Assembly (NCBI GenBank): GCA_016185205.1
Contig: JACPOA010000014.1
Coordinates: 1 to 43,967, forward strand
Source of the DNA: Hyphomicrobiales bacterium
GTDB taxonomy: Bacteria > Pseudomonadota > Alphaproteobacteria > Rhizobiales > Xanthobacteraceae
Reading direction: 5' to 3'
DNA length: 43,967 bases
Below are positions 1 to 43,967 of the stretch, one piece after another. How positions within the stretch are numbered: the stretch's first letter is position 1; every line of letters starts with the position of its first letter. The notes below the pieces were generated by a model. The model did no database searches. It saw only the letters and a list, made by a program, of their open reading frames with translations, and was not told the DNA's origin. Both the position numbers and the translations under genes were made by a program.

Positions 1-92
1 GCATCGACAACCCGCTGTTCTACCGCGACAACACCATGATGCTCTTGGGCGACGCCAAGAAAATGACCGAGAGCATCGTCAAGGGGATGTAG
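1..92 (+). CDS. pntB: NAD(P) transhydrogenase subunit beta, C-terminal end (partial)
   Basis: Only the last 29 codons are present, read from base 3 to the TAG at 90-92. The tail contains NPLFYRDNTMMLLGDAKK, which is the highly conserved end of the NADP(H)-binding domain III of the proton-translocating transhydrogenase beta subunit (PntB). The family couples hydride transfer between NADH and NADP+ to proton movement across the inner membrane. A hairpin terminator follows at 118-141, so the gene probably ends its own operon. Its position directly before two NAD(P)H/2-oxoacid redox genes may reflect a shared redox theme, but that is inference. The 5' part lies outside the window. Confidence 0.87.
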   Translation, partial: IDNPLFYRDNTMMLLGDAKKMTESIVKGM

Positions 93-117
93 AGCGGCGC
101 GGCAACTCAGAATCAAA

Positions 118-141
118 ATGGCCGGGAAAGTTCCCGGCCAT
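118..141 (+). terminator. Hairpin terminator after pntB
   Basis: ATGGCCGGGAA and TTCCCGGCCAT form a near-perfect dyad around a central AG, giving a strong GC-rich stem 26 nt after the pntB stop. It is followed by a moderately T-rich stretch (ATTGCATTTG) rather than a clean U-tract. It separates pntB from the next promoter. Confidence 0.7.
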
Positions 142-196
142 ATTGCATTTGTGCGTTCTTAATCAATGGCTTACTTGATCGATATCCAGCCGTCAC

Positions 197-210
197 TTGA
201 TCCATCTCAA
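197..210 (+). promoter_or_regulatory. FNR/FixK-type site upstream of the 2-oxoacid oxidoreductase
   Basis: TTGATCCATCTCAA matches the TTGA-N6-TCAA consensus of FNR/FixK/NarR regulators in both half sites. Its centre is about 70 nt before the ATG at 274, so a class II start site about 41 nt downstream (near 245) would leave a normal leader. A weaker half match, TTGATCGATATCCA, lies at 175-188. The site implies low-oxygen or nitrate-linked induction of the two redox genes that follow. Confidence 0.68.
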
Positions 211-273
211 GGCGGATTACCGCCATCGTCCTAACTGTTTGCAAGCAGCGAGCAGGCCACACGGGGTGAATAA

Positions 274-3200
274 ATGAACGCCAAATATCCCGGGATTCCC
301 AACGTCATCCATGGAAACGGTGCCATCGCCGAGGTGATGGGCCATGTGTGCGGCGGGGTCATCGGTTATCCGATCACGCCATCCACGGAGATATCGGAAA
401 TCTACGAGGCGTTCCGGTCGAGCGGCGGCTGCAATGTCTGGGACAAGCACCCGTTCTTTTTCGAGCCGGAAGGCGAACATTCCGCGCAGAGCGGCGCGCT
501 TGGCGCGGCGCTGACCGGCGGCAAATACGTTTCCAACGCATCGTCGAGCCAAGGCATCCTGTACGGACTCGAATCGCATTACGTCACCGTCGGCAAGAAG
601 GTCGGCGGCTTCGTGTTGCATGTGGCGGCCCGCGTCGTCTCCAAGCATTCGCTCAACGTGATGGCGGGTCATGACGACGTCTACGCGCTGCTGCAGTCCG
701 GTTACACGATCCTGTTCGGCAGCAATCCGCAGGAAGCCGCCGATCTCGCCGCGATCTCCTACAAGCTCAGCGCCCTGTCGCTGATCCCGGTTGCCAACGC
801 CATGGACGGCTTCGCCACCAGCCACATGCTGTCGGAAGCCTTGATGCCCGAACCGGAACTGCTGCGGGAATTCCTCGGCGATCCCAGCAGCCGCATCAAA
901 TGCCCGACGGTGGCGCAGGAGATGTTGTTCGGCGCCAAGGGCCGCGTGTTTCAGCTGCAGCGTTACCTTGCGCGGCACCAGAACGACTTCATGCCGAGCG
1001 ACCTGAAGAAGGTGAACGCCTTCCTCGCTGCAACCGCCGACGACATCGAACGCGACTATGCAGGCGCGCTGATCGAGCAGACGCTTGCGTGGATTCCGGA
1101 AGAGCTGCGCAGCCAGTGGTACCGCCAGTGGATCAACGCCAATGAAAAGGGAACGCGCCAACGCGTTCCCGCGCTGGTCGATATACACAATCCTGGCCTG
1201 ACCGGCGGCGTGCAGAACCAACCCGACTTCCAGGCCGGCTCGGCCGACCACCGCACGCATTTCGTCAACGAGGTCCCGCGTTTCGCCCGCGAGGTGATGC
1301 AGGAATACGCCGCTTTGACCGGCCGGGAATACGGCCCGATCAAGACCTTCATGTGCGACGACGCCGAAACGGTGATGATCGGCCTCGGCTCGGTCACCGA
1401 CGATGCCGAAGCGGTCGCGACCTACCTGCGCGGAAAGGGCAAGAAGGTCGGCGTCATTTCAGTCAAGCTGCTGCAGCCGTTCCCGGAAGCCGAAGTCGTT
1501 GCGGCGCTGCACGGCAAGAAGGCGGTCACCGTGCTGGAGCGCTCGGACGTCACCGCGTTGACCAGCATGGTGACGCAGGCGCTGTTCAAGGCGTGCGAGA
1601 ACGCCGATGGCATTCGTCATCCCGGTATCCCGGCGCTCAAGAAGGTGCCGAAGATCACCACCGCGATCTTCGGCTTGGGTGCCCATGACCTGCAGCCGCG
1701 TCACCTGATTGCCGCGTATAAGAATATGGAGACCTGCAACGTCCCATTCGTCTATCTCGGCTCCCAGTTCTTCGCGAAGGACCCGTCGCCGCGCATTGCC
1801 GCGTTGCAGGACAGGCTGAAGGCCGCCTATCCGGAAACCGAGCTGATGGCGCTGGAAACCGAGCCGAACCCCAGCCTGCTTCCGAAAGCGGCGTTCCGCG
1901 TCCGCTTCCACTCGGTCGGTGGCTACGGAACGATCGCCACCGGCAAGCTATTGACCGACATCCTTGCCGGCGTGCTCGATCTCCACTCGAAATCGTCGCC
2001 GAAATACGGGTCGGAGAAAAGCGGCGCGCCGACCAATTATTACATCACGCTGAGCCCCGAGCCGGTGCTGCTCACCAACGCCGAGCTGGAAGACGTCGAA
2101 ATCGTCGTTTCGCCGGATCACAGGGTGTTCAGCCACTCCAATCCGCTGCGCGGGCTGGTGGCAGGCGGCACATTCATCCTGCAATCGCAGCTTCCGCCGG
2201 TCGAGGTTTGGCAGGAACTGCCGGCGCAGGCGCGCAAGACCATCCGCGACAGGAAAATCAACGTCTATGTCGTCGACGGCTTCGCGGTTGCCAAACGGCA
2301 CGCGCCGACGCCGGAGCTGGAAACCCGCATGATGGGCATCGCCTTCATCGGCGCGATCTGCGGGCATGTCGACCGCATTGCGGCGGGGGCTTCGGAAGAG
2401 GTCATGCTGAAGAAAATCCAGCAGCAGATTTCCAAGAAGTTCGGCGCCAAGGGCGGCGCCGTCGTCGAAGGCAATATGGCGGTGATCCGCGAAGGGCTCG
2501 AGGCGACCCAGAAGCTCAACTACAACGATCCGGAATTTGTGCAGGCGGAAAAGGCCCCGGTGCGGGCGAACGGCCGCGGTGTCGCGATTTCGGCCGCGAT
2601 GTGCCGTGCCGCCGGGTCGGCATCGAGCGCCGGATTCCTCGACCGGGACTACTACGACGACATGGTGGCCGCCCCGTTCCGGGACGGCACCATCGCCGAA
2701 GCGCCGGTGCTGCCTGGCACCGGTCTGTTCATGCCGGCGGGAAGCGCCGCGTTCAAAGATAAGGGCATGTTCCGGCGCGATGCGCCGGAGTTCATCGCCG
2801 ATCTGTGCACCGGCTGCATGGAATGTGCGCTGGTCTGCCCGGACGCGGCGATTCCGAACACGGTGCACGACATCCACGACCTGCTGCTCACCGCCATCCG
2901 CCAGCTCGATATCGTGGAGACACAGCGCGAAGCGCTGCGCGGCCAGGTCCATACGCTCAACGACGCGGTGCGCGAAATCTATCGGCACGAGAAGGAGCCC
3001 AAGCCGTTCCACCAGATCGTGGCAGCGGCGGCGGACGAACTCGACATCGACGACGCCGTGCTGCGCCGCAATCTCGGCAAGCTGGCCGATGCGCTGACCG
3101 TGTTCCCGGTCGCCAAGACGCGGCCGTTCTTCGACACCATGGAGAAGGCGGTTCCCGGCAGCGGCGGGCTCTATTCGGTCGCGATCGACCCGTGGAAATG

Positions 3201-5262
3201 CACCGGCTGCCTCGAGTGTATCGACGTCTGCGGACCGCATGCGCTGGTCGAGCATGAACAGGACGCGGCGCTACTCGAAACGCTGCAAACGCGGTTTGAA
3301 TTCCTCAGCCGGACGTCCAACACGCCGGCCCGCTTTGTCGATGGAGCAACCAAGCCCGACGGCGACACCAAGCGGTTGATGCTCGATCGCAACAACTACT
3401 ACGCGACCACCGGCGGTCACGGCGCCTGTCGCGGTTGCGGCGAGGTCACCGCCATCCGGCTCGTCACCGGCGCCAACCACGCGATCCACGACAAGCGGCG
3501 CAAGGAGCATATCCGTGAGGTGGAGAGCCTGATCGAGCGGCTGAACGCCAAGCTGCCGTCGGTGCAGAACAGCGAGCAGGATCCGAAGCGTTGCGAGCGC
3601 ATCGCGCAGACCATCGCGACGCTGGAGAAGCGGCTGTATCTGCTCGAGAGCGGTCCGAGTGGCAATGGCCCGGCCAGCACGGTGATCGCCAACGCGACCG
3701 GCTGCAGCAGCGTGTACGCTTCGACGTTCCCGTTCAACCCGTACAACGACCCGTGGGTCAACAGCCTGTTCCAGGACACTCCCGCCGTGGCCAAGGGCAT
3801 CTTCGAGGGCCTGAGCGCGGAAGCGAGCGACGACATTCGAGCGTTGCGTATCGCCAAGCTGGATCTCGACGACGATTACGATCCGCAGGTGCACGACCGG
3901 TTCTTCCGCCTGTTCGGATGGGCTCAGTTTACTCCTGAGGAGCTGGGCCTGCTGCCGACCGTGATCAGCATGGGCGGCGACGGCGCGACCTACGATATCG
4001 GGTTCGGCGCATTGTCGCGGCTTCTCAGCACGACGACACCGATCAAGGTCGTGGTGCTCAATACCGGCGCCTACTCGAACACCGGCGGACAGGCATCGAC
4101 GGCGAGCCTGACCGGCCAGGACTCCGACCTTAGCCGGTTTGGCTCCGCCCATAGCGGCAAGCAGGACGAACGCAAGGAGCTGGGCCTGATCGCCGCGTTC
4201 CATCCGAACGTCTTCGTGGTCCAGGCCTGCACCGCGCTGCAGGGACACTTCCTGAAGAACGTCATCGACTACCTGAACCACAACGACTCGCCGGCGGTGC
4301 TCGACGTCTACACGCCCTGTCAGCCGGAGCATGGTATCGCGGATTCAACCTCCAACCGGCACGCCCGCATGGCGGTGGAAAGCCGCATGAATCCCGTGTT
4401 CGTGCACGATCCGCGCCGCGCCGGCGATCTGCACGGGCGGTTCTCGCTCGACGGAAATCCGGACGCCGGCAAGGACTGGACGACCAACACGATCGAGTAT
4501 GTCGAGGACGGCGCCACCAAGCTGTTGCAGGTGCCGTTGACCCCGGCCGACTTCGCGCTGACCGAAGGCCGGTTCAAAAAGCAATTTCGACGCCTCGCAG
4601 CCGATGCTGTCGGCGTGCCGGTGCACGAGTACATCGAGCTGAGCGTGGCTGATCGCGAGGGCAAGACGCCGTTCGTCTGGTCGACCGGCGACGACAAGAA
4701 GCTGATCAAGCTCGAAACGTCGCAGACGCTCATTCATCTGGTCCAGGAGCGCCGGAAATACTGGCGCACCCTGCAGTATCTGAGCGGGCTCGATGTCGCG
4801 AAGCTGGATGCGGATCATCACGCCGAGCTGGAAGCCCTGCGGCGCCAGTACAAGGAATCGGTGGAGGCGCGCGAATCCTCGATCGACTCGATCGCCCGCG
4901 CGATGTCGGAGCTGGCGTCGTCGTCCAATGCGCCGCCCTCCAACGGTTTCGCGGCGGCTTTGATGCCGGGAGCGGGGGTCGCGGCCACGGCGGCGGCGCC
5001 CGACGCTGCCGCGGCGACCAACGGGTCGGCCGTGGTCACGCTCGCCGAAGAAGACCTTGCGAAGTGCAACAACTGCAAGACCTGTTATCAGGACCTGAGC
5101 GAGCTGTTCGAGAAGACCAGGATCGTGGTCGACGGTACAGCCAAGGAGGTGGCTCACCTTATTCCGGGAGCGCTCGATCACATCAAGATCACGCCGGAAC
5201 TCAAGAGCAAGCTAACCCGTGTCGCCGCCAACTGTGACGCGGAGATCATCCATGCGCACTGA
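274..5262 (+). CDS. Single-chain 2-oxoacid:acceptor oxidoreductase, PFOR/NifJ-like, unusually long
   Basis: 1662 residues; ATG preceded by GGGGTG at 263-268. The family oxidatively decarboxylates a 2-oxoacid with CoA, passing electrons through TPP and Fe-S clusters to ferredoxin or a partner flavoprotein. Visible order: alpha domain (about 8-240, GYPITPSTEI at 31-40), beta-like domain (330-500), gamma domain (542-705, FHSVGGYGT), two 4Fe-4S motifs (Cys845/848/851/855 and Cys976/979/982/986), then the TPP domain (CRGCGE at 1052-1057, Cys1144, GGDG near 1234, NTGAYSNTGGQ at 1263-1273, Cys1349). All four proximal-cluster cysteines are therefore present. This is the PFOR order, but PFORs are usually about 1170-1200 residues. 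The excess is a 120-residue insert between the two clusters, a charged helical insert at about 1070-1125, and a C-terminal tail of about 250 residues ending in a CX2CX2C motif (1598-1604) plus Cys1654. The gene overlaps the next by 11 nt. The substrate (pyruvate, 2-oxoglutarate or other) cannot be read from the sequence. Confidence 0.85.
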   Translation: MNAKYPGIPNVIHGNGAIAEVMGHVCGGVIGYPITPSTEISEIYEAFRSSGGCNVWDKHPFFFEPEGEHSAQSGALGAALTGGKYVSNASSSQGILYGLESHYVTVGKKVGGFVLHVAARVVSKHSLNVMAGHDDVYALLQSGYTILFGSNPQEAADLAAISYKLSALSLIPVANAMDGFATSHMLSEALMPEPELLREFLGDPSSRIKCPTVAQEMLFGAKGRVFQLQRYLARHQNDFMPSDLKKVNAFLAATADDIERDYAGALIEQTLAWIPEELRSQWYRQWINANEKGTRQRVPALVDIHNPGLTGGVQNQPDFQAGSADHRTHFVNEVPRFAREVMQEYAALTGREYGPIKTFMCDDAETVMIGLGSVTDDAEAVATYLRGKGKKVGVISVKLLQPFPEAEVVAALHGKKAVTVLERSDVTALTSMVTQALFKACENADGIRHPGIPALKKVPKITTAIFGLGAHDLQPRHLIAAYKNMETCNVPFVYLGSQFFAKDPSPRIAALQDRLKAAYPETELMALETEPNPSLLPKAAFRVRFHSVGGYGTIATGKLLTDILAGVLDLHSKSSPKYGSEKSGAPTNYYITLSPEPVLLTNAELEDVEIVVSPDHRVFSHSNPLRGLVAGGTFILQSQLPPVEVWQELPAQARKTIRDRKINVYVVDGFAVAKRHAPTPELETRMMGIAFIGAICGHVDRIAAGASEEVMLKKIQQQISKKFGAKGGAVVEGNMAVIREGLEATQKLNYNDPEFVQAEKAPVRANGRGVAISAAMCRAAGSASSAGFLDRDYYDDMVAAPFRDGTIAEAPVLPGTGLFMPAGSAAFKDKGMFRRDAPEFIADLCTGCMECALVCPDAAIPNTVHDIHDLLLTAIRQLDIVETQREALRGQVHTLNDAVREIYRHEKEPKPFHQIVAAAADELDIDDAVLRRNLGKLADALTVFPVAKTRPFFDTMEKAVPGSGGLYSVAIDPWKCTGCLECIDVCGPHALVEHEQDAALLETLQTRFEFLSRTSNTPARFVDGATKPDGDTKRLMLDRNNYYATTGGHGACRGCGEVTAIRLVTGANHAIHDKRRKEHIREVESLIERLNAKLPSVQNSEQDPKRCERIAQTIATLEKRLYLLESGPSGNGPASTVIANATGCSSVYASTFPFNPYNDPWVNSLFQDTPAVAKGIFEGLSAEASDDIRALRIAKLDLDDDYDPQVHDRFFRLFGWAQFTPEELGLLPTVISMGGDGATYDIGFGALSRLLSTTTPIKVVVLNTGAYSNTGGQASTASLTGQDSDLSRFGSAHSGKQDERKELGLIAAFHPNVFVVQACTALQGHFLKNVIDYLNHNDSPAVLDVYTPCQPEHGIADSTSNRHARMAVESRMNPVFVHDPRRAGDLHGRFSLDGNPDAGKDWTTNTIEYVEDGATKLLQVPLTPADFALTEGRFKKQFRRLAADAVGVPVHEYIELSVADREGKTPFVWSTGDDKKLIKLETSQTLIHLVQERRKYWRTLQYLSGLDVAKLDADHHAELEALRRQYKESVEARESSIDSIARAMSELASSSNAPPSNGFAAALMPGAGVAATAAAPDAAAATNGSAVVTLAEEDLAKCNNCKTCYQDLSELFEKTRIVVDGTAKEVAHLIPGALDHIKITPELKSKLTRVAANCDAEIIHAH

Positions 5263-8098
5263 CGCATCAAGCCCCGCGGGCGCCAAAGTCGACGATCTCG
5301 ATCGCTATCGCCAGGCGAGCCGGTCGCTCGAGGTCACGCAGAACGAGATCGCGGAACTGGAACACAGCGAGGCTTTCGAGGTCTTCCAAAAACAGCTCGG
5401 GTTGCTGCGCAAACGGCTGCTGAACGATCCGCAGTCGCTGCGGCAGGTGTTCGTCGACGACGGCACCCAGGCGATCGTGTGGGAGTTCAAGCAGGACAAG
5501 CTCGGCGGCAACTTCATTAAGACGCTGTGGAACCTGTTGCTGCGCGACGACGACATGAGTTCGATCCTGCAGCGTTTCATCTGGAACGTTCCGCTCAAGT
5601 TCAAGCGCAAGTTCATCGCCGCGATCGATGCCCATCTGTCGGACCGCTACCCGATGTTCAAGGGCCTGTCGCAGGGCTGGCCCGCCCAGAACAGCATTCC
5701 GCCCTACATCCGCCCGCCGGAAGTGCGCGCCAAGGACTTCGATCTCGTGAATCAGGGCTATCTCGGCTACATGAGCCTCGGCTACAGCGCGCGCGAGGTC
5801 GATCTGCTGGTGTGGCTGGAGGTGCTGCGCGACAAGCAGTGCGAGGACCGGCCGTGCGAGATCGGCGTGCCGGTCGAGGGCAATGCCGAGAACAAAGGCG
5901 GCTGCCCGGTCAAGATTCATATCCCGGAGATGCTTGAACTCTTGGGTACCGGCCGGTTCAAGCAGGCGCTCGAACTGATCGAAGGCTGCAATCCGCTGCC
6001 GAATGTCACCGGTCGTGTCTGTCCGCAGGAAATGCAATGTCAGGGTGTCTGCACGCTGACCGGAAAGCCGATCGAAATCGGCCAGATTGAATGGTTCTTG
6101 CCGGAGCGCGAGCGGCTGGCGAACCCGCAAGGGTCGGCCGAGCGCCTTAAGGCCTATGCCAGTCCGTGGGCGAAGGCCGCAAAGCCGCCGATCGCGGTGG
6201 TCGGATCCGGTCCCGCCGGCCTGATCAACGCCTATCTGCTGGCGACTGAGGGATATCCCGTCACGATCTTCGAGGCCTTTCATGAACTCGGCGGTGTGCT
6301 GCGCTACGGCATCCCCGAGTTCCGGCTGCCGAATACGCTGATCGACGACGTGGTCGGCAAGATCAAGCTGCTGGGCGGCAGGTTTGTCACCAATTTCGTG
6401 GTCGGCAAGACCGCGACCATCGAGGATCTCAAGAAAGCCGGGTTCTGGAAGATCTTTGTCGGCACCGGCGCTGGCTTGCCGCGCTTCATGAACGTGCCGG
6501 GCGAGCACCTGCTGGGCGTGATGTCGGCCAACGAATTCCTCACCCGCGTCAACCTGATGCAGGCGCGGATCGAGGATTACGAAACACCGCTGCCGGAGGT
6601 CGCCGGCAAGCAGATCATCGTCATCGGCGGCGGCAATACCGCCATGGACGCGGCGCGCACCGCCAAACGGCTGGGCGGCATCGTCACCATCGTCTATCGC
6701 CGCACCAAGTCCGAGATGCCGGTGCGGGTGGAAGAGCTGCACCATGCGCTGGAAGAAGGCATCGAGCTGAAGGTGCTGCGGGCGCCGCGCGAGTTCGTGA
6801 GCGAAAAATCCCACGCGGTTTGCCACACCATTCTCGACGTCATGGAACTTGGGCCCCCCGACACGTCGCACCGGCGTGCGCCGGTCGTCACCGGCAAGAC
6901 CGAGACGATGCCGGTCGATCTCGTCATCATGGCACTCGGCAATACGTCGAACCCGATCATCAAGGACTCCGAACCCAACCTCAAGACCACCAAATGGGGC
7001 ACGATCGGCGTCAAGAGCGGATCGCAGCAGACCTCGCTCGACGGCGTCTATTCCGGTGGCGATGCCACGCGCGGCGGGTCGACCGCCATTCGCGCGGCTG
7101 GCGACGGTCAGGCGGCGGCGCGCGAGATCGTCGGCGATATCCCGTTCACCGCGGCGCAGATCAAGCAACTCGTCGCCAGTGCCGCGCGCTACACCGATCA
7201 GGGCCAGGCGTCCCAGACCATCGTCAAAAAGGTCGATCTCGCCGGCGGCATTGTCGAGCTCACCGTGAACTCGCCGCTGGTCGCCAAGGCGGCGCAGGCC
7301 GGACAGTTCGTGCGCGTGCTGCCGACGCCGAAGGGCGAGCTCATTCCGCTGACGCTCGCCGATTGGGACGCCGAGGCCGGAACCATCGACCTGGTCATCC
7401 AGGGAATGGGCACCAGCACCATCGGCATCAACAAGATGGCGGTCGGCGAAGCCTTCAGCGGCATCGCCGGCCCGCTCGGCCAGCCGAGCAAGTTGCATCG
7501 CTACGAGGGCGACCCGACGGTGGTGTTCGTCGCCGGCGGCGTTGGCCTGCCGCCGGTCTACCCGATCATGCGGGCGCATCTGCGGCTGGGCAACCACGTC
7601 ACTTTGATCGCCGGCTTCCGCACCGCGAGCCTGTTGTTCTGGACCGGCGAGGGCGAGCGCGTCGACCGGCTGCAGAAGGAATTCCCCGAGACGCTGGACG
7701 TGATCTACGCCAGCAATGACGGCACCTTCGGCGTCAAAGGCTTTGTCACCGGCCCGCTGCAAGAAATGTTGGAGCAGAACAAGGCCGGCAAAGGCCGCAA
7801 GATCGCCGAGGTGGTCGCGATCGGCCCGCCGCTGATGATGCGGGCGGTTAGCGATCTGACCAGGCCCTACGCGGTGCCGACCATCGCCAGCCTGAACTCG
7901 ATCATGGTCGATGCCACCGGCATGTGCGGCGCCTGCATGGTGCCGGTGAATCTCGACGGCAAGCTGGTGCGCAAGCACGCCTGTATCGACGGGCCCGAGA
8001 TCGACGCGCATATCATCGATTGGGACAAGTTCCTGCCGCGCTTCAACCAGTTCAAGTCGCAGGAGCAACAGAGCCGGGTGAAGCACGGCCTGGCTTGA
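5252..8098 (+). CDS. Multidomain NAD(P)H flavoprotein: GltD/NfnB-like module fused to NfnA/DHODB-type FNR and 2Fe-2S module
   Basis: 948 residues. The ATG at 5252 is chosen over an upstream in-frame GTG at 5219 because GGAG (5241-5244) sits 7 nt before it and it overlaps the preceding stop. After about 200 N-terminal residues that I do not recognise comes a GltD-type N-terminal Fe-S domain (Cys218, 246, 257, 263, 267). Next are an FAD-binding GSGPAG (about 318-323), an NAD(P)-binding GGGNTAMDAA (about 459), and SGGDATRGG closing the GltD-like part. The C-terminal 290 residues look like the ferredoxin-reductase fold of NfnA/dihydroorotate dehydrogenase electron-transfer subunits and end in Cys892, Cys895 and Cys911, probable 2Fe-2S ligands. 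In NfnAB and SudAB these two parts are separate subunits. Overlap with the 2-oxoacid oxidoreductase suggests the two work as one complex linking 2-oxoacid oxidation to NAD(P)H. That coupling is inference. Confidence 0.82.
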   Translation: MRTDASSPAGAKVDDLDRYRQASRSLEVTQNEIAELEHSEAFEVFQKQLGLLRKRLLNDPQSLRQVFVDDGTQAIVWEFKQDKLGGNFIKTLWNLLLRDDDMSSILQRFIWNVPLKFKRKFIAAIDAHLSDRYPMFKGLSQGWPAQNSIPPYIRPPEVRAKDFDLVNQGYLGYMSLGYSAREVDLLVWLEVLRDKQCEDRPCEIGVPVEGNAENKGGCPVKIHIPEMLELLGTGRFKQALELIEGCNPLPNVTGRVCPQEMQCQGVCTLTGKPIEIGQIEWFLPERERLANPQGSAERLKAYASPWAKAAKPPIAVVGSGPAGLINAYLLATEGYPVTIFEAFHELGGVLRYGIPEFRLPNTLIDDVVGKIKLLGGRFVTNFVVGKTATIEDLKKAGFWKIFVGTGAGLPRFMNVPGEHLLGVMSANEFLTRVNLMQARIEDYETPLPEVAGKQIIVIGGGNTAMDAARTAKRLGGIVTIVYRRTKSEMPVRVEELHHALEEGIELKVLRAPREFVSEKSHAVCHTILDVMELGPPDTSHRRAPVVTGKTETMPVDLVIMALGNTSNPIIKDSEPNLKTTKWGTIGVKSGSQQTSLDGVYSGGDATRGGSTAIRAAGDGQAAAREIVGDIPFTAAQIKQLVASAARYTDQGQASQTIVKKVDLAGGIVELTVNSPLVAKAAQAGQFVRVLPTPKGELIPLTLADWDAEAGTIDLVIQGMGTSTIGINKMAVGEAFSGIAGPLGQPSKLHRYEGDPTVVFVAGGVGLPPVYPIMRAHLRLGNHVTLIAGFRTASLLFWTGEGERVDRLQKEFPETLDVIYASNDGTFGVKGFVTGPLQEMLEQNKAGKGRKIAEVVAIGPPLMMRAVSDLTRPYAVPTIASLNSIMVDATGMCGACMVPVNLDGKLVRKHACIDGPEIDAHIIDWDKFLPRFNQFKSQEQQSRVKHGLA

Positions 8099-8105
8099 GA
8101 AGCGG

Positions 8106-8119
8106 TTGACCCAGGTCAA
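8106..8119 (+). promoter_or_regulatory. FNR/FixK-type site upstream of the four-Cys small protein
   Basis: TTGACCCAGGTCAA is a TTGA-N6-TCAA site, and also a TTGAC/GTCAA perfect dyad. It starts 7 nt after the flavoprotein stop and is centred about 60 nt before the ATG at 8173, a spacing compatible with class II activation starting near 8154. It implies the small gene has its own low-oxygen promoter rather than simply being read through. Confidence 0.66.
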
Positions 8120-8172
8120 TGCGCGAATGCGTTCTTTAGGAGTCACTGGAATAACGACCGCAGGAGGATTTG

Positions 8173-8454
8173 ATGCAAAGCCGCAATCCTCGCCCACCGG
8201 AAAACGGCGCTCAGGGGGAAGGCCCCGATGAGCTGCTCGACTGTCGCGTGGAGATGTTGGGTCTCGATCTGTCGGTGATCGAAAATGCCGGCAGCGCGCT
8301 GCAAGAAATCATGCGCAACTGCCCCATTTGCGGCCATCGCGAGGCTTGCGTGGCGGACCTGAAGCGCGATCCGAACGATCCGGTGTGGGAAACCTATTGC
8401 CCGAACGCCAAGGCGCTGCTGGGGCTGGCAGAATCCTCCTGGCAGACGCGCTAA
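8173..8454 (+). CDS. Small four-cysteine protein, DUF6455-like
   Basis: 93 residues from ATG 8173, with AGGAGG at 8162-8167; a TTG directly before it (8170) is an alternative start. The protein has CPICGHREAC followed about 25 residues later by YCPNAKALLG. The spacing CX2C...C...CPNA resembles DUF6455, a small alphaproteobacterial family with conserved cysteines that may bind a metal or Fe-S cluster; no function is established that I can name. There is no signal peptide or membrane segment. The FNR-type site just upstream and the position behind two Fe-S redox genes suggest a low-oxygen role. The family match is by motif recognition only. Confidence 0.72.
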   Translation: MQSRNPRPPENGAQGEGPDELLDCRVEMLGLDLSVIENAGSALQEIMRNCPICGHREACVADLKRDPNDPVWETYCPNAKALLGLAESSWQTR

Positions 8455-8492
8455 AGGCGGTAAGCGGCTTCTCATCGAGACCGAAAGTGCCT

Positions 8493-8516
8493 ATACCAAT
8501 TCCGCAAAATTGGTAT
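8493..8516. repeat. Inverted repeat between the DUF6455-like gene and the ubiD-like gene
   Basis: ATACCAATT (8493-8501) and AATTGGTAT (8508-8516) form a perfect 9-bp dyad around CCGCAA. It lies 38 nt after one stop and 16 nt before the next ATG. It could be a weak terminator, an operator or a copy of a dispersed palindrome. It has no U-tract, so terminator function is uncertain. Confidence 0.5.
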
Positions 8517-8531
8517 TGATCACGGGCACTT

Positions 8532-10178
8532 ATGACCGACGCGCCACGCAACTATTCCGATCTGCACGAGCATATCGCAGCGCTGGAACAGCGCGGGCTG
8601 CTGCGCCGAATCGATCGTCCGATCGACAAGGACGCCGAAATGCATCCGCTGGTGCGCTGGCAGTTCGTCGGCGGCATCGACCAGGCGGAGCGCAAGGCCT
8701 TCCTGTTCACCAATATTGTCGACGGGCTCGGCCGCAAATACGACATCCCGGTCGTGGTCGGCGCCATCGCCGCCAATCCGGAGATCTACAGCGTCGGCAT
8801 GCGCGCGCCGCTCGCCGACATCCAGGCCAAATGGGATCACGCGATCGCCCATCCGGTCGAGCCGCGGCTGGTCAACGAGGCGGTCTGCCATGAGGTCGTC
8901 ATCGAAGGCGACGCGTTGAAAGGCGAGGGCCACGGCCTCGACCGGCTGCCGATTCCGATTTCGACGCCGGGTTTCGACAGCGCGCCGACTTTGACAGCAA
9001 CCAATGTCATCACGCGCGATCCCGACACCGGCGTGCAGAACATGGGCACTTATCGCGCCGCTCTTAAATCTCCGGATCGCCTGGTGGTGCGCATGGCGAC
9101 GCGCGTCGGCGGCGCCGGCGGTTATCAGCACTATCTCAAATACCAGAAGCGCGGAGAGCCGATGCCTTGCGCCATCGTGCTCGGCTGCCCGCCTTACGTG
9201 GCCTTCATGGGGCCGCAGAAGCTGCCGCTCGGCGTCGACGAGATCACGGTGGCGGGCGGTTTGGCCGGCGGGCCGATCAACATCGTGCGCGCGCGCACGG
9301 TCGATCTCACGATCCCGGCGGAATCCGAGCTGGTGATCGAAGGTCTGATCGACACCGAATATCTCGAGCCGGAGGCCCCGTTCGGCGAGTCGCACGGCCA
9401 TGTCGCGCTCGAGGAGTTCAACATGCCGATGCGGGTGACCGCGATCACGCACCGCAGGAACCCGATCATTCCGTCCTATATCAGCCAGGTGGCGCCCAGC
9501 GAATCAAGCGTGATCAAGCGCGTGGCCTACGAGCCGCTGTTCACCGCGCATCTGCGCAACACGCTCGGCATTCGCGGCGTCAAGAAAGTGTCGTTGCACG
9601 AGCCGCTCACCGGACTGCTGCGCGTCACCGTGATCACGCTGGAGAAGGGCACCTCGCGCACCGAAATCTGGCGCGCGCTCAGCGGCGCCGCCTCGTTCAA
9701 GGGCGACTGCGGCAAGATCTGCATCGCCGTCAACGAGGACATCGACGTCGACAATGCCGACGGACTGTTGTGGGCGATGGCCTATCGCATGAATCCGATC
9801 GAGGACGTGCAGATGCTGCCGCATCGCGGCCAGGGCCATGGCCCCAAACGCGAGCACGACCAGGAAGAAGACTCAACGCTGCTGATGGACGCCACCATGA
9901 AGGGCGACATGCCGCCGCTGGCGCTGCCCAAGCAGGAATACATGGAGCGCGCCAAGGCGATCTGGCAGGAGCTCGATCTCGGGCCCTTAAGGCCGCAGGC
10001 GCCGTGGTTCGGCTATTCGCTCGGCGACTGGTTGCCGCAATGGGACGAGGCGGCCAAGCGCGCGGCGCAAGGCCGCTATCTCGACAACGGCAAGATCAGC
10101 GAGAAGCAGCGCCGCAAGGGCCTCAAGCCGGAGACGAAGTTTCGGCCGGAGAAAGACGGCGGTAACGGCAAGGGCTGA
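8532..10178 (+). CDS. UbiD-family (prenylated-FMN) decarboxylase
   Basis: 548 residues, slightly longer than UbiD of E. coli. UbiD enzymes reversibly decarboxylate aromatic or alpha,beta-unsaturated acids using prenylated FMN made by UbiX. Arg175 in NMGTYR and the pair Glu281/Glu286 in EPEAPFGESHGH match the Arg-Glu-Glu arrangement of the family (Arg173, Glu277, Glu282 in fungal Fdc1). The start ATG has only a weak ribosome site. No UbiX gene is in the window. The protein ends in a lysine/arginine-rich tail. The substrate is not determined: ubiquinone biosynthesis, a phthaloyl-CoA-type decarboxylase or another aromatic acid are all possible, and the nearby benzoate genes make an aromatic substrate attractive but unproven. 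The stop lies 3 nt from the convergent next gene. Confidence 0.86.
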   Translation: MTDAPRNYSDLHEHIAALEQRGLLRRIDRPIDKDAEMHPLVRWQFVGGIDQAERKAFLFTNIVDGLGRKYDIPVVVGAIAANPEIYSVGMRAPLADIQAKWDHAIAHPVEPRLVNEAVCHEVVIEGDALKGEGHGLDRLPIPISTPGFDSAPTLTATNVITRDPDTGVQNMGTYRAALKSPDRLVVRMATRVGGAGGYQHYLKYQKRGEPMPCAIVLGCPPYVAFMGPQKLPLGVDEITVAGGLAGGPINIVRARTVDLTIPAESELVIEGLIDTEYLEPEAPFGESHGHVALEEFNMPMRVTAITHRRNPIIPSYISQVAPSESSVIKRVAYEPLFTAHLRNTLGIRGVKKVSLHEPLTGLLRVTVITLEKGTSRTEIWRALSGAASFKGDCGKICIAVNEDIDVDNADGLLWAMAYRMNPIEDVQMLPHRGQGHGPKREHDQEEDSTLLMDATMKGDMPPLALPKQEYMERAKAIWQELDLGPLRPQAPWFGYSLGDWLPQWDEAAKRAAQGRYLDNGKISEKQRRKGLKPETKFRPEKDGGNGKG

Positions 10179-10181
10179 CGC

Positions 10182-10682
10182 TTAAGGCTCGTACGCTGTC
10201 GCCGCTGCCAGCAGGTGCGGCAGCGCGGCTTCCGGTCGATCCGCCACCTCGTAGAATTCGAGCGCGCCGCGCAGATTGGCGCTGAGCGCGCGATTTTGGT
10301 CGGTGCGCGGCTGTTCGGTGAGATGCTGGCGCGACCATTGCCACAGCATCGCCAGTTCGATTTTCTCCGCCTCCAGTTCGGTAGCCTTGACCTGCGCGCG
10401 CAGCCCTTCGGCACTCATTGGCTTGAGCGCCCGCCGGACTTGGCGGAGCGGGCGCACGATGTCGTCCTGCCAGCGGACGACCTCCGCATTCGCCGCCGCG
10501 ATGTCGGTGACCTCAAGTCTCACGCCCTCGACCGCGCCAATGAAGGCGGCAAACAACAGGATATTAACGTCGAGGCCCAAACGCTCTTGCAGGTCAAGAC
10601 ATTCATCGGCCACCCCGTCGCTGCCGTAAACGGCGAGCGAGAAGGTCCACAGCGGCGTGTCGAGCGGTTGCGATAAGGTCAC
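10182..10682 (-). CDS. TIGR02444 family protein (DUF2390)
   Basis: 166 residues from a GTG start. The N-terminal region WTFSLAVYGSDGVADECLDLQ followed by LGLDVNILLFAAF matches the conserved opening of the TIGR02444 family, a proteobacterial group of unknown function. It is mostly helical, soluble and has no obvious catalytic motif. It converges with the ubiD-like gene with only 3 nt between the two stop codons. Function unknown. Confidence 0.78.
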   Translation of the reverse strand: MTLSQPLDTPLWTFSLAVYGSDGVADECLDLQERLGLDVNILLFAAFIGAVEGVRLEVTDIAAANAEVVRWQDDIVRPLRQVRRALKPMSAEGLRAQVKATELEAEKIELAMLWQWSRQHLTEQPRTDQNRALSANLRGALEFYEVADRPEAALPHLLAAATAYEP

Positions 10683-10747
10683 GCGTCAGGTCAATCCATT
10701 AAGCGCGCATGCGGGTGCACGCCGAAATATGCTAAGGGTGCCTGGCA

Positions 10748-11485
10748 ATGGCTTCAACCATCAATAGCACCGTTGCCGTCGCGATCGTTTGCAAGGCTCC
10801 GATCGCCGGGCAATCGAAGACCCGCCTATCGCCGCCGCTGCGGCCGGACGAGTGCGCGGCGCTGTCGGCCTGCTTCATCCGCGATCTATCGAACACCGTC
10901 CAGAGCTTGGCCGATGACGGCGATGTTGCCGGCTACGCGGTCTATACGCCGCGTGGATCGGAAGACGCGCTGCGGCAATGGCTGCCCGATGGCTTCAGGC
11001 TGATATTGCAGGGTGAGGGCGATCTCGGTGCCCGCCTGGTCAAGGGTAGCGCCGATCTGCTTGGCGTTGGCCATGCCGGCGTTATCCTGGTCAATTCCGA
11101 CGCGCCGACCTTGCCGAAGGCGATCCTGCGCGCGGCCGTGGACGCGGTCCGTGGCGGCGACAATGTGGTATTGAGCCCCGCGCTCGACGGCGGCTACACG
11201 CTGATCGGCTTGTCACGACTGCATGCCGGGCTGTTCTCGAACATACCCTGGAGCACCGACAAGGTTTATCGCTTGACGCTGGAGCGTGCGCGCGAGCTTG
11301 GTTTGCCGGTGGTGAATGTTCCCGGCTGGTACGATGTCGACGATGCAGCCTCGCTGCAGATGCTCACAGACGAATTGTCCGGACGGCGCCCGGCTTTTGC
11401 CGATCCGAATCTCGTCGGCGCCGACGCCCCGGCCAGCCGTCAATTCCTGCGTGATCGGCGGATTGCGCCCGCCATGCAGCGCTAA
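10748..11485 (+). CDS. TIGR04282/DUF2064 glycosyltransferase-like nucleotidyltransferase
   Basis: 245 residues. The protein starts with a beta strand and AIVCKAPIAGQSKTRLSPPL, the nucleotide-binding loop of the DUF2064 group (CofC/MobA-like GT-A fold). It continues with GHAGVILVNSDAPTLP (the metal-binding SDxP element) and SPALDGGYTLIGL, both typical of TIGR04282 proteins. Some family members are annotated in arsenosugar biosynthesis, but no arsenic genes are visible here, so the substrate is unassigned. It is divergent from the TIGR02444 gene, convergent with the NarR-like regulator, and seems unrelated to its neighbours. Confidence 0.8.
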   Translation: MASTINSTVAVAIVCKAPIAGQSKTRLSPPLRPDECAALSACFIRDLSNTVQSLADDGDVAGYAVYTPRGSEDALRQWLPDGFRLILQGEGDLGARLVKGSADLLGVGHAGVILVNSDAPTLPKAILRAAVDAVRGGDNVVLSPALDGGYTLIGLSRLHAGLFSNIPWSTDKVYRLTLERARELGLPVVNVPGWYDVDDAASLQMLTDELSGRRPAFADPNLVGADAPASRQFLRDRRIAPAMQR

Positions 11486-11506
11486 ACCGCGAATATCAGC
11501 GCCGCC

Positions 11507-12196
11507 CTAGCCATCGATCAGTGAGTTAGGCTTGGCAAAACGTTCCAGCGCCGTTGAATCCTCAATGATGATATCGCGCCCGGAACTCCGCACCCCGTAT
11601 TTCGCCAGCAGCGCCAGATTGCGCGACAGATTCTCCGGCGTCATCCCCAGGCTCGATGCCAGGGTGCGCTTTTCGAACGCCAGTTCGATGTTGCGCTGAT
11701 GGCCCTGCTGGGCATCGGCGCTCAGAATCCAGTTCGCCAGCCGCTCCGCGCTGGTGCGCAATTTCTCGTTCTTGAGCGAGCGCACGACGCTGCGGTAGCG
11801 CTCGGCGAGCTCATTGACGATCGCGCGCGCGAAGGCGTGATCGCGGTCGAACACGTCGCGCACGGTCTGCGCCGGGATCATGAGAATTTGCGACGGTGTC
11901 AGCGTGCGGGCCGATTTGAGATAGACCTCGTCGCGAATCACCGCGGCCAGGATGAAGGTCGACACCGGCCGCACGATATCGAGCGTGGTTTCATGGTGAT
12001 CGTGGACGCCGTACAGCTCGACCGATCCCTCAACGACGATATGCAGGAAGTCCGGCATGCCGCCTTCATTGATCAGCGTCACATGCTGTGGAAAACGCTG
12101 CAGGAACGCCGCGCTCACCAGTTCATCGAAGTTCGCTTCGGCCATGTCGCGAAACAGCGGCAGGGCGCGGATGACTTTCCAATCGGATTGACGCAC
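11507..12196 (-). CDS. narR: Crp/Fnr-family regulator, NarR/Dnr-like, of the nar cluster
   Basis: 229 residues. The start is GTG 12196, backed by GGAGG 7 nt upstream. An N-terminal cyclic-nucleotide-binding-type beta barrel (about 15-120) is followed by a long dimerisation helix and a C-terminal winged HTH with RTLASSLGMTPENLSRNLALL; the E--SR residues are those that read TTGA half sites in FNR relatives. It lacks the N-terminal cysteine cluster of FNR, so it should not be a direct 4Fe-4S oxygen sensor. Paracoccus NarR, also cysteine-free and encoded next to narK, activates narKGHJI in response to nitrate or nitrite. The divergent position before narK suggests the same job. NnrR/Dnr-type NO sensing is the alternative. 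Confidence 0.82.
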   Translation of the reverse strand: MRQSDWKVIRALPLFRDMAEANFDELVSAAFLQRFPQHVTLINEGGMPDFLHIVVEGSVELYGVHDHHETTLDIVRPVSTFILAAVIRDEVYLKSARTLTPSQILMIPAQTVRDVFDRDHAFARAIVNELAERYRSVVRSLKNEKLRTSAERLANWILSADAQQGHQRNIELAFEKRTLASSLGMTPENLSRNLALLAKYGVRSSGRDIIIEDSTALERFAKPNSLIDG

Positions 12197-12266
12197 GGTT
12201 TCGCCTCCATATGCAGGCTATTCACGACCCATGGGCGCACTTTAGGCCGGCGAAACCCAAGCCGAC

Positions 12267-12280
12267 TTGATAAATATCAA
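12267..12280. promoter_or_regulatory. Perfect FNR/NarR-type box in the narR-narK intergenic region (narR side)
   Basis: TTGATAAATATCAA is a perfect TTGAT-N4-ATCAA palindrome. Its centre is 77 nt before the GTG of the NarR-like gene; a class II start about 41 nt away would fall near 12232, leaving a leader of about 36 nt. It could also contribute to narK expression from farther upstream. Confidence 0.75.
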
Positions 12281-12356
12281 AATGAAGATGCTCATAAGTC
12301 AATCCATGTATCCACATAAGTAAAGTCAGATTGTCGCAGAGAAATAGTCAGTAGTA

Positions 12357-12370
12357 TTGATCAAACTCAA
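12357..12370. promoter_or_regulatory. Second FNR/NarR-type box, narK side
   Basis: TTGATCAAACTCAA fits TTGA-N6-TCAA. Its centre is about 80 nt before ATG 12443; a class II start would fall near 12405. That lies downstream of the possible TTG start at 12395 and so argues for the later start of narK. The region 12197-12442 holds this pair of sites and no gene. Confidence 0.72.
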
Positions 12371-12442
12371 AGCATTGGTCTCGAATTCCCGCTTTTGTCG
12401 ACGTTGACGGTTTTCAGCGGGTCACAGGAGCGGGCTTTGCCC

Positions 12443-15169
12443 ATGCCAAATACCTCTGCCATCAGTGTCGCCGGCCAAAGCGGGGTGCAGGTCTTCGAGA
12501 CCCGCAAGCAATATTCCGTTCTGACCATGAATACGTTGGCCTTTACGGTCAACTTCGCCATCTGGACAATGTTTTCCGTCATCGGCATCCGGATCAAAAG
12601 CGAGCTGGGTCTTAACGAGACTGAATTTGGCTTGCTGGTCGCGACGCCGATCCTGACGGGATCGCTGATCCGTCTGCCGCTCGGGATTCTGACCGATCGC
12701 TACGGCGGCCGCGTTGTGTTTCTCATCCAGATGATCCTGGTGGCGATCCCGACTTACGGCTTGGCATTCGCGACTGAGTATTGGCAATACCTCTTCATCG
12801 GTCTTTTCGTCGGTCTGGCCGGCGGCTCGTTCGCGGTCGGTATCGCCTACACCTCCGCCTGGTTCCCGAAAGAAAAGCAGGGCACCGCGATGGGCATCTT
12901 CGGCGCCGGCAACGCCGGCGCCGCGGTCACGAACCTGGCGGCGCCGCTGATCATCGTCGCCTTCGGCTGGCGCGCGGTGCCGCAAATCTATTCGGTCACC
13001 ATGTTGGCGATGGCGGTGCTGTTCTGGTTCTGCACCTATCCCGATCCGAAGCTTGAAGAGCGTCGCAAGAAGGGCAAGTTTCCCTCGCTGATCGAACAGC
13101 TCGCGCCACTGGCGGAAATGCGGGTCTGGCGGTTCTGCCTGGCCTACTATTTCGTGTTCGGCGGGTTCGTCGCGCTCGCGCTCTGGCTGCCGAAATATTA
13201 CGTAACGGAATACGGCCTGACGCTTCAGTCCGCAGCCTTCATCACGATGTTCTTCACGCTGCCGTCCGGTCTCATTCGCGCGCTCGGCGGATGGATCTCC
13301 GATAAGTTCGGCGGCAGCACCACGACCTGGTGGGTGTTCTGGGTCTGCATCGTTTGCCTGTTTTTCCTCGCTTATCCGCCGACCACGCTGGTGGTCCACG
13401 GCGTCAAAGGCAATGTCACCTTCGACATGGGGATCGGCGTCGTCTTTTTCACGATCCTCATCTTCGTTGTTGGCATTGCGCAAGGCATCGGCAAGGCCAG
13501 CGTTTACCGCGAACTGGCCGACTTCTACCCGGCGAACATGGGCTCCGTGGGCGGTTTGGTCGGCGTGATCGGCGGCCTCGGCGGCTTCACGCTGCCGATC
13601 GTTTTCGGCATCGCCGTTGACGCCACCAACGTGCGCAGCAGCGCGTTTATGCTGATGTATGCCGTTGTCGCCGGCGTGATGGTGTGGACTTGGCTGGCGG
13701 AGAAGGGCGAACGCGCAGCGGTGCTGGAGCGCGAACCAGGGCTGCGTGACCAGATGGTCAAGGAACACCTGGTCGGCGTGCACGCCGCTCGTCGCTGGCT
13801 CACCGACTGGCGTCCGGACGACGCGAAGTTCTGGCAACAGCAGGGCCGGGGTATTGCTTTGCGCAACCTGATCCTCTCCATGCCGCCGCTGTTCCTATCT
13901 TTCGCGGTATGGATGGTCTGGAGCGTGGTGGTGGTCGAACTGCCCCGCATCGGCTTCCAGTTCACCACCAGCCAACTGTTCTGGCTGGCGGCCGCGCCGG
14001 GCATTTCGGGCGGCGCGCTGCGGCTGGCCTATGCCTTCGTCGTGCCGATCTTCGGCGGCCGGAACTGGACGGTGTTCAGCACCGCCTCGCTGCTGCTGCC
14101 AACGCTTTGGATGGCCCTGGCAATCCAGAACCCGGCGACGAGTTACGCGGTGTTCGTTGCCATCGCGCTGTTGTGCGGATTGGGCGGCGGCAATTTCTCC
14201 TCCAGCATGGCCAATATCAGCTTTTTCTTCCCGAAGAAGGTGCAAGGTACGGCGCTTGGCTGGAATGCCGGTCTTGGCAATCTCGGCGTCGGCGTGATGC
14301 AGGCTGTGGTGCCCTTGACCATCTATGGCGGCGCGCTCGCCTTCATGGGCGGCTCCTCGCAGAACTATACTGACGGTGCTGTCGTCACCAAAGTCTGGCT
14401 GCAGAACGCCGCCTATATCTGGGTGCCGTTCATCCTGCTGGCGACCGTCGCGGCCGCCTGGGGCCAGAACAATATCCGCGGCGTCCAGGCGACCTTCCGC
14501 GACCAATTGGGCATCTTCCAGCGCAAGCACGCCTGGATCCTGGCGTGGCTCTACACCGGCACGTTCGGTTCGTTCATCGGATTTGCCGCGGCGTTCCCGC
14601 AATTGCTGTCGACCTATTTCCCGACATCCGAAGCCAAGCATTGGGCCTTCGTCGGCCCGCTGCTGGGCGCGCTGGTCCGCCCGCTCGGCGGCTGGTTGTC
14701 CGATCGACTCGGCGGCGGCAAGGTCACCTTCTGGAACTTCGCCGTCATGCTGGTGGCCGCGATCGCGATCCTGGTATTCCTGCCGTCCGCTTCGGGCAGC
14801 TCTTCGCCATCCTGGTTCTTCGCGAGCTTCGTCTTGCTGTTCGTCACGACCGGCATCGGCAACGGCTCGGTGTTCCATGTCGTCCCCAATGTCTTCCTCA
14901 AGCTGCACACACGCGTGGCCGGGAAGAGCAAGGCGGCACAGGGTCGTGCGGTCGCCGAAGGCGAAATCGAAGCGTCGGTTGCGCTTGGATTTACCGCGGC
15001 GATTGCCGCGCTCGGGTTGTTCTTTATCCCGGCGGTGATCGGCATCTCCATCAATGCGACCGGCACGCCCGGAACGGCTCTGGCCGTGTTCGTCGTGTTC
15101 TACCTGACGTGTCTGTTGGCGACATGGTGGTGGTACCGGCGCAAAGACGCGGAAGTTCGCTGCGACTGA
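12443..15169 (+). CDS. narK: NarK1-NarK2 fusion nitrate/nitrite transporter
   Basis: 908 residues from ATG 12443. TTG 12437 is 6 nt from GGAG and is an alternative; TTG 12395 lies upstream of the likely transcript start. Two complete MFS units of about 12 membrane segments each are joined by a charged linker near residue 440-460. The first carries the NarK1-type signature GLAGGSFAVGIAYTSAWFP and GAGNAGAAVTN, the second the NarK2-type GLGGGNFSSSMANISFFFP and NAGLGNLGVG. In Paracoccus the equivalent fused NarK combines a proton-coupled nitrate importer and a nitrate/nitrite antiporter, feeding the cytoplasmic NarG site. It is the first gene of the nar operon and sits behind two TTGA-N6-TCAA sites. 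Confidence 0.92.
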   Translation: MPNTSAISVAGQSGVQVFETRKQYSVLTMNTLAFTVNFAIWTMFSVIGIRIKSELGLNETEFGLLVATPILTGSLIRLPLGILTDRYGGRVVFLIQMILVAIPTYGLAFATEYWQYLFIGLFVGLAGGSFAVGIAYTSAWFPKEKQGTAMGIFGAGNAGAAVTNLAAPLIIVAFGWRAVPQIYSVTMLAMAVLFWFCTYPDPKLEERRKKGKFPSLIEQLAPLAEMRVWRFCLAYYFVFGGFVALALWLPKYYVTEYGLTLQSAAFITMFFTLPSGLIRALGGWISDKFGGSTTTWWVFWVCIVCLFFLAYPPTTLVVHGVKGNVTFDMGIGVVFFTILIFVVGIAQGIGKASVYRELADFYPANMGSVGGLVGVIGGLGGFTLPIVFGIAVDATNVRSSAFMLMYAVVAGVMVWTWLAEKGERAAVLEREPGLRDQMVKEHLVGVHAARRWLTDWRPDDAKFWQQQGRGIALRNLILSMPPLFLSFAVWMVWSVVVVELPRIGFQFTTSQLFWLAAAPGISGGALRLAYAFVVPIFGGRNWTVFSTASLLLPTLWMALAIQNPATSYAVFVAIALLCGLGGGNFSSSMANISFFFPKKVQGTALGWNAGLGNLGVGVMQAVVPLTIYGGALAFMGGSSQNYTDGAVVTKVWLQNAAYIWVPFILLATVAAAWGQNNIRGVQATFRDQLGIFQRKHAWILAWLYTGTFGSFIGFAAAFPQLLSTYFPTSEAKHWAFVGPLLGALVRPLGGWLSDRLGGGKVTFWNFAVMLVAAIAILVFLPSASGSSSPSWFFASFVLLFVTTGIGNGSVFHVVPNVFLKLHTRVAGKSKAAQGRAVAEGEIEASVALGFTAAIAALGLFFIPAVIGISINATGTPGTALAVFVVFYLTCLLATWWWYRRKDAEVRCD

Positions 15170-15233
15170 ATCAATAGCCAGCCGACCGGCAACGTACGCA
15201 AAACATTGGCGCATGAAGATCGAGGGGAGTGAT

Positions 15234-16640
15234 ATGGCTGCAATAACCACCTGGAACATCGAAGACGGCAAATTCTGGCAGGCGACCGGCAAGCGCGTCG
15301 CCAGCCGCAACCTCTGGATCTCGATACCGGCACTGTTGCTGGCCTTCGCGGTGTGGATGGTGTGGTCGGTGGTTGTTGCCAAGTTGCCGGCGGTCGGCTT
15401 CAAGTTCACCACCGATCAGCTGTTCTGGCTGGCGGCGATTCCCGGCCTGTCGGGCGCCACGCTGCGCATCTTCTACTCGTTCATGCCGCCGATCTTTGGC
15501 GGGCGGATATGGACGACGTTGTCGACCGCTTCGCTGTTGATTCCGGCGATCGGCATCGGGTTCGCGGTGCAGAATCCGAGCACGCCGTACATCCTGTTCG
15601 CGACACTCGCGCTGCTGTGCGGTTTCGGCGGCGGAAACTTCGCCTCCTCGATGGCGAATATCAGCTTCTTCTTCCCGAAGGCGGAGAAGGGCAATGCGCT
15701 CGCGCTCAATGCCGGCCTCGGCAATCTCGGCGTCAGCGTGGTGCAGTTCGTCATCCCGCTGGTGATCACGGCCGGCGTGTTCGGCTGGCTCGGCGGCGAT
15801 CCGCAGACTGCGACCGAGGGCGGCAAGACCAGCCAGCTTTGGCTGCAGAATGCCGGTTTCGTCTGGGTGCCGTTCATCGTCATCTCCACCATCGCGGCCT
15901 GGTTCGGCATGAGCGACATCGCGGCGATGAAGGCCTCGTTCGCCGATCAGGCGGTGATCTTCAAGCGCAAGCACAACTGGCTGATGTGCTGGCTCTATAC
16001 CGGAACCTTCGGCTCCTTCATCGGCTATTCGGCGGGATTCCCGCTGCTGGCCAAGACTCAGTTCCCGCAGGTCGACTCGCTCAAGTTCATCTTCCTCGGG
16101 CCGCTGGTCGGGGCGCTGTCGCGCTCGGCCACCGGCTGGTTGTCCGACAAATACGGCGGCGGCCGCGTCACCTTCTGGGTGTTCGCGCTGATGATCGCCG
16201 CGGTCGGGGGTGTGCTCTACTTCCTCGGCATCAAGGATCAGCCGGGCGCGTTCTGGGGTTTCTTCGCCATGTTCATGATCCTGTTCTTTGCAACCGGCGT
16301 GGGCAACGCGTCCACCTTCCAGATGATCCCGGCGATCATGCGACAGGAAATCTCGCGTCTCAACCCGAGCATGAATCCAGCCGAAAAAATTCGGCAGGCG
16401 GACATGGAATCGGCGGCGATCATCGGTTTCACCTCGGCGATCGCGGCCTATGGCGCCTTCTTCATCCCGAAGAGCTACGGCACTTCGATCGCGCTGACCG
16501 GCGGACCGGAGATGGCGCTGTGGTGGTTTATGGGGTTTTACGTAACCTGCTTGGCCATCACCTGGGTCTTCTACACCCGACGCGGCGGTCTCCTGCACGA
16601 TGTCGAGCGGGGCAAATCGCAGTCGTCTGCTGCTCCGTAA
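15234..16640 (+). CDS. narK2: Stand-alone NarK2-type nitrate/nitrite antiporter
   Basis: 468 residues from ATG 15234, which has GGGGAG 4 nt upstream; ATG 15213 is an in-frame alternative. About 12 membrane segments and the NarK2 signatures GFGGGNFASSMANISFFFP and NAGLGNLGVSVVQ are visible. It is clearly paralogous to the second half of the preceding fused transporter, sharing FAVWMVWSVVV and LFWLAA in the same places. The family exchanges external nitrate for internal nitrite. It lies 64 nt after the fused narK and 25 nt before narG, on the same operon. Why a second antiporter is kept is not clear from the sequence. Confidence 0.9.
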   Translation: MAAITTWNIEDGKFWQATGKRVASRNLWISIPALLLAFAVWMVWSVVVAKLPAVGFKFTTDQLFWLAAIPGLSGATLRIFYSFMPPIFGGRIWTTLSTASLLIPAIGIGFAVQNPSTPYILFATLALLCGFGGGNFASSMANISFFFPKAEKGNALALNAGLGNLGVSVVQFVIPLVITAGVFGWLGGDPQTATEGGKTSQLWLQNAGFVWVPFIVISTIAAWFGMSDIAAMKASFADQAVIFKRKHNWLMCWLYTGTFGSFIGYSAGFPLLAKTQFPQVDSLKFIFLGPLVGALSRSATGWLSDKYGGGRVTFWVFALMIAAVGGVLYFLGIKDQPGAFWGFFAMFMILFFATGVGNASTFQMIPAIMRQEISRLNPSMNPAEKIRQADMESAAIIGFTSAIAAYGAFFIPKSYGTSIALTGGPEMALWWFMGFYVTCLAITWVFYTRRGGLLHDVERGKSQSSAAP

Positions 16641-16665
16641 TTGGTCGAAATAGAGGACTTAAGCG

Positions 16666-19600
16666 ATGAGCCATTTTCTTGACCGTCTGACCTTCTTCAA
16701 CCGCGTCGTCGAGAATTTCTCCGACGGCCACGGCATCGTCACCAACGAGGATCGGCGTTGGGAGGACGGCTACCGCAAGCGCTGGCAGCACGACAAGATC
16801 GTGCGCTCGACCCACGGCGCCAATTGCACCGGCTCGTGCTCGTGGAAGATCTACGTCAAGGGCGGCATCGTCACCTGGGAGACGCAGCAGACCGATTATC
16901 CGCGCACGCGGCCGGAACTGCCCAACCACGAGCCGCGCGGCTGCTCGCGCGGGGCGAGCTATTCCTGGTACCTGTATTCCGGTAATCGCGTGAAATATCC
17001 GCTGGTGCGCTCGCGCCTGCTCAAGCTCTGGCGCGAGGCGAGGGCGCTGCGCAAGCCGGTGGCGGCCTGGGAGTCGATCGTAACCGACCCGAAGAAACGC
17101 GCGGCCTATACCGAAAAGCGCGGGCTCGGCGGTTTCGTGCGCGCGACCTGGGACGAGGTCACCGAGATCATCGCCGCCGCCAATGCCTACACCGTGAAGA
17201 AGCACGGTCCCGACCGCGTCATCGGCTTCTCGCCGATCCCGGCGATGTCGATGGTGTCCTATGCCGCCGGCTCGCGCTACCTGTCGCTGCTCGGCGGCGT
17301 CTGCATGTCGTTCTACGACTGGTATTGCGACCTGCCGCCGTCCAGTCCGCAGACCTGGGGCGAGCAGACCGACGTGCCCGAGAGCGCCGATTGGTACAAT
17401 TCGGGCTTCCTCATTCTGTGGGGATCGAATGTCCCGCAGACCCGCACGCCCGACGCGCACTTCTATACCGAAGCGCGCTATCGCGGCGCCAAGAGCGTGG
17501 TGATCTGTCCGGACTATTCGGAAGCCTCGAAATTCGCCGACCTGTGGATCTCGGTGAAGCAGGGCACCGACTCGGCGCTCGCCATGGCGATGGGCCACGT
17601 CATCCTGCGCGAATTCTATTTCGACAAGCAGACCCAATATTTCGAAGACTATATCCGGCAATACAGCGACATGCCGATGCTGGTGAAGCTGGTGAAGAAG
17701 GGCGACAGCTTCATTCCCGACCGGCAACTGCGCGCCTCGGATTTCGCCGACAATCTCGGCGAGACCAACAATCCGGAGTGGAAGACCGTCGGCTATGACG
17801 AGATCTCCAAGAGCGTCGTGGTGCCGAACGGCTCGGTCGGCGCCCGCTGGGGCGAGAAGGGCAAATGGAATCTGGAGGAAAAGGATACCAAAGGCCGGGC
17901 CACCAAACTGCGGCTGACCTTTGCCAACGACAAGGATGAGCTAGCCGACGTCGGTTTCCCCTATTTCGGCAATCGCGAGCACGACTATTTCGCCGGCACC
18001 GACCACGCCAGCGTGCTGGTGCGCAAAGTGCCGGCCAAGCGGATGAAATTGAAGGACGGCGAGGCGCTGGTCGCCTCGGTGTTCGACCTGTTCGCCGCCA
18101 ATTACGGCCTCGATCGCGGCTTCGGCGGCAAGCATGTCGCCAAGTCCTACGACGACAACGAACCCTATACGCCGGCCTGGGCGGAAAAGATCAGCGGCGT
18201 GCCACGCGACCAGATCATCACGGTGGCGCGCGAATTCGCGCTCAATGCCGAGAAGACCAAGGGCCGCTCGATGATCATCATCGGCGCCGCCATGAACCAT
18301 TGGTTCCACGCCGACATGAACTACCGCGGCGCCATCAACATGCTGGTGCTGTGTGGATGCGTCGGCCAATCCGGCGGCGGCTGGTCGCATTATGTCGGCC
18401 AGGAAAAGCTGCGGCCGCAGTCGGGCTGGGCGCCCTTGGCTTTTGCGCTCGACTGGGGGCGGCCGCCGCGCCAGCAGAACTCCACCTCGTTCTTCTATGC
18501 GCACACCGATCAATGGCGCTACGAGACCGTCGGCATCAATGAGCTGATCTCGCCGACCGCGCCCGAAGGTCAGTGGGACGGTGCGCTGATCGACTACAAT
18601 GTGCAGGCCGAGCGCATGGGCTGGCTGCCATCGGCGCCGCAGCTGCGGCAGAACTCGCTCGATCTCGCCAAGCAGGCGCAGGCTGCCGGCCTCGAGCCCA
18701 AGGACTACGTGCCGAAGGCGCTCAAATCCGGCGAATTGCAGATGGCCTGCGAGGACCCGGATCACCCCGATAATTGGCCGCGCAACATGTTCGTGTGGCG
18801 CTCGAACATTCTCGGCTCGTCCGGCAAGGGCCACGAATATTTCCTCAAGCATCTGCTCGGCACCAATCATGGCGTGCAGGGCAAGGACTTAGGCGCGACC
18901 GGCAAAGTGAAGCCGAAGGAAGTCGTCTGGCACGAGCAGGGCCCGCAAGGAAAACTCGATCTGCTGGTCACGCTCGATTTCCGCATGTCGACCACGTGCG
19001 TCTACTCCGACATCGTGTTGCCGACCGCGACCTGGTACGAGAAGAACGACCTCAACACCTCCGACATGCATCCCTTCATCCATCCGCTCACCGCGGCGGT
19101 CGATCCGGTGTGGGAATGCAAGAGCGACTGGGAAATCTACAAGGCGATCGCCAAGAAGTTCTCCGAGGTCGCGCCGGAAGTGCTCGGCGTCGAAAAAGAC
19201 GTGGTGATGACGCCGATCATGCACGACACCCCGGGCGAAATCGCCCAGGCGCTCGACGTCAAGGATTGGAAGAAGGGCGAGGTCGAGCCGATTCCCGGCA
19301 AGACCATGCCGGCCGTCACCGTGGTCGAGCGCGATTATCCCAATCTTTATAAGCGATACACCTCGCTCGGTCCGCTGATGAGCAAGCTCGGCAATGGCGG
19401 CAAGGGCATGAGTTGGAATACCGAGCATGAGGTCGAGTTGTTGCAGAAGCTCAACGGCGTCGTGACCGAGGAGGGCACGACCAAAGGCCTCGCGCGCATC
19501 TCAAGCGACATAGACGCCACCGAAGTAATCCTCTCGCTGGCGCCGGAAACCAACGGCGAGGTCGCGGTCAAAGCCTGGGCCTCGCTCGGCGGGTTCACCG

Positions 19601-20442
19601 GGCGCGAGCATACCCATCTCGCCCTGCCGAAGGAGGACGAGAAGATCCGTTTCCGCGACGTGGTGGCGCAGCCGCGCAAGATCATCTCGTCGCCGATCTG
19701 GTCGGGGCTGGAATCCGAGAAGGTCTGCTACAACGCCAGCTACACCAACGTGCATGAGTTGATCCCGTGGCGCACGCTCACCGGCCGTCAGCAGCTCTAT
19801 CAGGACCATCTGTGGATGCGGGCTTTCGGCGAGGCGCTTTGCGTTTATCGGCCGCCGGTCGACCTCAAGACCATCAAGCCGATCATCGACCAGAAGCCGA
19901 ACGGCGAGAAGCAGATCGTGCTCAATTTCATCACGCCGCACCAGAAATGGGGCATCCATTCGACCTATACCGACAATCTGCTGATGCTCACGCTGTCGCG
20001 CGGCGGGCCGATCGTATGGATCAGCGAGAACGACGCCAGCAAGGCCGGCATCGTCGATAACGACTGGATCGAAGCCTACAACATCAACGGCGCGCTGACC
20101 GCGCGTGCCGTCGTCTCGCAGCGCGTGAAGGACGGCATGTGCCTGATGTATCACGCGCAGGAGAAGATCGTGAACGTGCCCGGCTCGGAAATAACCGGAC
20201 AGCGCGGCGGCATCCACAATTCGGTGACCCGCACGGTGGTCAATCCCCTCCACATGATCGGCGGCTACGCCCAATTGTCGTACGGCTTCAACTATTACGG
20301 CACGATCGGCACCAACCGCGACGAATTCGTCATCATCCGCAAGATGGTGAAGGTCGACTGGCTCGATAAGCCGACCGCCGATCAACCGGAACCTCTCTCC
20401 GTCGCGCCCAAATCCACGAATAAGCTGGAGCTCGCACGATGA
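16666..20442 (+). CDS. narG: Membrane-bound nitrate reductase, alpha subunit
   Basis: 1258 residues; GAGG lies 9 nt before the ATG. This is the cytoplasm-facing molybdenum bis-MGD subunit that reduces nitrate to nitrite with quinol electrons arriving through NarH and NarI. His50, Cys54, Cys58 and Cys93 match the FS0 cluster ligands of E. coli NarG (offset by one), and FYDWYCDLPPSSPQTWGEQTD contains the Asp that binds molybdenum. HGANCTGSCSW and EPRGCSRGASYSWYLYS are diagnostic. Full length for the family. It overlaps narH by 4 nt (ATGA). Confidence 0.97.
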   Translation: MSHFLDRLTFFNRVVENFSDGHGIVTNEDRRWEDGYRKRWQHDKIVRSTHGANCTGSCSWKIYVKGGIVTWETQQTDYPRTRPELPNHEPRGCSRGASYSWYLYSGNRVKYPLVRSRLLKLWREARALRKPVAAWESIVTDPKKRAAYTEKRGLGGFVRATWDEVTEIIAAANAYTVKKHGPDRVIGFSPIPAMSMVSYAAGSRYLSLLGGVCMSFYDWYCDLPPSSPQTWGEQTDVPESADWYNSGFLILWGSNVPQTRTPDAHFYTEARYRGAKSVVICPDYSEASKFADLWISVKQGTDSALAMAMGHVILREFYFDKQTQYFEDYIRQYSDMPMLVKLVKKGDSFIPDRQLRASDFADNLGETNNPEWKTVGYDEISKSVVVPNGSVGARWGEKGKWNLEEKDTKGRATKLRLTFANDKDELADVGFPYFGNREHDYFAGTDHASVLVRKVPAKRMKLKDGEALVASVFDLFAANYGLDRGFGGKHVAKSYDDNEPYTPAWAEKISGVPRDQIITVAREFALNAEKTKGRSMIIIGAAMNHWFHADMNYRGAINMLVLCGCVGQSGGGWSHYVGQEKLRPQSGWAPLAFALDWGRPPRQQNSTSFFYAHTDQWRYETVGINELISPTAPEGQWDGALIDYNVQAERMGWLPSAPQLRQNSLDLAKQAQAAGLEPKDYVPKALKSGELQMACEDPDHPDNWPRNMFVWRSNILGSSGKGHEYFLKHLLGTNHGVQGKDLGATGKVKPKEVVWHEQGPQGKLDLLVTLDFRMSTTCVYSDIVLPTATWYEKNDLNTSDMHPFIHPLTAAVDPVWECKSDWEIYKAIAKKFSEVAPEVLGVEKDVVMTPIMHDTPGEIAQALDVKDWKKGEVEPIPGKTMPAVTVVERDYPNLYKRYTSLGPLMSKLGNGGKGMSWNTEHEVELLQKLNGVVTEEGTTKGLARISSDIDATEVILSLAPETNGEVAVKAWASLGGFTGREHTHLALPKEDEKIRFRDVVAQPRKIISSPIWSGLESEKVCYNASYTNVHELIPWRTLTGRQQLYQDHLWMRAFGEALCVYRPPVDLKTIKPIIDQKPNGEKQIVLNFITPHQKWGIHSTYTDNLLMLTLSRGGPIVWISENDASKAGIVDNDWIEAYNINGALTARAVVSQRVKDGMCLMYHAQEKIVNVPGSEITGQRGGIHNSVTRTVVNPLHMIGGYAQLSYGFNYYGTIGTNRDEFVIIRKMVKVDWLDKPTADQPEPLSVAPKSTNKLELAR

Positions 20443-21971
20443 AAATCCGCGCCCAAATCGCGATGGTGCTTAATCTCGACAAGTGCATCGGATGTCACAC
20501 CTGCTCGGTTACCTGCAAGAACGTGTGGACCAGCCGCGAAGGCATGGAATACGCATGGTTCAATAACGTCGAGACCAAGCCGGGCATCGGCTATCCGAAG
20601 GACTGGGAGAACCAGGACCGCTGGAACGGCGGCTGGCGCCGCAAGCGCAACGGCAAGATCGAGCCGCGCATCGGCTCGAAATGGCGGATACTGGCTAATA
20701 TCTTCGCCAATCCTGACCTGCCGGAGATCGACGACTACTACGAGCCGTTCACCTTCGATTACGAGCATCTGCAAACGGCGCCCGAGATGTCGGCGTTCCC
20801 GACCGCGCGGCCGCGCTCGCTGATCACCGGCCAGCGCATGGAAAAGATCGAGTGGGGCCCGAACTGGGAGGAAATCCTCGGCACCGAATTCGCCAAACGC
20901 TCGAAGGACGTCAACTTCGAAGGCATCCAGAAGGAAATCTACGGCCAGTTCGAAAACACCTTTATGATGTATCTGCCGCGGCTGTGCGAACACTGCCTCA
21001 ATCCGGCCTGCGTGGCGTCCTGTCCCTCGGGCGCGATCTACAAGCGCGAGGAAGATGGCATCGTGCTGATCGACCAGGACAAGTGCCGCGGCTGGCGCAT
21101 GTGCGTGTCGGGCTGCCCGTACAAGAAGATCTATTACAACTGGTCGAGCGGGAAATCCGAGAAGTGCATCTTCTGCTACCCGCGCATCGAGGCCGGCCAG
21201 CCGACGGTCTGTTCCGAGACATGTGTCGGCCGCATCCGCTATCTCGGCGTCGTGCTCTATGACGCCGACCGCATCGAGCAAGCGGCGAGTGTGCCGGACG
21301 AGCAGGATCTTTATCAGGCCCAGCTCGACGTGTTCCTCAATCCGCACGATCCGGCGGTGATCGCGCAGGCGCGCGTCGACGGCATCCCCGAGAATTGGCT
21401 GGAGGGCGCGCGTCGCTCGCCGGTCTACAAGATGGCCATGGAGTGGAAGGTGGCGTTCCCGCTCCACCCGGAATATCGAACATTGCCAATGGTTTGGTAC
21501 GTGCCGCCGCTGTCGCCGATCCAGTCGGCCTCGGCCGCCGGCAAGATGGGCCATGACGGCGAGATGCCGGACGTGCGCTCGCTGCGCATCCCGCTCAAGT
21601 ACCTCGCCAATCTTCTAACCGCCGGCAAGGAGGAGCCGGTGGCGCTCGGCCTCGAACGCATGCTGGCGATGCGCGCCTATATGCGTTCCAAGACCGTCGA
21701 CGGCGTGATCGACGAAGCCATCGCCAAGCGCGTGGGCCTCAGCGCGCTCGCCATCGAGGACATGTATCAGACCATGGCGATCGCCAATTACGAGGATCGC
21801 TTTGTCATCCCGACGGCACATCGCGAGATCAACGAGGATGCCTACGACCTGCGCGGCTCGTGCGGCTTCACGTTCGGCAATGGCTGTTCCGGCGGCACGA
21901 CCGAAACCAACCTGTTCGGCACGCCCAAAAGCGGGAACAAGCGCGCCAAGACCCCGATGGAGGTCGTGTGA
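20439..21971 (+). CDS. narH: Membrane-bound nitrate reductase, beta (Fe-S) subunit
   Basis: 510 residues, full length. It carries the four-cluster electron wire from NarI to NarG. Cys16/19/22/26 form the first motif, CEHCLNPACVASCP the second, CRGWRMCVSGCP the third (Trp in place of one Cys, as in the 3Fe-4S cluster of E. coli NarH) and CIFCYP with CSETC the fourth. The start overlaps the narG stop (ATGA) and the stop shares a base with the narJ start (TGATG), indicating tight translational coupling. Confidence 0.96.
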   Translation: MKIRAQIAMVLNLDKCIGCHTCSVTCKNVWTSREGMEYAWFNNVETKPGIGYPKDWENQDRWNGGWRRKRNGKIEPRIGSKWRILANIFANPDLPEIDDYYEPFTFDYEHLQTAPEMSAFPTARPRSLITGQRMEKIEWGPNWEEILGTEFAKRSKDVNFEGIQKEIYGQFENTFMMYLPRLCEHCLNPACVASCPSGAIYKREEDGIVLIDQDKCRGWRMCVSGCPYKKIYYNWSSGKSEKCIFCYPRIEAGQPTVCSETCVGRIRYLGVVLYDADRIEQAASVPDEQDLYQAQLDVFLNPHDPAVIAQARVDGIPENWLEGARRSPVYKMAMEWKVAFPLHPEYRTLPMVWYVPPLSPIQSASAAGKMGHDGEMPDVRSLRIPLKYLANLLTAGKEEPVALGLERMLAMRAYMRSKTVDGVIDEAIAKRVGLSALAIEDMYQTMAIANYEDRFVIPTAHREINEDAYDLRGSCGFTFGNGCSGGTTETNLFGTPKSGNKRAKTPMEVV

Positions 21972-22699
21972 TGCTCAAGAGCTTGAAGGCGCTGTCGGCG
22001 TTGCTGACCTATCCGACGCTTGAGCTGCAACAGGCGTGCGGCGAAATCAGCGAGGTGCTCGAGAAGGAAACGGCAATCCCGTCCGGCCAGCGCGGCCAGT
22101 TGTATAAATTGCTGACCGAACTCGCTACCGGAGATCTCTACGATCTGCAGGAACGCTACGTAATGCTGTTCGACCGCACGCGTTCGCTGTCGTTGCACCT
22201 GTTCGAGCATGTGCACGGCGAGAGCCGCGACCGCGGCCAGGCCATGATCGACCTGAAGACGCAATACGAGCAGCACAATCTGTTCATGAGCGCGGCCGAA
22301 CTGCCGGATTTCCTGCCGCTGTTCCTGGAATATCTCTCGGTGCTGCCGGCGGCGGAAGCCTGCGAAACGCTGGGCCAGCCCGCCCACATCTTCGCCGCCA
22401 TGGCGGAGCGTCTGCGCAAGCGCAAGTCTGCCTACGAAGCGGTGTTCCGCGTTCTGGTCGCGCTTGCAACGGCCAAGCCGAAGGATTCTGAAGTCTCGGC
22501 GCTGCTCGAACTGCCCGATCCGGAGGCCTACGACCTGGCGGCGCTTGATGCCGCTTGGGAGGACCAGCCTGTTAATTTCGGCCCCGTTGCCGGCGATGGC
22601 TGCAAGGATGGGCTGATCGCCCGTATCCGCGGCGGACTACGCCCGGCACCGGATATGCCGCCCGCAAACCCAACCCGCGCCGTCCCGCCGCGCCAATAA
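21971..22699 (+). CDS. narJ: Nitrate reductase molybdenum cofactor assembly chaperone
   Basis: 242 residues. The helical TorD/NarJ fold is recognisable from LSALLTYPT near the start, then DLQERYVMLFDRTRSLSLHLFEHVHG and PDFLPLFLEYLS. NarJ is not part of the final enzyme; it holds apo-NarG until the cofactor is inserted and the complex reaches NarI. The Pro/Ala-rich last 30 residues are not conserved. The ATG overlaps the narH stop by one base; an upstream reading-frame extension lies inside narH and is not used. Confidence 0.94.
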   Translation: MLKSLKALSALLTYPTLELQQACGEISEVLEKETAIPSGQRGQLYKLLTELATGDLYDLQERYVMLFDRTRSLSLHLFEHVHGESRDRGQAMIDLKTQYEQHNLFMSAAELPDFLPLFLEYLSVLPAAEACETLGQPAHIFAAMAERLRKRKSAYEAVFRVLVALATAKPKDSEVSALLELPDPEAYDLAALDAAWEDQPVNFGPVAGDGCKDGLIARIRGGLRPAPDMPPANPTRAVPPRQ

Positions 22700-22709
22700 G
22701 GACAAAATC

Positions 22710-23429
22710 ATGCGCGACTTGCTCATCTACATCGTGTTCGGCTGGTACCCCTATTTCTGCCTGACCGTGTTTCTGCTCGGCAGTCTGCTGCGGTTCGACC
22801 GCGAGCAGTACACTTGGCGCAGCGGGTCGAGCCAGTTGCTGCGCCGCCGGCAATTGACCTGGGGATCGAACCTGTTCCACGTCGGCATTCTCGTCATTTT
22901 CTTCGGTCACTTTGGCGGCCTGCTGACGCCGATCTGGGTGTTCGACGCGATCGGCATCTCGCATACCTTCAAGCAGTGGCTGGCGATCAGCATCGGCGGC
23001 GTCTCCGGCGTCATGTGCTTCGTCGGCCTCACCCTGCTGTTGCATCGCCGGTTGTTCGACGCGCGCGTGCGCGTGACCTCCTCGTTCGGCGATACCGCGA
23101 TCCTGCTGATCCTGTACGTGCAGCTGATCCTCGGGCTGTCCACCATTTTCGTGTCGCTCCAACACCTCGACGGCCACGTGATGATGACGTTCATGACCTG
23201 GGCGCAGGGCATCCTGACGCTGCAACCGGGCGTCTCCTCGCTCATCGGCGACGTGCACCCGCTGTTCATGCTGCATTTGTTCCTCGGCATGACGATCTTC
23301 CTGGTGTTCCCGTTCACCCGGCTGGTGCACGTCTGGAGCGCGCCGATCTGGTATGTCGGCCGGCGCGGCTATCAGGTGGTGCGCACGCGTGGGTCGCGCG
23401 GGGTTATGTCCGCGGAGTGGCCGCGATGA
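22710..23429 (+). CDS. narI: Respiratory nitrate reductase, gamma subunit (cytochrome b)
   Basis: 239 residues, five membrane segments, AGGA 7 nt before the start. NarI oxidises quinol at the periplasmic side and passes electrons through two b hemes to NarH. The histidines at 57, 67, 189 and 207 match the axial heme ligands of E. coli NarI (56, 66, 187, 205) with almost the same spacing. NLFHVGI and DVHPLFMLHLFLG are diagnostic. The stop overlaps the next start by 4 nt (ATGA). Confidence 0.95.
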   Translation: MRDLLIYIVFGWYPYFCLTVFLLGSLLRFDREQYTWRSGSSQLLRRRQLTWGSNLFHVGILVIFFGHFGGLLTPIWVFDAIGISHTFKQWLAISIGGVSGVMCFVGLTLLLHRRLFDARVRVTSSFGDTAILLILYVQLILGLSTIFVSLQHLDGHVMMTFMTWAQGILTLQPGVSSLIGDVHPLFMLHLFLGMTIFLVFPFTRLVHVWSAPIWYVGRRGYQVVRTRGSRGVMSAEWPR

Positions 23430-24259
23430 GCTGCGCGGTCCACACGCAACTGCCCGGCGGCAAGCCGGTTACCGTCAGCGTGAATGGTGTGGCGATCGCG
23501 CGCGACGCCATCGTGCGCGAAATGCAGCACCATGCCGCGGCAAAGCCGATCGCGGCCTGGCAGCAGGCCGCGCGCGCGCTTGTCATCCGCGAGCTGCTGC
23601 TGCAGGAGGCGCGCCGTCTTGCCGTCACGCCGCAGCCAATCAGCGACGCCGAAGGACGCCGCGAGACCGACGAAGAAGCCATGATGCGCGGGCTGATCGA
23701 GCGCGAGGTCGCGGTGCCCGAGCCGGACGACGAGACCTGCCGGCGCTATTACGAAAATAACCGTGCGCGTTTGCGCTCGTCCGACATCTACGAAGCCTCG
23801 CATATCCTGTTCGCGGCGCTACCCGCCGACGCGCCAGCCTATGCGCAGGCGCGCGAGGATGCCGCCGCGGCGCTGGCCGAGTTGCGCGCGCATCCGGAGC
23901 GGTTTGCCGCGCTGGCGCAGGCGCATTCGCAATGCCCGTCGGCGGCGCAGGGCGGCAATCTCGGCCAGATCACGACCGGCCAGACGACGCCCGAGTTCGA
24001 ACAGGTCCTCATCGGGCTCGCTCCCGGTGAGCTGTGCGCGGCGCCGGTCGCGACGCGCTACGGTTTCCATATCATCCAGCTCGGTCGCAAGCATGAGGGC
24101 CGCACGCTGCCTTATGAACTGGTCGCTGCCCGCATCGCGGACTATCTGCGCGAGAGCGTCAAGCGGCGGGCCGCCGCGCAATACATCGCGCGACTGGTGT
24201 CGGCGGCGCAGATCCAGGGCATCGAGCTCGCCGGCGCCAACGACATGCGCGTGCACTAA
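23426..24259 (+). CDS. Cytoplasmic parvulin-type peptidyl-prolyl isomerase, NifM/PpiC-like, in the nar operon
   Basis: 277 residues from ATG 23426, overlapping the narI stop. An N-terminal helical region is followed by a parvulin domain (about 115-215): YEASHILFAALP, FAALAQAHSQCPSAAQGGNLG, TRYGFHIIQL. No signal peptide or lipobox is present, unlike periplasmic SurA/PpiD, so it should act in the cytoplasm as NifM does for nitrogenase iron protein. Similar genes follow narGHJI in other denitrifiers such as Pseudomonas, so a role in folding or maturing the Nar proteins is likely though unproven. Confidence 0.88.
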   Translation: MSCAVHTQLPGGKPVTVSVNGVAIARDAIVREMQHHAAAKPIAAWQQAARALVIRELLLQEARRLAVTPQPISDAEGRRETDEEAMMRGLIEREVAVPEPDDETCRRYYENNRARLRSSDIYEASHILFAALPADAPAYAQAREDAAAALAELRAHPERFAALAQAHSQCPSAAQGGNLGQITTGQTTPEFEQVLIGLAPGELCAAPVATRYGFHIIQLGRKHEGRTLPYELVAARIADYLRESVKRRAAAQYIARLVSAAQIQGIELAGANDMRVH

Positions 24260-24268
24260 GGAGCCGTC

Positions 24269-24541
24269 ATGCTCGGTGATTTGCTGGCCAACCTGACCGA
24301 CGAAACGACGGCGCTCGAGACGATCCTCGGCGCCGGCGACTTGGCGCTGCTCACCGCGGTGCGCGAACAGGCCGCTGCCGATGGGGTCGATCTGGCGGCT
24401 TATGTGAGCCAGACGGTGCGACGCTACGCGAATGAAGCTTCCGATGAGGAATGGATCACTTTGATGGGAGCGCTGAACCGTTCGCCGGACCCGAGCGCCA
24501 CCTGCCTGAAGCGCGCCTTCGAGCACGCCCTGCGCCACTAG
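24269..24541 (+). CDS. Small nar-operon protein of unknown function
   Basis: 90 residues with GGAG 5 nt before the ATG. Predicted soluble and helical, acidic in the first half, containing SQTVRRYANEASDEEWITLMGAL; a single Cys lies near the end. I recognise no domain. It starts 9 nt after the parvulin stop and ends about 50 nt before nnrS, so it is almost certainly in the nar operon. A small helper or regulatory role in nitrate respiration is a guess from position only. Confidence 0.75.
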   Translation: MLGDLLANLTDETTALETILGAGDLALLTAVREQAAADGVDLAAYVSQTVRRYANEASDEEWITLMGALNRSPDPSATCLKRAFEHALRH

Positions 24542-24590
24542 CGCCGACATCAATGAGCCGGTTGGCACGGGCCGACGGCGTGGAGGTTTA

Positions 24591-25772
24591 ATGACTCCGG
24601 TCCCTCGTCTGCGCGCCTATGCTGGCTTCACACTGCTGACCTACGGGTTTCGGCCGTTCTTCCTGTTTGGCGCCATCTATGCCGGGCTCACGGTGCTCGC
24701 CTGGCTGCCGATGTTCTATGGCGAGCTGCAAGTCGCCAGCGCCTTTGCGCCGGTCGACTGGCACGTCCATGAAATGCTCTACGGCTACCTGCCGGCGATC
24801 ATCACCGGCTTCCTGCTCACCGCGATTCCGAACTGGACCGGACGGTTGCCAATCCAGGGCATGCCGTTGCTGGTGCTGGTCGCGGCGTGGCTGGCGGGCC
24901 GCGTCTGCGTCACGCTGTCCGCGCAGATCGGTTGGCTGGCGGCCGGCATTGTCGATGTTGGCTTCCTGATCCTGGTCATCGCCGCCGCCGCGCGCGAGAT
25001 CGTCGTCGGCAAGAACTGGCGAAATCTCAGAGTCGTCGGCATGGTGACGTTGCTCTTTGCCGGCAATGTCGCATTCCATATCGAGGCGCATATTCGCGGT
25101 CATGCCGAATACGGCACCCGCATCGGCATCGCCGCCATCGTGCTGCTGCTTGCGCTGATCGGTGGCCGCATCATTCCGAGCTTCACGCGCAACTGGCTGG
25201 CGCGCGAAAACCCCGGACGCTTGCCGGCGCCGTTCGCGCGCTACGACGCCGTCACGCTTGCTGTGAGCGGGGCGAGCCTCGCACTCTGGGTCGTGCAGCC
25301 AGCCGGACGGCTGACCGCGGCCGCGCTCGTCATCGCCGCTGCGCTGAATGCCGTGCGCCTGGCGCGCTGGGCGGGCGACCGCACCTTCCGCGACCGCCTG
25401 GTGCTGATCCTGCACGTCGGTTACCTATTCGTGCCGCTCGGCTTTCTGCTCGTGGGCTTGGGCGCGCTCGGCATCGTCGCAGACAGTGCCGGACTCCATG
25501 CCTGGATGGTGGGAGCGGCGGGCACCTTGACGCTCGCGGTGATGACCCGCGCCAGCCTCGGCCATACCGGCAACGCACTCATTGCGTGGCCGGCGACGCA
25601 GGCGATTTATGCGGCCGTCGTCATCGCCGCGTTGGCGCGCATCGGCTCGTCGCTGGAACCGGGTTGGAGCGAGTGGTTACTGCCTATTTCGGCGTTCGCC
25701 TGGGTTGCGGCGTTTTTGGGCTTTGCCGTGACGTTTGGGCCGTTGCTGGTGCGGCCGAAGCCGGGTGCGTAG
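24591..25772 (+). CDS. nnrS: NnrS family heme-Cu membrane protein
   Basis: 393 residues, about 12 hydrophobic segments, GGAGG 4 nt before the start. GFRPFFLFGAIYA, DWHVHEMLYGY and FLLTAIPNWTG are hallmark NnrS motifs, as are HIEAH and MTRASLGHTG in the later helices. NnrS proteins are linked to nitric oxide metabolism and protection from nitrosative stress and often belong to NnrR regulons. Here it ends the nar transcription unit, fitting NO made during nitrite reduction. No nir or nor gene is in the window. Confidence 0.92.
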   Translation: MTPVPRLRAYAGFTLLTYGFRPFFLFGAIYAGLTVLAWLPMFYGELQVASAFAPVDWHVHEMLYGYLPAIITGFLLTAIPNWTGRLPIQGMPLLVLVAAWLAGRVCVTLSAQIGWLAAGIVDVGFLILVIAAAAREIVVGKNWRNLRVVGMVTLLFAGNVAFHIEAHIRGHAEYGTRIGIAAIVLLLALIGGRIIPSFTRNWLARENPGRLPAPFARYDAVTLAVSGASLALWVVQPAGRLTAAALVIAAALNAVRLARWAGDRTFRDRLVLILHVGYLFVPLGFLLVGLGALGIVADSAGLHAWMVGAAGTLTLAVMTRASLGHTGNALIAWPATQAIYAAVVIAALARIGSSLEPGWSEWLLPISAFAWVAAFLGFAVTFGPLLVRPKPGA

Positions 25773-25779
25773 CGGCTAG

Positions 25780-25814
25780 GACGTCATCGCGGGGACAAGC
25801 CCGGCCATGACGTC
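25780..25814. repeat. Palindromic intergenic repeat between nnrS and the TPR gene
   Basis: GACGTCAT (25780-25787) and ATGACGTC (25807-25814) enclose an inner GGGG/CCCG region, giving an imperfect hairpin. It lies between convergent stops and can serve as a two-way terminator. The GTCAT-GGCCGGGCTTGT-like core resembles a palindrome dispersed in Bradyrhizobiaceae genomes. Confidence 0.65.
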
Positions 25815-25825
25815 AGCGTTCAGCC

Positions 25826-26842
25826 TCACTTGCCCAGGCGCTTCAGCTCGACGCCGGCGGCGAGGAAATGCACGGTATGGATGCTGCACACCTCGCGCAC
25901 GCGCACGAACAGCCGCGCCGCTTCCGCTTTGTCGCCTTTGACGAGCGCATGCTCGCCGGTGAAGAACGACAGATTGCAATCGCGGGCGCGGCCCATCGAC
26001 GAGCCGTGGCTCGATGGCGGCGATAGCTGGTCGGCTTTCACTTGGCCGAGAAAGAACGCAACCAGCGTGCCGGGCCATTGCTTGAGGTCGATCTTGCCGG
26101 CATTGCGGGCGAGCTCCTCGGCGTCGTTCTGGCCGGCTTTGGCGCGGGCGATATGCAGCCAAGCCGCCTGGTAGGGCAGCCACAACACGTCTCCGGTATG
26201 TGTGGACGAGCCGAGCGACACCGCCTTGTCGAAGTCGGCGGCAGCCTCGGCGTAGCGCGCGGCGAGGAACTGCGTGTAGCCGCGCTCGTTATAGGGTTCC
26301 CAGCCGTCGAGATCGGCCGTCTTGGGATCCTTGGTCGTCGCTGCCGTGAAATCGGCGACGGCGCGGTCGTAATCGCCCTTGGCACGGTTGCTGGCGGCGC
26401 GTTGCATGAGGGTGCTCAGCGAATCTTTCAGCTTGAGCGCCGCATCGAGATCGGCGACGGCCTTATCGTATTGACCGTTCAGGTGCAGGGCTTGCGCCCG
26501 CGCGACGTAAAGTTCGTCGTCATCGGTCTTGCTGCGGAGCGCGGCGGTGAAATCGTCGATGGCGTTATCGCGCAGCCGGCGTGCGTCGTCGCGTTTGTGG
26601 AACGCGTCGGCGATCATGCTCTTGGCCGTATAGATGCTGCCGCGCCCCTTGTGGGCGACAAGCCGATCGGCGGGTGAAAGGTCGCCGGCCGAGATTGCCT
26701 GGGTGAACAGGTGGATGGCTTCATCGGCATTGCTGGCTTCCGCCGCGGTTTTCGCCGCTTTCAGGTGGTCGAGGCCGCCGGCCTGCAGGGACGATGCGGC
26801 TAAGACGACCATGCACACGGCCGCCAACAAAACTCTGATCAT
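25826..26842 (-). CDS. Secreted TPR-repeat protein
   Basis: 338 residues. ATG 26842 is chosen because GGAG lies 6 nt upstream and the product then begins with a clear signal peptide (MIRVLLAAVCMVVLAASSLQA, cleavage before GG); the upstream extension is not plausible. The mature part is a run of TPR-like units, for example AIDDFTAAL, ALHLNGQYDKAVADLDAAL, GDYDRAVADFTAAT and ARYAEAAADFDKAV. It should be periplasmic and bind other proteins. Two late cysteines (RDCN and REVCS) might form a disulfide. No link to the nar or box genes is evident apart from position. Confidence 0.83.
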   Translation of the reverse strand: MIRVLLAAVCMVVLAASSLQAGGLDHLKAAKTAAEASNADEAIHLFTQAISAGDLSPADRLVAHKGRGSIYTAKSMIADAFHKRDDARRLRDNAIDDFTAALRSKTDDDELYVARAQALHLNGQYDKAVADLDAALKLKDSLSTLMQRAASNRAKGDYDRAVADFTAATTKDPKTADLDGWEPYNERGYTQFLAARYAEAAADFDKAVSLGSSTHTGDVLWLPYQAAWLHIARAKAGQNDAEELARNAGKIDLKQWPGTLVAFFLGQVKADQLSPPSSHGSSMGRARDCNLSFFTGEHALVKGDKAEAARLFVRVREVCSIHTVHFLAAGVELKRLGK

Positions 26843-26958
26843 GATTGCTCCGTTTTCGCCGGCACCGGTTCCGCGAGGCGTCGCTCGTTCAGGGGATCGA
26901 ACGGGTGAACCGCAGGCGGGGTGCCGCGGCGCTTGTAGCAGATTGCGAAGACTCGAAT

Positions 26959-26972
26959 TTGATTTTAAGCAA
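26959..26972 (-). promoter_or_regulatory. Weak FNR/NnrR-like half site upstream of the TPR gene
   Basis: Read on the minus strand this is TTGCTTAAAATCAA, one mismatch from TTGA-N6-TCAA and compatible with looser TTG-N8-CAA boxes. It lies about 120 nt before the TPR start, in the 217-nt gap 26843-27059 that holds no gene. The distance is long for class II activation. Confidence 0.3.
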
Positions 26973-27059
26973 TGTTGTAAATGGCCGGGAGCTGTCCCAT
27001 TTAGGCTCAAATCGCGAGAATTTCGTCGATTTGGCCCCTTTTCCCTTAGGCCCTGGACC

Positions 27060-29418
<2,359 letters not shown>

Positions 29419-29434
29419 CACTATCGGCTAACAT

Positions 29435-29446
29435 GCATTATAATGC
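29435..29446. promoter_or_regulatory. Perfect palindrome upstream of boxR, likely BoxR operator
   Basis: GCATTATAATGC is a perfect 12-bp palindrome containing TATAAT on either strand, with TGCA at 29434-29437. It is 16 nt before the boxR ATG. BzdR-type repressors recognise TGCA-containing repeats. A minus-strand promoter with TCGACC (29461-29466) and this TATAAT is possible, which would place the operator over the -10. Both roles are inference. Confidence 0.55.
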
Positions 29447-29612
29447 TAAGCAAGAGAAAAGGTCGATGATGGATGTAACTATCGCTACTCCGATAATGCT
29501 ATGAAAAATGCCTGTTTTATTGAGCAAAGCACATATTCTTGTGATCGTTGTGGGAACTTATGGTTCCTAGGGCACTGTGGCGCTTGCCTGCTGACAGCCG
29601 ACATGCTAGTGA

Positions 29613-29630
29613 TATGCACAATAATGCATA
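29613..29630. promoter_or_regulatory. TGCA palindrome upstream of boxC, likely BoxR operator
   Basis: TATGCA (29613-29618) and TGCATA (29625-29630) are perfect inverted arms around CAATAA, each containing TGCA. The site is about 48 nt before the boxC ATG, where bound repressor would block transcription. The rest of 29422-29677 is AT-richer than its surroundings and carries no gene. Confidence 0.55.
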
Positions 29631-29677
29631 AAACAGGGAGAAGGCCGCCGGCCACCTTCGATCCGGCGCTCACCATC

Positions 29678-31333
29678 ATGCAGACCATCGATTTCCAGAC
29701 CGAGCCGTCGCGCTACCGTCATTGGCGCATCGAGTGCGACGGCGATGTCGCCTATCTCATCATGGACGTCGATCAGGCCGGCGGCCTTACCGAAGGCTAT
29801 GAACTCAAGCTCAACTCCTACGATCTCGGCGTCGATATCGAGCTCAACGATGCGGTGCAGCGCCTGCGCTTCGAGCATCCGGAAGTGCGCGCCGTCGTCA
29901 TCAAGTCCGGCAAGGACAATGTATTCTGCGCCGGCGCCAATATCCGCATGCTCGGCAAGTCGACGCACGGCCACAAGGTGAACTTCTGCAAGTTTACCAA
30001 CGAGACGCGGCTGGCGATCGAAGACGCATCGGAGAATTCCAAGCAGACTTATGTTTGCGCGATCAACGGCAATGCCGCCGGCGGTGGCTATGAACTCGCG
30101 CTCGCCACCGACCACATCATGCTGGTGGACGACCGCCGTTCCGCGGTGGCGCTGCCGGAGACGCCGCTCTTGGCGGTGCTGCCCGGCACCGGCGGGCTGA
30201 CGCGCGTCACCGACAAGCGAAAAGTCCGGCGCGACCGCGCCGATGTGTTCTGCTCGATCGAAGAAGGCATCCGCGGCGCCAAGGCGGTCGAGTGGCGGCT
30301 GGTGGACGAGGTGGTGCCGAATTCAAAATGGAAAGAGACGGTCGCCGCCCGCGCCAAGGAGATCGCCGCGCGTTCCGATCGGCCGACCAATGCCAAGGGC
30401 ATCGCGCTCACCCCGCTCGATCGCAAGATCGCAGGCGACCGGGTGTCCTATTCGCACGTCGACGTCGAGGTCGACCGCGCGCGCGGGCTGGTGACGATCA
30501 CCGTGCGCGGCCCCGCGCAGGCGGTGCCGGCATCGGTTGAAGCCGCGCATGCGCTCGGCGCTAAATTCTGGCCGCTCACCGTGGCGCGCGAGCTGGAAGA
30601 CGCGATCCTGCATCTGCGCGCCAATGAGGCGGCGATCGGCGTCGTGCTGTTGCGTACCGACGGCAATGCGCAAGCCGTGCTCGAGCACGACGATTTCCTC
30701 GCCAAGGCCGATGGCGACTGGCTGATGCGCGAGATCCGCCATTATCTCAAACGCGTGCTCAAGCGCGTTGATGTCACACCAAGGAGTTTTATCGCGCTGA
30801 TCGAGCCCGGTTCCTGCTTTGCCGGCACGCTGGCCGAGCTCGCCTTCGCCGCCGATCGCTCGCTGATGCTGGTCGGCACGCGCGAGGGCGATAATCGTAA
30901 GCCGGCGGCGATCACGCTGGGCCAGGCCAATTTCGGCTGCTACCCGATGGGCAATGGGCTGACGCGGCTGGCGACCCGTTTCCTCGGCGAGCCGGACACG
31001 ATCAGCAACGCCAAATCCAAAATCGGTGAGCCGATCGAAGGCGAAGCGGCCGCCGAGCTTGGCCTGGTCACGGCCGCTTACGAGGATTTCGACTGGGACG
31101 ATGAGCTGCGCGTCATGCTGGAGGAGCGCACCAGCTTCTCGCCCGACGCCATGACCGGCATGGAAGCCAATCTGCGCTTCGCCGGCCCGGAGACGATGGA
31201 AACCAAGATATTCGGGCGTTTGACCGCCTGGCAGAACTGGATCTTCCAGCGGCCGAACGCGATCGGCGAGCAGGGCGCGCTCAAGCTCTATGGCAGCGGC
31301 GTGTCGCCGACCTTCGCAAAGGAAAGGGTGTAG
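29678..31333 (+). CDS. boxC: 2,3-epoxybenzoyl-CoA dihydrolase (benzoyl-CoA-dihydrodiol lyase)
   Basis: 551 residues from ATG 29678, close to the length of Azoarcus BoxC. An in-frame ATG at 29624 lies inside the operator palindrome and is less likely; the chosen start has no strong ribosome site. BoxC belongs to the enoyl-CoA hydratase superfamily and opens the epoxidised benzoyl-CoA ring to 3,4-dehydroadipyl-CoA semialdehyde plus formate. The N-terminal crotonase-like domain shows DNVFCAGANIRML and NGNAAGGGYELALA, and a second crotonase-like half is degenerate. boxB begins 3 nt after its stop. Confidence 0.95.
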   Translation: MQTIDFQTEPSRYRHWRIECDGDVAYLIMDVDQAGGLTEGYELKLNSYDLGVDIELNDAVQRLRFEHPEVRAVVIKSGKDNVFCAGANIRMLGKSTHGHKVNFCKFTNETRLAIEDASENSKQTYVCAINGNAAGGGYELALATDHIMLVDDRRSAVALPETPLLAVLPGTGGLTRVTDKRKVRRDRADVFCSIEEGIRGAKAVEWRLVDEVVPNSKWKETVAARAKEIAARSDRPTNAKGIALTPLDRKIAGDRVSYSHVDVEVDRARGLVTITVRGPAQAVPASVEAAHALGAKFWPLTVARELEDAILHLRANEAAIGVVLLRTDGNAQAVLEHDDFLAKADGDWLMREIRHYLKRVLKRVDVTPRSFIALIEPGSCFAGTLAELAFAADRSLMLVGTREGDNRKPAAITLGQANFGCYPMGNGLTRLATRFLGEPDTISNAKSKIGEPIEGEAAAELGLVTAAYEDFDWDDELRVMLEERTSFSPDAMTGMEANLRFAGPETMETKIFGRLTAWQNWIFQRPNAIGEQGALKLYGSGVSPTFAKERV

Positions 31334-31335
31334 TC

Positions 31336-32784
31336 ATGAACATCAACATTGCCAAAGTCGACTACGACGGCTTGATCCCCAACAACGTCGCGCTCGGCGA
31401 CGATCCGCGCGTCAAGCGCGCGCTGGAGAAGTGGCATCCCGGCTACATCGACTGGTGGAAGGACATGGGGCCGGAAGGCTTCCAGGAATCGCTGGTCTAT
31501 TTGCGCACGGCGGTCAGCGTCGATCCGAAGGGCTGGGCCAAATTCGACTACGTGCGCATGCCGGAATACCGCTGGGGCGTGCTGCTGGCGCCGGCGCTCG
31601 AAGGCCGCAAAATCCCGTTCGGCCGCCACAAGGGCGAGCCCGCTTGGCAGGAAGTGCCGGGCGAATACCGCGCCATGCTGCGCCGCCTGATCGTGATCCA
31701 GGGCGACACCGAGCCGGCTTCGGTCGAACAGCAGCGCCACCTCGGCAAGACCGCGCCCTCGCTCTACGACATGCGCAACCTGTTCCAGGTCAACGTGGAA
31801 GAGGGCCGTCACCTGTGGGCGATGGTCTATCTGCTGCAGAAATATTTCGGCACCGACGGGCGCGAAGAGGCGGAAGCGCTGCTGCAGCGCCGCTCCGGCC
31901 ATGCCGACACGCCGCGCATGCTGGGCGCCTTCAACGAGAAGACGCCGGACTGGCTGTCGTTCTTCATGTTCACCTACTTCACCGACCGCGACGGCAAGAT
32001 GCAGCTCGAAGCGCTGGCGCAGTCCGGCTTCGATCCACTGTCGCGCACCTGCCGCTTCATGCTGACCGAGGAAGCCCACCACATGTTCGTGGGCGAGACC
32101 GGCGTCACCCGCGTCATCCAGCGCACCTGCGAGGCGATGAAGGAGGCCGGCATCAGCGATCCCAACGAGATCGAGAAGGTGCGCAAGCTCGGCGTCATCG
32201 ACCTGCCGACCATCCAGAAGAAAGCCAACCTGCATTTCTCGCTGACGCTCGATCTGTTCGGCAACGAGATATCGACCAATGCCGCCAATGCCTTCCACTC
32301 CGGCCTGAAAGGCCGTTATCGCGAGGACCGGCTCAAGGACGACCATCAGCTCGAGAGCGTAACCTATCCGGTGCTGCGCCTGATCGACGGCAAGATCCAG
32401 AACGACAATACGCCGGCGCTCTCCGCGCTCAACATGCGGCTGCGCGACGACTATGTGGTCGACGCCAATGTCGGCGTCGGCCGCTGGAACAAGGTGATCG
32501 AGGGCTTCGGCATTCCGTTCCAGATCAAGCTGCCGCACGTCGCCTTCCACCGCCACATCGGCGAGTTCGCCGACATCAGTGCGGATGTGGACGGAAACCT
32601 GCTCACCGACGCGGAATGGACGAAGCGCCACGGCGAATTCCTGCCGTCCGAAAGCGACCGCGCCTTCATCGAAAGCCTGATGCAGCCGCAGTTCGAGCCG
32701 GCCAAGTTCGCCAGCTGGATCGCGCCGCCCAAGGTCGGCATCGACAACAAGCCGGGCGAATTCGAATACGTGAAGATCGCGTGA
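31336..32784 (+). CDS. boxB: Benzoyl-CoA 2,3-epoxidase, diiron component B
   Basis: 482 residues; AGGAAAGGG lies upstream of the ATG. BoxB uses O2 and two electrons to form 2,3-epoxybenzoyl-CoA. The two diiron motifs EEGRH (155-159) and EEAHH (245-249) sit in the expected helical context, with Glu126 and Asp in TYFTDRDG also available. Its reductase is normally BoxA, an FAD protein with two 4Fe-4S clusters; no such gene is present in this window, and the nearby ferredoxin and reductase are candidates to replace it. It is convergent with the aryl-CoA ligase across a hairpin. Confidence 0.96.
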   Translation: MNINIAKVDYDGLIPNNVALGDDPRVKRALEKWHPGYIDWWKDMGPEGFQESLVYLRTAVSVDPKGWAKFDYVRMPEYRWGVLLAPALEGRKIPFGRHKGEPAWQEVPGEYRAMLRRLIVIQGDTEPASVEQQRHLGKTAPSLYDMRNLFQVNVEEGRHLWAMVYLLQKYFGTDGREEAEALLQRRSGHADTPRMLGAFNEKTPDWLSFFMFTYFTDRDGKMQLEALAQSGFDPLSRTCRFMLTEEAHHMFVGETGVTRVIQRTCEAMKEAGISDPNEIEKVRKLGVIDLPTIQKKANLHFSLTLDLFGNEISTNAANAFHSGLKGRYREDRLKDDHQLESVTYPVLRLIDGKIQNDNTPALSALNMRLRDDYVVDANVGVGRWNKVIEGFGIPFQIKLPHVAFHRHIGEFADISADVDGNLLTDAEWTKRHGEFLPSESDRAFIESLMQPQFEPAKFASWIAPPKVGIDNKPGEFEYVKIA

Positions 32785-32795
32785 CCAGTGCTTAT

Positions 32796-32819
32796 CTCCC
32801 CCTGCCCTTTCAGGGGGAG
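32796..32819. terminator. Palindromic repeat/hairpin between convergent boxB and the ligase
   Basis: CTCCCCCTG (32796-32804) and CAGGGGGAG (32811-32819) form a 9-bp stem with loop CCCTTT. It lies 11 nt past the boxB stop, and its right arm supplies the last codons and stop of the minus-strand ligase. It is the same repeat family as 35508-35619 and can end transcription in both directions. Confidence 0.7.
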
Positions 32820-34408
32820 GGAATTGAGAGATCCTCATCCCGCAGCTTGAAGCGCTGGATCTTGCCGGAGGCGGTGCGCGGCAGGTCGCTGCGCAGCTCG
32901 ATCCAGCGCGGGTATTTCCAGGGGCCGGCCTGCTGCTTGACGTGGACCTTCAACGTTTCCAGCAGGTGCTCGTCGGCGACATAGCCGGTCTTGAGCACGA
33001 TGAAGGCCTTCGGCTTCACCAGCCCGTCGGAATCCTGCTTGCCGATGACGGCGGCCTCCAGCACCGCTTCGTGCGAAACCAGGGCGGCCTCGACGTCGAA
33101 TGGCGACACCCACATGCCGCTCACCTTGAACATGTCGTCGGTGCGTCCGCAGTAATAGTAGTAGCCGTCGGCGTCGCGGCGATATTTGTCGCCGGTATAG
33201 GTCCATTCTCCGGCAAACGTATGCCGGCTCTTGGCGCGCTGGTTCCAATAGCCTTCGCCGGCGGTCGGCCCGCGCACGATCAACTCGCCGATCTCGTCGG
33301 CGCCGAGCTCGCGGCCCTTCTCGTCGACAATGCGCGTGTCGTAGCCGGGTACCGGCTTGCCGGTCGAGCCATAGCGGATCTCGCCGGGCCGGTTGCTCAG
33401 GAAGGTTTGCAGCATTTCGGTAGAGCCGATGCCGTCGAGCACGTCGACGCCGACGATCTCGCGCCAGCGCTCGCCGATATGGGCGGGCAGCGCTTCGCCC
33501 GCCGACACACATAGGCGTAAGCGGTCGGAGCCAGCCCCTTTGCCGATGTCCTGGTGCGCGAGCAGGGCGGTGTAGAGCGACGGCACGCCGTAAAAGATCG
33601 CGGGGCGGTACTTGCGCATGATCTCGAAGACCCCGTCCGGCGTGGGCCGCAGCGGCCACAGCACGGTGGTGGCGCCGACCGAGAGCGGAAAGGCCATGGC
33701 ATTGCCAAGCCCATAGGAGAAAAACAATTTTGCCGCCGAATGCACCACGTCGTCTTGGCGAATGCCGAGCACGCCCTGGCCGAACAGCTTGGCGGTCGCC
33801 ATCAGGTTGGAATGAACGTGCTTGACGCCCTTGGGATCGCCGGTCGAGCCGGACGTGTACATCCAGAACGCCACTTCGTCGGATAGCGTGTCGGCGGTGA
33901 ACGGCAAGGCACTAGCTTCGGCGATGATGTCCTCGAACAGATGCACGTCGCGGCCGGGATAGGCGACCAAGTCCTCAGACGTAGCGCCGACCAGGATGAT
34001 GGTGCGCAAAGACGGCAGCCGGTCGATGATCGGCCAGATCGCCTGCGCCAGCGGTGCTGCGGCAACCAGCGCCGATGCGCGCGAGTCGGCGAGAATGTAG
34101 GCATATTGCGACACGTTGAGGAAGGTATTGAGCGGGAGCGCGACATTGCCGGCGCGGATCGCGCCCCAGAACGCCACCGGATAATCGACCGTGTCGTGCA
34201 GCAGCAGCGCGACCCGCTCCTCGCGCCGCAGGCCGAGCGCCCGCAAGGCATTGGCGAAGCGCACGCTGCGCGCTTGCAGGTTGCCGTAGGTGAGGGAACG
34301 GTCGGGATCGATGAAGGCGATCTTGCCTCCCAGCCCGCGCGCCACATTGGCGTCGACGAAGTCGGAGACCGCGTTGTAGGGTCTGCGCTCGCTGAAATCG
34401 TCTGCCAC
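32810..34408 (-). CDS. Benzoate/4-hydroxybenzoate--CoA ligase
   Basis: 532 residues from a GTG with GGGGGAG upstream. An AMP-forming acyl-CoA synthetase of the benzoate-CoA ligase family: ATP-binding YTSGSTGDPKGV, then FFSYGLGNAMAFPL, GSTEMLQTFLSN and the C-terminal catalytic lysine in PRTASGKIQRFKL. It activates an aromatic acid to its CoA thioester in the cytoplasm. It starts 19 nt after hcrB on the same strand, so it probably supplies 4-hydroxybenzoyl-CoA to the reductase, but benzoate is equally possible by sequence. The last residues (SIPSP) are encoded by an invading palindromic repeat. Confidence 0.9.
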   Translation of the reverse strand: MADDFSERRPYNAVSDFVDANVARGLGGKIAFIDPDRSLTYGNLQARSVRFANALRALGLRREERVALLLHDTVDYPVAFWGAIRAGNVALPLNTFLNVSQYAYILADSRASALVAAAPLAQAIWPIIDRLPSLRTIILVGATSEDLVAYPGRDVHLFEDIIAEASALPFTADTLSDEVAFWMYTSGSTGDPKGVKHVHSNLMATAKLFGQGVLGIRQDDVVHSAAKLFFSYGLGNAMAFPLSVGATTVLWPLRPTPDGVFEIMRKYRPAIFYGVPSLYTALLAHQDIGKGAGSDRLRLCVSAGEALPAHIGERWREIVGVDVLDGIGSTEMLQTFLSNRPGEIRYGSTGKPVPGYDTRIVDEKGRELGADEIGELIVRGPTAGEGYWNQRAKSRHTFAGEWTYTGDKYRRDADGYYYYCGRTDDMFKVSGMWVSPFDVEAALVSHEAVLEAAVIGKQDSDGLVKPKAFIVLKTGYVADEHLLETLKVHVKQQAGPWKYPRWIELRSDLPRTASGKIQRFKLRDEDLSIPSP

Positions 34409-34427
34409 GCCGCTCCCCCTTTGCCCG

Positions 34428-35486
34428 TCAGCCTTCGAACAGTCGCGTCAGCAGCCGCCGCGCCAGCACGCCGGCGACGCGCCGGCGGTAATGGCCGGGC
34501 GTGAAGGTGGTCTTCATCGGCATGATCTGGTCGCGCACCAGCGCGTCGAGGCCCTTGAACACGCGCTCGTCGAGGCCGCCGCCGGTAAGCGCGGCAGTGC
34601 CGTCGAGCAGCACCGGGCGCGGATTGGTGCCGGTGAACGCCACGCGCAGGGAGGCCAAGCGGTCGCCCTCGCGCTTGAGCGCCACCGCCACGCCGGCGAC
34701 CGGATATTCGATCGACTTGCGGATGCGGATCTTGTCATAGCCCGAGCGCAGCCCGGGCGTGTTGTTCGCGCGCACCGTGGTGACGATTTCGCCCGGCCGC
34801 AGCGACAAAAAGAACTTGCCGTCGCCCTGCGTCTCGGTGACCGGAATGTCCTGGCGCGCCTGCGCCGCCGAAGCGGCGGCTTCGTCGCCGCGAAGGCGCG
34901 CGAAGCCGATATAGAGCTTCTCGAGCGGCATGGTGCGGCGGCCATTCGGGCCCGCGATGTCGATTTCGGCGCCGAGGGTGAGCAGCGCGGGCGCCAGATC
35001 GCCGCTGAAGGTGGCAAAGCACACGCCGCGGCTTTTCGGCGCCACGTGGCACATGCTGCCGGTGGTCTTCAGGCAGTGGTTATTGGCGTCGCGCCACCAT
35101 TCGCTCTGATTGTAAAAGATGCAGCGGGTGTCGAGGCAGAGATTGCCGCCGACCGTGCCCATGTTGCGGTGGGTGGGGCCGGCGATAAGGCCTGCCGCCT
35201 GCGCCAGCACCGGATAATGCTCGATCGCCACGGGATGCTCGGCAAGTTGCGTCAGTGTGACCGAGGCGCCGATCTCGATTGAGTTAGCATCCGCCTTGAT
35301 TGCGTGCAGGCCCGCGACCCGGGTCATGTCGATCAAGACCGGCGGCGCCACGATGCCGCGCCGGATGTTCACCACCAGATCGGTGCCGCCGCCGAGCGGC
35401 TTGCTGTCGGGATGCGCGGCGCGCGCCGCCATCACCTCGTCGAGCGTGGCCGGATTGAGCACCTTGAATTCGGGCAGGGCGTCCAT
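34428..35486 (-). CDS. hcrB: 4-hydroxybenzoyl-CoA reductase, beta subunit (FAD and 4Fe-4S)
   Basis: 352 residues. The FAD-binding LGGGTDLVVN (31-40) and GNMGTVGGNL-type region (108-116) place it in the xanthine dehydrogenase medium subunit family. What identifies it is the cysteine-rich insertion right after: Cys122, Cys138, Cys146 and Cys156, the extra 4Fe-4S loop found in Thauera HcrB (122, 138, 146, 155) and absent from xanthine dehydrogenase. The enzyme removes the para-hydroxyl of 4-hydroxybenzoyl-CoA reductively. It is separated from hcrA by 166 nt of palindromic repeats and followed 19 nt later by the ligase. Confidence 0.94.
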   Translation of the reverse strand: MDALPEFKVLNPATLDEVMAARAAHPDSKPLGGGTDLVVNIRRGIVAPPVLIDMTRVAGLHAIKADANSIEIGASVTLTQLAEHPVAIEHYPVLAQAAGLIAGPTHRNMGTVGGNLCLDTRCIFYNQSEWWRDANNHCLKTTGSMCHVAPKSRGVCFATFSGDLAPALLTLGAEIDIAGPNGRRTMPLEKLYIGFARLRGDEAAASAAQARQDIPVTETQGDGKFFLSLRPGEIVTTVRANNTPGLRSGYDKIRIRKSIEYPVAGVAVALKREGDRLASLRVAFTGTNPRPVLLDGTAALTGGGLDERVFKGLDALVRDQIMPMKTTFTPGHYRRRVAGVLARRLLTRLFEG

Positions 35487-35507
35487 CAGGCGCCCCCACC
35501 TTCTTTA

Positions 35508-35619
35508 CCTCCCCCTGAAAGGGGGAGGTCGGAGCGCGTAGCGCTCCGGGTGGGGGTCCAATTGAAGGCTCGCGACAAGATTGACCCCCACCCCAACCCT
35601 CCCCCTTTCAGGGGGAGGG
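35508..35619. repeat. Compound palindromic repeat between hcrA and hcrB
   Basis: Four nested dyads are visible: CCTCCCCC/GGGGGAGG (35508-35528), GGAGCGC/GCGCTCC (35531-35547), GGGTGGGGGTC (35548-35558) pairing with GACCCCCACCC (35583-35593), and CCCTCCCCC/GGGGGAGGG (35597-35619). This mosaic is typical of dispersed repeats in this bacterial group. It interrupts the hcr operon and may fold in the transcript, changing hcrB and ligase levels relative to hcrCA. Confidence 0.8.
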
Positions 35620-35652
35620 AGAGCAAAGGCCGCGTGCTAGGCGAACCGAAAA

Positions 35653-37989
35653 TCATCGACCGGCCTCGTTACCTTTGCCGAGCGTCCGCCGTCGCTTCTC
35701 GATCGCCTCGAACACGCGGTCGGGCGTCACCGGCAGATCGTTGAAGCGGATGCCGATGGCGTCGGCGATGGCATTGGTGAGCGCCGGCAGGAAGGCGGCA
35801 AGCGAGCCTTCGCCCGCCTCCTTGGCGCCGAACGGCCCGTGCGGGTCGTTGCTCTCGACGATGCCGACCTCGATCGGCGGCGAGTCCTGAATGGTCGGCA
35901 CCCGGTAGTCGAGCATGTTGGCGGTGATCATCAGGCCGTCGTGATAGGCGGCTTCCTCGCTCATGGCCTGGCCCATGCCCATCCAGACCGAGCCCTGCAC
36001 CTGGCCTTCGACCGTGAGGCGGTTGAGCGCCTTCCCGCAGTCATGCGCCACCCAGACCTTGTCGACGGTGACGACACCGGTGTCCTCGTCGACGCTGACT
36101 TCCACCACCTGCGCCGAATAGCTGTAGCCCATGGTGCCGCCGATAGCGGCGCCGCGATATTTCTTGCCGCCCTGCGATTCCGGGATGGTCGAATAGGTGC
36201 CGGTTACCGTGATGGTGCCTGAGTCTTTCAGCGCCTCGGTCACCACCTCATCGAAGGTCGCGCCCTTGTCCTGCGCACCGGCGCGATAGAGCTCGCCCAG
36301 GCATTCGATGTCTTCAGGCTTGGCTTCCAGCTTGCGCGCGGCGGCGGCGGTGAGCAGGCTCTTGAGATTGCGCGCGGCGTCGAGCGCCGCATTGCCGACC
36401 ATGAAGGTGACGCGCGAGGAATACGAGCCGTTGTCCTTCGGCACCACTTCGCTGTCGCCGGTGACCACGCGCACGCGCGACAGATCGAGGCCCAGCACTT
36501 CCGCTACCGTCTGCGCCAGAATGGTGGTGGAGCCTTGCCCGATATCGGCGGCGCCCGACAGCACCACGATCGAGCCGTCGAAATCGAGCTTGATCTTGAC
36601 GGTGGCATGCGGTTCGCCGGTCCAGTTCACCGGCTTCGACGCGCCGCTGATGTAATGCGAGCAGGCCATGCCGAGACCCTTACTAAGTCCCTTACTCTTC
36701 GACAGCCTGCCCTTGCGCTTTGACCAGCCGCTTTCCTTCTCCACCCAGTCGAGACACTCGGGCAGCCCGTAGGAATTCACCATCAGGTCGTTGTCGGTAA
36801 ACGTGGGCGCGCTGAGCAGATTGGCGCGCCGCACGGCGAACGGATCGAGCCCCAGTTCCGCCGCCATCTCATCGACGAGGCTTTCGAACGCGAAGCGGAT
36901 GTCGACGGTGCCGTGGCCGCGGAAGGCGCCGCAGGGCGGCGTATTGGTGAGCACGCGGCGGCCGATATATTTGACGTTGTGCAGGTCGTAGATGGCGTAC
37001 AGCATCGAGCCGGAATACAGGATCGTCACAATGCCATAGCCGCCGTGCGCGCCGCCGCGCTGGTCGCATTCGCATTCGACCGCGGTGATGCGGCCGTCCT
37101 TGCGCATGCCGATCTTGAGGCGGATGTCGGTTTCCGGCCGGCCGCGATGGGTGATGAAGGTTTCCTCGCGCGTCGTCACCAGGCGCACGGTGCCGTTGGC
37201 CTTGCGCGCCAGCAGCGCCGCGATCAGTTCAACGTTCAGCGTCTCGGTGCGGCAGCCGAACCCGCCTCCGACATGCGGCTTGATCACGCGGATACGCGAC
37301 ATTTCCATGCCGAGGATCTGCGACAGCATCAGGTGGACGTAGTAGGGCACCTGCGTGGAGGCGTGCACGGTCATGCGCTCGCGCACCGCGTCGTATTCGG
37401 CGACGGCGGCGTGCATCTCCATCTGGTTCTGACAGACTTCGGCGCAGTTGTAGCTGCCCTCACGCACCAGATCGGCCTCACCGAAACCCTGCTCGATGGA
37501 GCCCAGCTCGAACAACACGTCGCGTTCGAGATTGCCGGGCTTCTTCTCGTGCAGCGGCACGGCGTCGGGCGCCAACGCCGCCCTGGCGGTGTAATAAGCC
37601 GGCAATTCGCGTACCGTGAGCTTGATGCGGCGCAGCGCCTCGGCGGCGGCGGCGGCGTCAACGGCGGCAACGGCGGCAACAGGCTCGCCACGATAACGCA
37701 CGCGGTCGCGCGCCAGCGGATGCTCGCTGCGGGCGACCGGCAGCACGCCGAAGGTCTTGTCGCAGTCGGCGCCGGTGACGATCGCGACTACACCGGGCAC
37801 ATCGAGCGCATCGGACACATCGACCGCGACGATCACACCGTGCGAATAGGGGCTGCGATAAATGCGCCCCGCCAACTGGCCGGGTGCGAGAATGTCGGCG
37901 GTGTATTTGGCGCGGCCGGAGACTTTCTCCGGCCCGTCGATCATCGGCACATAGCCGCCGATGTTGTGCGCCGGGACGATCTCGTTCAT
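35653..37989 (-). CDS. hcrA: 4-hydroxybenzoyl-CoA reductase, alpha (molybdenum) subunit
   Basis: 778 residues, the molybdopterin cytosine dinucleotide subunit of the xanthine dehydrogenase family. Motifs in order: [21 protein letters not shown] at the start, [38 protein letters not shown] and [13 protein letters not shown], the last holding the active-site Glu. It is slightly longer than Thauera HcrA; a lysine/serine repeat ([15 protein letters not shown]) near residue 430 looks like a local insertion. The start overlaps the hcrC stop by 4 nt. Confidence 0.94.
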
Positions 37990-38468
37990 GGCGCCACGCC
38001 CTGCGCATTGAGCGTAGCCGCATATTGCACCGCCTCGATGATCTTCACGTAGCCGGTGCAGCGGCAGATATTGCTGCCGAGCGCCGCGATGATCTCCTCT
38101 TCAGTCGGCTTGGGATTCTTCCGCAGCAGGCCGGCCGAGGCCATGATGAAGCCGGGCGTGCAATAGCCGCATTGCGAGCCGAGCTTCTCGTGGAAGCCGC
38201 GCTGCACGGCGGACAGCTGTCCGTCAGTGCCCAGCGATTCGATGGTGTCGACGCGCCGGCCCTGCACCGTTGCCGCCAGCGTAAGGCAGGACAGCGCCGG
38301 TCTGTCGTCGATCAGCACGGTGCAGGCGCCGCATTCGCCGCCGTCGCAGCCGGTCTTGGTGCCGGTGAGGCCGACCTTCTCGCGCAGATAGTCGAGCAAC
38401 AGGACGTTGTCCGCGACCGCGTCGGCGCGGTCACGCCCATTGAGCTTGCACTCAAGTATCCGGGCCAA
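37986..38468 (-). CDS. hcrC: 4-hydroxybenzoyl-CoA reductase, gamma (2x 2Fe-2S) subunit
   Basis: 160 residues. Translation appears to begin at TTG 38468 with AAGGGAAG just upstream; no ATG is suitably placed. Cys41/46/49/61 form the plant-type 2Fe-2S cluster and Cys100/103/135/137 the helical one, the standard pattern of small subunits of molybdenum hydroxylases. It would pass electrons from a ferredoxin to the Mo site, the reverse of xanthine dehydrogenase. First gene of the hcrCAB set; the 106-nt gap to the thioesterase may hold a promoter but I see no clear FNR-type box there. Confidence 0.94.
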
Positions 38469-38574
38469 GCGTTTCTTCCCTTGAGTCGAGCGCGTTTTGT
38501 CGATTCGCGCTTTATTTGGCTTATTTAATCGTTGAAGTTACGTCACACCAGGGCGCCGGCCCCCTCCAGGCCAA

Positions 38575-39039
38575 TTAGCGGGATTGGCTTGGATGATTGC
38601 CCTCAGGCCCCGGCGATGACCCAAATCTGGCAATGACATCGGCCGGAATGGCGACAGCGCCGAACTTTTCCGGGTTGGTTTTATCGCGCGCCGCCCACAC
38701 CCGGGTTTCGCCACCCTCGACCGCCAGCTCGCCATTGACCGACAGGCGATGCTCGACCTCGAAGCTGGAGCGGCGGAACTCGGCCACCCGCGAGGCGATT
38801 TGGATGATGTCGCCGAATTTGGCGGGTTTGATGAAATTGGCGCGCGCGTCCACCAACGGAATACCGACCAGATCGAAGGTCTTGAGCAACTCATGCGGCT
38901 TCACGCCGAGCGCGGCCTCGAACAGCAGCCAGGTGCTGAGGTCGAACATCTCGAAAAAACGGCTGTTGAACACAATGCCGGCCGGGTCGCATTGACCCCA
39001 TTCTACGGTCCATTGCCGGCGATTAATGAAAGACGTCAC
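38575..39039 (-). CDS. 4-hydroxybenzoyl-CoA thioesterase-like hotdog protein
   Basis: 154 residues from a GTG with GGGGAGG about 7 nt upstream. WTVEWGQCDPAGIVFNSRFFEMFD carries Asp18 in the place of the catalytic Asp17 of Pseudomonas CBS3 4-hydroxybenzoyl-CoA thioesterase, and the single-hotdog length fits. It lies upstream of hcrC on the same strand. Hydrolysing 4-hydroxybenzoyl-CoA would oppose the ligase, so it may instead clear dead-end CoA esters or act on another aromatic CoA ester. Specificity is not readable from sequence. Confidence 0.86.
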   Translation of the reverse strand: MTSFINRRQWTVEWGQCDPAGIVFNSRFFEMFDLSTWLLFEAALGVKPHELLKTFDLVGIPLVDARANFIKPAKFGDIIQIASRVAEFRRSSFEVEHRLSVNGELAVEGGETRVWAARDKTNPEKFGAVAIPADVIARFGSSPGPEGNHPSQSR

Positions 39040-39102
39040 GCGAATTGCCTCCCCGATTTTTGATGTGAATAATCATAGACGCCGCGCGCGGCGTGGTAAA
39101 CT

Positions 39103-39810
39103 TCAGGGCCGACGCGGCTTTTTACCCTTGGTCTTTGGTTTGGCTTTGCGCCTGGCCTTGCGCTTGCGTGGGTCGGGCCATTCCAGCACCAGTTGCGCGA
39201 GCAGTTCGACCCGCGAGGAGCGCCGCCGTTTGCGCATCGCCTGCGCCGGCGCCACCGGCACATGTGGCGAAGCGTCGAGCGCGTCCATCAGCCAGTGGAG
39301 ATCGTCGGACGCGATCACCCAGCGCTTGGGCGCAAAGCGCGCCAGCGAGAATGGCCGTGAAAATGTCAGCATCGATTTCTTGCCGCCCGGCAGGCAATAT
39401 TCGTGTGCGTAGCTCATCGCCAGTTCGCGCGGCGACCGATAGATCGGATCGCGCCAGCGCAGGATGGCGTGGTTGGTCTTGCTGATCGCGCCCCACAGCC
39501 CGCGCTCCCGGAACAGCGCGACGATGTGATCCTGGTCCCTCGGCAGCGCCTGGATGTCCATCAGCCACGCGCGCTTGCCGTGAAAGCTCAGCACGGCGGC
39601 GGCAAAGAGCGCGCCCTCGGCGCAATGCGCGACACGTGTCTGCAGCATGCGGCGCGGCGATAGGACGGTGTCGCCATCGAGTTCGTAATTGGCCGGCAAC
39701 CGGTCGAGAAAGGTTTGAATTTTTTGCGGCGTGTCGAGGCGCGCGAACACGCGTAGCTCGGCGGGCGTCAGCAGCGCGCGCAGCGCGTTTCGGTAGCGAA
39801 GTTTGGTCAT
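39103..39810 (-). CDS. Transglutaminase-like protein with a basic tail
   Basis: 235 residues. LQTRVAHCAEGALFAAAVL places Cys63 at the start of a helix as in transglutaminase/cysteine-protease folds; the following PRDQDHIVALFRERGLWGAI offers His95, with acidic or Asn residues (Asp94, Asn113) as triad partners. This resembles the cysteine-protease-like transglutaminase superfamily proteins of proteobacteria, whose role is unknown. The last 25 residues are almost all Lys, Arg and Pro, perhaps binding nucleic acid or membrane. No signal peptide. Confidence 0.72.
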   Translation of the reverse strand: MTKLRYRNALRALLTPAELRVFARLDTPQKIQTFLDRLPANYELDGDTVLSPRRMLQTRVAHCAEGALFAAAVLSFHGKRAWLMDIQALPRDQDHIVALFRERGLWGAISKTNHAILRWRDPIYRSPRELAMSYAHEYCLPGGKKSMLTFSRPFSLARFAPKRWVIASDDLHWLMDALDASPHVPVAPAQAMRKRRRSSRVELLAQLVLEWPDPRKRKARRKAKPKTKGKKPRRP

Positions 39811-40069
39811 GCTTGGCGCAATACTATGCGCGGCGGTACGCCGGACGGAGGGCCGCGGGCAGCGGTTCCACAGTTAAGTTCGACGGCCGACGGTTCATAC
39901 TCGGTAAGGCGCCTGTGGCCACGCATGCGCCATTTGCATCCGGAACATGCAAAATTCGGCGGTATTGACGTTCTCCGCGAGCGGGCGCGGAAGGAAAATA
40001 TGTTCGGCTGATTCGACCGAAAACAGCGAATTTCTTCTTATTTTCCAGCAGTTATTGCGCCTGCGTAGA

Positions 40070-40083
40070 ATAGTCTCCTATTT
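40070..40083 (+). promoter_or_regulatory. Dyad upstream of the cys operon
   Basis: AATAG-TCTC-CTATT is a perfect 5-bp dyad 32 nt before the ATG at 40116, in an AT-rich stretch typical of a promoter. It may be an operator for a sulfur-assimilation regulator; I cannot name the regulator. The rest of the 305-nt gap 39811-40115 shows no gene or other clear signal. Confidence 0.4.
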
Positions 40084-40115
40084 AACAGCTCCTGTGATGC
40101 ATTGGAGCTAGACCA

Positions 40116-40235
40116 ATGACCGATTTCTTCCACGAACCGCAGCGCCTCGCAGCGCTCGATCGCTGGGCCCTGGCGATCGCCACAGCCCTCATTGTTCTGA
40201 TCGTCGCTGGCGTGTTGCCGCGCGTAATCTGGTGA
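40116..40235 (+). CDS. 39-residue single-pass membrane peptide at the head of the cys operon
   Basis: GGAG lies 8 nt before the ATG. The product has a polar start (MTDFFHEPQRLAALDRW) and one hydrophobic segment (ALAIATALIVLIVAGVL), ending PRVIW. Its stop overlaps the GTG start of cysJ (GTGA), so translation is coupled. I do not recognise a family. It might anchor or regulate the sulfite reductase, or just serve as a translational leader. The good ribosome site, sensible membrane-protein composition and coupling all support a real gene. Confidence 0.65.
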   Translation: MTDFFHEPQRLAALDRWALAIATALIVLIVAGVLPRVIW

Positions 40236-41995
40236 GCGCATCCGGCATGTCCACGAGCACCGCCACCATCCCGAAGACCGCGCCGTTCACGGAGGAGGAC
40301 GTTGCCTTGCTCAACCGCGTGGTTGGGCCGGCGAGTGCGGTCCAGCGCGCCTGGCTGGCGGGCTTTCTCGCCGGCGTCGAGTCAGTTTCGGGCCAGGCGC
40401 AGCCGGCGGCACCGGCACGGCCGGCCGAGCCGCTCACCATCGTCTATGCCAGCGAATCGGGAAATTCCGAGAAGCTCGCCTCCGACATGGCGAAAGCGGC
40501 GCGCAAGAACGGACTCAAGCCGACGATTATCGACATGGCCGATCTCGATCTGGCCGCGCTCAAGTCCGCGAAACGTCTGGTGATGATCGCCGCCACCTGG
40601 GGCGAGGGCGAGCCGCCAGCGCGCGCCACGCGCGCCTATGGCGAATTGATGGGCTCGGGAGCTCCGCGCCTCGACGGCATCGAGTTCGGCGTGCTGGCGC
40701 TGGGCGACACGGCTTACGCGGAATTCTGCGCCATCGGCAAGGCGCTCGACGCGCGGCTGGAAGCGCTCGGCGGCAAGCGCGTGGTCGAGCGCGTCGACTG
40801 CGATCTCGATTTCGCCGAGCCGGCGGCGCGCTGGATCGGCGATGCGGCGAAGGCGCTCACACCGCCGGATGCGGACCGTGGCCGGGTGATCGAGGTCGAT
40901 TTCGGGAAAACCACGGCCGCGCCGAACACCGATATCGTCGAGGCCGAGATCGTCGAGCACGTGAACTTGAATTCCTCGCGCTCCGACAAGGAGACCGTGC
41001 ATCTCGCGCTTGCCTTCGAGGGCGCCGCGCCGGCCTACGAGCCGGGCGACTCGTTCGATCTCTATGCCGAGAACGATCCAGCCTATGTCGACGATCTGCT
41101 GAAAGCTGCCGGCCTCTCGGGCGACGAGGCGCTGCGTGCCGAGCTGATCAAGTCGCGCGACGTCACCACGCTGTCGCTCAAGACCGTCGAGACCTATGCA
41201 GCGCAGACCGGCCACCACTACGTCAAGGCGCTGATCGCGGACGGTGAGGCGAAGGCGTGGATCGCCGGCCGCCAGCTTATCGACTTGATCGCGACTTTCC
41301 CGATCGCGCTGACCGCCGAACAATTGCGCGCGCTGACGCGGCCGCTGGCGCCGCGCGCCTATTCGATCGCCTCATCGCGGCGCGAGGTCGGCGAGGAAGC
41401 GCATCTGCTGATCTCGGCGGTGCGCTACGAAACCCATGGCCGCGCGCGCAAGGGCGTGGCGTCGAACTACGTCGCCGAGCGGCTCAAGTGCGGCGGCCGG
41501 GTGCGGGTGAAGCTCAAGCCCAACAAGCATTTCGCGCTGCCGGCGGGCGACCGCGACATCATCATGGTCGGCCCCGGCACCGGCGTGGCGCCGTTCCGCG
41601 CCTTTGTGCAGGAGCGGCGCGCCACGCAGGCGACCGGCAAAAGCTGGCTGTTCTTCGGCGACCGCCAGTTCACCCACGACTTCCTCTACCAGCTCGACTG
41701 GCAGGGGGCGCTCAAGGACGGCGCGCTCACCCGCATGGACGTCGCCTTCTCGCGCGACCGTCCCGAAAAGATCTACGTGCAACATAGGTTGTGGGAGCAG
41801 CGCCGTGATCTGATCGAATGGCTCGACGGCGGAGCGAACTTCTACGTCTGCGGCGACGCCAAAGCCATGGCGAAAGACGTGCGCGCCACTTTGGTGCGCG
41901 CCTATGCTGATGTAAAGGCGCTGTCGCCGGATGCGGCCGAACAGGCGGTGGTGGCGCTGGAGCGCGACAAGCGCTACCTGCAGGACACGTATTAA
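40232..41995 (+). CDS. cysJ: Sulfite reductase flavoprotein (alpha) subunit, CysJ-like
   Basis: 587 residues from GTG 40232, overlapping the stop of the small membrane gene; ATG 40247 is an alternative. After a short N-terminal region comes a flavodoxin-like FMN domain (about 68-215, VYASESGNSEK, ATWGEGEPP, ALGDTAY). An FAD domain with RAYSIASSR and a C-terminal NADPH domain with VGPGTGVAPFRAF and FYVCGDAKAMAKDV ending YLQDTY complete the CysJ layout. It takes electrons from NADPH to CysI in assimilatory sulfite reduction. The separation from cysI by a 129-nt repeat is unusual for such a pair. Confidence 0.92.
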   Translation: MSASGMSTSTATIPKTAPFTEEDVALLNRVVGPASAVQRAWLAGFLAGVESVSGQAQPAAPARPAEPLTIVYASESGNSEKLASDMAKAARKNGLKPTIIDMADLDLAALKSAKRLVMIAATWGEGEPPARATRAYGELMGSGAPRLDGIEFGVLALGDTAYAEFCAIGKALDARLEALGGKRVVERVDCDLDFAEPAARWIGDAAKALTPPDADRGRVIEVDFGKTTAAPNTDIVEAEIVEHVNLNSSRSDKETVHLALAFEGAAPAYEPGDSFDLYAENDPAYVDDLLKAAGLSGDEALRAELIKSRDVTTLSLKTVETYAAQTGHHYVKALIADGEAKAWIAGRQLIDLIATFPIALTAEQLRALTRPLAPRAYSIASSRREVGEEAHLLISAVRYETHGRARKGVASNYVAERLKCGGRVRVKLKPNKHFALPAGDRDIIMVGPGTGVAPFRAFVQERRATQATGKSWLFFGDRQFTHDFLYQLDWQGALKDGALTRMDVAFSRDRPEKIYVQHRLWEQRRDLIEWLDGGANFYVCGDAKAMAKDVRATLVRAYADVKALSPDAAEQAVVALERDKRYLQDTY

Positions 41996-42000
41996 CGGCG

Positions 42001-42113
42001 GTCATTCCGGGGCGCGAGCGGAGTTCGCGAACCCGGAATCCAGACAAATCGCCAAGTCCATCGTATATCTGGATTCCGGCTCTCGGTCGCTATGCGGCCT
42101 CGGCCGGAATGAC
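42001..42113. repeat. Compound palindromic repeat between cysJ and cysI
   Basis: Outer arms GTCATTCCGG (42001-42010) and CCGGAATGAC (42104-42113) enclose inner arms CCGGAATCCAGA (42033-42044) and TCTGGATTCCGG (42068-42079). The whole unit can fold into one long cruciform or stem. The GTCATTCCGG...CCGGAATCCAG pattern is a well-known dispersed element in Bradyrhizobiaceae-type genomes. It fills most of the gap between the two sulfite reductase genes. Confidence 0.85.
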
Positions 42114-42124
42114 GAGGAAATATC

Positions 42125-43822
42125 ATGACCGACGACGTCTCGCGCAACGAACGCATCAAGGAAGCCAGTAATTATCTGCGCGGCACGCTTGAACAAGGCC
42201 TGCGCGAGGAAATAACCGGTGCGATCGTCGAAGACGATCAGCAACTGGTCAAGTTCCACGGCCTGTATCTGCAGGATGACCGGGATCTTAGGCCAGAACG
42301 CACGCGCAAGAAGATGGAGAAAGCCTTCGCCTTCATGATCCGCGTGCGCATCTCCGGCGGCGTGCTGACGCCGGCGCAATGGCTGGCGCTCGATCAGATC
42401 GCGCGCGACTACGGTAACGGCACCATGAAACTCACCACCCGCCAGACGGTGCAGCTGCACGGCGTCATCAAGTCGAACCTCAAAGCGATGATGCAGCGAA
42501 TCGACGCGGTGCTGCTCAATACCATCGCCGCCTGCGGCGACGTCAATCGCAACGTCATGTGCAACCCCAATCCGCACCAGTCGCGCGCGCATGGCGAGGC
42601 GCTGGAGCTGGCGCACAAGATTTCGGACCATCTGCTGCCGCGCACGCCGGCTTATCGCGAGATCTGGCTCGACGGCGAGCGTATCGCCGGCGGCGAGGAC
42701 GAGGTGGTGGAGCCGATCTACGGCAAGACCTATCTGCCGCGCAAATTCAAGGTCGTGCTGGCGGTGCCGCCGTCGAACGATGTCGATATCTTCGCGCACG
42801 ATCTCGGCTACATCGCCATCCTCGACGAGGCAGGCAGCGTCACCGGCTGGAACGTCACCGTCGGCGGCGGTATGGGCATGACCCATGGCGAGCCCGACAC
42901 CTATCCGCGCACCGCCGACGTGATGGGCCATTGCGAGACGCGCGACGCGGTGGCGATTGCCGAAGCCGTCGTCACTGTGCAGCGCGACTGGGGCGACCGG
43001 CTCAATCGCAAGCACGCGCGGTTGAAATACACCATCGAGGATCGCGGGCTCGACGCCTTCCGCGCCGAGGTCGAGCGGCGCGCCGGCGTGCTGCTGGCGC
43101 CGGCGAAGCCCTTCCAGTTCACCTCGACCGGCGACCGCTATGGCTGGAGCGCGGGCGCCGACGGCCGCAGCCATCTCACGCTGTATGTGCAGAACGGGCG
43201 CCTGTTCGAGAAACAGATGTCGGCGCTGCGCCGGATCGCGCAAGGTCATGACGGCGATTTCCGCATCACGCCGAACCAGCATTTGATCATCGCCAATATT
43301 CCGGTCGAGAAGCAGAAGGAGATTCACTGGCTCGCGGTGGAAAACGGCTTGCTCGCCCCCTGGTCCGGTCTGCGGCGCAATTCGATGGCCTGCGTCGCGC
43401 TGCCGACTTGCGGCCTGGCACTGGCCGAAAGCGAGCGCTATCTGCCCGATTTGGTGACGGCGCTCGATGCGCGGCTCGCCGCGCATGGGCTTTCCGCCGA
43501 CGACATCGTCATCCGCATGACCGGCTGCCCGAACGGCTGCGCGCGGCCTTACTTGGCCGAGATCGGCTTGGTCGGCAAAGGACCCGGCCGCTACAATCTT
43601 TATCTTGGCGCGGCTTTCGACGGCTCGCGGCTGTCCAAGCTCTACGCTGAGGATATCGAGCACGACGCGATCATTGCCGCGCTCGATCCGCTGTTCGCGG
43701 CCTATGCGGCCTCGCGGCAGAAGGGCGAGCGCTTCGGCGATTTCACCATTCGCGCCGGCTTCGTTGCGGCTACCGGCAATGGCCGCGATTTCCACGCCAA
43801 TGTGGGAAAGCAGCGAGTATGA
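42125..43822 (+). CDS. cysI: Sulfite reductase hemoprotein (beta) subunit
   Basis: 565 residues; GAGGAAAT lies just before the ATG. The siroheme/4Fe-4S ligands are Cys423, Cys429 (CVALPTC), Cys468 and Cys472 (CPNGC), with the substrate-site basic residues in TTRQTVQLHG and the N-terminal KFHGLYLQDDRD of CysI. It reduces sulfite to sulfide with six electrons from CysJ. The stop overlaps the next start by 4 nt (ATGA). The order cysJ-cysI-cysG is sensible because CysG makes the siroheme. Confidence 0.95.
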   Translation: MTDDVSRNERIKEASNYLRGTLEQGLREEITGAIVEDDQQLVKFHGLYLQDDRDLRPERTRKKMEKAFAFMIRVRISGGVLTPAQWLALDQIARDYGNGTMKLTTRQTVQLHGVIKSNLKAMMQRIDAVLLNTIAACGDVNRNVMCNPNPHQSRAHGEALELAHKISDHLLPRTPAYREIWLDGERIAGGEDEVVEPIYGKTYLPRKFKVVLAVPPSNDVDIFAHDLGYIAILDEAGSVTGWNVTVGGGMGMTHGEPDTYPRTADVMGHCETRDAVAIAEAVVTVQRDWGDRLNRKHARLKYTIEDRGLDAFRAEVERRAGVLLAPAKPFQFTSTGDRYGWSAGADGRSHLTLYVQNGRLFEKQMSALRRIAQGHDGDFRITPNQHLIIANIPVEKQKEIHWLAVENGLLAPWSGLRRNSMACVALPTCGLALAESERYLPDLVTALDARLAAHGLSADDIVIRMTGCPNGCARPYLAEIGLVGKGPGRYNLYLGAAFDGSRLSKLYAEDIEHDAIIAALDPLFAAYAASRQKGERFGDFTIRAGFVAATGNGRDFHANVGKQRV

Positions 43823-43967
43823 GCAACGCGCGCAAACCGATTGAGAGCAAGCCCGCGCGCATGGGCGCGCTGGCGCGCTTGCCGGTGTTCCTGGCGCTCG
43901 AAGGCAAGCGCGTCGTGCTGGTCGGTTTTGGTCCGGCGGCCGAGTGGAAGCGGGAGCTTCTGGAGGC
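43819..43967 (+). CDS. cysG: Siroheme synthase, N-terminal part (partial, runs off the window)
   Basis: 49 codons are present. LPVFLALEGKRVVLVGFGPAAEWKRELLE matches the start of the Met8/CysG N-terminal domain (precorrin-2 dehydrogenase/ferrochelatase), where the NAD-binding loop is usually GGG and here reads GFG. The full gene would probably be the three-function CysG, but only this domain is visible. It is translationally coupled to cysI. Confidence 0.85.
   Translation, partial: MSNARKPIESKPARMGALARLPVFLALEGKRVVLVGFGPAAEWKRELLE

Follow-up and report, generated by a model that had tools for sequence, protein, structure and literature searches.

A giant 2-oxoacid oxidoreductase with a tethered ferredoxin domain and its fused Nfn-like neighbour: a candidate two-subunit pyruvate:NAD(P) oxidoreductase

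PFOR-type enzymes hard-wired to NADP+ are known in Euglena and Cryptosporidium, whose PNO uses a fused CPR-like flavodoxin reductase and not an Nfn. Dedicated nicotinamide flavoproteins also accompany the 2-oxoacid oxidoreductases of denitrifiers, namely the phenylglyoxylate:NAD oxidoreductase PadEFGHI and KorABC, in which KorC plays this part; we know of no NfnA half or tethered ferredoxin in either. The locus described here resembles PNO in its PFOR-type enzyme and proposed link to NADP+, and the denitrifier enzymes in combining a 2-oxoacid oxidoreductase with a nicotinamide flavoprotein of its own. However, PadEFGHI and KorABC are multi-subunit enzymes, and PadH belongs to another flavoprotein family than the partner found here.

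On the flavoprotein side, three kinds of fused Nfn have been called uncharacterised, among them Pattern C, which occurs in M. curtisii and in alpha- and gammaproteobacteria (Liang et al. 2019, PMC6405883). Poudel et al. 2018 (PMC6085437) place M. curtisii, then a proteobacterium, as basal within Nfn, and the Pattern C protein of M. curtisii has been called the earliest lineage of Nfn (PMC6405883, PMC6085437). The passages of Liang et al. on Pattern C name no POR partner, and the legend of their Figure 2 names PFOR among the genes drawn beside nfn homologues. Another fused Nfn of an alphaproteobacterium, AadN of Rhodopseudomonas palustris, is required for growth on benzoate and genetically tied to benzoyl-CoA reductase, but it is called Pattern B, has a different domain order, and is presented in the passages devoted to it with no mention of a giant POR (PMC9973337).

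In the window (the whole stretch of 43,967 nt of Hyphomicrobiales DNA analysed here), two genes of the + strand overlap by 11 nt (5252..5262). The upstream one encodes a giant single-chain 2-oxoacid (probably pyruvate) oxidoreductase of 1662 aa (hereafter POR, 274..5262), and the downstream one a fused NfnB-NfnA-like flavoprotein (5252..8098), 948 aa long from its ATG and assigned to NCBIfam NF009415/PRK12779. An earlier note on this DNA had claimed both frames and their overlap, a PFOR domain order with TPP and Fe-S ligands in the first protein, and the junction of a GltD/NfnB-like half to an NfnA/DHODB-like half in the second. All of this holds: the frames are as claimed, the Pfam order of the POR matches that of PFOR with its cluster cysteines conserved, and Pfam detects Fer4_20 and Pyr_redox_2 followed by NAD_binding_1 and DHODB_Fe-S_bind in the flavoprotein. 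Three features were not part of that note: the tethered C-terminal ferredoxin domain of the POR with its four further cysteines, the helical-predicted N-terminus of the flavoprotein, and the changed cysteines at its distal cluster. All features located below are on the + strand.

The POR begins with a POR_N domain (residues 29-201, 358..876; Pfam and alignments) that includes the YPITPS and Arg120 region, followed by PFOR_II (residues 364-432, 1363..1569) and gamma-like POR (residues 549-743, 1918..2502) domains, both found by Pfam, which also reports Fer4 motifs near residues 838-860 and 965-986 and a TPP_enzyme_C domain (residues 1229-1296). The cysteines of a first (845/848/851/855, 2806..2838) and a second (976/979/982/986, 3199..3231) [4Fe-4S] motif precede those of the TPP-proximal cluster (1052/1055/1144/1349), which together with the TPP motif GDG...YSNTGGQ span 3427..4320. 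These twelve PFOR-type cysteines are invariant in all 27 aligned proteins (the source protein and 26 from the 32 named loci, of which six were left out as truncated or broken). TPP domains, gamma domain and the ligand cysteines of three [4Fe-4S] clusters, all in order, place the POR in the PFOR superfamily, and its closest PDB matches are the Moorella and Desulfovibrio PFOR. It scores below the cut-off of the PFOR equivalog TIGR02176 (384.1 vs. 911.35 bits), its best NCBIfam match, and none of the NCBIfam models listed for it (25 of 32 matches) is over its cut-off; the Pad models are likewise below theirs (PadG, 102.8/700; PadI, 57.7/700; PadE, 27.4/300). Thr35, Arg120 and Asn1269, which we take to be the equivalents of the PFOR pyruvate residues, are kept in the six PORs aligned (6/6); the predicted substrate is a 2-oxoacid, probably pyruvate. 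Compared with PFOR (NifJ; Moorella 6cin; Desulfovibrio africanus 1b0p; TIGR02176), domain order, TPP site and the three [4Fe-4S] positions are the same, but the POR exceeds the Moorella enzyme by ~490 residues, has insertions around residues 205-300, 864-962 and 1065-1130 (the stretch between the first two [4Fe-4S] motifs is ~75 residues longer, 101 vs. 26 in 6cin), and it adds a tethered C-terminal ferredoxin domain and a dedicated Nfn-like partner.

This addition consists of a flexible tether rich in Ala, Gly, Pro, Ser and Thr (residues 1551-1588, 4924..5037), recognized by its composition and by a pLDDT below 50 at residues 1541-1587, and of a ferredoxin domain with cysteines 1598/1601/1604/1654 in a CxxCxxC...C arrangement (5047..5253), recognized from alignments and from a weak PDB match of the POR C-terminus to ferredoxin 7m1o (E 0.096). 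The four cysteines are present in 26 of the 27 PORs; in the remaining one, L016, the frame stops short of the domain. In the same 26 proteins (L016 dropped), the tether is 29-48 residues long and its AGPST content averages 76% (59-87%), as compared with 37% for the whole protein; it is the least conserved of the eleven POR stretches compared. The same four-cysteine ferredoxin terminates G057, which represents a second Nfn-linked group, and three PORs linked to Rnf (see below). On this sequence pattern, we read the tether and its single-cluster domain as a putative swinging ferredoxin arm.

The flavoprotein exceeds the NF009415 (PRK12779) cut-off over nearly its full length (residues 10-948; 1794.8 vs. 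1519 bits), and its closest PDB matches are chains of NfnI and related proteins. Both Nfn halves are present, residues 207-626 and 657-941 matching the two NfnI chains. Each half aligns for most of its length with NfnAB (NfnI of Pyrococcus furiosus, 5jca; Thermotoga, 4ylf), and the b-FAD Arg, the Glu and the [2Fe-2S] ligand positions are kept. It differs from NfnAB in being fused in the order NfnB-NfnA, in carrying an extra N-terminal region, in its altered distal cysteine set and in having a POR partner. The N-terminal region (residues 1-190, 5252..5821) holds no known domain and is predicted to be helical, with low confidence for the first 70 residues; over these ~190 residues, no family match was obtained at the limits used, and the PDB search gave weak matches only. 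Next come the altered distal-cluster motif Cys197-x4-Cys202 (5840..5857), with both cysteines in 35/35 proteins, and the remaining NfnB-type cluster ligand positions (Cys218, Cys257, Glu260, Cys263, Cys267 and Glu280; 5903..6091). The NfnB-like b-FAD/NADPH half, with Arg358 and Tyr482-Arg-Arg, spans 6182..7132, and the NfnA-like a-FAD/NAD half 7217..8074, including [2Fe-2S] ligand positions Asp887, Cys892, Cys895 and Cys911 (7910..7984), where Asp887 is presumably a ligand.

Arg358, Glu260, Glu280, Tyr482-Arg483-Arg484, Asp887 and Cys892/895/911 are invariant in 27/27 flavoproteins. Counting on the PDB alignment, Arg358 aligns with Arg201 of PfNfnI, which is said to hydrogen-bond N5 of b-FAD (PMC10482914). 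In the same source, the proximal cluster of NfnB has a Glu ligand, replaced by Lys in StnC, and the FAD of StnC, which has an Arg (R239) at the place of Arg201, is argued to be non-bifurcating (PMC10482914). The flavoprotein has both the b-FAD Arg and the proximal-cluster Glu (residue 260 or 280) of Nfn; given StnC R239, however, Arg358 alone is no proof of bifurcation. The distal-cluster region departs from the canonical [4Fe-4S] cysteine set: it reads Cys197-x4-Cys202 ... Cys218-Pro, with a loop of variable length in between and the three cysteines in 35/35 proteins, where the canonical NfnB of Cohaesibacter has CERCLMCPQPACIEGCP. This altered motif could mean a changed or lost electron entry point. 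By its domain description, the flavoprotein fits Pattern C Nfn (the type of M. curtisii ADI67453), as it is likewise fused with the a-FAD/NAD/[2Fe-2S] half C-terminal and likewise exceeds other fused Nfn, Pattern B among them, by ~200 residues (PMC6405883).

AF2 models of the flavoprotein (27 sequences) and of POR residues 780-1662 (26 sequences) are weak (pLDDT 70 and 63, respectively). Of the two flavoprotein halves, NfnA fits a known structure, 5jca_S, at a TMt of 0.90, and NfnB gives a poor fit (TMt 0.48, rmsd 12.8); the POR part gives a TM of 0.23 or less against PFOR. The models match the NfnI and PFOR folds, with cluster-ligand regions too weak to place the fourth distal ligand.

The POR was used as a query against named genome contigs with exact peptide patterns, a procedure that favours close relatives. 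The resulting 32 loci, with 58-92% identity, come from many MAGs and from Rhodoplanes, Rhodopila globiformis, Blastochloris sulfoviridis, Roseiarcus fermentans, Cohaesibacter and Vibrio barjaei. The neighbourhood survey for conserved pairing called for by the earlier note was positive: the flavoprotein lies directly downstream of the POR, on the same strand, in 31 of the 32 loci, and the exception (L022) is a contig that stops within the POR gene. Relative to the POR stop, the homology-projected flavoprotein start falls between -115 and +48 nt (median -17, 31 loci). As homologues of both genes adjoin in other organisms at these levels of POR identity, the pair does not result from chance. In a draw of 398 genomes of the phylum, nine exceed the PRK12779 cut-off, and in the eight besides the source genome the C-terminal part of the POR lies directly upstream of the flavoprotein; as eight of the nine belong to one genus, they are not independent. 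A giant-POR profile run on the same draw (same handles) retrieved 11 genomes, namely the same nine plus G309 and G403. No flavoprotein without a POR, and no close-clade POR without a flavoprotein, was found in these searches. The distribution of the pair is patchy: a match at 1e-100 was found in none of 23 congeners and in one of 16 genomes of the same order, and that one (G037) is of a distant form.

Such distant giant PORs, 34-38% identical to the source protein, keep all sixteen cysteines in the three that were aligned (G037, G309 and G403), and two plasmid-borne ones keep the C-terminal cysteine motif, which in Gemmatirosa ends in a ferredoxin-like CPVSAIHPG. All five distant PORs examined lie in rnf gene clusters: in G037, G309, G403 and Gemmatirosa kalamazoonensis the order is rnfB-POR-rnfC-rnfD, and in Persicobacter psychrovividus the POR precedes rnfC-rnfD-rnfE-rnfA, rnfB being further on. 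Over curated cut-offs are rnfC and rnfD in G037, G309 and G403, rnfA in G309 and G403, rnfE in G403 and rnfB in G037 (TIGR01944); for rnfB of G309 and G403, RnfB-like models score below cut-off and the 1e-30 limit may hide TIGR01944. The plasmid rnf genes are named only by similarity to those of G037, G309 and G403. The source genome has no rnfC over cut-off, and no flavoprotein relative was found on the plasmids at 1e-150. Giant PORs with the arm are therefore accompanied by either of two NAD(P) modules that use ferredoxin, and the existence of these alternatives supports reading the arm as a wire. No giant POR embedded in an Rnf cluster was reported in titles and abstract openings of open-licence PMC papers, among the matches listed, and no PFOR link appears in the available sections of an Rnf paper (PMC12174285). 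As a separate observation, the giant POR of the Rnf-linked clade occurs without the Nfn-like partner, which counts against our best explanation.

We consider it fairly probable that the two proteins are the dedicated subunits of one pyruvate (2-oxoacid):NAD(P) oxidoreductase wired through its ferredoxin arm, most likely as an NADH-confurcating enzyme or an NADPH-driven synthase. The note's idea that both proteins form one machine linking the oxidation of a 2-oxoacid to NAD(P)H is favoured by anatomy and conserved adjacency. The sequences show the architecture, the conserved ligand positions, the tether, the pairing and the sister clade in Rnf clusters; physical complex, direction, substrate and bifurcation are our inferences. 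Its description of the complex as undescribed is half right: the flavoprotein by itself is already NF009415/PRK12779 and fits Pattern C Nfn, but for the pair no description was found in titles and abstract openings of open-licence PMC papers, among the matches listed. The pairing of a POR with an Nfn-type flavoprotein may nonetheless be partly in print, given the legend of Figure 2 in Liang et al. (2019).

In the proposed mechanism, the POR would decarboxylate the 2-oxoacid at TPP, and electrons would cross the three PFOR clusters to load the fourth, in the tethered ferredoxin domain. The arm would then swing to the Nfn-like partner and dock at its altered distal cluster, and NADP+ would be reduced at b-FAD, most likely in confurcation with NADH through the NfnA half. 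Summing the known PFOR and Nfn equations, the net reaction would be pyruvate + CoA + NADH + 2 NADP+ -> acetyl-CoA + CO2 + NAD+ + 2 NADPH. Known redox potentials suggest that this reaction is nearly reversible, which would let the pair also work backwards, as an NADPH-driven synthase of 2-oxoacids. No free ferredoxin would be needed to carry the electrons, an arrangement suited to facultative hosts. NADH-coupled confurcation is plausible from the sequence, with the bifurcation-linked Arg and Glu kept but the distal-cluster motif altered. The most specific form of this proposal, a confurcating pyruvate:NADH:NADP+ oxidoreductase with a lipoyl-arm-like swinging ferredoxin, independent of free ferredoxin and with a sister design built on Rnf, is one that we advance tentatively, as possible rather than probable.

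The pair could instead be a plain, non-bifurcating pyruvate:NADP+ (or NAD+) oxidoreductase, comparable in function to Euglena PNO or to phenylglyoxylate:NAD oxidoreductase, in which the NfnA half merely offers a second nicotinamide site. The departure of the distal-cluster motif from Nfn speaks for it, as do the simpler precedent within the source genome, where PadE, G, H and I exceed their NCBIfam cut-offs, and the fact that not all Nfn homologues bifurcate (PMC9973337); against it, the [2Fe-2S] positions of the NfnA half and the b-FAD Arg and Glu positions are invariant in 27/27 proteins, and we regard this version as rather unlikely. Canonical PFOR and Nfn act separately, and on that model the POR would reduce free ferredoxin, the flavoprotein would be an ordinary Nfn and adjacency would reflect co-regulation. 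Against this stand the ferredoxin built into the POR, the altered distal motif and the failure of our searches to find the flavoprotein without the POR or a close POR without the flavoprotein, which make separate action very unlikely.

The note also had the pair supplying low-potential electrons for the reduction of aromatic CoA esters, a proposal that our results do not support. The source genome does carry bcrABCD-type (class I) benzoyl-CoA reductase genes and two later genes of the benzoyl-CoA pathway over cut-offs, and the window holds a benzoate-CoA ligase, boxC and the alpha subunit of 4-hydroxybenzoyl-CoA reductase; the need for AadN during benzoate growth of R. palustris points the same way (PMC9973337). 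However, a KorA-type gene that exceeds its cut-off adjoins the bcr pathway genes on the opposite strand, the aromatic genes of the window are ~21-28 kb from the pair, and AadN, as a Pattern B protein of other domain order, has no POR partner mentioned in that source. The same genome has IorA over cut-off, the pad genes and a further pair of KorA-type genes, next to KorB-like ones below cut-off. With KorA-type, IorA and pad genes at hand and the aromatic genes of the window so far off, the aromatic role is unsupported. Moreover, a tethered ferredoxin argues against a supply of free low-potential electrons, and neighbourhoods are not shared across the 27 of 32 named loci compared (genes called by codon-usage score and hence approximate): only the pair is common to all. 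A supply of free low-potential electrons (ferredoxin) to benzoyl-CoA or other aromatic CoA-ester reduction is therefore most unlikely. An operon with aromatic genes as a general feature was likewise rejected, as the commonest neighbour family outside the pair occurs in 7/27 loci, and so was a nitrogenase feed, as the source genome has no nifH over cut-off.

The proposed pyruvate:NAD(P) oxidoreductase probably serves under low oxygen or in balancing redox, given narGH and a PDH E1 over cut-off in the source genome and several hosts that we take to be purple non-sulfur bacteria. Fused Nfn, Pattern C included, being described as uncharacterised (PMC6405883), a steady pairing with a giant POR gives such a Pattern C protein a testable function. 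On the same reading of the arm, the Rnf-linked sister clade hints at a PFOR connected to an ion pump. The system would also be of interest to bioenergetics and to metabolic engineering, for NADPH supply and as a pyruvate synthase. Should the arm function in this way, very low-potential pyruvate chemistry could proceed with no pool of free ferredoxin; the swinging-arm reading would give what is supposedly the earliest Nfn branch (Poudel et al. 2018) a physiological electron partner.

In the window, the giant 2-oxoacid oxidoreductase (POR) and its fused Nfn-like partner are closely preceded by a gene interrupted by the contig end (1-92), which is presumably the C-terminal end of pntB (transhydrogenase beta), and a UbiD-family decarboxylase gene (8532-10178) lies immediately 3' of the pair. 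The same window encodes a 924-aa protein made of two MFS halves (12395-15169), the second of which is NarK-type; narGH and another narK adjoin this double transporter gene.

At L029, a locus carrying homologues of the pair, the genes 3' of the pair (16839-21602) encode a 253-aa protein without family assignment, a PRK12771 protein (score over the cut-off) and a hydrogenase large subunit, whose top match, an NAD(P)-type sulfhydrogenase, is below the cut-off. By clustering only, similar genes are present at a second such locus (L008:16970-22956).

The window's own genome provides another case of a 2-oxoacid oxidoreductase adjoining a flavoprotein (L092:3482-8330, contig C25): a 661-aa, PRK12771-like GltD-type flavoprotein (score below the cut-off), then a KorA-type gene (score over the cut-off) and a KorB-like gene. 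The flavoprotein is perhaps KorC-like. On contig C29 (L075), a KorA-type gene and a phenylacetate-CoA-ligase-like gene are found near class I benzoyl-CoA reductase genes.

Finally, Rnf gene clusters at five loci (L069, L105, L106, L115, and L116), in Pseudomonadota, Gemmatimonadota, and Bacteroidota hosts, contain giant PORs that are distant relatives of the window's POR and share its ferredoxin tail. Such an enzyme is possibly a PFOR wired directly to the Rnf ion pump.
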